DNA from: Sinohyriopsis cumingii | Lineage: Eukaryota > Mollusca > Bivalvia > Unionida > Unionidae | NCBI GenBank assembly: GCA_028554795.2 | Contig: CM068829.1 | Location: forward strand, 129,968,016 to 130,032,015 | Direction: 5' to 3' | DNA: 64,000 bases | Shown: positions 1-64,000 of the stretch, piece after piece | Layout: each line of letters starts with the position of its first letter | Numbering within the stretch: position 1 is the stretch's first letter | Notes under the pieces: model-generated | The model's database searches: none | Seen by the model: the letters and a program-made list of their open reading frames with translations, nothing else | Told to the model about the DNA's origin: nothing | Made by a program: the position numbers and the translations under genes

Positions 1-630
1 GCCTTATGTCACATTAACTTGGGTTATGTGCTTTATGTAATTACAGATAAATAATGTGCAATAATTGGTGTTTGAACCACTTGGAGGACCAACTATTTAA
101 CAGGTCATAAACAAATATCATATACTCACTTATAAGTTGAGTCAAGCTGCAAACAATACAGATACTGATCTTCAGTCACATAATGCACTGGCAGATCATT
201 GTATATAATGTTTGTTCTACTGGTTGCTCATAACATACTGCACAGACCCAGATCTGCTAGTGCATTATGTTATGTATATTTGATTTAATTTATATCTGAT
301 TTAATTTAATTTAATTGTTTGTTAGTTTTAAATTTATAAAGCACACATGACAAAATATAAATTATAGTGCATCTTAATCCATTTAGTTCCAAGAGTTGGT
401 AGCTGCAGATTCTAATGTTATATAGAAGTTTTTTTATTTATAATGGTGACCCATCCACATAAACCAAAAATGAAACTCCAATATATTGTTTTTACTAACT
501 AAAATTTAAAAAAGAATCCTGGATTTCCAGTTTCATTCATAGGTTTCAATTCTCACCGAGCAGCATGTGGAGATTTATGCAGCATTCACAAAACAAACTG
601 CTCCAAATCCATAAAATACCAATCATGACA
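1..630. other. No gene recognised; AT-rich host DNA
   Basis: AT-rich sequence with stop codons in every frame. I see no domain, RNA gene or clear repeat. Confidence 0.5.
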
Positions 631-856
631 GGGGTCCCGAGTGGCCTAGTGGACTAAAACACTCACATTTCCGGATCACTGCCATCTCACCTCTGTGTGG
701 GTTCGAGTCTCATGCTCGTTAACATGGGTACGTGAGAAAACCTGGGTTGGTGGTGCTTCCGAGGTTTGCAAGGGTTCTTCCTCCATCAGTTATACTGGCC
801 GCCATGTATAGCCCATCTTGTGCTGAAAAATGGCATTCAACCCTACAACAACAACA
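631..856 (+). repeat. tRNA-derived SINE, family A
   Basis: The head GGTCCCGAGTGGCCTAGTGG resembles a pol III A box, and GGGTTCGAGTCTC at about 699-711 fits a B box. The body contains the conserved stretch TATACTGGCCGCCATGTATAGCC and the element ends in a CAACAACAACA tail after AAATGGCATTCAACCC. At least five other copies of the same design lie in this window (3292, 12535, 47170, 48823, 50152), which supports a dispersed SINE rather than a real tRNA gene. The short reading frames that cross it are not genes. Confidence 0.85.
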
Positions 857-2250
857 GATCATGACAAAACACACAGACAGTAAAATCAACCTGATGCCAA
901 AGCTGACAACATACCAAGTCCAAGATCCCAAGAGTGAGGTATATGCCACAACTATTAAACATTCAATACCTGAAATTCAGAAACTGTAAAATTGATTGAA
1001 ATCATGTTAGGAGTCTCTACAGCAAAAAATGACTGAGTGTTCTGTCCCATGAACAACAGCAAAAAGCATAAAGATCAACTGCTTAAATCAGAAAGCACTT
1101 TAAATGTGTATGAGCATCAACTCTACAAGTGCAATCAGTAAGGAGAACATTGCTTGAGCAACTGGACAGTGGCGGATATCAGGACTTGGAGGAAAACATT
1201 GATAAGTAAAGTGGAATTAAAATCTGAGTAAATATAGTCTGACATAGTGTTTGAAACTCTCAAGCATAAACACAGCAGACACAGTAAATTCAATACATAA
1301 CGAAAATGCATTTAAACCATCAGAACTTACTCATTACTGCAATAAAATAACATTATTTCCAATGAATATTAATAAATCTGCTGCTTAACCATTATTATTA
1401 ATCCGAGTACAGTTTTCTTTGAAAGATGATCACTCATGATGATACCAACTAAATGAAGTAAATGAACCAATCAATGTTTTGCTTCTAAATACACTCACTC
1501 ATTGATTGATAAAAAGGACACATTAACTCAAGTGTAAAAGCTTGTATTATTGTGCTGTTGATGATGTATTTTCATGTACATCTATGCATATTCATGAAAA
1601 ACAAGAAAATCTTGCTGCAAGCAGCCCAGGGTGAAAAAAACACCAAAGAGAATTTTAGTCCATGGCTAGAGGAAAAACTCATAAATTCAAGAACTTTTCC
1701 AATTTTCAACAAGTTATTTGGCAACCTTTTTATAAACTAATTTTCAGCACATAATCTAATTCTCGAAATCACTCAAGTTCTATGTGCACCATAACACAGC
1801 TTTAAACAGATTTCATAATTATTTCAGCTTCTAACAAGTGAAGCACTAGTTGGGGGTTTTAAACAAATGATTTTTTGTTCTCATAACAGTAAGGATGATT
1901 CAGTTTTAAAAGAGAAACAAGATCTCATTTATATATACTAACATTATTTACTGTCATATACTTCATTTTCACTAATTTAATAACTATTTTTACACAAGCA
2001 CTGAATCTTTATTCATTATTCAAAATATTTTTAAAAATGTTCTGCAATATCAAACACACATACACTGCCTTCCTCAAACAAAATCTGAACTGTTTAGCAA
2101 GATCACTATCTGGCAACATTGAATGAAACAAGTGTCCTCTAATGATTTGTAAAATTGCTCACGTGTATCTATAATACCCCACCTTTCAAAAGCTGAAATG
2201 TACCATTTAAGTGGCCTTTGCAAATTTAGGGAGGGGATATAGTCAAACAT
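857..2250. other. Intergenic DNA; one weak dispersed repeat
   Basis: No coding region recognised. Bases about 1130-1205 resemble bases about 4425-4505: both have GTAAGGAG, then AGCAACTGGACA, then TCAGGAC and AGGAAAA. This suggests two old copies of an unnamed repeat. Confidence 0.4.
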
Positions 2251-2252
2251 CC

Positions 2253-2492
2253 CTATGCACTAACAAGTTCCTTTTCCAGTATATTAGCAAAGTTCTTTTT
2301 CAAACAATATTTTTTGAGTTTATGCTTTATTTGCTTCGCATCTTTCATGTGCAAGTTCAGTGCATATTCCCCTTTCCTTGACATGTCTATTACATGATCA
2401 CAGACATGGCATAAGGCTATCCACTTATCTCCCTTAAAAGGTTTAATCCCTCCCTTGTATGCTTCTTCATTGCCCCAATATGAATTGTACAC
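2253..2492 (-). pseudogene. BED-like zinc finger fragment, transposase-derived
   Basis: The 79-residue minus-strand frame has W-x-A-L-C-x-x-C (residues 24-31), a middle block DMSRKGEYALNLHM and a following His/Lys-rich segment. This is the usual spacing of BED-type C2H2 fingers found at the N-terminus of hAT-type transposases and of genes derived from them. Nothing recognisable follows it on the minus strand, so it is probably an orphan exon or a remnant. It ends in FANILEKELVSA and a stop. I see no promoter, and no splice sites I would trust. A host gene exon is the alternative. Confidence 0.4.
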
Positions 2493-3291
2493 ACACTGCT
2501 TTCTGTTAATGGTTTATAGCTTGTTAATAAGCCTGGTTAGCAGATAAAATAATGTGCTTGTTTGGTATACTTTCACGGGTGCACCAGTTACCTGTAACCT
2601 CATTAAATTATTCCACCAGTAGACTGTTGTAAACACCGGTGAACTGGAACTCACAACATTCCATCTTAATTAATATATATTTCTGTTAAATCACTATTTT
2701 TCTTATATCATTATGATTATATCTTTTAGGATTTCAAGGTTTAAAAAAATTCAAGGACTTTTCAAACTCCTAGAAAAATGGCCCTTTTATCAAACTCGAG
2801 TTTCAAGAACCAAATACGAATTCAAAGTTTTAAGGACAGTGTGAACCTCGACTTACTATGACCAATAAACACGTTAATTTCATGACAGTGTCCATAGTGC
2901 TGAATACAATGATCTGAAACTAATAACTCAGAGAAAAGTCAATTCAATTAACCAACTTTTGGAATAATGCCTCAAAACTTACAACTAACAGTATACACAA
3001 AGATATAGATCTAGCTGCCCTAAACATGTAGGTTAATGACACAGATACATCAAATGCTGGTCAAAGTGACCTACTCTGATGTGATTAAATAATACTAAAT
3101 ATAAACAACTTCAATCTCTTACTTTTAACCAGTGTAATCAAAATAATGTTTATCCAAAATTTACACAAATAAAATCAGTTACATTAATTAAACAGGGTCA
3201 AAACCATGCTTTTTAACATATACTTTAACTTGATGTATTTTCCCCCATCATGATCAATTCTCAATGATAACTACTAAACTATAACTATTCT

Positions 3292-3530
3292 GTCGGGTCT
3301 TCAGTGGCTGAGCGGTTTAAAGCGCTCACTGTTACGGATCATTGAGAGCTCACCCCTGTCTGTGTGGGTTCGACCAATGTGAGTATGTAAGAAAGCTTAC
3401 CAGTAGCGTCTTGTGGGTCGGTGGTTCTTTAAAGGGTTTTCTCGGGTTCTTCCTCCACTATTTATACTGGCTGCCATGTATAGCCAATCTTGTGCTGAAA
3501 AATGGTGTTAAACCCTACAACAACAACAAC
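3292..3530 (+). repeat. tRNA-derived SINE, family A
   Basis: Same layout as the copy at 631. The A-box-like head is TCTTCAGTGGCTGAGCGG, the B-box-like part is GTGGGTTCGA near 3366, the body has TATACTGGCTGCCATGTATAGCC, and the tail is AAACCCTACAACAACAACAAC. A few small indels separate the two copies. Confidence 0.85.
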
Positions 3531-5260
3531 TATTGTCTCTTTAATAGGCCAATGCATGACACAAATTTACAGTATTTACAAAACTGGATACCATAGTTTA
3601 CCATTTTTTAGTTTGCAGGGCCAGAAAACATAGGTTTTTAATCACTGACCTAAGTCTTGCTAAGACCAGTAAACTGCCTGATGTGCATAAGCCAATAATC
3701 TGTCCGAGAACTAAATATGTAAACCCATACAGCAAAAGAGGAGGAGTAAGGACAAATGTCTAATTGACAAAAATCAGTTTCATAGTGATGTTTCACGTAC
3801 TGCAAGCTAAATCTGTCCAGTTTTTCCTGTAAAGTGTTATAAACATTTTTATTGTCAAAAAATGGACTTGCACATGCACTGATGCACTTTTATTTTATTC
3901 AGACCATTTAAGTAATTAAACAGCAGTTTATTCAATTTTACTGGGGGTCATGCCAGACAGAGAAGTGACTTCTTTTTGACATAAGTTGAACTGAGAGAAG
4001 AATGGAGAAGTGGCAGCAAAGCAAGAATACTATATATATTTGTATCAATTATATGTGTGTGTGTGCTCTTGTTCTCTTATTTGAACTTTTCCCATGTTTC
4101 TCATTATGCATTTGATATTGGTTTTAAGCAATACTAACTACAAGTTGGAACTTACATGCTGTATGTGCTTTTGAGTCTGACTAAAAATCGACCAACCCTT
4201 TGACGGAGTTTAGATAAAAAGAAATGACTTACTAAAAGAATGATTTCAGCAAAAACACTAAAGTATTCTGATTTTTACAAAAATGGTCTTGTTCAATTGC
4301 AGTTGTACTGTTCAAGATGTTTCAAGTGAGAGCTTAAGGAAAAATAATGGAGCTGTCCTTTGCTCAGGTGCACACTAGAGCATTGTAATCCACGCTTACA
4401 AAGTTAACAAGCATAAACAATTGATACACTGAGTAAGGAGGATATTGATTAGCAACTGGACAATGTCTGACCTCAGGACAGACCTTAAGGAAAATGTTGC
4501 TTTCCATGAAATATTTTAAAATCCAAATAAACAAATTACTTTTTCATATCTGAAGAGCAGCAATTACAAAGTCATATGACAAATAACATTAATAAAAATG
4601 GGGTAATTTTGGGCTCATGGAGACTGGAGTCTGGGCTTGTGGAATTGGAGTCAGAACATGTATTATTTTTAAAATCCACATCCATGGGACTGTGTCTAAA
4701 GAAAACTTTTTCTGAGCACCGTAGTTGTAGTTGATTAACTATTTATATATATTTGTAATCATGATATAATCTACATTACTTCACCACAGATGATGAACTG
4801 AAACATTAAAGTAACTGAAGCAGCATATAACAAGCACAACTATGAAAATATGGCACAATGCCAACGAATGCTGAAGATGGGGTATGTTTCTTTAATGATT
4901 AAAAAAAAATAATTTTGATAAAAGTGATTAGATAGCTTTGTTTCATTGAATAAACTTAAGTTTTTTTAACCAGCTTTGGCATTCCTCACCCACCATCACG
5001 TCACAACCAACTAAAATATATGTCACTCAACCAATGAAGACACTATACAATGCCACTTTATAGTCAAAATGTCAATCCAAAAAACATTTAGGTGGACGTA
5101 TGACAGTGTAGGACGACAGACATTTTTAGCCTGAAATGTCAAATCAAATACCACCACCACTGGCAAAGTACTCAAGGTCGGAAATAACTTTTAAATAACC
5201 CTTTACTTTAATATTATTTGTTATGGCTGTAATTAATACATAAATGCATTAAGACTAAGT
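3531..5260. other. Intergenic DNA
   Basis: AT-rich non-coding DNA with a short GT run near 4052-4063 and the second copy (about 4425-4505) of the repeat also seen near 1130. No gene recognised. Confidence 0.4.
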
Positions 5261-5266
5261 ATTCAT

Positions 5267-5524
5267 TTATTTGATATATGTACAAGTTCCAACGCAACTG
5301 TTAGTGCAACAATAAAATGGGAGGATCCAGTGATCTACAACTCCCCATCGGATTCTCAGCAAATATCGCCATTCACTCTTGAAAAACATATCAACTAACT
5401 TTCCAGAAAAGATACGCCAGTCTCCATTTGTCCCTACTAATGTTAACGTAACTGTCACAAGAAACATTCGTGTAACACCGTATAAAATACGTGCACCTGT
5501 AGCCGAAATATTGTTGGAAACCAC
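5267..5524 (-). CDS. Hypothetical short ORF, possible first exon
   Basis: An 85-residue minus-strand frame has a hydrophobic stretch (MFLVTVTLTLVG) near residues 20-31, followed by several Trp. The DNA just upstream on the minus strand (about 5700-5790) is less AT-rich and has a TGACGTCA-type site near 5725, as promoters of animal housekeeping genes often do. That makes a first coding exon possible. I do not recognise the protein, and the overlapping plus-strand frame (5379-5570) is equally open, so this could be chance. Confidence 0.2.
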   Translation of the reverse strand: MVSNNISATGARILYGVTRMFLVTVTLTLVGTNGDWRIFSGKLVDMFFKSEWRYLLRIRWGVVDHWILPFYCCTNSCVGTCTYIK

Positions 5525-6106
5525 CGACTCGCATATCGGAAAAGAAAAGCTATCCCACCTGAAAAAATAAGTCGTCTACATGCAGTGCACGTGTGTTTAC
5601 AATTCTTCATGCCCGACTCGAGATTTATGCATAGTGAAAAAACACATACTCACGAGAACAATGAAAACACAGCTATTTACACAATTTCTGATTCGAACCT
5701 TTCTCTGTCAGACATGATGGCCAGTGACGTCATTGATTGTCATGTGATCCATCACGAGAAATATTTCTTCAGCGTTATGTAAACGCTCAACTTCGATATA
5801 CCGCACAACAAGCTCTTCGTGGTCAATGACCTTAATACCTCCAACGTTTCTTTTCTTACGAAAAGTTTATTTTTCATAACATTTATAGTTGAATAAATCC
5901 TGTTAAGGTTAGTTATTTTGTCTGAGATTTTTTATTTTCGAGTTTGTGAATTTATTTTCTTTTTATGAGGGTGGGGTGGGGATATTTTTTATTTTGATTT
6001 TGTTTGTGTGTGTGATTGATTGATTGATTACTTGGACCAACCCTACTAACCATAACCCTGACGACTGCCTGCATATGGTCGAATGCCTTTCTAGTCACTA
6101 CCTCCT

Positions 6107-6901
6107 TTGCCTCAGTCGGACACAAGCGTGCAACGCGCGCATGAAATACCAAACATAAATAAAAACAAAAATAGGGCGACTGAGGCCATTCTGATCACAC
6201 AAAGACTTTCTCATTCACATCCTTTACCTCAAACAATAAATATCAGCAGCACCAACATTAATTTCACACAGTCAGTACGAAACCTAGGTGTTACTCTGGA
6301 CAGTACTCTCACATTGCACCAACATGTCATGAACATACGCAAGGCTGCATATCTTGAGCTGAGACGCATCAACTCAATTCGCAAATATCTTTCAGTTGGT
6401 GCCACTAAAGCACTTGTGTGTTCATTAGTACTTTCAAGACTGGTCTATTGTAACTCAGTTATGTCTGGTTCATCTCAATATCTACTCCAGAAACTTCAAA
6501 AAGTTCAAAACACAGCTGCTCGGATCATACTTAGAGTACCACGATCAGAGAACACCTCCCCGCTGCTCTGTACCCTACACTGGCTATCCATTCAATCCAG
6601 TATCAAACACAAAATTTGTTCTCTGTGCTACGTTTCACTGTCGGACTCTAGTCCAACATACCTATCCGACCTCACCCATGTGTATACAACAGCAAGATAC
6701 TTACGCTCCTCTTCTGACAATCGTATACTCATTATTCCCACTATGAAAACAAAGTCATATAAACAGCGTTCTTTTGCATACCAGGGCCCAGCAACGTGGA
6801 ATGAATTGCCCACTGAACGTAGACACAAAAACACCGTGATCACATTCAGGGGGGTCTCAAAACTCACTTATTTCGACTGCAAGAACAAACTTAAAGACTA
6901 A
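6107..6901 (+). pseudogene. LINE reverse transcriptase, C-terminal fragment
   Basis: This is the coding part of the truncated LINE, open for 264 codons. The first ~20 codons (6107-6170) do not look like LINE protein and are probably host sequence upstream of the truncation. The remainder matches the thumb/connection region of non-LTR retrotransposon polyproteins. It ends with FAYQGPATWNELP, a block typical of the C-terminus of these proteins, then a Cys- and Lys-rich tail. It cannot be active alone because it has no endonuclease and no RT active site. Confidence 0.75.
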
Positions 6902-7085
6902 TAATGTTTCCTACCTTAAATATTCTCAGCATGTTTTTAATGTTTTCTAATTTCATGGTGTTTGTTTTTGTAATCATATCATTATTTTTTTTTATATCTT
7001 ATAGGTGTTGTCTAATGTTGTAAAGCGCCTAGAGCTTCTAAAGATTAGGCGCTATACAAAGTCCTCATTATTATTATTATTATTA
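6175..7085 (+). mobile_element. 5'-truncated non-LTR retrotransposon (LINE), RT C-terminal end plus 3' UTR
   Basis: The reading frame ending at 6901 holds the segment just after a reverse transcriptase core: LGVTLDSTL near the start, then KALVCSLVLSRLVYCN, then LQKVQNTAARIIL and LHWLSI. These are hallmark blocks of CR1/L2/Jockey-like LINE proteins. The RT catalytic core and endonuclease are missing, so the copy is 5'-truncated. The 3' UTR ends in TAAAGCGCCTAGAGC, then GGCGCTATACAAAGT and an (ATT)n tail at about 7068-7085. The same 3' end recurs inverted at 15943-16165. Confidence 0.8.
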
Positions 7086-7348
7086 ATATTATCTACAACG
7101 TACCCTATCTACTAGAATTTTGACGATTGTTAGGACAACGGAAAATTTTACAATTTGTTTTGATTTGACCCAATTGCATGGTAGCTAACACATTATTGGC
7201 ATTTTTTTATTGTCCATTAGTACAACTAGACTAAATTTGACTAAGTACGGACTGACGTTCTTGGGAGTGCACGACATCCATGGCTGGCTTGCCGAGTTCC
7301 TTGCCCTCTTGCCTCCCTCGGACATCGTATAACGGCGGAACATTAAGC

Positions 7349-7502
7349 ATCCCGCTGTACTGGAATAAACCCGTCGCACATGCCCTTCTGGGCGCACGCG
7401 ACGTAAATCCAATCAGTCAATCAATCAAAAAAGAAACTTGGATTTACGTCGCGTGCGCCCAAAAGGGTATGTGCTAAGGGTTTACTTCCGCACAGCGGGA
7501 TG
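7349..7502. repeat. Long inverted repeat (stem about 64 bp, loop about 27 bp)
   Basis: Bases 7349-7411 (CATCCCGCTGTACTGG... ending CGCGACGTAAATCCA) are the near-exact reverse complement of 7439-7502 (TGGATTTACGTCGCGTG... ending GCACAGCGGGATG). The spacer is short and contains ATCAGTCAATCAATC. The arms differ by a few bases. It could be the fused ends of a MITE or a foldback element. Confidence 0.75.
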
Positions 7503-8660
7503 TAAAATTTTCCTGGGGGAAGGAATTAGTGCCACATTCCCCAGGCGTTTATGTGCTCAAGAAGCACTGCTGATTTAGCCGTCAGGTCGTAGGACTATAT
7601 GTCCCTAACGACCTGAATGAAGGGCTTTCATGAGTGGGATTGGGGGGGGGGGGCACCAGACAGATCCCCCCCCCCGCCAAAGGTGGAAATTGTTTATGTG
7701 TTGGTGTTTCCCCCGAAGGTGTGTTGTGGTGTTGTGTGTATATTTTTATGAAAAAGAATTTTGAAATTTTATTTTTTATAAATTTTTTGGGGGTATTTCT
7801 AATTTATCCCTAGTGTATCTATGTGGTTGTTCATCCGAGAATGATTTGTATTACCTTCTCGGCATTCCTTCCCTAGTTCTTTATAGTTGACCCTGCTAGG
7901 GGTCACCTATGTCCGGTGTATGATATATGTGTGTGCTATATGTTGTGATTGATATTTTTGTTTCCATGTCGGGACAGCAGATTTTTGTCAGATTTGAACC
8001 CAGTTGTCCTATCTTCTCCCGTGATCATGTTTTCACTGGGAGATTTATGTAATTTTTAATTTTGGCGAGTTAGCGTTGTACTAATATATGAAACTAAAAC
8101 CTTAGTGGTTTGTGTGTGTGTACTCGTGGGTGTCGCTCTAGCATGTCTCATAAGATTAACTGTGCTCGAGGTGGGGTCGATAATTTGTTTATTTTTTGTA
8201 TTTCACCCATCTCGAGCAGGTTATCTTTCATTTAGTTATCTGCCAAAATTTCCAAATTATTTTTAAATAGAATTTTTTTATTATTTCCCCTTGAAGGGTG
8301 TGTAGTACAATAAGGGAGCTGTACTAGGGTTAGTATAGAGAAATAATGTAATAGAGCTGAATATTGTTTGTATATCTATAGATATTTCACCCATGGGGGT
8401 GTTTTCCAAACTCTTCCATGGGCCTATTCACTTCGCATAGCGCCATGTGACGTAGCCCATGGCGTCCTAGTACCGTACTTTCCTCGTGGGTGGTCCCTTT
8501 CATTTTATTTGGTTATGTATGTAACTGTTGTATTTTTTATTGAAGTAAAGGTGCAGTGTATTTATTTTCCTATTACTATTACTTGGCCACAGGCCCTCAT
8601 GGTTGTTACAATATATTCAGTAATTTTGTATAATGTATTTTTATTAAAGTTTCCATCTAG
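7503..8660. other. Probable 3' region of the minus-strand LINE, or flanking repeats
   Basis: No open protein signal. The stretch has homopolymer G and C runs at 7649-7675. It lies downstream (minus strand) of LINE coding remnants and may be its 3' UTR, but I cannot place the end. Confidence 0.3.
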
Positions 8661-8662
8661 GT

Positions 8663-9025
8663 TTAAAATATTCTGTTTTTGAACACGTCATTTTTATATA
8701 TTTCTGCTATTGTCTTTATTCTGTTTTCTTTTGATTGGGGACATTGCGTCATTGTATGTAATTTACTAAATGGTCCAACTTTACACAGTGGACATTTTGG
8801 CGGTACTCTGACCATATGCCGTCTCACTGCAGCCTCTCCCGTCAACCATGCATCATGCATGTATTTGAAGCAGAGGCTTTGAATTTTCAGGGAGTCTAGT
8901 TTCGACCAGTGCACCCTTGCTCTGTTCCAGTTGACATGTATATTCTCCATTTCTATTTTACATTTTATTTTTCCTGTTATGTCTTCCTTATCCAATTGTA
9001 CGTAAGTGTTTCCTCCCTGTCCCAT
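8663..9025 (-). pseudogene. LINE polyprotein C-terminus with zinc-knuckle-like motif
   Basis: The frame contains W-x-x-A-R-V-H-W-S-K-L, then CPLCKVG..., a His about 13 residues after the second Cys, and a final Cys (TMTQCPQ). This C-x2-C-x(n)-H-x(n)-C pattern is common at the C-terminus of L1/Tx1-like polyproteins. Position and strand fit the LINE. Confidence 0.55.
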
Positions 9026-9109
9026 AGATCTTTCATATCCCTGTATTTAAGTAAAAGTTCCTTTATGCCTCTGAATTTTCTTGGTATTTCTAATTTTTTT
9101 GTAAGTTTA

Positions 9110-9114
<5 letters not shown>

Positions 9115-9185
<71 letters not shown>
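9115..9185. repeat. (TA)n microsatellite inside the LINE
   Basis: An uninterrupted TA tract of about 71 bp lies between two coding remnants of the LINE. Confidence 0.95.
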
Positions 9186-9187
<2 letters not shown>

Positions 9188-9189
9188 TG

Positions 9190-9503
9190 TTTCTTAGTGT
9201 AAAACCAAACCAATAAATATAGATCCCCTCCCAAGGTGATTTAGGTTCTGCTTCTAGCCTTTTGAATCTATTTAAAATATTAGTGACTTTAAGTAGTATG
9301 GGGCGAGGTAAGGCTAGCCCCCACCCCCTTTCCCTGGCCCTATAGAGAGTTTCCTTATTTATATAATGCATCTTAAAGTCCCATATGTAATCTATTATTT
9401 TATTATCTATTTTGTTTAATGTATTATTGCTAATGTCTGTGGATTTTAGGATATAGTATAAATTCGCGTACATGTATATTTTTGCCACTTGGACTCGCTC
9501 CAT
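9190..9503 (-). pseudogene. LINE polyprotein, region after RT
   Basis: The frame has KIDNKIIDYIWD, then ARERGWGLALPRPILLK. These blocks sit downstream of RT in L1-like LINEs (F-x-W motif followed by GGLGLP-like motif). The C-terminal end runs into the TA repeat. It is one piece of the larger broken polyprotein. Confidence 0.6.
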
Positions 9504-9606
9504 GAGGCATAACGGTGTTAGTGCCCAGACATTCGCGTTTTTTCTAATTTCCTCTTCCGTTTTTTTTTACAGTTTTCCTTTTCCTCGTCTACTCCAAAAT
9601 AAATAC

Positions 9607-10119
9607 CTAATGCTTTGACTCTTTTTCTAATCGGGTGTGGGGCAATCCAGAGTGGTTTCCCCGCCAGTTCCCTATTTTCAGAATTTCTGTTTTATCGTGG
9701 TTGATTTGAGATCCTGATGCTTTTCCAAATTTTTCAAATTCCTTAATTAAGTGTTTAAAGGAATTTTGATCTCCTATAAAGTTTGTACAATCATCGGCGT
9801 GCTGTAGCATTTTTACCTCTTCTTTTATATTTGGAACTTTTATACCTATTATGTCTTTGTTAAGTTGTATGCTTATACATAGCATTTCGATTGCTATTAC
9901 GTATAATAGCATTGATAGTGGGCAACCTTGCCTCACTGATCGTTTGATATCAAATTTATCTGTCATAGCTCCATTTACCTGTACTCTTGAGGCTATTGTA
10001 TTATACATGATGTTATTCCATTTTCGGAAATTACTTCCGAAACCAAATTTTTCTAAGACTTTTTGTATGTAGTTATGTGCCAATCTGTCGAATGCCTTTT
10101 CTTGCTCAAAAAGTACCAA
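9607..10119 (-). pseudogene. LINE reverse transcriptase, catalytic half
   Basis: The fragment begins at the first catalytic block (EKAFDRL, the D of motif A), followed by VNGAMTDKF, SVRQGCPLSMLLY (motif B, RQGCPLS) and QHADDCTNFI (the ADD box of motif C, usually FADD). Then comes EFEKFGKASGSQINHDKTEI, a block typical of LINE RTs. Catalytic Asp residues are present, but the frame is broken on both sides. Confidence 0.85.
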
Positions 10120-10169
10120 AAGAGCTTTTTGTCCACTTTCTGTTATATAGTCTATGAGTGTTTTTATAC

Positions 10170-10586
10170 TCAGTACATTGTTTTGTATATCCCTACCTTT
10201 GGTCCACCTTTTTGATTATTGTTAATAATGTTTTCCATTCCCTTTTTAACTCTATTTGCTAATAATTTGCTTAATATTTTATAATCCATATTCAAGAGGG
10301 AGATGGGCCTCCATTTTTTAAGATCTTCCCTGTCCTTAATCCCTTTATATATTAATATTATGATCACTTCCCTCATGCTTTCTGTCATTGTTTTATTTCT
10401 GAGTAATATGTTGTTATATAACCATTCTAGAATGGGTGACAACTCCCCGCAGAACTTCATGTAGAAGTCTGAGGAGAGTCCGTCTCCACCTGGGAATTTT
10501 CCTTTATTAAATGATTGGATACTTTTAATTATTTCTTCTTGCGAGATGAAATCATCACATAAGTTTTTATGTTCTGTTGATATCAT
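10170..10586 (-). pseudogene. LINE reverse transcriptase, N-terminal fingers
   Basis: The fragment includes FNKGKFPGGDGLSSDFYMKF (the usual 'K.PG.DGL..EFYK' block), LYNNIL, IILIYKGIKDREDLKKWRP and ISLLNMDYKILSKLLANR (RPISLLN..YKI...L..R). These are the classic motifs before the RT active site. A frameshift separates this part from the catalytic half. Confidence 0.85.
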
Positions 10587-11224
10587 CTCGCATTCGATGT
10601 CTTGTAGATATTCCTCAATTCTACCATCTACAATTCCTTGTGTTTTGTATAAATTGCTGTAAAATAAAATTCTTTTATGTGTTCCATTATTTCGGTTTTG
10701 TCTGTAGTTGTCTTATTTCCCTTAATTTTTAGGCTGTCTAAAGTTTCCTCTCCCCCTTTCCTTATTTCTTCACGTTTGTACAGGCCCTCTGCTTTTTTTA
10801 TATTTCTGTATATTTCCCTGTTCTAATTTCTCTACCCCGCATTTCCTCCTCTATTATTTTAGAAAATCTAATTTTAAGTTTTGTATCTAATTCTATTGTG
10901 TTGCTTTTCTGATGTTGTAGTTGTATTGCCTCTTTTTCCATTTGTAGTTTTCTTACTTCTTATTTTTGAAAATTTGATCGCTATCTTTTTAAATCTTTTC
11001 TTTAGTAACTCCCATTCCTGAATTATATCTCTATTTCCATTTTCCTTAAATGTATTTATTTCCTTTTTGTTTTCATTTATAAAGTCAAGATCTTTCAGTA
11101 AGCTATTATTAAACATCCACCTTCCTTTACCCCACTTTCTGTTATTTTTAAGTTATAGTCTCATATAAACAAGTTTATGGTCCGAAATTTTCAAGTCCGT
11201 AATCCCCGCTTCTCTATGTATTTT

Positions 11225-11530
11225 TTAATTAAAATTTGTACATAAGAATTTATCCAATCTACTTCCTTTGTTTATTTTATAGTAAAAAGTGTATTCCTTC
11301 CTTGGCATATTTAAGTACCTGTATATATCCGTAAATTTGTGTCTTTTTATGAAGTTTTCTATTTCTGGTTTGATCCTGATATCATTGGTTGTTAATTCCC
11401 CTTTCCTATCTATGTTATCCCCTACCCAGTTAAAATCCCCACCTAATATTATGTTTTCCATAGTATACTTTTCTAGATAATTTGTTAATTTGTCTAGGAA
11501 TTCTTTTTTATGGTTCATTTTTGCCGGCAT
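11225..11530 (-). pseudogene. LINE apurinic endonuclease, C-terminal part
   Basis: The block IILGGDFNWV (G-G-D-F-N, a catalytic Asp and Asn of the exonuclease/endonuclease/phosphatase fold) is clear, followed by RLDKFLCTN (S/R-R-L-D, another family block). This would nick target DNA for target-primed reverse transcription. It is broken from its N-terminal half. Confidence 0.8.
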
Positions 11531-11724
11531 ATATAAATTTATAAAATGGATCTTTTCAATAATTATATGTAAAAGTCTACCTTTAAAATATTTCCTTTCA
11601 TCAACCCTTTCCCAATTTACTCCTTTTTTATTTTTTATTAATGTAGCTACCCCCTCCCCTTATATCATTTCCTTCGTAATCATTAGTTAATAGAATCCCG
11701 TTTAATTGATTTTCACATGACACT

Positions 11725-11907
11725 TTAACTTCTTTCGTGAAACCATTGTGTTTCTTGGAAGAATAAAACGTCATATTTCAAATCATTTCCGAATTTTAGT
11801 AGTTTGTCCTTATTTATTCCATTTACATTTATATACAAAACTTGGAAGTTTGTTCCTTCCATTTTTTTATCTCTCTCCAGGTTGTCGCAGTAATGGTTAT
11901 TCTTCAC
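11725..11907 (-). pseudogene. LINE apurinic endonuclease, N-terminal part
   Basis: LYINVNGINKDKL (N-V-N-G-I, usual 'N(V/I)NG(L/I)') is followed by DVLFFQETQW (the Q-E-T-x catalytic Glu). These are the first motifs of the LINE endonuclease. A frameshift separates it from the 11225-11530 piece. Confidence 0.8.
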
Positions 11908-12534
11908 TAAGTTTATTTTCTAAAATTGTTTTAGTAATTACTTTTGTGTGATTTTAGATGAGGGCACTGGTCCCCCCACCCCAGTAGCTGGGCGAGGTTT
12001 CATCTCCCATTGTATCGCTTTCTGTCTGGTTTGTTTCGTGTAATGTATTTTCCGTTTCGTTTTCAGTCATTCCAGTCCTTACAGTGTTTTTTTTTTGTGT
12101 CATCTTCGCTTTCATAATCGGTTTCCGTTTAAGATTTTCTTTCTTCCTCATCATCCTCTTCATCACTGTCTTGTTCGCTTTCCATTTCTGTGTCAAATTC
12201 ACTTGCATCTGTTTCTTCATCTTCTCTCTTCTTTTTGTGTGCACTGTTCCTTTTCGTGGTCCCATTTTTCTCATGGTTCATATTTTGTGTTATGTTTCTT
12301 CCCCCCCCCCCCATCCTCCTTCGCCTGGAGCGATTCTAAACCGGAATCCGCTTTCCTCTTTTTTCTGTTTCACCTCGGTAGCGAGGTTGATGCTAGAGGT
12401 TTGACTCCCGTGAGTTCATTTTCTGTCATTCCAGTTATGCTACCCTCTTTTTCTTGTAACCCTTCGTCTACTAATCCTTCGAATCTATTCTTCAATGTCA
12501 GTTTATCCTCCTTAGCAGGGGTCTTTGACCTCCC

Positions 12535-12687
12535 TGGAAGGAACCACCAACCCACGAGAAGCTACTGGCAATCTTTCTCACAAACCCACATTAGCCGAAT
12601 CCGAGACTCGAACCCACGCAGGCAGAAGTGAGATGGCAGGGATCCATAAGGGAGAGCGCTTTAGACCACTCGGCCACTCGGGGCCCC
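12535..12687 (-). repeat. tRNA-derived SINE, family A, truncated tail
   Basis: Reading the minus strand from 12687: GGGGCCCCGAGTGGCCGAGTGG, then a GGGTTCGAGTCTC B box near 12610, then GTGAGAAAGATTGCCAGTAGCTT. It lacks the body block and CAA tail of the full copies. Confidence 0.8.
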
Positions 12688-12827
12688 TCGACCGATTGAC
12701 GAAAATAAATGACTGCAATGCTTACCATTTGAAAAGAGGCATTTGTCACCAGAATATTATGTTAAAAATATTCATTTTGGACGCACGGGATACCACCCCC
12801 GTGTTTTCATGACTCGCGAGTTGTCGG

Positions 12828-13080
12828 CAGGGACGTCATTTCAACTTTTTTCGGGGGGGGGACTTGATTGAGGGGGCAAAACTTGATTTATGCAAATATC
12901 AACGCATTGGTTCAGGTTGAATAACAGATTAGAGAGATAGTAATAGCAAGGACGTAATTTCCATTTTTTCGGGGGGGGGGTGCAGAACTTAACGGGCTTG
13001 TTAATTTTCGTATAGATAGCTATAGCAATTTTACAGCACATGCAAATTCGAGGAGGCCCCCCCCCCCCATGACATCCCTG
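12828..13080. mobile_element. hAT-like MITE with 8-bp target duplication
   Basis: The ends are CAGGGACGTCAT (left) and ATGACATCCCTG (right), inverted with one mismatch. The same 8-bp GTTGTCGG lies immediately outside both ends (12820-12827 and 13081-13088), as expected for hAT superfamily insertion. The interior has G/C runs (GGGGGGGG, CCCCCCCCCCC) and no coding potential. Confidence 0.85.
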
Positions 13081-13438
13081 GTTGTCGGCATATTCTGCGC
13101 ACAGCTTTGAAAAGATATAATGTTTATTCATCGGGCTATAGCTACGATGTCGTAGCCTCAACTTGATTTGTTGTGGTTGAGGCTACGAACTGATCCCATA
13201 TCATGTAATAGAGCAAAAAAAAATCATCACTTAATTCAGAAAAACAAATAGTGTAGAAATCTACTACACAAGTATAATATGAAAGAAGTTTGGTTTATTT
13301 TGAATTTATTAAGCCCTTACACGATAAAACAAATTGGCATGGTTACACTAACCTCGCCGTGTCCGCCATGACAGATAACGCGAGACTCTCGCCGTGACCC
13401 ATTTCTATATAAGGCTTACCAGACCATATTTGGCTATT

Positions 13439-13651
13439 CTACGCTATTTTATTATCAATCAAGTGGCGAATAATGGCTTCTTTTGGGAATTTCACAGTCA
13501 CCGGTAAATCGTATTTACTTTTAATGCGCATAATTTCCGACTCAAACCGCGCTATATTTTTTTTTACTACGATCTGTTTACGTTTCCAAATAAGGACTCG
13601 GTATCCTTCTATGGCACACATACAAACGAGACTGAGAACGTAAGTAGTCAT
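13439..13651 (-). CDS. Hypothetical small membrane-type protein, 70 aa
   Basis: The intact minus-strand frame starts MTTYVLSLVCMCAIEGYRVLIW, a hydrophobic N-terminal segment of about 20 residues. A basic, helical body and a C-terminal KFPKEAIIRHLIDN follow. The flanking DNA is less AT-rich than its surroundings, and a start-like ATGGCGGAC on the plus strand lies about 10 bp upstream of its ATG, as at bidirectional animal promoters. I do not recognise the family. It could be a small single-exon mitochondrial or membrane protein, or chance. Confidence 0.35.
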   Translation of the reverse strand: MTTYVLSLVCMCAIEGYRVLIWKRKQIVVKKNIARFESEIMRIKSKYDLPVTVKFPKEAIIRHLIDNKIA

Positions 13652-14424
13652 TATTTTAACTAATATGGCGGACGATCTAAACGAAAATATCGGATAAGAA
13701 AGGTAAACGAGATTTTACAACTATTTCTAAAATGATTTGCGATAATTCCGGTAGTAAATAAGAGGACTACTCAGTTTATTTCATTATATTCAAGGAACAT
13801 GGTCAAACTTGTTGACATTAGGCTTGCTCCATTGACACATATAGTTTCATATTAGTACCCTGTCCACAAGGTAGGAGTAAGGGTACTAATATTAGTACTA
13901 ATCGGGCTATAAAAATGAAAAAAGTTACTGTGGACAGTTTCTGTCAGCAGTTCAGTGGATTAATTAGGTCACGTTGATAGCTAGTTTTACAAAATCCAAC
14001 GTAACAATGCCAATAAATGGCAATAAATATTAAGCAAACTAAGCCAATTATGTAAAAAAAATTTAGTAAAGGTCAACATTTTAGAAAAATAAGCTATTAT
14101 GTTGAAGAGAAGCATCAATAAATAGAGTGTAATGTGTTTGCAACGTCTTGTTTATGGGGGAAAAAATTACTAAAGAATTCAGTAACAGATTATACGCCGG
14201 GAAATTTCTTGAGAATCCCATTCTAGCGATAAGTTGACATGTTGGGTAGCAGACGTTTTTCTATGTGTGGGGCATCTATTTGAAAAAGTTATAACTTGGA
14301 TAAAGATGAAGATTTTTGTTAAGGTAAACATTTCTATCTTTTAAATAATGTATTTATTTGTATGATTCTAAAATATACATAGTAAATACGATTTTCTGGG
14401 TTACAGGGTAAAGAAGGGCATAGA

Positions 14425-14481
<57 letters not shown>
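14425..14481. repeat. (TA)n microsatellite
   Basis: Uninterrupted TA tract. Confidence 0.95.
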
Positions 14482-14484
<3 letters not shown>

Positions 14485-14888
14485 TAGGAACGGGACGCCT
14501 TTGAAGCAAATGGCAGATGTTAAATAAGTCCGAAGGTTCATTAATATGAAATTTATTGATTTTAATGTCTTTTGTCCGATAGTATTAATCCCAGGGTCCA
14601 TTCGTAGGAAGGTTTGCTTACTCGAAGAATTTTCATGTCAATATTCCGAAAGTTCATTGATCTGAATGTTGAAATAGTCTTAGACATATGTCATAGCTCC
14701 AGTAGAGTCAAATGAAGTAAAGGGTTCAATAGTCTGGCGGCTTTTTAAAGATAGGTTGTAAATGACCCTTTAATCGGTATGTGTAACTTACAGAAAAGGG
14801 GTTTCACTCTTACGAACAACGTTAAGAAAAGTTTTGCAGATCATAATTTGTTGACAACAATTAAATTGAAATAAATATATATTAAATC

Positions 14889-14889
<1 letters not shown>

Positions 14890-14943
<54 letters not shown>
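14890..14943. repeat. (TA)n-(GA)n compound microsatellite
   Basis: A TA tract passes directly into a GA tract. Confidence 0.95.
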
Positions 14944-15942
14944 TTGGAACACAAGTGAAATGTGAAATGTTTCGGGAAGTTTAGTGACAAACATTCTCAT
15001 TTTTATTTCTCCGTTACCAAATTTTAGTAATGTGGTGTTGGCATGCAAAACACATACAGCCTAGCAACTGCTGAAAAGGAAGTTGTATGAAAACTATGCA
15101 CCCACTCCAACCCAGTAACGTGTAAATGTCCCGGTCTCGTTAAATATCCCGGTCTTGTCAAATTTCCCGGTCTCGTCAAATGTATTTATCTGGCGTGTTT
15201 CCGCTTGTGACAACTCGTCAGTGCCTTTAAACGCCTCTATATCCTACTCCCTGAAACAATGTCATATTTGTCGATCCATAGCAAAGTTGTGTTTATACAA
15301 AAAGATTTTTGCATGTCGCACCACGCAGACTAGTAACGTGTAAATGTCGTGCTCTCTGTTATAATGCACGAGCCCTACAGGTAAGACCTTGACGCTGATA
15401 TTTATGTTTTTGGCGTGGCACTAAAACAAACCGTGTGCTATGTCTTACATTGTAGGACTAAATGCATGAGATGCTTCGCACTTAAACCATTCTGCTTTCT
15501 TTTCCTTGATGAACAGGGAGTTCCACAGATAGCACCTGTCATTTGTGTTAAATTCATTCGTAAAAACGAGTTGCTAGTGGGTTCTTTACTGAAGAAAAAA
15601 AAAAAACGCAAATGCGGCAACTTCTGTGTTTTTTCATCACTGTTTGACATTCATATTAGGCCACGAATAATACACTTTTAAGTCATGGGCCTAATTTCTT
15701 AACGAATTAAGATTAGATCTCTTATATTTACTTATTTAAAAAGAAAAAATATACTTTTTTAAAATTAATAATCCAAAAAAGGGAAACAAGGAAAGGAAAC
15801 AAAATTATAAAATAACAAACTTAGGCTATGCCTGTGTTTCCTTTGAAAACTCTTGGTCAAGATGAAGTGTGTGAAGAAAACGTAAATTTACAAAAACCTC
15901 AACGTTTAATTTTACCACTAAGGAAATTCAAACCCGCACTAA

Positions 15943-16165
15943 TAATAATAATAATAATAATGAGGACTTTGTATAGCGCCTAATCTTTAGAAGCTCTAAG
16001 CGCTTTACAACATTAGACAAAACCTATAACATAAAAAACATATATAATGATATGATTACAAAAACAAACACCATAAAATTAGAAAACATAAAAACATGCT
16101 GAAAATATTTAAGGTAGGAAACATTTTTAGGTCTTTAAGTTTGTTCTTGCACTAATCGTCCAGAT
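15943..16165 (-). mobile_element. LINE 3' end, inverted copy of the 7.0-kb family
   Basis: It begins with (AAT)n, then GAGGACTTTGTATAGCGCC and AAGCGCTTTACAACATTAGAC. It ends near the complement of the last coding bases of the LINE at 6885-7085 (AAGAACAAACTTAAAGAC). So only the last ~220 bp of the same LINE family was inserted here. Confidence 0.85.
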
Positions 16166-16842
16166 GGGGTGCATACCGGTAAATTTTTTGTTTTTTCTTT
16201 TGATCTGATTGGTTAAGAAGCAAAGACTTCAAACGCAGGGAATCAAACCATAAATCGCGTGGTATGCTCGCATTATTTAGCAATAAAAGAAAGCAACGCG
16301 AATAGCAAGTAGTCTAGTACCAATCTAATAAATCACTAACAAAATAACGAACAGAGAAGTATTTCACTATCCGATGCGGACGCCATATGGCTATGCCACA
16401 GGGCGCTACTCGAAGTAGATAGCCCTGTAGAGAAGCCCGAGAAAACCGAGCTAGCATAATATGAGCCAACAAACCAATCAACTTATGGGATATATCAACA
16501 CAAGTAATAAAAAATATTCTCTACTATTTAACTACCCATACAAAAAAAAAAACAACAAACACGAACACTATGTATATCAAGTATGCATGGTTACCCAATT
16601 ATATTTTGTACTCATTGTTTGATTTTCCGTCGTTTCTTTTTTTTTTATTGCTTTAGATCCAAATTATTAGCACAAAAGAAACTGATGGGGTCGAGGAAAA
16701 AAAAAAGAAATAAAGATGGACATTCCTTCGTAAGAAAACAAACTATACACACTGTCTCGTATGATCAGCAGAGAAACTAATCTGGAAAAAAAAAGAAGAA
16801 AAAAAGGATCAATGGAAGAGGAATAAAATGACTTCCTCCCTG

Positions 16843-16911
<69 letters not shown>

Positions 16912-17990
16912 ACTATGAATTTGATGATAAAGCCAGTTTTACACAAACATGATAACATACAGCACATAGCAATCACATGATAATAGGGAGATCTTCTGGC
17001 TAAAGATGACTAACGAGAAAGAGGAGGAAAGAAACCGGCCTTTGGTATGTACCTATGGAAGGAAGTACGAGCCCCATAATCTCTTCATCTAGAACCGAGG
17101 AAGGAATGTTGGGAGACCAGACCGGGAAACCTGATGGGTACCAACCGCCCCCAAAAAATTAAGGAAATAAAGATGAACCCAATTCAAAAGTCTATCTTAA
17201 TACATTTTTATGTCTAAATTATATTTGATTTTTATTTTTGTTTACGAAAAAAAACAATACCAAAGACCTTGAGAGGGGGGATACATGAACATATAAAAGC
17301 CTTTATAAATGTTCGGCTCAATGTGGGTACAACTCAGATATTACCACATATGATAGCTTGGAACTTGAGAGGTGCCCACACATAAAGAACAGCAGAGGAC
17401 AATCATGCCCTAACCGAGGCGGTGGAAGGGGGGGGGGGGCTCTATGTTAAAAAGAGTCAAGAATGTTTACATGTCCACGTGATTTTAACAGAGGCGCCAT
17501 CTTGTTTCAAAGCCGCACTGCATCAGTGTAATGTGATGTGTCGGTCTGCACTCAAACTGAAAGGTCTTATGACGTCATGTGTTGATCATGTGCGATGAGT
17601 CTGTTTATAACACCATAGATGTAAGATGCGTTTGGCGGGAAATGGGAGCTAATTTCCTTCTAAATGAAATGCCTTAGTTTGTTTTGCTTAATAAATATAT
17701 AAATAGGCATCGATGTTGTGTATCTTAAAAGGTGGTGGTGGTGTGTGTGTGTGAGAGAGAGAGAGGTCAACATAGGTTGCAAAATCAACATTTTGGGTGA
17801 AGCACCGCTCATTTTAAATGAAGATGAAGGATTACGACTTATAATTTCCTTTTTCATATACAAGGATTAAACGCGATCTGTAATGCTAGATTTCCAAACA
17901 TGGCCGGATCAAGTCAAGAGTGGGGGGGGGGGGCTCCAACATTTCAAAATGCCTTGAATGTCTTCGAAAGGGCACCAAAAGTCTGTGTGT
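16166..17990. other. Intergenic DNA, low-complexity rich
   Basis: A (TA)n tract at 16843-16910, A runs, a G run at about 17429-17440 and a (GT)n/(GA)n patch at 17734-17766. No gene recognised. Confidence 0.4.
16843..16910. repeat. (TA)n microsatellite
   Basis: Uninterrupted TA tract. Confidence 0.95.
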
Positions 17991-18000
17991 CTATTTAGAC

Positions 18001-18154
18001 CAGCCGTCTCAAACTCAAACCACCCTGAGGATCGCATGAGAGCATTTTTGATGACCCAAGGGCTGCACCACCCTTGTTATCTCTGACCTTGTGACGCCAA
18101 TCATTTTGCGGGCTACGGAATACGGCTTGGCGGGCCGCATGTTTGAGACCCCTG
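18001..18154. mobile_element. hAT-like MITE (CAGNNGTCTCAAAC ends)
   Basis: The left end CAGCCGTCTCAAAC and right end GTTTGAGACCCCTG are inverted with two mismatches. The flanks are ATTTAGAC (17993-18000) and CTTTAGAC (18155-18162), 7 of 8 identical, which fits an 8-bp hAT target duplication. It is 154 bp with no coding potential. Confidence 0.75.
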
Positions 18155-18728
18155 CTTTAGACAAAGTTTATATAATACTCAATAAATGTGCGCAAGAATA
18201 AAACGATGGTCAAATTTCAAGTGACAAGTCACTGTTTGTATTTGTGTGTAGTTTTTGTAGCGGGGAGAGGGGGTCCGGTAACTCTGGAACCACTTCCACC
18301 CCCACCCACCGATTCAGCCCTGCCAGAGATCCCCGGGTGACCATCTCCGATTCCTATGAATTTTTTTGCCGGTGTACAACGATGTAATGATGGCTGCATG
18401 CAAAATTTCAGTAAAAAAGATTCCAATTACAATTGAAGTTATGGCAGACTGAAGTGGGAAAAGGTAACATAGCATTTTTGTTGTTTCACTCATATATTCA
18501 TTCGTTTACAATTGAGGGTTTTCAATTGATCACATTTTCCATTAATCACAAATCTATAATATGTCAAAATTATTTGCATACCAAAAACTTCCAAGTGTGA
18601 TGCTAACACAAATAGGCTCCTCTCTCTGTCTCCGTCTAAATCGCAAATGCAGGAGAATCATTGTATAAAGCAACGTATTTTTGTTGTTTTTGCATTGTAA
18701 ACCAATGGCAGCACTGAACTGTTCATGT

Positions 18729-18931
18729 CAGAGGCGTAGCTATGATATTTTGCGCCCGGGGACGAACTATAAAATTGGCGCGCCAGCCCCCTCCCCGTTT
18801 AATTACATTTTTGAATATTACCCTTATTTACTTATTATAATGTAACGTTGTAAGCCTCATTTTGGCGCCCCTGTACCTTGGCGCCTGGGGACATATGTAC
18901 CCCCCTGCCCCCCCCCCCAGCTACGCCTCTG
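18729..18931. mobile_element. hAT-like MITE (CAGAGGCGTAGCT ends) with 8-bp target duplication
   Basis: The left end CAGAGGCGTAGCT and right end AGCTACGCCTCTG are exact inverted repeats. GTTCATGT flanks both sides (18721-18728 and 18932-18939). The interior contains paired GGCGC-rich segments and no gene. Confidence 0.9.
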
Positions 18932-19239
18932 GTTCATGTAAACTCCTGTTTTGGATCTGGATCGAAGACAAAGAGCACAAACTATTACCTATGAAATGTT
19001 TTTTTCTTTTAGAACAACGGTGTTTAATGACAGGTTTTCAAACTTGTGGATTCAGAGTCTTGTATGAAATTAAGGTCTCTGACATAGCTTTTTCAGTAAC
19101 ATCAAAAGGAAGGGTGGTCCCATCGTTTTTTGTTTTGTCTTTGTGGGGTTTTTTTTTTGTGTGCCGGCGGTACCCCCTCACGGCTGCTGCAGGATGGACT
19201 TAAGGACTGTTCTATCGCCGATGCATACATAAAGCGCGG

Positions 19240-21210
19240 TAATGCCCCTAAAACTATCTAAAAAAAGACCAGTTTTACCCCCAAGTATGTGTTTGTATGC
19301 CAGTAAAAAAGAGCAGGGGTGGGATGAGAGCACCGCCAGGTACATAACCTCACAGAGAAACCTCCTCCCTCGCGGCCATGAATTTAAAAAAAAACAAAAA
19401 AAAACAACACAAAACAACAACAGAAATATCACAAAAACCTTATGTGCCCTGAAGAACTTTACTATTGATGGCGATATTACACTCGCGGGACATTGGGGTG
19501 TCAGGACGTCAGGGAGGGGTAGCACCTCTTGTAGGAGAACATGTCGTGTCCTTCTTAGGTCATTTCATACTCCTTTGATCCCCACGTGGCACTCATTTCT
19601 CACCTGTGGCTCCAAGAAGCTGTTAGCATGCGACGGCGGCCACATCGCTTCAAACTGCTTCGACAGGCGATCTAAACCAGGTGAGGGTAGTCGATGGGTC
19701 ATAAACCCTCCTTGAGTTAAGGCTTGTATATCGAAGCATGTAAAGACTGGACAAGGCGGACTGATTGGAGAAAAGCACCTGCTGGTTCAATGCGACGTGG
19801 AACATGAAAAGCATGGCGAGACACTTAGGATACCACGCTTATCCAATACATCCAGACTTATCTCCAGTTGTATCGACCTTATCTTGTTACTGGATCCAGA
19901 TATTCATGTACGAGAAAATGAGACAGACAAACTGTGCACCTCTCCCTCACTTGAATCCAAGTCGAGCACAAATCACATCATCATTCCCATATCGCACAAC
20001 TCTAAGTCATCTGGCGATGGGGAAGCGAAGAAACAGCGAGTTAGGATAACACTTAAGCTGCAGCCACAAACTTGCACACAGGCGCCTCAGGGCATAGGGT
20101 CACTTTCTACTGAACCGAAGCAGCAGTGAAACTCTGAATCCCCCTGAGCGTCTGAGCAGTCATTTTAAGGGTTGTTCTGCTGACCTCCGTAGCATGAGAA
20201 AGGGGCTAGCAAAGGCACCCGAAACATAGCCTGCTTCAACTCACCCTGGCTAGGTTACTGCGGCTTTCGGGGATCCCATTCTTGTGGTCGAATATCAGCA
20301 TAAAAGGGAAAGATGATTGTGCTCAAATTAGACGCATGGAATGATCGACCTCCTTTGGACAACGCAAAGGCTGTTAGGCTAAAGAGATAGACTGCACTGG
20401 CTGCTAAGTAACTGGCACGATACAATGTGGAATTGTAGCTTCGAGTGAGACTCTCCTAGCAGACAAGAGAGCCAGCTGTCAAAAGTGGGTGGCGGCTATA
20501 CGTTCTTCTACGTAGCCGTGGCAGTGAAACACGCCACGAGGCAGGTCTCGGATTCGCAGTGAAATCTGATCTAGGACGCCAGCTTACCGGTCTTCACAGG
20601 GGCTTCAATGATGGCCTAATGACTTTACTTCCATTGGGAAACAAAAAGAGTGCCAAGTTGATCAGCGTCAACGCACCAACAAAAACCAATAGATACGATG
20701 TAAAAGAAAAGTTCTAATGAAGAACTGGATTCCCTCGTTTCTCCCACCTCGAAAACGGAACAGATCGTCATTCTTGGCGACTTCAACGCTAGAGTAGGGA
20801 CTAACCACCGGACCTGGGAAGAAATTGTCGCAATACATTCCGTCGGCAAATGTAACACCAACGGGCTCCTGCTGCTGCGCCGCATATCATCTTGTCATCG
20901 CCAACACTTTGTTCCGCCTCCCAATTTATATGATGTCATGGATGCACCCCCGCTTAAAGCATTGGCATCTAATCGATTTCGTCATCACCAGGATGAAGGA
21001 CAGAAAGGACGTACGAGTGACGCATGTGCGGTGCTGATTGTTGGACGAACCACAGGCTAATTGTGTCCAAGTTCAATCTTAATATGAAGCCCAAGAGTCT
21101 TCCCAAAGGGAAAAAGAATGTAAAGATACCAAATGTATCGAAGCTGAAAAACAGCTCAGTCACCGAAAGCCTGTCGAGGATATTGGATAGCGAACAAGAA
21201 GACCTGTAGA
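19240..21210 (+). mobile_element. Decayed RTE-like LINE, endonuclease part
   Basis: Several frames carry pieces of an exonuclease/endonuclease/phosphatase domain of the RTE type, often mislabelled 'craniofacial development protein 2' in databases. At 20760-20830 a frame reads IVILGDFNARVG then TWEEIVA (catalytic GDFN). At 20930-20985 SWMHPRLKHWHLIDFVI is visible, and at 21024 MCGADCWTNHRLIVSKFNLN (the S/T-D-H/N-H-R block). The stretch from 19240 to 20300 is upstream and less certain. Multiple frameshifts show an old dead copy, and no RT domain follows. Confidence 0.7.
20740..21209 (+). pseudogene. RTE-like endonuclease remnant
   Basis: This is the clearest coding part of the decayed LINE. 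It carries GDFNARVG, HWHLIDFVITR and DCWTNHRLIVSK in three different frames, in the correct order for the C-terminal half of the endonuclease. The last block reads into KPKSLPKGKKNVKIPNVSKLKN, the usual linker before RT. The normal catalytic His-Asp pair at the end appears as NH, so one residue is changed. Confidence 0.7.
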
Positions 21211-21991
21211 TTCGCCATGCAGCTGTGGAAGACTGTAGACTGTGCCTCCTTCAGAGACTGTCTACTCCATCGCCCTCTTACATCAAGGACTGGTTCGATG
21301 AGAACGATTATGAGATAGAGGCACTGTGCAGAAAAACACCACCTAAAAAGAAACCTTCTGAACGACCCTTCGTCAGACTCCGAGATGTCAGCCCTTGTTT
21401 CCTCGCCACAATTTTCAATCACAAAGAATTACCACAAAATTAACCCAGCTAAGATGATATGGGAATATTTCTTAACCATCTGCATGAAGTAAAATCCAAT
21501 ACAAATTTCATAGTATGTAAATATAGGATCTTGAATATTCAGTTTTAACAGAATATTTATTTAACATCTAGCAGTATTTAAAATTAAATTACTGAATAAG
21601 TAGATATTTGTGATAAAGTACAATTAGTAGTTGTCAGATATTAGAAATTTAACAGAGAAAAATCGATAGAATAAAATGTAAAAACGAAATACAAAATATC
21701 AGAGATGCAAATATTTACTAAAGGAAACGGGATTGGTCTATATTACGTAGAGGAAATTATTATATTATAGAGGAAAATCACCAGAGAATTACACGTGAAT
21801 GTGGAAAAGCGGCAAATAGAAGATCAACTTATTTACATAAGAAAAGCCAATACCATATATAACGTATATGTGTATATTGTCTAGCACACTAATCTTTACT
21901 TAAAAGCTTAAACGTTATATTTCATAAATGAACTCAAGACTAAAAATAGCATGTGCAGCACCTCCTTGTCCTGCAACTCATTTAACACATT

Positions 21992-22233
21992 GAATTGGTT
22001 AACAAAGTTAAACGCAAATAAATTGAACGAGATCAAATCTGAATTGGTTAACAAAGTTAAACGCAAATAAATTGAACGAGATCAAATCTGAATTGGTTAA
22101 CAAAGTTAAACGCAAATAAATTGAACGAGATCAAATCTGAATTGGTTAACAAAGTTAAACGCAAATAAATTGAACGAGATCAAATCTGAATTGGTTAACA
22201 AAATTAACAGTAAATTAATTTAGCGAGATCAAA
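21992..22233. repeat. Minisatellite, 49-bp unit, almost 5 copies
   Basis: Units start at 21992, 22041, 22090, 22139 and 22188 with GAATTGGTTAACAAAGTT. The first four are essentially identical. The fifth is diverged and incomplete. Confidence 0.95.
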
Positions 22234-22522
22234 ATTTGGTGTATCTAAACTCAATTTTTAATATAGAAACCATTCAATGTCTTGACGAGTACACTTTGAC
22301 TTTTTATAGTGATGACTATTTGAAAAGATATGGATCGCAGGTTGCATTAAATTTGGAAATATGAATAAAAACATCTGGTTGGCGGGATTTTCTACTGAGA
22401 TTTATTATTCCAAAATGTACCAAAATTAGTCCCAGAAGTCTACAAATTTCGCGTTTATTCTCATGTGATACATTTTACTTTGACTATAAAATGCCTAAAC
22501 TAGTTGACAAGGCAATCAAATC

Positions 22523-22523
<1 letters not shown>

Positions 22524-22559
<36 letters not shown>
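22524..22559. repeat. (CA)n microsatellite
   Basis: CA tract of about 17 units. Confidence 0.95.
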
Positions 22560-22562
<3 letters not shown>

Positions 22563-22986
22563 TTTGCTTAATAGCCTATAATGACTACTATAACAATGAA
22601 ATATCCGGGATATAATTTGCGCTTACATAAATTTACATAAAATAACATGTCGTTATGACTCCGATTTCTAGGTCAATATAAATATTTTCCAGTATCAGCA
22701 ATAAGCTGAAATAAACTAGTTGAAACATAATAAAGTCAAAGGTTTAATTCCTGTAGAAACAACCATGTAAAGTTTTGCAAAATAACCCTTTTTCTGTTTT
22801 ATTTGTTTGTCTTGTCTATGTTTTGTATTTAACTTTGAAAAAAGACTCATTAAAGAGTCGAAACGCGCAGGCTAGCTAGACACTAGTTTCACTCTGTTCG
22901 TTGTCAGTTTATTGCATTTATCTTAATCAATTCCTGACACACGTGATCCTTTGCTGGATCCAGTGCACTTGAAAGGATTTTTATTC

Positions 22987-22989
<3 letters not shown>

Positions 22990-23039
<50 letters not shown>
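22990..23039. repeat. (TA)n microsatellite
   Basis: Uninterrupted TA tract. Confidence 0.95.
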
Positions 23040-23043
<4 letters not shown>

Positions 23044-24726
23044 CCACTTAAATTGATATGCAGCAGATTTAAAATTCCAACACATCAGGACGCATGACTG
23101 GTCAAGAAAATTAAAAACAAAATTGCTTGAGAAATAATGGGCCCGAAAAACATAAACATGTAAACCAAGGTTTTGGGAGCCTCTGTAAAATTGTAAATAT
23201 CACTGTAGAGCAAGTACTGTTGAATAGTGGAGGATATTCTCATCTTGGCAAAGAACCCTCTCATTTCGTGACATTAACATTCAAAGTATGTATCAAAAGA
23301 CATTGATCGATATAATACCCGAGTCAGACATTAACTTGTTATCAAAAGTGAGCCTGCTAACCTTTGTATAGTGACCAAAACATTGTTTATTGTTGTATCA
23401 ACTTAATAAGTATGTTCTGAACGTAGCTTCAAACGAATGTATGGACTACTAATTACCAAGATACAGAGACTTTCTACATATAACTAATTGGGGTTCTATT
23501 AATATTTCGATAGATGAACAGATTTTTAAAGTTTTTGGTAAAATTATAGTAACAGCCTATTCCACTATACCCAGTATAATAATAACGGTTTGTTGGAGTG
23601 ATGCTTCCTTGGAAGCATGAAAGAACAATAATGTGAGAAAATGAACTTGGCAATTGAAACAATATATACATTCAGAGACATTAGAAACCGACTTATAAGT
23701 GCCGAGAGAAGTGAAAAACTTCAGAATTTTAATTAACTTTTTGTAATAAACTTCAAGATAGCTATATAGCCACAAATTATTTGTGGAATATAGCCAAACT
23801 ATCTGAAGTAGAAGAGAAGCTCAAAGCATCCTCCCTTGTTAAAAAATAATGTATATATTCACCCTAGTCTTGATAGAGTTAATTTATTTACTAAGAACAT
23901 CTCAATACCATTCTTCGTAAACCACACTTCCACTACTCTGCCGACTTGACCCCGTCTTAACGTTGCCCTTAAAAATTCAAATTTTGCAGAAGATGCACTT
24001 TCTGATCTCCACATTAGCAATGCAGTGTTTCGTCGCGGCATGCAACGATAGGCTATGCATGAAAGGTACTTGCATAATATCGCGGCATTTATCAGAAAGT
24101 TTCAACCATTCGCTTAAAGTTTCATATTTTTCAAACAACTTTACTCGTATTCACATGAACTGGACAAAACTCTTCCCTCAAATTACGGTCTTAATTCTCT
24201 TTTATGAAGCCGTACTGGTAAAATATATTTTTTTTATAAAAATGTGTCTTAAAATATTTGGATAACTTTCTTAAAGCCATCAGCCTAATTAGCCAAATGT
24301 AATCTAGATTCTTTCCAAACGGATGAGCTATTCTACAAGTGTGATATGAATAATACTTCACATCGATAAATGTTGAGGACCCAGTTCTAGCCGCAAAGGG
24401 GTTTGCATTGGCAACATGCATATTCTAGAGAATGTCCGCATACCTGTATGCTACTTTCATGCACTGTGACTTGAAATTTCTTTCAATGTGGTTATTATGG
24501 AAACTGTGCACTATCTACAGCAGACAGCTGATAAATTACTTCCTCCATGAGCTCGAACTAGTCCAAGTTACACAAACTTCAGCAGCTGTTGAACTTTGAC
24601 AGGATAGTTAATACCAACTTTTGAAAGTGCAATTAATTAATTATAAAATATATCAAAAGTATTATAAAAAAAAAGTGTTTGAAGTAGAGGAAGTGAAAAC
24701 ATTCAAGCGGAACTGGCGCTCTTTTG

Positions 24727-24881
24727 GGAGATGTTTATCTGAAGTAAGGCCAATCCGTATAGCCTCCAACGCAAAAAGTACCCATCCATATAGCCTCCAA
24801 CGCAAATAACACCCATCCATATAGCCTCCAACGCAAATAACACCCATCCATATAGCCTACAATGTAAATAAGACCCATCAG
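24727..24881. repeat. Minisatellite, 31-bp unit, about 4 copies
   Basis: The repeated unit is CATATAGCCTCCAACGCAAA followed by TAACACCCATC. The outer copies are diverged. The short frames that run through it on the minus strand are artefacts of the repeat. Confidence 0.9.
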
Positions 24882-25549
24882 ACTCCAAAATAAACGGATT
24901 TGTACCTAATATAGACAAGATCTGTTTTGAAAGATAAACAGTGGGTAAAACCTGGGAAATTATGTTTTCTTTACAAATCTACCATGTGCAATGTTCAAAA
25001 CTGTAAAGCGGAACATACAAGAACGCAGAGGTTTCGATTTACTGTGAGGATCGCCGTTATACAGCATACTTTGGAATATGGGGATATCATCTGTGATAAC
25101 TGCACCCAAAAGAAAATGATGATATACAAAAATACAAGGTGGGATATACAAAAATACAAGGTGGTACACTTATAATCGTTTGCGAAGCAACACAATCCAT
25201 TTATAACCAGAATTTTAGAGAGACAAGATGGTGAAGACTGTCAACATGACGCTACAAACACAGAATGATAACATTTTTCTAAGACACCATGGCTTGATTG
25301 ATGGATTTGCATGGTTTGGTTCCCCCAAGTCTCCAGTAGGTAAACAATAAACAGGTTCTCTTTTGCCAAAACAAATTTATTTCAAAATTTATTTTGACCA
25401 AAGTATGTTAATGAATAAAATGTTCTCCCTTTGTAAATTATAAACAGCCCTTCGTTCTACTCTTTAAATCACACTCAAATATGAATCTAGAACATATTTC
25501 TGTATATTACTCTAAAGATAAAATATTAGCGCAACTTTCACACGCATGA

Positions 25550-25554
25550 CTTTG
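25550..25554. repeat. Left target-site duplication CTTTG
   Basis: CTTTG directly precedes the left inverted repeat and is repeated directly after the right one (41794-41798). With one more base on each side the match breaks (ACTTTG versus CTTTGA), so the duplication reads as 5 bp. Confidence 0.8.
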
Positions 25555-25776
25555 AGCAGCAGAGGGGGCGAATAGCCTCTAATTGATTCTTTAAATATCC
25601 GTCAAAATAAGATTTCAACAACAATTGTCGCCGTCTCTGCTGCCTATTTGTCAGAAGACAGTAAGGAGCCTCTATTGGTTCACTCATTAAGCCTTCCCAC
25701 AAAATCGTTAAAAAAAAGTGCGGTGTAAAACAACTTCGTTTACCCTTATCGCTGGTATGTTTTTTTCCTCTTTGTC
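25555..25776 (+). repeat. Left terminal inverted repeat, 222 bp
   Basis: It starts AGCAGCAGAGGGGGCG and ends CCTCTTTGTC. Compared with the reverse complement of 41572-41793 I count about a dozen mismatches by eye and no indels. Inside it, CTCTGCTGC at 25635-25643 is complementary to the terminal GCAGCAGAG, so each end can fold into a hairpin. GCCTCTAATTGATTC and GCCTCTATTGGTTC are imperfect direct repeats that may be integrase-binding sites. Confidence 0.95.
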
Positions 25777-26437
25777 GATGTACGAAAAAAAAATATTTGC
25801 GCGTCTGCTGCCATAAAGTTCCGGCTATAAATTAAAAATTTAAATTATCAATGTTGGAGATAAAAAACTTAAAACGTTTATCAAATACACTTATACGATC
25901 TTTTAATTTAAGTTTGATTTTTATCGAGTATCTTTTATATCGGCTCAATCTCGCGAATTTGATTATATCTAACAATTATCATTTTACACTGTGTTGTAAG
26001 CATTTTAAGGATTTCCCACTCTGAGATTTCTATTTCTCGGCTGGTATCGCGTATACGCTTATCTATCAATTCTAATTAACAAATTTCATTTTCGAGTTTG
26101 TGAAAATCTTGCAAGTTCGCCACAACAAATCCTTCTCTCTCTCTCCAGACAAATGTTCGATCTCTTTCTCGCAGTAGACGCGTGTTCCTTCTGCGAGATT
26201 GTCACGCAACTTTTTTACGCGTTCGTACATGTTAGTTTTTCCGGGTCCATCAAACTGAGACAGTATTTACTGTGTAAGTTTTCAAGATGTGTTTTGATTG
26301 ATGCTATAATTTTGTCGTTCATATATGTATATGATTTTGTCTAAATGTTTGTTATGTTCAGACAAAAAATGATTACGCAAAAGAAAAAAACATTCGAGCG
26401 TCTGTTGTCATAAATTAAAAAATTGTTATACTAAATA
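25777..26437. promoter_or_regulatory. Left leader between inverted repeat and first gene
   Basis: No coding gene seen. A motif CGTCTGCTGCCATAAA near 25803 recurs as CGTCTGTTGTCATAAATTA near 26399, just before the first ATG. The TCTCTCTCTCTCC run at 26135 and the AT-rich DNA are compatible with a promoter, but I cannot define one. Confidence 0.3.
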
Positions 26438-27353
26438 ATGGTACATTCGGAATCTTACACAGCTAGACTAGCCAGAGAGCGAGAAGAAGCACTTAAGAAA
26501 TATATCCCTGTAAAGGAGGATTTAAACAAAAAAATGTACAATTACAACAAGAAGCTAAGGAAGGTTTTACAGAATCAACTGAACTATTGTTTAAGCCTGT
26601 TACCACATCATTATCGCGTACTGCTCAACAACAAAATGTTGCGACAAGACGGCTAGCAGCCGCAGCTGAACGATCCGCTGAAGCAGCTGCCAGGGCGGCC
26701 ACTGCTGTCAGGGGAGTTGCAACAAGGCCACCCGAAGAAGTTTTCGTCGTTGCGTCAGAAACGCTACCTGGAGCCGAAGCTCCACCGGAATACAAACCTG
26801 GTAAGGCAACAATCAAGGAGAGTGTGGCAAAAAATATTAAGATGAAAAATTACGATAACGCGGTTGATCTTGTAGGTGAATTAAATGATCATGAAAACTA
26901 CCTGGAGCCGGGTTCGCCATTGTTAAAGTATGACCAATGGGAACGGTTGGTGTTTACTACACATAAAGGTATTAGTCGGGTTATGTCAGAACACGAAGAT
27001 GATTTTAAACAATTTAAGAAAGATGTTGAAGCAAGAAGAGTTGCAAGCCCTGTTGTGACTGCAGATCTGTCAACACCATTAAAAACACCCCCGATAATAA
27101 CACAGCCGACTAGCATAAAAAAAAAACATCCGGCAAAGGTTTGGGAAGTGGTTTTATTCCCTGCCCTAATAATATTTTCAATGACTTTTCGTGGTTAGAA
27201 GTTCTCATAGGAGGAAAACGAGCTGGGAATAACTCACCAGAAATAATTAATGAAGCCGCTGGTATTTGTCGGCGCTTATTTCAAGGTGGTGTCATGGATG
27301 CTAGTATTTACCAAGAACTCATTGATGAACTCGTTGACGATTACAGCGATTAA
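26438..27353 (+). pseudogene. Minor virion protein of the element, two frameshifts
   Basis: Three consecutive frames make up one gene. The N-terminal part (26438-about 26530) is charged and helical with ARLAREREEALKKY. The middle part (to about 27120) has an Ala-rich coiled stretch (LAAAAERSAEAAARAATAV) and then a conserved-looking block from about 26930 (WERLVFTTHKGISRVM). The C-terminal part (to 27353) contains GSGF, then LEVLIGGKRAGNNSPEI and ends in acidic residues. Frames change at the A7 run 26528-26534 and the A10 run 27117-27126. Proteins with a similar C-terminal block occur in other invertebrate virus-like elements, from general knowledge. The role is inferred only from its place at the head of the virion gene block. 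Confidence 0.6.
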
Positions 27354-27373
27354 ACAATAGTAAATAACATAAC

Positions 27374-27832
27374 ATGGTCATATACAACAGACATTATACA
27401 CCTGTGCAGGTCAGAGCAGTAAACTCACGATTACCAGTTTATAGAGCAACTTACGGAGACGGACTTGGCGATGTGGTTCAGGGTTTATTTGCGGGGTTAG
27501 CACCACAAATTGGCCCTCTTGCAAAACAATTATCAATGAAAGCCATTAATGTTGTTGGTGAAAAAGCTCCTGGTGCAATTGTTAGTGCTGCTGGTAAGGC
27601 ACTCTCGGCAATCAAAGAAAGACTAGCGCGACTAATGCGTAAACCTCAAAGAGGTTCACCACCACCGGTGAAATTACCAAGCACCGAAATTATGCCCGCG
27701 GATGTTAGTAAGGTGATAAATCAGGCTGCAAATCAAAAACTAGCAGCGTTAATAAATCAGGAATCTGACACACAAAGAAATATCACAGCAAATTTGATAG
27801 CAGGAAGTGGACTTCGTGTGCGACAAAGATAA
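27374..27832 (+). CDS. Small hydrophobic/basic virion-type protein, 152 aa
   Basis: The frame is intact. The N-terminal third has GDGLGDVVQGLFAGLAPQIGPL, a Gly-rich amphipathic or membrane-active segment, followed by a helical stretch and a basic patch (ERLARLMRKPQRG). The C-terminus has a Gln/Asn-rich part and ends RVRQR. Glycine-rich 'GLG..F.GL...' proteins sit between virion genes in many Polinton-type elements and have been likened to adenovirus core or membrane-lytic minor proteins. That comparison is by position and composition only. It starts 20 bp after the previous gene and is followed by the capsid gene. Confidence 0.5.
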   Translation: MVIYNRHYTPVQVRAVNSRLPVYRATYGDGLGDVVQGLFAGLAPQIGPLAKQLSMKAINVVGEKAPGAIVSAAGKALSAIKERLARLMRKPQRGSPPPVKLPSTEIMPADVSKVINQAANQKLAALINQESDTQRNITANLIAGSGLRVRQR

Positions 27833-27864
27833 TCACTATTTGGAAACATACGCAATATTATAAA

Positions 27865-29281
27865 ATGTTCAAACACATATCCGACCCAGCATTTAATATA
27901 GATGAGCCGGTTCAAAAAGATAACTCAGTGCGTGATTATCAATTTTATTCCTATGACGCACGAGAGCCAAATCAACGAGGGGGGTGTATCGAACTTCAAG
28001 TTCATGATACAAGTATATATTTCTTGCCAGCTGAGACGTTTATTGAAGTAGAAGGTGAACTTGTAAAGGCGGATAATACTGCATACGATCCCAATACACG
28101 AGTTGGTTTTGTCAATAATGGAATTATGGCACTGTTTAGTAGCACCATATATATGATTGATGGAAAAAATATCGAATCGATTCAAAACGATGTCGATGTT
28201 GCCACAACAATAATTGGTCTAGCGAGATATTCTGACGACTTTACAAGATCATCTGGTCCGTCAGTGATGTTTGCCAAAGATATTACCAACAACGCCGATC
28301 ATATTCAATATATTATAGGAACACACACAAAAAAAAAACCTCTAACGCTGCTAATGACGCAGATATGGGGCCGGTAGTTATGAGTGCTAACGCGACTTAC
28401 AACTTGGGATTTGCAACACGCCAATCAATGTTGTCAGGAACACGAAGAAGTTTTTCGTGCGCGATTCCACTCTCTCACATCTTCGGATTTTGCAGAGATG
28501 TTAGAAAGGTCATCTTTGGAGCTAAACACACAGTTGTGCTCGTAAGAAAAGGTGATGATAAAGATGCGATCTGGCGAGGAGCTGGTGTCGATGCTGGTAT
28601 GGTAAATATAACAAAACTTTCATTGTGGATGCCGGTATTAACTCCATCGGTCACAGAAGAACCGCGATTACTCTCTTTTATGAATCAAGGCGGTAAATCA
28701 CTGTTATCATGGCTTACAGTAACCACAGACGCCATCCAAAGTTCCGTCAGAGATATATTTACTTGGCATATAGCATCACAAGAAGGGGTTTCTGCGCCAC
28801 GACATATTTCTATTGCGCTGCAGGATAATCATCGACTGAATAATCAGGAACATTCGCATATGATATTTGACAAACTCGACGTTACCGAGGTTTCGTTGAG
28901 GATAAACGGGCAACAAGAACCGTCTGAGGATATATCGTTCAGTTTTACAAATAATCATGTGGCGCGTGCCTATAATCGCTGGCCTACGTTTCTGTCGCGT
29001 AATATAAATATAGATACTGGAACGCTAATATCACAGTTTGATTTTACAATTTTGTACCCGATTTATTACTTTCGCTGGAGCATCTTGATTTATCCAAACA
29101 ATCTGTCGTTGATATACACTTCCGAGCTCGCGTAGGTGCATTACCTAAAATTGCAGATGGTCCGCCAATTGTTTATGGCCCCTATAGAGCAATCGCGGTC
29201 ATTCTCAGTTACAAAGCAATGTTACTCGAAGGCACTAGTGGTCGAATGAGAGTCATTGACGCACCAGTAGAAAACATGTAA
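27865..29281 (+). pseudogene. Major capsid protein (double jelly-roll type), two frameshifts
   Basis: The protein is read in three frames. The first (27865-about 28330) has VRDYQFYSYDAREPN, then FIEVEGELVKAD, FVNNGIMALFSSTIYMIDGK and TTIIGLARYSDDF. The second (about 28340-29075) has RRSFSCAIPLSHIFGFCRDV, VIFGAKHTVVLVRKGDD, ITKLSLWMPVL and NNQEHSHMIFD. The third (to 29281) has SKQSVVDIHFRARVG and ends in PVENM. This order is the pattern I know from virus-like capsid proteins in invertebrate genomes. Shifts occur at the A10 run 28329-28338 and around 29070-29085. A complete protein would be about 470 residues, somewhat shorter than typical Polinton capsids. Confidence 0.75.
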
Positions 29282-29328
29282 ATGTTTTCAAAAGCATGTA
29301 ACAATTAGATCAGTCTCATACTAAATAA

Positions 29329-30242
29329 ATGTCATACAGTCACGTTAATGTCACTCTGACTCCTGGTCAGGCGAAAAAATTACAATCGAAAAACGCGAGC
29401 GCATGTGGGGCAACGATAACACTAAAAAATGATCAAATTACTGGCGATCCAAACAAATTATTGCTGACTAAAACACAACTTAATCATTTCATTAAAGCAA
29501 AACAAGCAAAAACTGGGGTTCAACTTAGTTTTGCTCCAAAAGCCGTCAAAGACATGATTAAAACCGGTGGTATATTTCCCCTTCTCGCAGCAATACCAGC
29601 ACTGATAGCTGCCGCCGCTCCCGCAGTCCCTAAAGCATCCGCGTTAGGAGCTGTTGGAACCGCTGCTGGAATGGCATTAAAGAAAGCCACAGGGAAAGGA
29701 TGCAAAAAAAAAGGGACGCGGGTTAAGACTTCCAGGAACTCCGCCTTCATGGTACCCAAGACGGTTCTGAAACAAAACACAAGTGTTTTCACCCCGATGT
29801 CAAATATTGATTTACTCGATGCTGCCAAAAATATAACAAATTGCAGAGGCGTCTTTATGAGAGATCAGTTACCACAACAACCGAATAATCCAGAAACCGG
29901 AATTATTAATCTTGATAATAGCGATGGTCCAGGAACTCACTGGGTTGCTTACGCGATTGATCCACGTGGAATTATTTTTTGGATTCGTATGGGTTAGCAC
30001 CGCCAGTTGAATTTCTAAAATATGTACACAGAGTGCAAAGCAATCCAGTGCAAATTATTTTCAATTCCATTCCAGTTTGGTACTCAACGCTACCAACACA
30101 AACACTAACCGATCCGCCAATATATGGCCGTGAAGTATTAAATGTTCTTACCGTGATATCAAAATCAACCAAACCACCCCACAAAGTCGTGCACGAGTAT
30201 ACCGCGGGTCGATTTAAACAATCGTTAAAGAATAATGGTTGA
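29329..30242 (+). pseudogene. Capsid-associated N-terminal region plus adenain-like cysteine protease, frameshifted
   Basis: Residues 1-130 have LTKTQLNHFIKAKQAKTGV, a hydrophobic Ala-rich stretch (LLAAIPALIAAAAPAV) and a basic GKGCKKKGTR patch, as in small virion proteins. From about residue 150, MSNIDLLDAAKNI, RGVFMRDQLP and then GTHWVAYAID form the usual N-terminal part of an adenain-type (C5) protease, with the catalytic His in G-T-H-W. At the T6 run 29975-29980 the frame shifts and continues as DSYGLAPPVEFLKYV, then ends at 30242. Where a Cys-Gly nucleophile is expected there is YG (Tyr codon 30123-30125). The stop overlaps the start of the next gene by 8 bp. Confidence 0.65.
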
Positions 30243-31225
30243 TAGTTACGGAAGCTCTCTCGTCGAAACAATAACAAAACGCGGTGATGTAGATTTATCA
30301 AAATATGCGACCAAGGATGAAATCGACAATCTTTTATCGTTATCCGGGATAGACCCAGATGAGGTTGTTATTTTTCAGGACCGACACGGAAAACTAAAAG
30401 CCAGCTATATGAAATGAAATAATTCGTAGGGTTATTGGAGCTACTCCGGGTAACATCCCTGTGTTCACTGACAGCGGAAAAATCAAAGATTCGCTGATAT
30501 CAATTGCGGTGTTAAGAGATGATACGCAGAAAGCTGCAGGGGAACGCGTAAAAAAGACCGGTGATACAATGACAGGTGAATTCAGCATGAACGGAAACAA
30601 AATAGTGGTTTTAAGAGATCCAACATCCCCGGAAGATGCCGCGACAAAAAAGTATGTTGACACCGTTGACGGTAAATTATCCACGTTGCGGGCCGAGTAT
30701 GATGTTCACGTAAACGCGTTTTCAAGACTTCGCAGAAACTTTCAAAAAGCCGATGAGACCATAGATAATTTCTTTGGTACTTCGCTCACCGTCTATATGA
30801 AACTTTCTGATATCAAGACCAACATTGACACGATCAAACAAACACAGCAGGATATCGTAAGTGGGATTCCTGATATCGTTAACAAAACCAGTTTGATTAA
30901 AATACCATCTGGAGTTACTCCCGGGCATATTACCAACATAGTATACACGGTATCATCTGGATTCGCAACATGGTCTAAACAAAACAACACCATCAAATAT
31001 ACCGCAACAGTCACTGGTGTGTACAGGTTGTCTGTGTTCAGTGCTGCGCGATTTGAGATATTTACAACGTATCCCTGGCGACATTCCACCGACAAGTATT
31101 CCGGGGTTGTAACTATCATATTAAACAAGGGAACCGAAGAAACATTTATACTGGAAGCAGCTGATAAGAAATTAACCACAACATCCTACTGGTGGTGTTT
31201 GGAATTTGTAGCTGAAACGCCTTAA
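30235..31225 (+). pseudogene. Fibre-like attachment protein with phage-tail GDTMTG motif, one frameshift
   Basis: The start ATG (30235) overlaps the end of the protease gene. The N-terminal part (60 aa) has DLSKYATKDEIDNLL, a helical, trimer-like stretch. The second part has GDTMTGEFSMNGNKI and then DPTSPEDAATKKYVD. This 'GDTMTG...NKI...DP..P.DA..K.YVD' block is well known from bacteriophage tail fibres and collar proteins. A coiled stretch and a beta-rich C-terminus (TVSSGFATWSKQNNTIKYTATVTG...) follow, typical of a knob. The frame changes around 30405-30425. The role in host attachment is inferred. Confidence 0.65.
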
Positions 31226-31249
31226 TTGGTTACTGCGTAAAATAATAAA

Positions 31250-31725
31250 ATGGTGTCAGAGTCAACTGCGCAGCAATTTAGGTACGATTAAGTACGCGAA
31301 TGGCAGTCAGAGTTAAAAAATACCATTGACAAATGCACAATAAAAGTAAAAAAATATAAGCGGCGTGTAATTATCCTAGACACAATAGTATATTCAGTAT
31401 CCGCGATAGTTGCATCTACTGGAGTAGTATTATCCGCGTTAACTCCAGTGACAACTGCAATCGCAATCACAGTTACAGTTTCAACATCGACGACAATTGC
31501 AGGCGTTGCTAACATCATCGCGAAAAAATATCTTCATGCGCGAGCACAAAATTGCGCGAATATAATAGGTTAAACAATGCGGCCACGAGCGCCTACTCGA
31601 AATTATCGTCGCTGATATCATCAAGTCTCGACGATACAGCAATATCAGATTCCGATTTCGCGCAAATGGTAAGGATATACGAAGACTACACCAGTCATTT
31701 GAAAAGACAAAAGATAAATAATGAC
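31250..31725 (+). pseudogene. Membrane protein of the element, stop at codon 14 and a frameshift
   Basis: From ATG 31250 the frame has an in-frame TAA at 31289-31291. It then runs with a basic helix (KKYKRRVIILD), a long Ser/Thr/Ala/Val hydrophobic region (TVYSV... through TTAIAITVTVSTSTTIAG), and a basic end. The frame shifts near 31545 (CAAAATTG) to a helical region with AATSAYSKLSSLIS and SDSDFAQMVRIYEDY. Similar two-part proteins occur in cnidarian and other invertebrate virus-like elements, from general memory. No function is known to me. It probably sits in a membrane or is a minor virion component. The end is near the next ATG at 31721. Confidence 0.5.
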
Positions 31726-33001
31726 GGAATTACTTCATCAGATCAAAATCGTTTGCTGGTTTGCCAGCGAATAATTCGTTTGTGTTTGCAAATAAAGATA
31801 AACAAGATGGCACCCCCGACTGGAACGTCATTGGTTACCAACCGGGTCTTATCAAATCGAACAAATCAATGGGGAATTACAACGTCAAATAAAAAATATC
31901 ACAGGAATAGAATCCAAAATAACAATAACTGTTCATGTATCAACGCTGTCTTCTGCAATTGAGATAAACTCTCCAGACTACGCCGTGGATATATATAATA
32001 GTTCGATCAGAACAGTGTTAGGATGGCCTAAAACTCCACCCGAAGCACCACCGCATCCATCTGAACCGAAAAAGTCTGACTATGTCACGGACAATAAATC
32101 ATACCACGAAATTGACCCGTCGTATAAACAGCGTCTACACGATATAAAAAATGCAATGGGGAATAGTAGTATTGGTTTCTAAGACAAGGACAATATTCGC
32201 TGGTTTTTTAATCTCAGCTGGACATCCATCGGTGGCAGAAACATCGGACATCTCAGCATTGACCTAAGTGATATTATTAACATTTTTAAAATCATTAATC
32301 AAGAACATAAAACACAACTAGAGCGACTACGGCAGAGCTTCCAAGAACATACTTTTGATACATCGCTACGCAGCGAAATCATCAGACACGTAGAAATATT
32401 AAATCAGCTTGTATCAGACATGGAATATCTTAACCAGCGAGCAATTCAGGCAATAATTAATCCAAGAAATGACGCCGACAACAAACGGAAATTTTTAGCT
32501 GCATACTCGCTAACAGACGATGAATTGCCGAATTTCAAACTTCCCGGGTACAACGCAGCCGAGTTAAGAAAATTCGTTACTGACCTCATCAATGAGTTCT
32601 TTGATGACGATGACATACTCGCAGCGTGGAAAAAAACACTACCGGATCCAACTATCCTCCGATACAACAATAGCCCAACCGGAGAAGGTCGACATGTGTC
32701 CCCGGAAATCGTAAATATAACCGAAATAGTCGCGGTCAATCTTGTGTGTGATGTAATCGATGGCAGTTACAGCACGGACACGACAGTATCAAATCAAGCC
32801 CAGCAAGGATTTGTTCTTTCTTCATTCACCCCGAAAGAACCACCTGGATTTCTGATTGTGCAAGAGCCGATCAATCCAGTCTATCTACGATATCATAATC
32901 CGTGGCTGACCAGAATAAATTTCAAACTAACAGACCAGTCTGGTCACCTTCTTGATTTGCGAAATGAAACACTCCATATTAATTTACTTGTGAAATCCTA
33001 A
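31721..33001 (+). pseudogene. Penton-like minor capsid protein, several breaks
   Basis: A start at 31721 lies in a damaged N-terminal region (31721-31880) where frame changes are needed at least twice. From about 31880 one frame runs to 32182 (TAA), then continues in the same frame to 33001. The 5' part has a Pro-rich linker (WPKTPPEAPPHP). The middle is helical (IINIFKII... LERLRQSF). The C-terminal ~100 residues have ITEIVAVNLVCDVIDGSY, FLIVQEPINPVYL and INFKLTDQSGHLLDLRNETL. This is a jelly-roll-like block ending in alternating hydrophobics, as at the C-terminus of penton-like proteins in Polinton-type elements. The in-frame stop at 32180-32182 is either a lesion or a gene boundary. Confidence 0.6.
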
Positions 33002-33005
33002 AAAT

Positions 33006-33136
33006 CGAAGATTTTCAGGATTTTCAGTCTTAAAGACTTTCAATCGTAGAAGTCTTCGACTTCCAAATCTTACGATTTTCAAGGATTTTCAGTCTTAACG
33101 ACTTTCAGTCTTAGAGATTTTCCACTTCCAAATCAG
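33006..33136. repeat. Two ~65-bp direct repeats after the penton gene
   Basis: GATTTTCAGGATTTTCAGTC at about 33010 and GATTTTCAAGGATTTTCAGTC at about 33073 start two similar units that both continue with a GACTTTCA...CACTTCCAAATC-type sequence. They start within 10 bp of the penton stop. Confidence 0.7.
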
Positions 33137-33195
33137 AAAGTAAAAAACTACATCCACACACAAGGAATGACAATTAATCAAGTGAGTATTATATA

Positions 33196-33352
33196 ATGTA
33201 CCAACATGTGAGGGTTTTCATACACGACAAGCAAGTACTTGAAAACTACATCAAAAAGATAGTTTATAGTCGGCCCAGTTGACTTGGTTATTGATGTGTA
33301 CGGCAACGAAGACTTCCTATTGACACAATCACAGCTGGATAAACTACAGTGA
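33196..33352 (+). pseudogene. Small hypothetical ORF of the element, frameshifted
   Basis: From ATG 33196 the frame reads a short helical peptide (VFIHDKQVLENYIKK) and meets a stop near 33281. A neighbouring frame continues as DLVIDVYGNEDFLLTQSQLD to a TGA at 33350. The two halves look like one ~50-residue protein with a shift near 33260-33275. I do not recognise it. Confidence 0.3.
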
Positions 33353-33459
33353 GAACATATTTGTATGGTCAAGTGTAATAAAGATCAAATTCTAAATTAC
33401 GCGCATTCTTGCATTAAATCCGATCGACTAAAGGAAATATTATCAGATTGACAAAGTCA

Positions 33460-33560
33460 CCTCGACGAAATCAAGGAAGTAAAAAAAAATATTTTTTTTT
33501 TACCGTCACTGACATTCTACTTCCTTGATGAAATCATTTCCAAGTCCTTGATTTCATTTC
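33460..33560. terminator. Palindromic A/T region between converging genes
   Basis: GAAATCAAGGAAGTA (from 33466) pairs with TACTTCCTTGATGAAAT (from 33518), and AAAAAAAAATATTTTTTTTT lies in between. CTTCCTTGACTTC occurs again at about 33571-33583. The block sits exactly where the rightward virion genes meet the leftward block, so transcription ending is plausible. Confidence 0.35.
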
Positions 33561-33596
33561 TAGGTATTTACTTCCTTGACTTCACTGGTAACTTCG

Positions 33597-33950
33597 TTAC
33601 TCTCTGACATACATTTTTTTAAATTGTTTTACGCGAGTATTTATTACTTTCTTTGTTCCATATTCTTGGAATAATTCCAACCTAATTTTTTCATTTGCAC
33701 GAGACAACGAAACAAATTCATTTATTTGTGCTTCTCCTACTGTAGCCAGCGATTTATATAATTTCGTCTGGATCCTCTTTATAAATCTGTACTTAGCAGG
33801 CAAAATATAACGCCCTGCGCATTTAGCCTCATGTAGTGTTTCAAAATCAGACATGATTTTTTCAGGATTTAGTTCATCGGATATATTAAATCTGCGCTGT
33901 TCTAATTTTTTAATAGCAACAATCACATCATTGATATTTTCGTAATTCAT
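33597..33950 (-). CDS. Hypothetical protein of the element, 117 aa
   Basis: The frame is intact, starting at 33950. It has helical content throughout (NDVIVAIKKLEQRRFNIS, YRFIKRIQTKLYKS) and ends with a basic RVKQFKKMYV. There is no transmembrane segment, no Cys cluster and no recognised motif. It is the last gene of the leftward block and follows a highly basic short gene. It could be a DNA- or virion-associated protein, but nothing in the sequence shows that. Confidence 0.45.
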   Translation of the reverse strand: MNYENINDVIVAIKKLEQRRFNISDELNPEKIMSDFETLHEAKCAGRYILPAKYRFIKRIQTKLYKSLATVGEAQINEFVSLSRANEKIRLELFQEYGTKKVINTRVKQFKKMYVRE

Positions 33951-34024
33951 ATATGTATATATTTAAAAGAAAAAAATAAACAGTGGCATGATGAGCGGTT
34001 ATCAATGGGCACCTGCACACTGAC

Positions 34025-34228
34025 CTATGTGTCTCCACGGGGTCCTTTCAGACTTTTATTTCGAGATTTTTTATCTTTGAGATTTTTGTCTCGAGATTTT
34101 GTATCTTTGAGACTTTTGTCGCGAGATTTTATCTCTGTCTTACAGAGACCTTTCTTGTGGCTTCTCGGCAATCCCCGTGATCGTTTGTTTTTGGTCGCAT
34201 TCTTTCTGAATGTTTTATTTTTACCCAT
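34025..34228 (-). CDS. Short Lys/Arg-rich repeat protein, 67 aa
   Basis: The sequence is dominated by Lys, Arg, Ser and Asp and has three units of a 9-residue repeat like KSRDKSLKD (last one KSRNKSLKG). The N-terminus MGKNKTFRKNATKNKRSR is also strongly basic. Basic peptides of this size could compact packaged DNA, as adenovirus core proteins do. That is a guess from charge alone. It lies 75 bp upstream, in the transcription sense, of the 117-aa gene. The matching DNA repeat could also have arisen by slippage. Confidence 0.4.
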   Translation of the reverse strand: MGKNKTFRKNATKNKRSRGLPRSHKKGLCKTEIKSRDKSLKDTKSRDKNLKDKKSRNKSLKGPRGDT

Positions 34229-34244
34229 ATGACTTAGAGCTTAC

Positions 34245-34525
34245 ATCCGCCAATGTTTATTTTGGGGGCTCCACACAACGAAATGTTAAGGCTGTCTGTT
34301 GTACATACCCCCCAAGATCAAAATCCCAGGTGTGAAAAACACATTCCAACGATTCGACGTGGAGGAGATATGTACACGAGGGCCCTGCTGGAGCCTCCCA
34401 ATTATTATAAAACCCTAAATGGGCACCGTCGACAGTATGTCCGTGACGAGACTCGAACCGCTGGCATTTGATAAAGTCGGGGACGAGAGTCAAACGCTTT
34501 ACAACTGCACCACGGTCTTATCTAA
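34245..34525 (-). repeat. tRNA-derived SINE, family B, inserted inside the element
   Basis: On the minus strand from about 34525: GTGGTGCAGTTGTAAAGCG is A-box-like, and GCGGTTCGAGTCTCGTC near 34445-34465 is a clear B box. The rest (to 34245) lacks the TATACTGGC body block and CAA tail of family A. It separates the basic gene from the HNH gene and is likely a later host-derived insertion. Confidence 0.65.
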
Positions 34526-34597
34526 TAATACAGGATTTAAAAATTATCATATAGGTAACTATTGACAGACAGTTAACAAGTTCTGAACATTACTGCT

Positions 34598-34680
34598 AAA
34601 TTTAAGTTCTAAACTGGATTTTAAACACTAAATTTAAGTTCTAAACTGGATTTTAAACACTAAATTTAATTTCTAAACTC
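34598..34680. repeat. 32-bp tandem repeat, 2.6 copies
   Basis: AAATTTAAGTTCTAAACTGG begins units at 34598, 34630 and (partial, with changes) 34662. Confidence 0.9.
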
Positions 34681-34914
34681 TATTTGTGAAAATAACACTT
34701 ACCTGTACTGACAATTATCAAACGCGGAAATAGACTGTGGCGCAGTGTGTATACAATTGGCTGTAAAAAAAACAACTGTATACAGTTCTGCTCGCTGGAT
34801 AATATTACCTGAAAGGTAATGATATGTGTGCTGGACGAAGTCACCTTGACAAGGGGAGGGAACTAATTGCATGAGATATGCTTAACGGAGTTATCTCCCT
34901 TAAATTTATCGGCT
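34681..34914. other. Non-coding DNA inside the element
   Basis: No gene seen. GGAGTTATCTCCCTT near 34879-34893 resembles a motif frequent in mollusc repeats. Confidence 0.35.
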
Positions 34915-35429
34915 CTAACAATAATGAAAAACAATCCTTTGTTTATTATATTTTTTTGAGATGGCAGATTTGTATATAGTTTCTGCGACTCTTCGTACTG
35001 AAGCCCTACAAATATCAAAATATTTGCCAGCTGAGTTCATCGATTGAAATATTATTTCTTCATTCGTATCTAAATTTATGGATACAAGTCTCTTGGCGCT
35101 CTTATCACTACAGCCAGTATTACCAGACTTACAATTTTGACTTTGTGTTACAATTCTCAGATTGGATAAAGAATTGTCGAGTTTGTTGTTGTTGATGTGG
35201 TCGATCACAAGACCGTCTTGGATCACTCCGTTAAATACCTCGAACACGAAATGATGACAGAGATACCTCTTTTTCCAACAGTAAATCTAAGATAACCAGA
35301 ATTATTAACAACACCAACTGGTTTTTTCAACCTGCAATTTCTGACTATTCTATTATGATTCGCTTCGTAATTCTTAATGATGGGGTGTGGGGCAAATTCT
35401 TGATTTCTTTTATATAATAATGTATTTGT
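34915..35429 (-). pseudogene. HNH endonuclease with NUMOD-type DNA-binding region, no start codon
   Basis: The minus-strand frame is open from 35429 down to the TAG at 34915. The first part has YLRFTVGKKRYLCHHFVFEVFNG, then GLVIDHINNNKLDNSLSNLR (HNH_3-like: D-H-I-x3-K-x-D-N-x(4-5)-N-L-R). It then has KRLVSINLDTNEEIIFQSM and SAGKYF, a NUMOD1/IENR1-like helix-turn-helix repeat. This combination is typical of free-standing homing endonucleases in phages and giant viruses. The frame starts right after an in-frame TAG at 35430-35432 and has no ATG near its N-terminus, so the 5' end is missing or damaged. The usual ATG at 35247 would cut off part of the domain. Confidence 0.75.
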
Positions 35430-35492
35430 CTAATTTATAATTTGTCTGAAAACTTAGTTAAATAATCGCGCTCACATTTTAGCGCATCATTA

Positions 35493-35715
35493 TTATTTTT
35501 TTTTGTTATAATATCTTTTAAGTTCACGGTATCTTTTTCCACCGAAACTTGCACATAACTGTGTTTTACCCCTGACCCCAACACCACATCGCAGGCAGGG
35601 TATTGGTCCTAAACTCCCCCTTCTAATGCTTTGGGAATGTTCTCCGCAGAATTCTTTCCTGCAGGATTTGTTATTTAAGGTAACAGATCGAAGTTTAAGC
35701 CACTTGCATTGATTC

Positions 35716-35717
<2 letters not shown>
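35493..35717 (-). CDS. Small Cys-rich protein, probable zinc binder, 74 aa
   Basis: Intact frame. It contains C-x(14)-C-x(4)-CGEH, then PCLRCGVGV and LCASFGGKRY, so several C-x2-C or C-x-H pairs. It ends in a basic Arg/Lys tail. Short CGEH...PC..CG proteins occur beside HNH-type genes in other elements, as I recall, but I know no function. It is the first gene of the leftward block, about 60 bp upstream of the HNH frame in transcription sense. Confidence 0.45.
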
Positions 35718-35793
<76 letters not shown>

Positions 35794-35804
35794 TATAGAT
35801 ATAT
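35718..35804. repeat. (TA)n microsatellite inside the element
   Basis: A tract of about 87 bp between two divergent gene blocks. Confidence 0.95.
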
Positions 35805-35842
35805 AAAATATTTCTTATTTAAATGTTTGTCTTAAATATAAT

Positions 35843-37026
35843 ATGGAGGAGTTGAAAGATTATCTGCAATCAAGCCCTGGAAAGCTTCTAGATTCGATCT
35901 TGACAGACTAACCCCTGACTCGCGGAGACGAGCCCTGATTGATCTGTTTGATATTATCAGGAATGCCAAAAAAGAATTTCGCAATGATAGAGCATCTCAC
36001 GTATGGTCTACATTCAAAGTTATACGCGACACCAAAGGTGTTGACGAAATCAATGTCGACGAAGTCATTGATGCTGTAATGAATGATGCACGAGCGAAAA
36101 CGATTATCGATTACCTCTTTGATAATCAGAAATATTTTTTCAGAATAAAATATATTGTGCAAGCAGATTCCGATACCTGGATTATCCGTGACAAACGTGA
36201 TCCTGTCCTTGCTAACGGAAAAACCGCTTTGTTAAGTAAAGATTCCAAACCAGGAATGTTGACTGGGATTGATAAACTATATTACGCTCGATCGTATCCT
36301 GCGACTGCGGTCATTTATGGAATCTATCCGATAAAAAAATCCAATATTAATAAACTTGCCCCAATGAGATTGTCAAGGCTGAATTGTGTAGCCGAGCGGG
36401 TAATGGAATATTTTACAAATGCGAAGCGTGGAAACTGTTTAACCAATCTGCGACGTGAAAAAATAAACAAATGGGCTGAATCGGTTAAGGATACAGGAGC
36501 GTCAATAAACGATGTCGCTGAGTTATCAAGTAAATTAAAGTTTCCAATAACCGTAAAAACGTTAACGGGAGAGGTATTATATAAATCAGCGAATAAGTCA
36601 AAGAGAGCACCAATTGAAATTATTGACCATAACGCTCACGCTTGGACTAACGCAGTAACAATGTTTCCACGAAATCGTGTTGTGAAATATTACTCGTCCG
36701 AGGGTGGAATGTTTGATGCTATCAGCCGGATAAGCAAAAACGACCATGTGTCGGTGTGGTTGTTAAAAAGTTCCGAAGATGGTGAGGATGATCAATTTGT
36801 AAGACCTAACGGCGAATTATATCGTAAAGAATCTCTACATGAAGAAATGAAAAAACTCGCACAGAAATATTCAGAAAACACTGAGCAGTTATTAACTAAT
36901 TGTTTTACAGTTCCGTCAGTTGCTGCCCACGCTGCCAGAGAGAGAAATTTATGGAGACCAACACGCGCTGAGTTCCTTGAAGATGTTCAGTTAAGTTGTA
37001 TCGAATACGGACACGGCGGTTTGTGA
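35843..37026 (+). pseudogene. Polymerase N-terminal part
   Basis: About 390 codons from the start region to TGA 37024. The clearest features are a helical N-terminus (RRRALIDLFDIIRNAKK) and KSKRAPIEIIDHNAHAW. The block VPSVAAHAARE precedes the stop. A 3'-5' exonuclease motif is not obvious to me. The first ~10 codons are in another frame, so the initiation region is damaged. Confidence 0.5.
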
Positions 37027-37992
37027 AACACCAAATATGACCACAAGGATATCATTTCCGTAGACATGATTGCGTGTTATCCAGGAAGTTTTCTCGGGAT
37101 GGGCGAGTGTGCTGAATATTTTAAAAGATTTGGTCATCCTTGTAATGAGATGGCAAGAGTTGCTATAAATGGTCCATTACCCGATTTTTCCCTGACAGGA
37201 TTTGCTCGTGTGACATCGTTTGAATTCGCTGAAGAGCTTCATCCGTGCTGTTATGTTTGGTTTGGCAGACACTTCTCGGAGAAACGTTGGGCACCAATAG
37301 TGTTATTACGATATATGCTTGACAAAAGAATACTGATATCATTGATGGTCAGTGAAGCGATCATATCGTACCGAAAACAGACTTCGGTTTGGTTACCAAC
37401 ACCTGAGCGAATCAGTCTCGATGAAGTCATTGAAGAATATGCACGAGAGTGTCCAAATACTCCTGCTGATGTCATCGTCGATGACGCTCCTAATATTCTT
37501 AAAATTAAACTCAGCAACAGTGAAAAAACAGCAAACGATCTCGGTAGTAGAATAATCGGTAAATTTACTCAAGGTTGTGCATATGATCATAAACGACATC
37601 ACTCACGATTGATTATGGATGATGCTGAATTAGATTTTATAATTGCTGATGCCGCTGCGAGAAATATATTTTGTAATCGGGACGACGCTTACTTGTCTGA
37701 CGGAACACGGTTGGGCACAATTGTTAGTTACATTAATGGAGAATCACCTCAATACACACATTCAAGATCTTCGATGCTTGCTTATGTTTCTATAGATTTG
37801 CTATCAATGATAAATAGATTTCCTGACACTGCAGTTAGAGTTGCAACTTATTCATTTTATATCGATAAAAGATATTCAGAATTACTGGCTCCTTTTACAA
37901 ACAATGATGAATCATGGAGTTTGTGGAGAATAAAAAAGGAAATGCTACATTGTTATTGTGAATCCGTTGATGTTGAAATTAAGGATAATTAG
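37027..37992 (+). pseudogene. Polymerase palm/thumb part, catalytic motif C altered
   Basis: It runs in the same frame as the upstream part. Motif A is DMIACYPGSF (Asp, then Tyr-Pro). A middle block, SRIIGKFTQG, sits where motif B is expected. Motif C should contain a T-D-S/D-T-D core, but the sequence is VRVATYSFYI with a TAT (Tyr) codon at 37849-37851. This one-base type of change would abolish metal binding. The ~130 residues between motif A and B are divergent. Confidence 0.65.
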
Positions 37993-38013
37993 TGCAAATC
38001 AGAATTATCGGAA

Positions 38014-39324
38014 GTGTCGTTGGCGCCGTCTGTGAATGATCCAATCACCAGACACAAATCAGTTTATTTGAACGGACCGGGTGGGTCTGGTAAGACAACT
38101 CGAGCGATTGAATTATTTCGAAATTCAGATATGATTGTGCTAACACCAACACACAGACTCGCCAGGGAGATGAAACAACGAGGAGTCAATTCTTGTACTT
38201 ATCACAGCTTTTTCAAATACAGCGGTGGTGCGTGGACTCCTGACCGAATGGGAGAGAAATATATTCCGCGGATTATTATTTGGGATGAAATAGGCATTGT
38301 GTCGTTAGATATATTAAAAATATTTCTTGATTGGCTATTAACAAAAAATACTGCAGTCGTTATGTGCGGCGATCACGGTCAGCCACCACCTTTTGTTGGT
38401 CCATCTCCGCATTTGTGGTTAAAAGATTTTGTTAATTATTATGAAGAAGTGTCTGCTGATTATAGAGCGCTAGATGCAACGTTGAAGGGATTTAAAACAT
38501 TAATCAGATTACAACCGAATAAAATTCATTGTGAAATTATGCGTAAAATAATTTCAGAGACTTCAATGAGCGACTTTCTGCAAACGTGGAAACCAAACGA
38601 TTTGATAGTGGCAAGTAGAAAGATAGTCAGAGACACACTTCAACAGCAGTTATTTGAATTACAGCGGGAGAAATTTCCAATGTTGCCAGTGCCGTTGTGT
38701 TATAGACCAGCTGATACACGACTACAAAATATTGACGTTGATATACCAGGACAGACCGAAAAACAGAATTTAGTATTAAATGATATTGTCACAGTTGATG
38801 TCAATGTTGTTGAAGATGCACTGCGCGCTGATAAATCACCGTGGACGCTAGGATACGCAATGACGATTCATTCATCTCAAGGACTAACTATTACTGATAC
38901 AGTTGTTTGGATCGTTGATGATCGAATCGAGTGGTCAAACTTAGTTTACTTAGCTGTGTCCAGAGTCAGAAGATTTTCTCAATTGCGGATAATTGTCTTG
39001 GACGAGTCAATGGCTGATGAAATTAATAATGAAAACAACAGTGATATAATAAGAAAAAAATTAGCCGGTTACAAACAGAGTGACAAAAAAAATAATCGCA
39101 ATTTTGATCTCGACGTTGAATTTATCATAACACTGAAACAACAACAGAATAATCACTGTGCGAGCTGTAATTGTATAATGTTGTGGCAGTATTCGAGTAA
39201 TAATCTAAGACAATTCACCGTAGATAGAAAAGATAGTAGTCGCGGTAATGCACGACAAAATGTGATGCTGACCTGTCTTGAGTGTAATCGGCGTAGGGGT
39301 GCTGACACCCTTGGTGCTAGTTAA
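38014..39324 (+). pseudogene. SF1 (Pif1/RecD-like) helicase and C-terminal HNH nuclease
   Basis: The helicase motifs are complete and in order: Walker A GPGGSGKTT, motif Ia TPTHRLAREM, Walker B IIIWDEIG, motif III CGDHGQPPPF, motif IV region RLQPN, motif V GYAMTIHSSQGLT and motif VI VYLAVSRVRR. After a ~35-residue linker, HCASCN, FTVDRKDSSRGN and CLECNRRRG make an HNH or endonuclease VII-like zinc fold with two C-x2-C pairs. The frame is open and continuous with the polymerase apart from TAG 37990. The last 8 bp overlap the end of the convergent integrase gene. Helicases in this position could unwind the replication fork. Confidence 0.85.
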
Positions 39325-40269
39325 GTGATTTGGGCGGTAATTGTGTGTCCTCGGGAATTACTTGTAATTCTTCACGTGTGAATCCACGTTGAGGAGCAGT
39401 TGAATCCAGTCTATAAATTGCTGGTCTACCAGTAGATCTAGCTATGTTAGATATCTTGTGTGTGGTAATACTCCAGATAGGATCAGTAGCTCTTTTTTAC
39501 CACCTTCAGGTTCACCTGGTTCATATAAATATCTCACAATGACATCACCCAGTATTGGTTGCGTTGAAAAATCACGTCGTTGTACGGGTGTATTCTTTTT
39601 GGTAATTGCATTAATAGGTTTCATGTTGGTTGTTCGAGTAATTTCATTATTTAATGCAGTTATCACACTTGGTAATCTTGCAACCCATTTGTGAGATCTC
39701 TTGTCCTGAATGAATTCCTTCGCGTACTGATATCCAAATAACCGCTCAGCAAGTGTTCGATTAAATCGCTCAACAATTGCCTGATCACGGTGAATTTCAG
39801 TATGTCCTCGTCTGATGGTGACATTATGTTGCTTCATCAGCGATGATACTGCGCCTTAAAATTCTTTGTCAGGATCAACTTGTAATAGATTTGGCCATCG
39901 CAGACCACCTCGTTGATAAATTCGTTCAAAAGCAGAAGCAACCTCAGATGCTGTTTTAGTCGTTAACGGTTCTGCATCTTTGTATTTACTTGTAACATCA
40001 ACTACAGTTAACGCGTATTTATATGTTCGACGGCGAACGGTATCATGTGGTAGAAGTAATATATCAGCTTGATGAACTTCATTTGGCACACTAACATTAA
40101 AATGTGCAAAATTAATTTTCTTAGGACGCGGTAGATAAATTTGCCATATTGCCTGTTTGGATAACCAATCTGCTGCAGTATTACGTGTGACTTTTGCTGC
40201 ACTGGCAAGTTTACTAATTGCTGCGTTACCCTTCTAGTATCCTCTTGGGGAATAATAAATCGACTCCAT
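39317..40269 (-). pseudogene. DDE (retrovirus-like) integrase, two stops and one frameshift
   Basis: From ATG 40269 the frame has TAG at 40234-40236 (codon 12), an N-terminal helix-turn-helix-like part (AAISKLASAAKVTRNTAADW), then HQADILLLPHD with the first catalytic Asp. YALTVVDVTSKYKDAEPL follows, then LLQVDPDKEF with the second Asp, and a TAA at 39856-39858. In the same frame it continues as HRDQAIVERFNRTLAERLF with the catalytic Glu. Near the A6 run (plus-strand T run 39493-39498) the frame shifts to a C-terminal part (IARSTGRPAIYRL) that ends at 39317-39319. All three catalytic residues remain. Integrases of this type insert Polintons. Confidence 0.85.
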
Positions 40270-40274
40270 TATAA

Positions 40275-40831
40275 TTAATTACCAGCACCTAATACAAGCT
40301 TAGATTTCATCGCGGACTTTATTAACCAACTGGCTAATCTTTCTTTGAGAGATTTATCAGTGATGGAATTTAACGCGTGAATTAATTTCACATCAGCGAG
40401 ATGCCTATCTTGTAGATTTTTACTATCTTGTAGATTTTTACTTTTATAAGCTACATCATGCACATGACACGCTTTATCGATAGCATTTATTGGTTCTTCT
40501 CCGGGTTTTGGTTGATCTTGATCATCAAGTCTGATATCAAGACTGGTTCCAGGACCACAGTAATCATATCCTGGGAAATGTTTTCCTCCTGGGTATTTAG
40601 CCCACGGAGCCCCTGGTAATTTTCCTAACTTGGCGGCAATATCACCTCCTCGTGTTTCTTTTTACTTGACGCTGACTTGCCACCTGACGGACTCAGGGAG
40701 ATAAATTTAAATTTCTTTGTACCACATCGCTCACACTTGCCTGTAACCGCTGATCTGTTATTTTTTGTTGTAATAGTTGTTAAATCACCTGTTGGGGTAC
40801 GTGCTCTACATTTCACACAATATAAATCCAT
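40275..40831 (-). pseudogene. Zinc-ribbon (DUF5679-like) plus phospholipase A2 gene, one frameshift
   Basis: The N-terminal part from ATG 40831 has YCVKCRART and CERCGTKKFKFIS, two C-x2-C pairs of a DUF5679-like ribbon. This frame ends at 40625. In another frame, open from about 40655 down to 40275, are APWAKYPGGKHFPG, YCGPGTSLDIR (a Ca-binding-loop type motif) and CHVHDVAY (the His-Asp catalytic pair of PLA2), followed by a helical end. The pattern resembles the PLA2 domain of parvovirus capsid N-termini. The frames change near the AAAAAGAAAC run, about 40660-40670. An 18-bp duplication repeats SKNLQD just after the active-site helix. An endosome-escape role is inferred. Confidence 0.75.
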
Positions 40832-40851
40832 ATTTATTTTATATTATTCTA
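40832..40851. promoter_or_regulatory. 20-bp divergent intergenic gap
   Basis: The zinc-ribbon/PLA2 start (40831, minus) and the ATPase start (40852, plus) are only 20 bp apart, and the AT-rich gap reads like TTTATTTTATATTATTCTA. Any shared promoter must overlap the coding 5' ends. Confidence 0.4.
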
Positions 40852-41522
40852 ATGGAAATCACTGACTTTTCTGCAACAAGGAAACGAGAACCAGTTAAGC
40901 ATCACGCAGCGCTACCAAATTCTGTTCGTATGATTATAAAAGGACCATCTGGGAGTGGTAAGACACAGTTGTTACTTAATTTAATAATGAAGTGGATGAA
41001 GTGGGATAAATTGTATTTGGTAGCACCAAGCGTAGACGATCAACGATGCTACGAAGTGTTAAAAGACTTAATGAAAGTGCAAAATCATTAAATGAAAACG
41101 ATGATGATGTTGTTGAATTTATAACTGACATTAATGAAGCGCCAAGTGTAGAAGATATTGATGGATTTATTAATAATTTAGTTGTTTACGATGATGTCAT
41201 GTTGGATAAACAATCAAATCCAGCTAGGATATTTTCCAGAGGCAGACACAAAAACACAGATGTGATTTATGTAACCCAGCGATATACACAAATTCCTAAA
41301 GTGATCAGGGATAACTGTAATATTCTTGCAGTGTTTAACGGTGTTGATACACACACGTTACGAAATATACATCAGACTTGGTGCAGTGGCGATATGGATA
41401 TAAATAAGTTTAGAAATTTATTTAGTCATGCCCAATCAACCCCGCACGGATTTATAACAATAAATTTACATGATCCTCGAACACGATATCGAGTCGGGTT
41501 AGATACGAGTTTTGGAGGATAG
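40852..41522 (+). pseudogene. Packaging ATPase (FtsK/HerA, A32-like), one frameshift
   Basis: From ATG 40852 the first frame has IIKGPSGSGKTQLLLNLIMKW (Walker A) and LYLVAPSVDDQ. The frame changes around 41050-41090. The second frame has NNLVVYDDVMLDK (Walker B, D-D), FSRGRHKNTDVIYVTQRYTQIP (sensor-type block with a conserved Gln) and ends at 41522. These are the marks of genome-packaging ATPases of Polintons, virophages and giant viruses. A complete protein would be about 220 residues. It is the last gene before the right inverted repeat. Confidence 0.85.
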
Positions 41523-41571
41523 CAGCAGGGAGGGCGCGCCTCCAAATTGTCACCGACATTTTTCCTTCGAT

Positions 41572-41793
41572 GACAAAGAGGAAAAAAACATACCAGCGAT
41601 ATGGGTAAACGAAGTTGTTTTACACCGCCCTTCTTTTTTACGATTTTGTAGGAAGGCTTAATGAGTGAACCGATAGAGGCTCCTTACCGTCTTCTGACAA
41701 AAAGGCAGCAGAGACGGCGACAGTTGTTGTTAAAATCTTATTTTGACGGATATTTAGTGAATCAATTAGAGGCTATTCGCCCCCTCTGCTGCT
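41572..41793 (-). repeat. Right terminal inverted repeat, 222 bp
   Basis: The reverse complement begins AGCAGCAGAGGGGGCG and aligns with the left repeat over its entire length without indels (about a dozen substitutions by eye). Confidence 0.95.
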
Positions 41794-41798
41794 CTTTG
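41794..41798. repeat. Right target-site duplication CTTTG
   Basis: It matches the 5 bp before the left end. Confidence 0.8.
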
Positions 41799-42832
41799 AC
41801 TAAGGTTGTATTTTATTCAAAGATGTTAAATTCACAAACCGTTTGTCATTGAACTATAGCTCATCATGTGGTGAATAGAAAGTACAAAATATTCTCTTTT
41901 AGTCTGTGCAAAACATCTTGCTATCAGAAGTCGAAGAATGAAATGTTGTCACTAATATCGGCATAGTTATTAATAGGTATACCCCTGCAATCACTTAAGG
42001 TCAAGAATAAGGTGTTTAATGCGGTTCAAAAGCACATAGTAACAACAAGGAGATGTTGTTTAGTTCATTTGGTGTCTTCAAATGAATCATGTTTATCTCT
42101 GCTACGTATTTAGCTACTACATATGAAGTTCAATATCCTTACCCCCTCCCCCATCAACATTTTTATATTTGAGTCTTTGTGCTATAAATATTTATTAATT
42201 GCACCCCGATGATATTACAAAATTGCAGGTACAATGTTGTTTCTATATCTAAGGAAACTGCGTCAATGTTTTTAATCCGCTACCATCTTTGCTCACGCCA
42301 GAGAAATAATTCAAGTCAAGATCCTTGTTAATGAAGAGATAGCTTGAAATAAACTTTGAGCTCAGTCCTCTACAGCCATTGACCTGATTTGTATGTATTT
42401 TCCAGGAGGAATCCTGCAAATAAATAAATTTAAACCAGCACTTTCCGCTGATAAAATTAGTTTTATGAAAGACAACATACAAGATGGACTTACATCTTTG
42501 TAAAAGAATGGAACGGTCTGACAGATGAAGATATTACCGGGTTAAATCACAGGAGTCTGATGTTTTGTTTATAAAGTAAGATGAACTCTCTGACAACACG
42601 AAAGCACATTATTAGTACATTAAAAATAACACTTGCGCGTGTTAATTTAGTGTACTGATAAGGCGATTTCGTGTTGTCAAAGATTTAATCGTACTTATTG
42701 ATAATACGTCAGACTCCTGTGGTTCAATCAAAGCCTAAGATATGTATTTTAGGTGCAGAGGAACAAAACATAAAAAAAATGTAAATAACAAGATACTGAT
42801 AATAATGCGAGTAATATAACATGTCCAGCTAG
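41799..42832. other. Host flank right of the element
   Basis: AT-rich non-coding DNA with no gene or clear repeat that I can identify. Confidence 0.4.
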
Positions 42833-43099
42833 CAGTACCGGTGCAAGGATCTTTGGCGCTCTAGGTGAACCTTCCACCTGACCCCACCCCCACCCCCCTC
42901 CGAGACATCGCTGATTATCAACTGTTCATTAGTATTAATACACGTTGGGCTTGATAATTTATTCATTTAATTTTGTCAATATATTTAATGAAATAAACGA
43001 ATAACCTGAGAGTGCATTTCGTTTTTGGCCCCACCCCCACCCCAGGTCTAGGAGCCCTGGGCGGCCGCCTAGTTCCTCTATTGCCTCGCTCCAGCCCTG
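42833..43099. mobile_element. Probable hAT-like MITE
   Basis: The left end CAGTACCGGTGCAAGG and the inverted right end (CAGGGCTGGAGCGAGG on the reverse strand) share about 11 of 16 bases. The flanks CCAGCTAG (42825-42832) and CCAGCAAG (43100-43107) are 7 of 8 identical, as for an 8-bp target duplication. Two interior GGCCCCACCCC/CCCCACCCCC tracts flank an AT-rich core. Confidence 0.55.
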
Positions 43100-44640
43100 C
43101 CAGCAAGGAAATAAACAATTTCATCAGTACTCTTCAATCAGCAACATCATCGGGCACACGTACAGAAGTAGCATAAAGTGGATATTTAAGCCTCGTTTCT
43201 GTTGTGTCTCTAAGTCTATTTAACCTATCATGAAATTCATTCGTTATGAGAGTAGACATGATGTATCACAATGATATAATCCAGAATGCCTCTGAACAAA
43301 TTCATAATAATGCAAAAAGTGTTATAGTCCAAAAAGTCAATAAGCACTTTGTATTTCTAGGGAATAATTTAAATGATTCCTCTCAAATTATATCTGAAAA
43401 CAAATGTAAATGATTCCACAGACTGAACATAAAAGGAGAATGAATAATTTTGTTTACCACAACCTTATATTGTATTTTCACTTGACCTAAGAAACAATAA
43501 AATGACCAGGATATGGATCACAACTTCTAACATTAAAACATTATAAGTTTGCAAATAGACCTTGAACTCGAATATCAATAAACAACTATTTATAAATTAT
43601 AAACATTAAAATAAACATGTACAAAACTCTATTTTCATTCTGGGACAAAGTTGAAGCACACAATATAAATTAAATATACGCAACAATAACCCACCAGACT
43701 TTCTAAATTATGTTCAGTTTAGATCATGTTTGGAAATTCCAAGAATATCTTTATTCGTCTGTGGTAAGGCAGACATGTTGAATAAACACTAGTGTCCATA
43801 ATTTTATATTTTGTTTCAAATTGCTATTAAAATGTTCCATTTCAACATGAATGCTTACTGAATCAGTATTAGTCAAGAACAATCTCATTCAATCAACATA
43901 TTTGTTTTTCAATTTGAAACAGATTTCATACATCAATTTCTTTTCCAAAGGTGGTCAATCTTTTCTGTGTTGTCCTAGAGGAGTCTTTAATGTTATCAAT
44001 GAAGTGGAATTTCCCAATCTATTACAAATATGCAATTAAATATCTGTTATCAGGTAATTCAAATAGATCTTATTCTACACATCTTGCAGTATCTATTGTT
44101 TGCCCATCTTTTATTCAACAGCATGTATTGGCTCATTATCCACTCAAATAACTTATTCCAACTGAGATATATAATAAATGATTTGGTTTTGTGTGCTTGA
44201 ACTTTCCGTCAGAGTTTATTTTTCCTTCATTATCTATAACATATTCATCATCTCTATCTAGTCACTATTTACTTGGCATAAATAAATTCATAGACTCAGC
44301 AGGACATAGGAACAAAATATAATTAATATCCCCACAAAACCAAAAGACCCATTAACTAGCTAAATAAATTTAGAAGCCCCCACATAAAAAACCCATAACA
44401 TATCATTCAATTTTATAAAAATATTAATAAATAATTCACTTACGAAACACCTATCAAAAACTAAGGAAACCGCAAAATCGGATGTCCTAGATGTCCTTAA
44501 CGAACCGAGTAATCAGCTAGGACTCCGGTCCTAGATGTCTTTAACGAACCGTGTAATCGGCTAGGACTCCGGTCTCTTGCTAAATAAAGTATAAATAACA
44601 TTCAATCTCTAAAAACATTAATAAATAAATAACTTAAAGA
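43100..44640. other. Intergenic DNA with a short tandem duplication
   Basis: No gene recognised. A ~50-bp unit (TCCTAGATGTCCTTAACGAACC... GCTAGGACTCCGG) is duplicated at about 44482-44576. Confidence 0.5.
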
Positions 44641-44649
44641 GGCAATATC

Positions 44650-45020
44650 TAAGAACTAATAAATAACATAACGTAGGAAGCACACCCTAAACACCTCGAC
44701 TAGTAATAATAACCATAATAACCTTGAAAATCTCTCTTCATACATGATTTCTACTAACAACCTCTATAAACAGCATAGACCCCCCCCTTTTTTAGAACAT
44801 TTTGAAGAAGAAAAAAAAAAAACCAACAACAAAAAAAAAAACAACAACAGGCAAATGCAACAAGAAACCAGTGATGTGAAGCAACCAGGACCGTTCCCGA
44901 CCTCTCCTTCCCACTAATGACAGCAAAACCATTAAACTGTAAGGGACCTTTATGGACCCACATAATGAGGCCAAAATAGCAGGGTTCCTTGAACCCATAA
45001 AAACCTGGGGAGGTGGCACA
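44650..45020. repeat. Dispersed repeat, copy 1 (related to 56360-56790)
   Basis: It begins AACATAACGTAGGAAGCACACCC, then ACCTCGACTAGTAAT, TTGAAAATCTCTCTT, then a (C)n(T)n/(A)n tract, GCAAATGCAACAAGAAACCAG and CCATAAAAACCTGGGG. The same order of blocks occurs at 56360-56700. Host-specific repeat of unknown class; the A-rich center varies in length. Confidence 0.75.
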
Positions 45021-46013
45021 ATTGAGGTATATTATTAAACAAATCCCAATACAAGCACCGGACAAAGCACCGGATTCTCATTGGCTCGTTCGCAGGATGT
45101 TGACTGGCAAAGCCGCTGAATTACAAGACGCTGAGGAAAAAAAATATAGAAAAGTAAGAGGTAAAATAACGACGATAATTGTTTCAACTAAAGTCTTGCC
45201 AGTCCAGATTATTTACTGGTCTGCACCTTAACTGTCATCAAGAAACTGACAGATTAAACTTATATATCGCTGTCGTCTGTTACAATTGTGACCGAAATAG
45301 GCCACACAGAACAACGGGTCTTATTTAATCATCACAAGATAGGATAGTATGAATTTGTTTTATCGCAGGCACAGATTGTGACATTACAGCGTACGACATT
45401 CAATCCGGATTGTATTGTATCACACCTTTAGGTTGATATCGTCCAAAAATATACTTTAGTATATATTTTGACCCGTGTACTTGGCGCATGTAAATATTGA
45501 TCTTTGAAAGGAATATAGATGTATTTAGGTTCCACTGAAGTGAATAACTTAAATTTAAATGCATGTAGAACCAAATTCTACAAAATTACATGTTACCGAA
45601 ATAATCAGTCTTGAACACATACATGCCCAGTATAAATTTTGCTATATAAAAAAAAAAACATTTTACAAATGTGATGCTAATCCACATAAAATATAATGCA
45701 CAACTTCTCAGATTTTTGCACCATTTCGTCATAATTGATATCAAACATTCTAACACAAGGCCTTTCAGATTGTACGATGTGGTCTATGTGCCTTTATACA
45801 AACCATTTTCTCTCTCAAAAAGAAATATATGAACAGCTGAATAAATTGAATTTTTGAGAGCATCTGATTATTTAAAATTTCTTTACCAACTTCATTCATT
45901 TTGTGTTAAAATTTATATTAGGCATGCAAACTCAACTTAAATGACAAAATTAAATAGAATTGGACAACTATTATGTGAATATTTCATATTTTTGCTTTGT
46001 CAGATTCCTGAAA
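45021..46013. other. Intergenic DNA before the split gene
   Basis: No recognised gene. AT-rich. Confidence 0.35.
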
Positions 46014-46043
46014 ATGTCTACTCGTGCAGACAAGTGTTCCAAG
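46014..46043 (+). CDS. KDZ gene, exon 1
   Basis: Ten codons from ATG (MSTRADKCSK), then a GTAAGT donor. The join to the next exon is in phase 0. Confidence 0.5.
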
Positions 46044-49000
46044 GTAAGTTTGTTTTAATACTTCATGTTCAATTTTAATTAGTATATAGACCAAGTCTGT
46101 CTAGTGTCTCATTATAAATTCATGCCATTAAAATTCATCCTTTGAGAAAAAGTAATGATTGTTGCTGCATTTTTACAACCCTGATCATTTTGTCAGTTCC
46201 ATGAACATTCTATTTATAACACCTTGTAACATATTTTATTGTTCAAAATTTGTTGCATGGGATTTATTTTAAAAATAGGTTAGTATATGTATGGGTATCA
46301 TGTTCTTGACATACTAGAACATAGGATTGCAGTAGAGTTTTTTTGTTTTGAGAGAGACTTTCAGTAAAGAATTCATTAAAGAATGGATTGTCAGGTAGGC
46401 TGGGTAAAATCCCTCACTAAAGAGCTGTAAGGTGCTGAAAACAATTTGTAAATTAGTTGGTGATGATACATTCATATATTTATAACATGGTTTTTCTATG
46501 TATAATTTTTTTTAAATAATTGAAAACAAAATATAATGCACTGATCAGCCATAATGTTTTCCCTTTTCCAAACCTTTGCTATAGTTATGGTTACTTTTTT
46601 GGTCATTAAGTAATTACTGTAGAATATGTCTTTATGTCAACATTGTTGAAATTTATTTTGCTGGATAAGGCAAATCAGACACTGGCTGAAAATGAAATGA
46701 TTATCGTTAAGGTGGGTGATCATTATGCCGGTGTGAACTTTCATTTCTGGTCTTTAGCCATACAGTATTCTATTCTTTTAGTGAAAAATAGTTGAGATCG
46801 CAGCATAAGATTAAATTTTGAATGGCACATAAACTACACAACTTAATGAACAAATACAAATGTGACTTTCAGTTAATAAAAGCTGAGTACCTCTATGAAG
46901 ATTCTATTTTGACTGATAATATGCATCATAAATTTGTTTCATTTTTAGCCTGTACAATACAAATGTAGAACAGAGTGGTACAGAGATCCTATCTCTCTTG
47001 ACGGCACCGTACCATACGACCTTGATAAAATTCCATTGAGGAGGAGACCTCATGTTAAGAGGGAGACAATATCTCCACATGCAACTAGAACAAACAGTTC
47101 AGAAATATCAGCCATATTGGAACCGTCACAGGTATATATATATCTCATCTATTGTTTAATTGCTCAGAAGGGGGCCCCGAGTGGTCTAAAGCGCTCACCA
47201 ATCCAGATCACTGCCATCTCACCTCTGTCTGCGTGGGTTTGAGTCCAAGGTTTGGCTAGAGTGGGTACGTGGGAAAGCCTGCCAGTAGCTTCTCATGGGT
47301 CGGTGGTTCTTCCCTGGGTTTTACAGAGTTCTTCCTTCACCAGTTATACTGGCTGCTATGTATAGCCTATATTGTGCTGAAAAATGGCATTAAACCCTAA
47401 AACAGCTACAAAAATAACAACAATTGCTCAGAAATGTTGCAGTCATTAATTGTTAATTTCATCTGAACTTGTTACATGTTGTTTCCTTGTCTCACATGAT
47501 TTTCTTTTCTTTATAAATATTCAAAACAGAGGTGAGTGTAAGGTATCCCTGTCCAATGGACACACATATATATGTTTCCAAATATTTGTTTATTCATCAT
47601 TTTATCCTTTACATGCTTGAGCCATATGCTTTGTTTAATTAAATTTATATGTAACACTTGCAAATCATTTCCAGACCTTTATCTTAGGAGACATTCCTAT
47701 TGCACCAGATGATGAGGATGAAGGATAGCTTTACAGGCACACATTAAAACATGAGCATACCTATCAAGAATTGGATGACAGAATGAAGGTTTTTGCAGTG
47801 GCTGGATGGGATGATAGTAAGAAGACTCTACAAGTAGGTTTTACTCCTAGAATATTGGTTGCATTTCATTGTTCTAGAAATAGTTCTTTTGTAATACTAT
47901 TATCAGTGTTGTCTCTGTTAATAAATTATGTAATAAATTAGAGGGACCTTATTATAGTGTACCCAGCTGTACTGATAATTAAATTGCTTATGTACAAGGT
48001 GAAATACAAAATGTTTTCAATTAAATCTGTCTTAACTAATCAATTTATGGAATGCAAAAATTATGGCAACATGTGATAGGTAGGTATTTAATGGTGGTTG
48101 ATTTCAACAGAAAATTTGGTGTATATGACTGTGATTGACATGTAGCAGTGACCTTCCTGTTTTTAAAACAAGTATTCAAGATGTATGTTATATACACTGA
48201 TTTATTCTCATATATAATGCCATTAAACTTTACTTAAATGCATGGATTTTTGTTAGAGAAGATAAGCAATAATGCAGTGGATTGCATTTTTTTGCCTAAC
48301 CACAGAACAATTTGGCCCTTCAGTGTGAAACCATCATGCTCAAACTGCCTCACTATGTGCTTCCTGCATACATTTTTTTCAAAAGGGACAACACTGATGA
48401 TCTGTATTCAAGTTGTTTTAAGTACATTTATAGGTTCATTTTTCATTCTGATTTCAAGTGAAGGACATATTTTATAACTTGTTCATTTTCTGCACCAAGT
48501 GATGATTTCATGAAGCTCTTATAATGCTTGTAATTGCCACCATGATTATGGAATGCAACAGTTGATTTTTACACAGTGACAAATTTATATGTACATATAC
48601 TTGAAGGTACATTGTAATATTTGGCAGAAAAGTTACTTAAGTTATTTCTACCCAATTTACTGTTTACAGAATGAGTTATTAAGGTTTATTGTATGATGTA
48701 GATTGTTCATTGTTGTTGGATAAAGCTTCTTTATTTTTAATTTTGAAACAGTTTTATTAGATTTGAACAATTGTTTTTTTAAATGATTAGAATTTAGTCA
48801 GGTTTGGTACTGCAAGGGTGATAGGGTCCCCAGGTGACCAAGTGGTCTTAAGTGCTCACCTTTACAGACCACTATTTTCTCACCTCTCTCATGGTTTTGA
48901 GTATTGTGCTCAATCTGTGTGATTATGTGAGAAAGATGACACTACTTTCTCTTGGCTGGTCGTTCTTACTGGGGTTTTCTTAAATTCTTCCTCCATCAGT

Positions 49001-49446
49001 TATACTGGCAGCCATGTGTGTCCTCTCTTGAACAGAGAGATGGTGTTGAACACAAAACAGCAACACAGAGTGACACCTGTCAACAAGAATGGGTTAAATG
49101 ACTCAATCTTTCATGATGCAAAAAAACAAATACAAATCTGGTATGAAACTTGTGTAGATTACAAGTTAAATACACATATAAATAAAGTCCATAAAAGTAC
49201 GTACTATTTTTGAAAAGATTAATTATGCTATTATGAGCTTCCGTGATTACTATTAAATCTTTATCCATAGAGGTCTCTGCCAGTATTGATCAACATCTGT
49301 CAAGATACATGTAATGAAGATGTTTTTGTTAACCTGCAGCTGTGACTTGGGACGGGTTTCTTTTTGCAACCTTTTACATTGTGGTCATTTCAGACAAGGT
49401 GCAGAACTTCCCTCATATCTCAGAATATTCTTATAAGTAAAGTTTT

Positions 49447-49495
<49 letters not shown>

Positions 49496-52400
49496 CATCC
49501 AGTACTGATAAAATGATTTTTACTAGTCAAGTAAACAATGTGGAATTAAATATTACAATAAACCTTATTTGAATCACCACAATATAATTCATTAAATATA
49601 AGATATAAGATACTTGTAAACATATGTAATTATTGTTGCATTTTATTAACATAATGTAATACATTTAATTTTGTTCTGCCTACAAAGAAACTATCAGTAC
49701 TAGTAGATACATAAATTCAATTTCTTACAATTTTGTTCATAAACGTACCATAAATTAATTAGTTAATAAATCTAATACTTAGGCAATACTGAGTCTTTTG
49801 AGGATTTTAGCATTGTACAATATTTTTGCTTTGTTTATTACGTCAAGCTTATATAAGGATAATGACTTTTTTAAAAAAAAACACAGATGAAGAATTTTCA
49901 TTTTGTTATCATGAGCGGTAACATGTTAAGATATTGAATTAAGTCCAATTCTTTAAATTCATTACATGCATTGTGTTAGGACTTTTTTCCAACGTTTAGA
50001 TTTATTACTTTCAGATATAGATTCTTTGCATCCACCCTGCATCCATATCAATGCTTTTAGAGCTGTGTTTAATGAACTACCAGTTTGTACAAGTTTAAGG
50101 ACAGAAGGTAATTAATAGTAACTTTTTTTCTGAAACTGTAAAGAAGGTTCTGGAACCCTGAGTGGCAAAGTGGTCTAAAGCGCTCACTGTTACGGATCAC
50201 CGTTATCTCACCTCTTTATGTGTGGGTTTGAGTCTCGGGCTTGGCCAACAGGCACATGAGAAAGTTTCTAAGTAGCTTCTCAGTGGTTGTTGAATCTTTC
50301 ATGTGTCCTCCAGGTTCTTCCTCCAGCAGTTATACTGGCCGCCATAGCCTATCATGTGCCAAAAAATGGGGTTAAACCCCATAACAAAATGAAAACAGCA
50401 AAGAAAGTTCCATATACAAAGATTAAAACTACATATGTTGTCTATTATTCTTTACCTCACTATTATACCAGCCTTAATAAATGTAAAATAATTTTCTTGT
50501 TTGTCTAATATCTTGTATTCATGGTTCATTACAATGTTTCATATTGTCTTTTTCTGCAAATAAATATACTTCAGATTATATTCCTCATGTGTATTTTATG
50601 TTCATGCATTTATTCTATGAAAGTGATCAAGAGTACATAATTTGTTAATCTTTTCACAGGTAGTCACAAATGTTTCCCTTTTTTCATTAATGGATGCTAT
50701 CTATAACATTATTCATTTTTGTTCATTAACTTCTTTACATCAGTGTTAAAATATTATATTCTAACAGATTGAGAGAAAGCTGTAATAACTTCTTTGCAGT
50801 CATCAGAAAGATCAATGTCCAAAATATGTTAATTGAGTTTACCAATTGTGCATTATGTTTTGTCACATACTAACCAATTATGATACTGTTTTTTTAGAGT
50901 TCTGAGCTCTTGGTCTTGCTACCTGCTTTGTTATCAACATTGAATGAGCTATTGTAAATTATGTTGTTGAAAACCTAACATTTCATGGCATGTTTCTGAA
51001 AGAAGCTCTTTGAGTATATCCTAGCCATTGTCATTTAGTACTCATTTTACAGCTATGTTTTACAGTCTATTTAATTATTACATGAGTATCATATTATTTA
51101 GTATTATGTCCTAATCTTTGTATCTGCAGTATGTCTCATAACACCCCATGATGTCACAAATGACATCACAATATTATGTACAACACAGATGCAATGTCTG
51201 GCTTTTGTGTGTTATATCAGTAGTTTTACGAAACTGATTTTTCATCATGTCACAAATGTGTAGAAGAAATTAGCTTGAAATTTTGAATAATCTATATATT
51301 TTACTTAAAGTTTTCGCCCATGAGATGAAATATAACTTATTCACTCATAGCAAGCAAAGTTTCTTTTTCTTTTTTAATCAAACATATTGACTAGCAAGGT
51401 TTATTATGGTACAAAGGCTTTTTACTGGATATTACTTGATGTGCAAGGTTTCTTGTTTATGTTTGGCTGTGGTTTGTGACTATTTGCACAGAAAATATAA
51501 GCAGTTATGTCGTTGGATTTTAACTTTGTATGTGGACATAAGGCATCCATCAATACCACTTGGCCATATACGTATCTAAGAACAACTTTGAATTTTAAGT
51601 TTATCTTCTTATCGACTTGGCAGTGAAATAATTACAGTTGGCTCCAGTGAATTATCACAATTATTCTACATGGAAAATGCAGTAATTACAGACTATTATA
51701 ACATAAACCCTTATGGGTTTTTTTGTTTCAGTTGAAATTTATGAATATTATTGAACAGTTTCAATCTCTAGCTTGCCTATACTCACAAAAGATTGAAACT
51801 TTTCAAATCATTTGATAACTTCTTCTTTGACACTTATACTTTTGTAACATTATATATGCTTTCAGATGACCATGCTTACTTTGAGCAATCCTTCAGGGAA
51901 TCTGATGTATTCTACATTCAATTAAATTGCTAATTATAATTTGTGTTATTATTTCATATGTGTCTGCAGTCATTTTATATACTATTTTTGGTACATGTTT
52001 CTTTGACCTGTCATATTATTTGTTTTCTTTGTTTCCTGACTAGTTTAGGTTTTAAATCATTATGCTTGTGTTCCATTTTCACAGTTTCATAAGGTATTTT
52101 GCTGCAGGTACTTACATGCTGCAGCATTAACTGAAACTCCACTATTTGCTATTTTCATAACATGGTGCATCATTTGAGCTTAAGGCTCAATTTTACATTT
52201 TACTCACCAATTAAGAGAGTTTCATGCTTTATTTACTATAACATTGGTAACAGTTATATTCCAAAGACCATTATGAAAAACAAATAATCTGTTCTGACTT
52301 AAATCTTTACATATTGTTAATGATATAATTTAACCTGAGTACAGAATAGTTTGGTGGCATCTATTTGAATGATACCTTGGTCATTATGCTTTCCATTGCA

Positions 52401-55400
52401 TGACATTTCATTTGTATGCCTTGAGATTATTACACATGTTACATATTTTCAATTTATTATGTTGTATTAGCATGAATAACAGAAACGATTATATAGAATG
52501 GCATACTACTTGACAAATTATCAATGACTCAGTGTGAACTCAACATCATCACATATTGTATTATTTCATTTTGAAATCCATATTGAGCACATGTTATCTG
52601 ATGTAGTATTTCCAAATAATCAATGAACAGTAAATGTCTCTTACATGTCTCTGTTTTGCTGCAGTTTTTCAGCTGAAATTCAAATATATCTATTACTTAT
52701 TTAATCATATATTTACAGTGTGCAGCTATACAAGAGATTTTTTTGCTCCAAACTGTTTAGCGGTTCATGTACCGTTACATGGTTATGCTGTAATAACAGT
52801 TAGAAACAAGTCACTGTTCTGCCTTCAGTGTAAAAAAATATGTCTACATGTGCACAGGGTGAAGAACCTTATTACCGACAGTTTGGACAAAGACATGTCA
52901 GATAGTGTGGATCGTATACTTGAATTGTTGGCGTATAAACCAGAGTACAGCCAGTACATGCTAAAAGTAGTGTCTAGTAAGAAAATTCCATTTAACCCAG
53001 ATGAAAACATGAAAACAAAACTATGGCAAAATCCAAAGAATTTATTTCCTGCAGTTGCTGGTATCCTTCAAGCCATACCATTAGATTTACATTGCCCTAA
53101 ATGCAGTGGTCAACTCCATAATGAGTGCGTAGCTGAAATTAAGCAGTCCACACTCTTCACAAGATATGGTTGTATGCAAGTACAGTGTAAGTATTAACTA
53201 AAGGTAATTAATTGTCATTCAGATGTGTAACTGTTACTTGTATATTTTATTTTACAGCTTCAATATCATGCATAAAAATTGCTTATACACCTAAGGAAAA
53301 TACTGCACACAAAATATTATCAGGACACATCAAAGTTGATGGACATTCTGTTTGAATTGAATTATTAGTTAAGCAACTCAAATTACAAAAGTACTCTCTT
53401 ATAAGAATAATGGAAGGATCAGTAAAATCATGAATTGTGAATCATTTATCTTTTTCTTTAAAGCTACAGGTTTTATTCCATGGTAATTGGTTTTACATTC
53501 ACAATCATAACAGTGTAGTCTCATGTCTATATAAACAGTGTGCATCTGCCAGTTGGTGTTATAGAATGACCATTCAGGAACCATTCTTTCAAATATTTGT
53601 AAATTGCAAGCACATCCTTGATGCTGGTTTTTGTCGTCAACTCACCTCAAATCTTATTCTATGCAATTATGCCTATGGATTGTGTTGTTTGCATGGAAGA
53701 ATATAATGATCATAGATGACTTTTCAAAATAGAATTAAAAATCAATCTCCTTTCATTGAATCACCGTTGGAAGTTTAGGGATTTAAAAAAAATCATCTTG
53801 CAATAAAGTTAATGATGGCACCTTTTGATACTAACAGTACCACCCTAATTGAATAGTATTAATATTATTTCAATAGATCCACTTCTGTGTACAAGATCCA
53901 GATATTCCGAATATAAAAAACTCTCCTTTGCATCATGTTTACAATAGAATAACCTCCTATGTTTCAGTATTATTTTCTTCATGGTGAAAATATCTAGTCA
54001 GTAGGCTTGTGTGAACAGCTTTGAAAAATAAATGTTATAAAAAAACTTACATTGAATATGAAATGAAAAGCGGTGTTCAAATTCCATATTCTCACTTGAC
54101 AATGCTTGCTTGAAAATGTGACATGTAAGATAGCTGTTCTAAGGCTGCTCTATAATAGCACCAATTAGTTAGAACCAGTTTACATAGAAATAATTTGGTT
54201 ATTGTAACAAAAACTGAGTGTATGTGTTTGGAAATTCTGAATGCTGAATTGCGTAGTCATTTTCAGAAATCAAGATGTTGATATTGTGCTAACTGTAGCT
54301 TTGTTTTATGTGGTCATTTATTATCAGATGATATTATTAATTTTAACTTTAAACCACAATTGAGCAATAGAGACAGTTCCAGTGTTGTAACTATCTCACA
54401 ATGGGCCCCACAGGTATCTTTTTTGTACTGCTCCTCCCCTTTACTGTCAGTTATTTTTTTCCTGGTTGGGCCATGCCTCCAGGTCGACTGGGTCCCACAG
54501 CTTGACTGTACCTGCTACCACTGTAGTTGCGCCACTTGACTGTTATTTTTATCTTATATCACACTGACTTTAACTTCATTCAGTTTTTCATTCTTTTTCT
54601 TTTTTGTTTCTTTTTTTTTTTGTTTTGTTTTCAGGCTTTTTTAGATTGTGCTCAGTTCCAGATTGTGATGGAAAGCTTCAGTATGATGGGCAAACGGAAT
54701 GTGTACTCAATATGGAACGTTTCCTTGTACATTATGATGTGTTGAGAGATTTCATGTTCCAGTTTCTTTATTCTAGGTATATATTGCTGGGTCAAAAATT
54801 ATCAATATTTTTTATATTTGAGGCATTCCTATCCATTTTATTGGCAAATTAGGTACATATGTACTTTGACGCTATTGGTGCTGGCATGGTATTAAGGAAT
54901 CTATTCTATTTTCTTTCGTTAAACACTGCTATATCAGACGAAAATAGATTTTTACTCAATGACATTGAGTCTTAATATTTATTTACTGCTCATCCTTCAA
55001 GACAGCATATAAAATATGTATTTATGCAATCACCTATATATAAATTATATGGAAATAATTGTATATTTGGATTTTCTTTTTTTTAATTTACAGTTTTGAA
55101 TTCTGGGCATTATACTATAACCCAGTTGTAATATATTTCCAAGCATGATGAAATAATGCTCACATTTTAAATTGTTGATCCTGATTTATAAATATTTTTG
55201 TTTAAGATTATTATTATTAATTAATACTTAATTATTGATTATTAATTTCTAATTGCTACCTAAGAATTTGTATGAATTCATTCATGTTTGTTGCACACTT
55301 AATTAAGAATGTTGTTTCCTGAATTTGTAATATTTACTTACTCAAAACTTTTTTCTTCAGATGCACCATGTATGCATTTTACAGTGTGTGGGCTTTGCAT

Positions 55401-58400
55401 CAGCAGGATGCTGGAAATGTTAACTTTCATAAAATGTTTCCATACACCTACTTTCGATTGAGTTGGTTTTCATTTCTTGGTCTATTAGATGTCAACTATG
55501 AAGATGGCTTCATATGCATGAATGACATGTGTAGGAGAACACCAAATATTTTAATATGTGACGGCACCTCACTGGCTTACAGAAAGGTTCATGCTGCGGC
55601 CAATGATGGTTACCTAGAAGATAATGGGCCCATTTTATCTGGCAGATGAGCATGACATAGTTGGAGAAAACTTAAGTATCTTGTTGGGATGTATAATGTT
55701 GATCATTTTAAAACAAAACACCTAACAAATATCACAGCCTCTTATTTAGCTTATTTATAGTAGGTTGTTACAACAGTATTGACAAGAACTAAAATATTGA
55801 AGAGGTATATTTTTCATCATTCCTGTTATTCATCAATCAGTATACACATCTTAGATCTCATTAGCTGCAGACATTATCCCTGTATAAATAGAGAACCGTA
55901 GTAGGTCAGTTTTTAGAATTTGGTTTTTGTAATACAAGGGTCATGTTTCCTTACCTGCCCAGACCACCCTGGGTTTGAAGCATCTGTATGTCCTTACTAA
56001 ATTTGTTTTGTATTTCCTCTACACAATATAGCCATTAATATGATAAAAGTGCCATAACAAAAATACAAAGGATCTATTTCCCCTCAGAATGTTATATATT
56101 GGAATGAGAAGTGTCTCTGAAAAGCAGATTCCAGATCCACAGAAAGTTCACAATTATTTTTATTTGTTTTCTTAATTGTCTGTGCACAAGTATTTCCTTT
56201 TTATGACATATACAGCTTCTAATTATGTTTATACATAAATGATTTAAATGTATGAACAAAGTTAAAAATTATAATTAGATATGTCTTTTTCTTTCCTGCG
56301 ACATCTCTGAACTTAGTTATATGCACTGCATAATATTTTGGGGTCATTTTGACCCTTCATAACATAACGTAGGAAGCACACCCTAAACACCTCGACTAGT
56401 AATACCATGATCTTGAAAATCTCTCTTGATACATGATTTCTACTAACAACCTCTATAAGCAGCATAGAACATCCCCCCCTTTTTTAGAACATTTTGAAGA
56501 AGAAAAAAAAATCGCAAAAATAAATCGCAAGAAACACCAGGCAAATGCAACAAGAAACCAGCGATGTAAAGCAAGCAAGACTGTTTCCAAGCTCTATTTC
56601 TCACTAATGACAGCCAACCATTCAACTGTAAGGGACCTTTATGGACCCACATATTGAGACCAAACTATCAGGGTTCCTTGAATCCATAAAAGCCAGGGGG
56701 AGGTGGCACCATTCCCTTCCCCAGGAACAAGTAGCAGGCTGCGGTGCAGTCAGAAAAAAGTGGCACATGCACAATTGTGCGCATGCCACTATAATTAAAC
56801 TCAACAACAACAACCCTTCATTTATTTATCATGGCTTTTTTTACTCATAAATTGGGTATAGGAATGTTTGCATCTTGCTTGCATTATGTGGATCAATTAT
56901 CTCCTGTGCAGCAAGCTTGCATGCTAACCAGATGTATATGTATTCTATTAGTGGACTAGGCCCTAATTCGTATGCAAATTAAATGTCACAATTACAGGTA
57001 TTTATGCCATCTTGATATGTTATGAAGTGGCATACATGTCATTGTACAGATTTTACGGTTTGAACATAATAATTTTTTCATAGACTCTGTTTTTATCATC
57101 CTACTAGTCACAAGGATAGGGTATTCATTGACAGTAAACCAACCCGGGAAATGCTTTTCAGCTATGTGAAAGGAAATTTAGAGGATTTTGATGCCATGAA
57201 CTCCTTGCTTGTGAAACACCAGCCGTCATTGCTTCCATTCATGGAGTATGTTAGGCAGATAGGTTTGTTTAAGTAACTATTTATCACAAACAGTTTTGTA
57301 ACATTTGCAACAATTCATTAAAAAACACAATTTATTACAAGTTCACTGCACCGATTTATATTCAAGACATGGCACAAAATCATTCTGACTTTCCAAAGTT
57401 TTGTATGCCACATTTATTTCTCATTTTTATTGTGTCCAGAATACTAAATTATTGGATTCAATTTGAATTGATTGTGCCCTTATTCATAGAATTTCTTAGT
57501 ATATGCCAGTGTTTTTTTATGTTTAGCATATATCCAGCAATTCACAGAAGATGAGACTATTTACCCAGTTCTTAATAAAAATTAGCTCTTTAGAAGGTAA
57601 TATACATTTATTTTTAATGCCTCCACTGCTTTGATCCATATCAGTGAACAAAATTAGAATGACACTAGTGGTGATACATCATTTTCAGTGGTTTGTGGTA
57701 AAATTGATGCCATTTTGTTGACCCTGTCTGACGAAGAAATTTGCTTTAATGACAAAATTTAAGTATGTATTATTATGTTAAATATGTTTTGTGTAGCAGA
57801 CAAATCTAAACCAAAATGTCATCTTTCCATTTTTCTCAGGAAGCACTGACAAATGCCCTGAAGAATATTCAAAACTGATTAAGCTGTTGGCCAGCCCATC
57901 CCCTGTATGTGGCACTTTTCATTATACCTTCATTGATTTGTTAGAGAAAATATTGGAACAAGAAAAGATAACTTTGCCACAGATGAAGGTGCTCCAAGAA
58001 CAGATAACTTTGCCACAGATGAAGGTGCTCTTTGATATGCTGCAAACTATAGATGATATTCCTTCATTCCTGAAAACAGCACTGACGGAGGTAATCTGCA
58101 AGGTCAAGACAACTTTTGCAAATCACAAGGGTCAAGATACAGGGCTTCCAATGGGACCTGCATCCAGAGATGCCTTTTACCCAGTTCTGCCAGAAGTGTG
58201 TAAGAGGGGAAAATATCAGTTGGATGGCAAGAAATGGGAGGTAACATTTTGCAGCAAGAAACATGGAAGGCATCCTACACTGTTACCAGGAATATTTACT
58301 GTCTTTTGCCAACATGGTATGATGTTATATGCTTGATTTATTGATGAGTTAATGTTTCTCCTTTGTTTCTAATGACAATTATATTTTGTTACCAAATTGA

Positions 58401-60914
58401 AGTGAGTTCTTTTACTTGACATTTCGCATCATCTGCGAGATTGGCTTAAGTGATAATAACAAAATTTATATTCTACAAATTTAGTTCTTGAAAATTATAT
58501 TTTTTGATTGTTTATCCATTGTTGCTGAATTTGTTCTACATGAATAGTAAAATGCTTGATTTTTGCTGTTTTATATTGAAATGCAGTAATATCAGATTTG
58601 TTCAGTGCATTGGGTGTGTGATTTGAATTCTTAACATAGCTTAAACAATTTGTCAGTCATATTGCTTTGATGTCTACAGCGTGGCAGTTTATAGTGATGT
58701 CTAGCACTTTGTCATCATACCGCGAACATCAAACATGTGACATCACACCCTGTCACATTATCATGACACCAGACCGACCAGTCCTAACACTGTCCTTTTA
58801 GTGCTGAGTACCAAGTGAGGTGACTGTATGTACCATTTTTATGTCTTTGGTATGACTCGGCTTGGTTTCGAACCCGCTTCCAATGCATATGCTCTAACAA
58901 CTTAGGCCCCCTCAACCTTCCTTCAGTGCAGTGAGAATAATTTGTCAGTAATTTAACTGACAGAGTGGTACTGCTGACAAGAGGTAAATAATTTTCCATG
59001 TAATTGGATTACAGCCTTGTAGATAAGGATTAAGGTTGTTAATAGTTATTTCAGTCATAAAGAGAGTCTTACCAACAACAATTTAGCATCGCCAGTATTA
59101 TAGATATTAATATGGTAAAATCATTCAAACACAGTACCTATGATCAGTGGTCTCACCACAATAGGTACATGATATTCTTTTAGCATTTATATGTACCACA
59201 TGCTTCTGTTGTATAAATGTCCCCCGTTTCTTTTTTCTATCCATATTTTATTTTACACAATCATCTGTCAAAATTTGTTAATATGCTGTGGGTTTTTTCA
59301 GGTATTTGCTATGGGTACCAGATCATGAAACCGATGGAGTCACCAAACATTCCATTCACATTCCTTAAAACAAGATTGGAAGGTTTTTAGCCTTTCTGAT
59401 TATACATTTTGATTTCAATCTTTGATGTTTAAGATAAATACTTTTCTTAATAATGTTGGACTTTGTAGTGCATGTGTTGTATCTGAAAATTGTAGTGATT
59501 TATTAAGAGTATTTGATGATATATTCAACACACAGGAGCAAAAGTTCATTTAAATTACATTAGTCACAATTAAAATTTATTACAATTGGACAAACTTATA
59601 AGTAAACAGGCTTTAATTATGTTGAACATACAGTGTGCTTTAGTTTTTTTAATAATATAATTAATTTATATGTGTGTTCACTTATGATAAGAAATTATGG
59701 TATCACAGTCACAAAGATAAATTAAATAGTGAAAAATCATGATCATGGTGATCTCTAGTTGATGAAGGAGTCTTTCTTTGGCTTCATTATTTTGTTTTCT
59801 TTTTGTTTCAGTTGCTCCAGAGGCAGTAATTTATGACAATGCCTGCAACTTGCATGCTTACTGTCTCAATAGAGATCCTGTTTTCTTTGCAAGGACACAG
59901 TTTGTAGTTGATGCTTTGCATTGGTTTAACCACACTGGTAATGCATTTCTACCTGTATGTTATTGCAGTTGTATGTTCTTCATTCTGATTTTGCTCATGT
60001 ATTGATGATTTTTAGGGTTGGAAACTATAAAATGCATCACTATGTAAATGCATATCATTTAGTTATATTTCTGCAAATGTTTGTGCATATTCAGTCGCTT
60101 GACCTATTATGAGCAACGTATGTTTTTTCAGTTTTTTTGAGTGAAGTTATAGTTGAGATGTTGTTGATTATAAGAACTAGTTTCATACTTGCTTTAGTGC
60201 ACACAGTTGACACCAAAATTTTCCAAAAGTTGGTAAGATTGCCATCATCTTCAAAATAAGTTGTATAACATTAAATCTGCATGTATCATTATTTTGTATG
60301 TTAAAATCTTTTAAGTTTGCAACTACTGGTAACAATAAGTTTGACATGTTTTTTATTTTTTTCACATCGTGATAGCATTGTTGCAGTTATTTGCATGTAG
60401 TTTAATTTTATTGCAATAATATCATGAGAAAAGAACATCATGGGATATCCAGGTGAGCACTCTCATCATTATTCATTTTGTTACACTTTTCATTAAAAAA
60501 AGTAATGGTCCTTGATTGATTGAAAACTCTGTCTTACCATTAAGAAAATCTTGTCAACTTTTAATTTTATATTTCTAAGGTAATTATTTCCTGTTTCCTA
60601 CTTTCAGTACATATATAAGCATATTTACTACCATTTTTTAGTTTTATTGATCAAATATTGTTTTATATGAACATTTTTGTTTCTTATATTTTAAAAGGTT
60701 AGAGCTTTATTTGTACATTTCAGGCTGCTCCATGGGATATGAATCAAAACTTTATCCCAAGTTCAAAAGTGTCAACACCCAGATTGTGGAACAAAATAAT
60801 TCCAAGTTGAAGAAGTTGAAGTCCTCGCTGTCATACATGACTCCACACAATTTTCATGCGTGCTTGCGTTTCTTTCTATGGAACTGCAACAGGGAAATGA
60901 AAGCTCATACTTAA
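46014..60914 (+). CDS. Multi-exon KDZ-type (Zisupton-like) transposase gene, possibly domesticated or decaying
   Basis: At least a dozen exons with consensus GT-AG borders can be followed on the plus strand. From 5': 46014-46043 (ATG), 46949-47131, 47675-47833, 52719-53186, 53258-about 53353, 54635-54776, 55361-about 55649, 57108-57262, 57840-58316, 59302-59382, 59812-59937 and 60724-60914 (stop). The catalytic-type residues are D in NILICDGTS (exon 55361), D in VIYDNACNLHAYCLNRDP (59812) and E in QIVEQNNSKLKKLKSSLSYM (60724). These match the DDE pattern of Kyakuja-Dileera-Zisupton transposases, which often have introns in animal genomes. In-frame stops in exon 47675 and near 53350 and 55647 leave open whether it is functional. 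Confidence 0.65.
46949..47131 (+). CDS. KDZ gene, exon 2
   Basis: After TTTTTAG the exon reads PVQYKCRTEWYRDPISLD... and ends in EPSQ before GTATAT. It is 61 codons, phase 0 at both ends. A SINE lies in the following intron. Confidence 0.55.
47170..47422 (+). repeat. tRNA-derived SINE, family A, in an intron
   Basis: GGGCCCCGAGTGGTCTAAAGCG head, GGGTTTGAGTCC B-box-like block, TATACTGGCTGCTATGTATAGCC body and an AACAGCTACAAAAATAACAAC tail. It is in the same family as 631, 3292, 48823 and 50152. Confidence 0.85.
47675..47833 (+). CDS. KDZ gene, exon 3, with in-frame TAG
   Basis: After TTTCCAG it reads TFILGDIPIAPDDEDEG, then a TAG at 47726-47728, then a Lys/His-rich region ending WDDSKKTLQ before GTAGGT. 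The exon is in phase with exon 2. Unless an alternative splice skips it, the stop would end the protein early. Confidence 0.5.
47840..48822. other. Intron/intergenic DNA
   Basis: No recognised exon. Confidence 0.3.
48823..49066 (+). repeat. tRNA-derived SINE, family A
   Basis: The diverged copy has the head GGGTCCCCAGGTGACCAAGTGG, the body TATACTGGCAGCCATGTG and an ACAAAACAGCAACA tail. Confidence 0.75.
49449..49493. repeat. (TA)n microsatellite
   Basis: Uninterrupted TA tract. Confidence 0.95.
50152..50390 (+). repeat. tRNA-derived SINE, family A
   Basis: GGAACCCTGAGTGGCAAAGTGG head, GTGGGTTTGAGTCTC block, TATACTGGCCGCCATAGCC body and an AAACCCCATAACAAAATG end. Confidence 0.8.
50391..52718. 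other. Large intron or spacer
   Basis: AT-rich DNA without recognised exons or repeats. Exons of the KDZ gene could be hidden here, because exon 47675 ends in phase 0 but the next clear exon needs a different phase. Confidence 0.35.
52719..53186 (+). CDS. KDZ gene, CxC-rich exon
   Basis: After TTTACAG the exon reads CSYTRDFFAPNCLAVHVP, then SLFCLQCKKICLHVHRVKNL (a C-x2-C-x3-C-x-H-x-H cluster), then a long middle region and LHCPKCSGQLHNECVAEI near the end. The donor is GTAAGT at 53187. This Cys-rich N-terminal region with SWIM-like C-x-H pairs is typical for KDZ proteins. Confidence 0.65.
53258..53353 (+). CDS. KDZ gene, small exon, ends in a stop
   Basis: After TTTTACAG it joins the previous exon in phase and reads SSISCIKIAYTPKEN... 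to a TGA near 53353. A donor inside it is likely but I cannot fix it. Confidence 0.35.
54635..54776 (+). CDS. KDZ gene, zinc-pair exon
   Basis: After TTTTCAG the exon carries LCSVPDCDGKLQYDGQTEC (C-x5-C type pair), NMERFLVHYDVLRDFMFQFL and an AG|GTATAT donor. Confidence 0.65.
55361..55649 (+). CDS. KDZ gene, first catalytic Asp exon
   Basis: After TTTCTTCAG it reads CTMYAFYSVWALH, FRLSWFSFLGLLDVNYEDGF and NILICDGTSLAYRKVHAA, where ICDGT carries the first catalytic Asp. The frame ends with TGA at 55647-55649. The natural 3' splice donor before it is not clear. Confidence 0.6.
56360..56790. repeat. Dispersed repeat, copy 2 (related to 44650-45020)
   Basis: It shares CATAACGTAGGAAGCACACCC, ACCTCGACTAGTAAT, CTCTATAAGCAGCATAGAAC, GCAAATGCAACAAGAAACCAG and GGGTTCCTTGAATCCATAAAAGCC with copy 1. 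It continues 80 bp further with AACAACAACAACCC-like ends. Confidence 0.75.
57108..57262 (+). CDS. KDZ gene, exon with DRVFID motif
   Basis: After CTACTAG it reads HKDRVFIDSKPTREMLFSYV and ends in YVRQI before GTTTGT. It joins the next exon in phase (GSTDKCPEEY). Confidence 0.6.
57840..58316 (+). CDS. KDZ gene, largest exon, with internal tandem duplication
   Basis: After TTTCTCAG it reads KCPEEYSKLIKLLASPSPV. AGATAACTTTGCCACAGATG at 57965 and again near 58000 marks an in-frame tandem duplication of about 36 bp (ITLPQMKVL twice). The exon goes on with SFLKTALTEVICKVK, FYPVLPEVCKRGKY and ends in TVFCQH with donor GTATGA. Confidence 0.65.
58680..58920 (-). repeat. tRNA-derived SINE, family C, in an intron
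   Basis: On the minus strand a tRNA-like head AGGGGGCCTAAGTTGTTAGAGC and B box GCGGGTTCGAAACC are followed by a body with the block GATGTCTAGCACTTTG reading on the plus strand. The block CTAGACATCACTATGAACC at 62039 matches its complement, so 61843-62110 is a second copy. Confidence 0.65.
59302..59382 (+). CDS. KDZ gene, short exon
   Basis: After TTTTTCAG it reads ICYGYQIMKPMESPNIPFTF, then LKTRLE and a GTTTTT donor. It is phase 1 on both sides and in frame with both neighbours. Confidence 0.6.
59812..59937 (+). CDS. KDZ gene, second catalytic Asp exon
   Basis: After TGTTTCAG it reads APEAVIYDNACNLHAYC, NRDPVFFARTQFVVDALHW and FNHT before GTAATG. YDxACNLxxYCLNRxP is the family signature with the second catalytic Asp. 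Confidence 0.75.
60724..60914 (+). CDS. KDZ gene, terminal exon with catalytic Glu
   Basis: After ATTTCAG it reads CSMGYESKLYPKFKSVNTQI, then VEQNNSKLKKLKSSLSYM and FHACLRFFLWNCN. The Glu before QNNS is the third catalytic residue position. Stop at 60912-60914. Confidence 0.75.
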
Positions 60915-61842
60915 TTTTTGTTAAATATATGATGATTAACAGTAGGCAACAGTGACATTTTCAATGATCATAATCTTTCAAAGGATTATTATTTAATGTG
61001 TACTGAGAAATTTTTAGCTCAGGAAACTGTACTGATTTGTATTGCAAATTAGGGTAAATTCTTTTGGCGTTTTATAGAGAAAAAAATATGTGATTCATAT
61101 GTGCTTGTGTTATAAGCAGATGTTTTAGTGCAAAATAGTTCAGTTAAGATATCTAATTTGTAATGATGTATATGTAATGTTTTATGAAAGCCATCATTGC
61201 TGGAGAGATGTGTATAATGGCAGTCCTTTCCTATGTTTACACAGTAATGTGCATGTGGTCAGTTTCATCTGTTCTAACATTATTATTTTTTTCTTAGACT
61301 TTTTGTTCTTTCTATAGTCATTAGCATGAAATTGAATGTAGTAGAAGAATTCAAATATGAAACATATAAGTGTTATATATTTCTTTTGCCTTTCATAGTT
61401 GTCAAGGTAATTTTGTCAAATCTAGTCTTTGTTCATGGCACATGCAGTCCCTTCCTTGTATTTTTCCAGATTAATTTATCTACATGAGTAAATGTGACAA
61501 ATAGTTTTAATGATATCAGTATTTCAGTAGACTATAAGTTTGTTTATTATGGTGATTGCCTTCTGAACTCTGTTTTGTAAGAGCTGTATTGCCATAGTGT
61601 ATAAACCTTATGTTTTGCAAATATTTAATTACAATATATAAAATCTAAAAAATATAAACCAGTTTGAATTTTTTGTTATTCATTATATTTTCATCTGTAG
61701 TAATATCTATCCCCACTCCTCTTTCTGTGTTCAGGAAATATTTGCCACTCTTTTGAGGGAAATTCATTCATGACGTGACATAAAGGGGTAATAAAAAGGA
61801 CATTAAAAAATTATGTGAAGGTTTCATTTCCTACAAACATAC
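60915..61842. other. 3' flank of the KDZ gene
   Basis: AT-rich DNA with no recognised gene. Polyadenylation-type ATTAAA/AATAAA signals are not specific here. Confidence 0.35.
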
Positions 61843-62110
61843 AAGACTGCTTCAGTGGCCTAGTGCTTAGAGTCATGAGTTTGATCCCCGGAAGAGCCAT
61901 ATCCAAAGACTTATAAAAATGGTATTAACAACTGCCTCGCTTGGCACTCAGCATTAAGAGATTAATATTAGGAATGGTCAGCCTGGGGTCAGGATAATGT
62001 GACTGGGTGGGACATCATGCGGCATGATTCCCCAGTGCTAGACATCACTATGAACCGCTACACTAAGACATCATAGCGATATGACTGAAAAGTGGTTAAA
62101 TCTACATTAA
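61843..62110 (+). repeat. tRNA-derived SINE, family C
   Basis: GACTGCTTCAGTGGCCTAGTGC, GTCATGAGTTTGATCCCC (B-box-like) and later GTGCTAGACATCACTATGAACC. The last block and CATCATAGCGATATGACT resemble the minus-strand copy at 58680. Confidence 0.65.
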
Positions 62111-62199
62111 AAATCCAAATCACACACACACACACCTACAAACCTACAAAGCATACTTCTGAAAAATGTATGCCACAATTTGGAATACATAATCAAAAG

Positions 62200-62970
62200 T
62201 ATATATGTCTGGTGCTAGGGTCATGGTAATAAATGTTTATGGTGCTTTGGTCAAGGAAGTAAATGTGTCTTGTTCAAAGATCCTGGAAGTGCATAAACCT
62301 GATTCTAATATCCAGGAAGTACATACCTCAGGTGCTCAGATCAAGGCAGTACATATATTGGTGCTTAGTCTAGGACATGCAAATGTCTGCCCAGAGCTAA
62401 GGTCTAGGTAGAACATGTGTCTTGTGCTAAGGTCTAGGAAATACATACATCAAGTGTTACTCTGTGAAGTGCATATAGCTGGTGCTAAGGTCCAGGAAGC
62501 ACACACATTTGGTTTTAAGTTCAAGGAAGCATATACAGCTGGCGCTAAGGTCAGGAAGCACATACATCTGGTTGTAAGTTCCAGGAAGCAAGTACATCTT
62601 TTGCTAAAGTCAGGGAAGCACTAATAATATTCAGGAAGCACATAACATCCGGTGCTCAGGTCAAGGAAGTACATACGTCTTTTGCTCAGGTCTAGGAAGT
62701 ACATGTGTTTGGAACTAAGTTCTAGGAAGTACATATGCCTGGTGCTAATAAATCCAGGAAGTACAAAAATGTGGTTCTAAAGTCCAGGAAGTACATACCT
62801 CTTGTGCTCAGGTCTAGGAAGTACATACATCTGGTGATAAGTTCTAGTAAGTAGATATGTCTTGTGCTAAGGTAGTGGCAGTAAATACCAATGGTGCTTA
62901 TGTATAAGAAGTACCTTCATCTGGTGCTAATATCCAGGAAGTGTACATCCCATGTGTTTAGACACAGAAA
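62200..62970. repeat. Degenerate minisatellite, unit about 34 bp
   Basis: More than 20 units containing variants of GGTGCTAAGGTC(C)AGGAAGTACATAC. Unit length varies by a few bases. No conserved reading frame. The short frames through it are artefacts. Confidence 0.9.
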
Positions 62971-63614
62971 GGAGCAAAATCATCAAGTTTCGTAAAACTT
63001 AAACATTTCAGTTGTCAAATTCAAAAATGAAAATGTGAGAGGAAAGTATAGTATTATGAAATTAATCCAATTAATCCTTATAAAGGTCTATGAAAGTACA
63101 AAAAGAATTAAAACTTCCTTATAAATTTAAAAGCCAGAAATGTACTGGTCCTCCAAGAACCATAATGTCATCAACCCTAACCTTATCACAGTTCCAGGAT
63201 AATATTATAGTCCAAAATGAACACTATTTCAACTCAACATTCCCCCAAACAATTTTCCTCTTTAATGAGTTCTAAGTACAGCATCAAACACATCTGCAGA
63301 CTTAGATCAGGAACACCACAAGTGAGATTGACTCCAAAATCAGAATGAATATGATAGCTAAATTCTTTCCTTATAAACACCATCTACTGCAACTGTATTT
63401 CACAATAGACCCCATGTGACAGAACACACTAAACAGTTTCCATGAACGTTGTATGTAAGAGTATTATTAATAATTGTCAACACATATATAATCATCTATT
63501 TATAGATCCTATGTAATCTGCATTCTTAACAGAGGTCACATACACATTATATTCTATACAATTTATAACTATGAATAAAAATTAAACAAATAAAATAATG
63601 TATCTGAGGTTACA
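62971..63614. other. Spacer between two minisatellite blocks
   Basis: AT-rich DNA without a gene. Confidence 0.4.
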
Positions 63615-63920
63615 GTTGGTACTAAGGTCTAGGACATACATCTGGCACTAAGGTCTGCTAAGAGCATATGTCCAGTACTCGGGTCAAGGAACAAAATATG
63701 TCTGGTGCTAGAGTTGTTGAAGTACCTATGTCCTGTGCTTAAGTCTAGTAACTACATACTTATCGGTGCTAGAGTCATTGAAGTGTATATGCTTCATCCA
63801 GGAACTAGATACATCGGGTTCTAAGGTGCAGGTAGTACATCCATCTAGTGCTAAGGTCTATAAACCACATGCATATGCTGCTAAGGTCAAGGAAGTATGT
63901 AAGTCTGGTGATAGGGTTAA
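63615..63920. repeat. Second block of the ~34-bp minisatellite
   Basis: The same unit type (GGTGCTAAGGTC..AGGAAGTA) as 62200-62970, more diverged, and followed by a (TA)n tract. Confidence 0.85.
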
Positions 63921-63922
63921 GA

Positions 63923-63924
<2 letters not shown>

Positions 63925-63990
<66 letters not shown>
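63925..63990. repeat. (TA)n microsatellite
   Basis: Uninterrupted TA tract near the window end. Confidence 0.95.
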
Positions 63991-63992
<2 letters not shown>

Positions 63993-64000
63993 TACTAATG

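What the first reader, a model, noticed from the sequence alone, without database searches (positions are those of the whole stretch)
25550..41798. Complete 16.2-kb Polinton/adintovirus-like element with both ends resolved
Seen: 222-bp inverted repeats without indels, AG-start termini, CTTTG on both flanks, and seven core viral functions between them. Known: Polintons/Mavericks have such ends and genes but normally 6-bp duplications. The 5-bp duplication, the extra gene set and the order of blocks suggest a distinct lineage.
Basis: partly seen in the sequence, partly recalled or inferred. Interest (0 to 1): 0.9.

Follow-up and report, generated by a model that had tools for sequence, protein, structure and literature searches.

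The report
Decayed polinton with Tlr1-type replicase
A 16-kb virus-like mobile element, now broken by mutations, sits in a eukaryotic chromosome; from outside it looks like a polinton, but its DNA-copying enzyme is a polymerase-helicase-nuclease fusion of a kind described from protist elements.

Summary
A 16,239-bp element (25555-41793) has 222-nt terminal inverted repeats (210 of 222 identical, no indels), AGCAGC...GCTGCT ends and CTTTG on both sides. It carries a double-jelly-roll capsid gene, packaging ATPase, rve-type integrase, PLA2 and a weakly supported adenain-type protease.

The copy is dead: two stops and a lost catalytic Asp in the replicase, one stop in the integrase, broken frames in capsid, ATPase and protease.

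The 5-bp duplication carries no lineage weight: CTTTGA on the right allows a 6-bp duplication with one lost A, and no second copy was available. New variant of a known kind.

The parts
25550..25554 (.). left copy of CTTTG target duplication
   Evidence: p about 0.0014 for a 5-base match
25555..25776 (+). left terminal inverted repeat (222 nt), starts AGCAGC
   Evidence: 210 of 222 identical to the right arm, no indels
25556..25571 (+). terminal box GCAGCAGAGGGGGCGA; inverted copy at 25628-25643(-); the first 106 nt can fold as a hairpin
   Evidence: 5 matches in the window against 0.23 expected (the pattern was made from these boxes); DNA fold z -4.16, 0 of 200 shuffles as stable
26497..27198 (+). 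ORF of unknown function upstream of the capsid block
   Evidence: no Pfam, PHROGs or NCBIfam match
27368..27832 (+). ORF of unknown function; possible virion core protein (inference only)
   Evidence: no family match
27769..29281 (+). major capsid protein gene (double jelly-roll), split over three frames: 27769-28377, 28236-29135, 29042-29281
   Evidence: PF21738 E 5.5e-19 for the middle piece; best-scoring homologues 67-69% identical; outer pieces matched by eye to homologue ends; frames
29329..30242 (+). probable adenain-type (C5) protease gene with an extra N-terminal part, in two frames: 29329-29997 and 29961-30242
   Evidence: PF00770 E 0.024, below cut-off, at the C-terminal end of the first piece; second piece without match; frames
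30413..31225 (+). fibre-like protein with phage tail-fibre motif
   Evidence: phrog_1640 E 6.9e-7 and other tail-fibre families; AlphaC_N2 E 0.0016, below cut-off
31513..33001 (+). ORFs 31513-31962, 31802-32182, 32183-33001; possible minor capsid (penton) gene, my reading only
   Evidence: no profile match: 32183-33001; the other two only
34915..35286 (-). remnant of a free-standing homing endonuclease (HNH_3 plus weak NUMOD1)
   Evidence: PF13392 E 5.7e-14; PF07453 E 0.0067, below cut-off
35842..39324 (+). replicase frame: weak TP-like and OTU-like regions (first piece), pPolB palm (second), SF1 helicase and HNH motif (third); in-frame stops TGA 37024 and TAG 37990, terminal stop TAA 39322; motif-C Asp replaced by Tyr
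39442..40233 (-). rve/IS481-type integrase with one in-frame stop (TAA, first base at 39858)
   Evidence: PF00665 E 6.1e-5 and NF033577 E 3.7e-7, both below cut-off; second piece 39445-39855 without Pfam match; stop
40275..40661 (-). phospholipase A2-like protein
   Evidence: PF08398 E 2.3e-12
40777..41522 (+). packaging ATPase (A32 type), two frames: 40777-41091 and 41010-41522
   Evidence: PF04665 E 1.9e-4 and 2.6e-5, the second above its cut-off
41572..41793 (-). right terminal inverted repeat, ends GCTGCT; boxes at 41705-41720(+) and 41777-41792(-); a further box with 2 mismatches at 41522-41537(+) just inside
41794..41798 (.). right copy of CTTTG, followed by A (CTTTGA)

Best explanation
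This is an endogenous, decayed member of the polinton-like supergroup whose replicase has the Tlr1-like (pPolB-S1H) plan. Inferred life cycle: the rve-type integrase inserted a linear DNA with AG...CT ends and 222-nt inverted repeats, duplicating a 5- or 6-bp target. Linear DNA was replicated from its ends by protein priming, with primer domain, polymerase and helicase in one polypeptide and an OTU-like region that may cut the primer part free. The HNH motif is probably a homing nuclease. Capsid protein, protease and packaging ATPase made virions, and PLA2 helped entry. The inverted boxes in each TIR may bind integrase or the priming complex. Shown: ends, gene identities by profile or fold, order of palm, helicase and HNH motif, and the damage. 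Weakly supported: OTU and TP-like regions, protease. Inferred: protein priming, virion formation, what OTU, HNH and boxes do.
Against: No sequence profile sees a polymerase: Pfam finds none in the pieces or in three long homologues, PHROGs none in the palm piece, and a profile of A5 finds only helicases and helicase-bearing proteins in the PDB; the palm rests on fold and motifs. The OTU and TP-like fold evidence is weak (pLDDT 70.3, pTM 0.46; no Foldseek match at E 0.001 or below; two designed proteins score like the TP-like rows). Kinship by sequence with Tlr1 or transpoviron helicases was not tested, because I did not have those sequences. No relative in the viral contigs in 8 scans. The linkage of this replicase with this capsid and integrase rests on this one element, plus both genes being present, apparently apart, in Sinanodonta woodiana.
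Confidence: 0.85

Rival explanations
1. An ordinary Polinton/Maverick or adintovirus (Eupolintoviridae) with a usual pPolB, only decayed and diverged.
For: AG ends, long TIRs, rve integrase, PLA2, DJR capsid, packaging ATPase and a probable protease all occur in polintons (passages of PMC8097293, and PMC4642659).
Against: The only polymerase palm found lies in one frame with a Pif1-type helicase and an HNH motif, and long homologues carry the same order. The OTU His to palm motif A distance is about 140-147 residues in the homologues where both patterns were found, short for an exonuclease domain (domain size recalled).
Confidence: 0.08
2. A composite: a true polinton that later received the replicase gene of another element by nested insertion.
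For: Known modularity of these elements; the stretch 33.0-35.8 kb, with no long coding-strand ORF and several simple repeats, sits just before the replicase.
Against: Besides the TIR, the inverted repeats of 30 nt or more that one search shows (25 of 30 pairs) are AT-repeat palindromes; none brackets the replicase. No second polymerase was found. Capsid and helicase have relatives at comparable distance: best 72% and 80%. The capsid tree is too weak to test whether the two genes share one history.
Confidence: 0.05
3. On the target duplication alone: it was 6 bp (CTTTGA), as in Mavericks, and one A was lost at the left junction; the 5-bp reading is then an artefact.
For: The right flank reads CTTTGA and the left end reads CTTTG followed by the A of AGCAGC. 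Intact vertebrate Mavericks have 6-bp duplications (PMC8097293). The copy carries many other mutations.
Against: It needs one extra mutation exactly at the junction, while an A after a true 5-bp duplication would arise by chance in roughly one case in three (my estimate for AT-rich DNA).
Confidence: 0.5

Closest known systems
Tlr1-like elements and PLVs with pPolB-S1H fusion (Tlr1 of Tetrahymena, some polinton-like viruses, transpovirons; class Aquintoviricetes for the viruses)
   Same: Palm of protein-primed type without the first Asp of motif C, C-terminal SF1 helicase, OTU-like region before the palm, HNH or GIY-YIG end (PMC11071308); Tlr also has an rve integrase, DJR capsid and packaging ATPase (PMC4028283).
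   Different: An adenain-type protease, reported absent in Tlr (PMC4028283), is probable here; PLA2 present; the named homologues are animals and Glomeromycota; direct sequence kinship untested.
Polintons/Mavericks and adintoviruses (Eupolintoviridae)
   Same: AG-start long TIRs, rve integrase, DJR capsid, packaging ATPase, probable adenain-type protease, PLA2 as in some polintons.
   Different: Replicase is a polymerase-helicase-HNH fusion; duplication of 5 or 6 bp not settled.
OmPLV of Oxyrrhis marina (SF1 helicase-pPolB fusion)
   Same: Polymerase and SF1 helicase in one protein (PMC12721341).
   Different: There the helicase is N-terminal, the exonuclease is kept and no rve integrase was detected; here the helicase follows the palm.

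Membership tests
Polinton/Maverick in the strict sense (incl. adintoviruses) | long terminal inverted repeats with AG...CT ends | tested here: met
Polinton/Maverick in the strict sense (incl. adintoviruses) | 6-bp target site duplication | tested here: inconclusive
   5 bp seen, 6 bp with one lost A possible
Polinton/Maverick in the strict sense (incl. adintoviruses) | rve-type integrase | tested here: met
   PF00665 E 6.1e-5 and IS481 model E 3.7e-7, both below curated cut-offs, in a piece ended by a stop
Polinton/Maverick in the strict sense (incl. adintoviruses) | pPolB as its own protein, not fused to a helicase | tested here: not met
   palm and SF1 helicase lie in one frame and in long homologues
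Polinton/Maverick in the strict sense (incl. adintoviruses) | exonuclease domain between OTU and palm | tested here: inconclusive
   not listed, which does not exclude it; spacing of about 140 residues speaks against it
Polinton/Maverick in the strict sense (incl. adintoviruses) | DJR major capsid and packaging ATPase | tested here: met
Polinton/Maverick in the strict sense (incl. adintoviruses) | adenain-type protease and penton | tested here: inconclusive
   PF00770 E 0.024 below cut-off; penton without profile match
Tlr1-like pPolB-S1H elements | palm of protein-primed PolB type | tested here: met
   by fold; not seen by sequence profiles
Tlr1-like pPolB-S1H elements | motif C without the first Asp | tested here: met
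   23 of 24 homologues, 1 gap; the window copy has also lost the second Asp
Tlr1-like pPolB-S1H elements | SF1 (Pif1-like) helicase C-terminal to the palm | tested here: met
Tlr1-like pPolB-S1H elements | OTU domain with Cys and His before the palm | tested here: inconclusive
Tlr1-like pPolB-S1H elements | terminal-protein-like domain before the OTU | tested here: inconclusive
Tlr1-like pPolB-S1H elements | homing endonuclease (GIY-YIG or HNH) at the C-terminus | tested here: met
   pattern in 33 of 37 long homologues; visible in the window frame; Pfam HNH only E 0.25, below cut-off, in one of three homologues scanned
Tlr1-like pPolB-S1H elements | common descent with Tlr1/transpoviron helicases in a tree | not testable with these tools
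   reference sequences not at hand
Tlr1-like pPolB-S1H elements | capsid protein within the PLV (Aquintoviricetes) clade | not tested
   no reference PLV capsids at hand; the tree holds only homologues of this capsid

The most novel reading that the evidence does not exclude
Animals and Glomeromycota carry their own undescribed lineage of integrating polinton-like viruses, with a TP-OTU-pPolB-S1H-HNH replicase, rve integrase, adenain-type protease, PLA2, hairpin-capable TIRs and possibly a true 5-bp target duplication, bridging Tlr1-type elements and classical polintons.
Probability: 0.35. Interest if true: 0.7.

Novelty: new variant of a known kind. Interest (0 to 1): 0.55.

Why it matters
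In the papers I saw, the C-terminal-helicase fusion marks protist polinton-like viruses, Tlr1 and transpovirons, as against polintons with a pPolB of their own. A delimited element with polinton-type ends, integrase and PLA2 but the Tlr1-type replicase, with long replicase homologues in molluscs, a coral, a shark and mycorrhizal fungi, blurs that line. It gives a concrete test of whether replicases are swapped between capsid lineages, and long natural proteins in which the predicted activity of a palm lacking the first motif-C Asp can be assayed.

Tried and rejected
Free relatives: 8 scans of viral contigs (helicase piece, capsid piece, alignments A3 and A2, a TIR 21-mer, and integrase, ATPase and PLA2 pieces) gave none. 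Genome contigs gave one 3.2-kb contig filed as an archaeal MAG, 50% identical to the query in its best segment, too short for context; I take it as eukaryotic DNA. Empty site: the 1.5-kb flanks, joined, match nothing else across the junction in the window. Capsid profile against the PDB: no match. Integrase piece against the PDB: one match, E 0.0074, named a PCNA chain; rejected. PLA2 against the PDB: nothing below E 0.4, though PLA2 and capsid VP1 chains head the list. Rfam: no match. Capsid tree of 28 of 34 homologues plus the window: weak, window in no starred set. Host: not identified. Of 20 flanking ORFs scanned, five matched reverse-transcriptase, zf-RVT or endonuclease families and one, weakly, a phlebovirus glycoprotein; no host gene was recognised. 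Papers: ten searches of an open-licence library. PMC11071296 (passages) holds no 'SF1', 'superfamily 1' or 'HNH'. PMC12220804 and PMC7805220 hold 'polinton' and an SF1-helicase term but I saw only their listings, so they are untested.
Full report
Ends. The inverted arms 25555-25776 and 41572-41793 agree at 210 of 222 positions without indels, with 7 transitions and 5 transversions, K2P 0.056. The element is 16,239 bp at 38.6% GC against 36.3% and 32.9% in the window's left and right parts. Both flanks carry CTTTG. The right one continues with A and the left arm begins with A, so 5-bp and 6-bp readings (CTTTG or CTTTGA) cannot be separated from one copy. Intact vertebrate Mavericks have 6-bp duplications, and reported end motifs are (AG)3 and (AGT)2 (PMC8097293, passages); AGCAGC resembles these.

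Subterminal boxes. The terminal 16-mer recurs inverted 72 bases inwards in both arms, and with 2 mismatches once more just inside the right arm: 5 matches in the window against 0.23 expected, none of 100 shuffles reaching 5. The pattern was made from these boxes and the arms copy each other, so what counts is the likeness of inner and outer box and the fifth match. The first 106 nt fold as single-stranded DNA with z -4.16. Binding of integrase or of the priming complex is inference.

Genes other than the replicase. Capsid: PF21738 E 5.5e-19; 34 homologues, the best-scoring 67-69% identical, named ones Sinanodonta woodiana (56%) and Hydra vulgaris (37%). ATPase and PLA2. Integrase. The protease is weak, and the penton is my reading only. 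A fibre-like gene carries a phage tail-fibre motif. An HNH_3 homing-endonuclease remnant lies on the other strand.

Homologues. One search found 146 proteins and 149 (only the 7994 candidates sharing most words were scored), with 120 listed each. Named sources are Sinanodonta, Elysia, Desmophyllum, Scyliorhinus, eight genera of Glomeromycota (Diversispora, Gigaspora, Cetraspora, Racocetra, Rhizophagus, Ambispora, Acaulospora, Paraglomus) and MAGs labelled Candidatus Thiodiazotropha, which I take to hold clam host DNA. Of 37 proteins of 1050 aa or more among 211, 14 match all seven motif patterns; the patterns were drawn by eye, so a miss does not show a broken protein. In a helicase tree of 124 proteins (of 193 with a match) plus the window, the window lies in an 11-row set (SH-aLRT 95) with Sinanodonta and other rows, nearest P0166 at 80% identity (quick method; several named rows bear the label 'env'). 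The set is separate from the Glomeromycota rows and from a large set with Elysia. In Sinanodonta the capsid and replicase genes bear distant locus tags, so they are apparently not in one copy.

Comparison with print. PMC11071308 (sections 10 and 18 and passages) describes Tlr1-like helicases as a variable N-domain, a domain in the TP position, vOTU, pPolB palm lacking the first Asp of motif C, S1H, and a GIY-YIG or HNH end, in PLVs and transpovirons. PMC12721341 (passages) reports the reversed helicase-pPolB fusion in a dinoflagellate and says that Tlr and transpoviron fusions have the polymerase first, the helicase last and no exonuclease. [quoted passage not shown] PMC3671162 (passages), PMC12451622 (passages), PMC4642659 (passages) and PMC4028283 (passages) gave background on Tlr1 and on taxonomy. 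Krupovic et al. 2016 on the SF1 fusion is not held, so an animal case there cannot be excluded. In ten searches I saw no report of the fusion in animals or Glomeromycota.

Damage. Replicase: two stops and the remaining motif-C Asp changed to Tyr. Integrase: one stop. Capsid in three frames, protease and ATPase in two each. I infer that this copy cannot move or make virions by itself.

Verdict. A real element, polinton-like from outside, with a Tlr1-type replicase inside. Membership in the strict polinton family fails on the replicase; Tlr1-type membership is met on architecture and untested by descent. The host is an unnamed eukaryote, perhaps a bivalve, which is not shown.

Noticed in passing
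30413-31225: Fibre-like gene with a motif of phage tail-fibre proteins (phrog_1640, E 6.9e-7) inside a eukaryotic element.
   Followed up: partly
34915-35286 (-): Free-standing HNH_3 plus weak NUMOD1 homing-endonuclease remnant, besides the HNH motif at the end of the replicase.
   Followed up: partly
19233-20129: Two ORFs in one frame; the first has a weak match to phlebovirus glycoprotein G2 (PF19019, E 0.0033, below cut-off), perhaps an env-like gene of a retroelement.
   Followed up: no
8666-11659 (-): Decayed non-LTR retrotransposon: endonuclease, reverse transcriptase and zf-RVT pieces.
   Followed up: partly
42542-42727 and 7337-7513: Palindromes of about 180 nt (78% and 76% self-complementary), perhaps MITE-like repeats.
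   Followed up: no
L001: A contig filed under an archaeal MAG (Diapherotrites) encodes the same replicase family, probably misbinned eukaryotic DNA.
   Followed up: no
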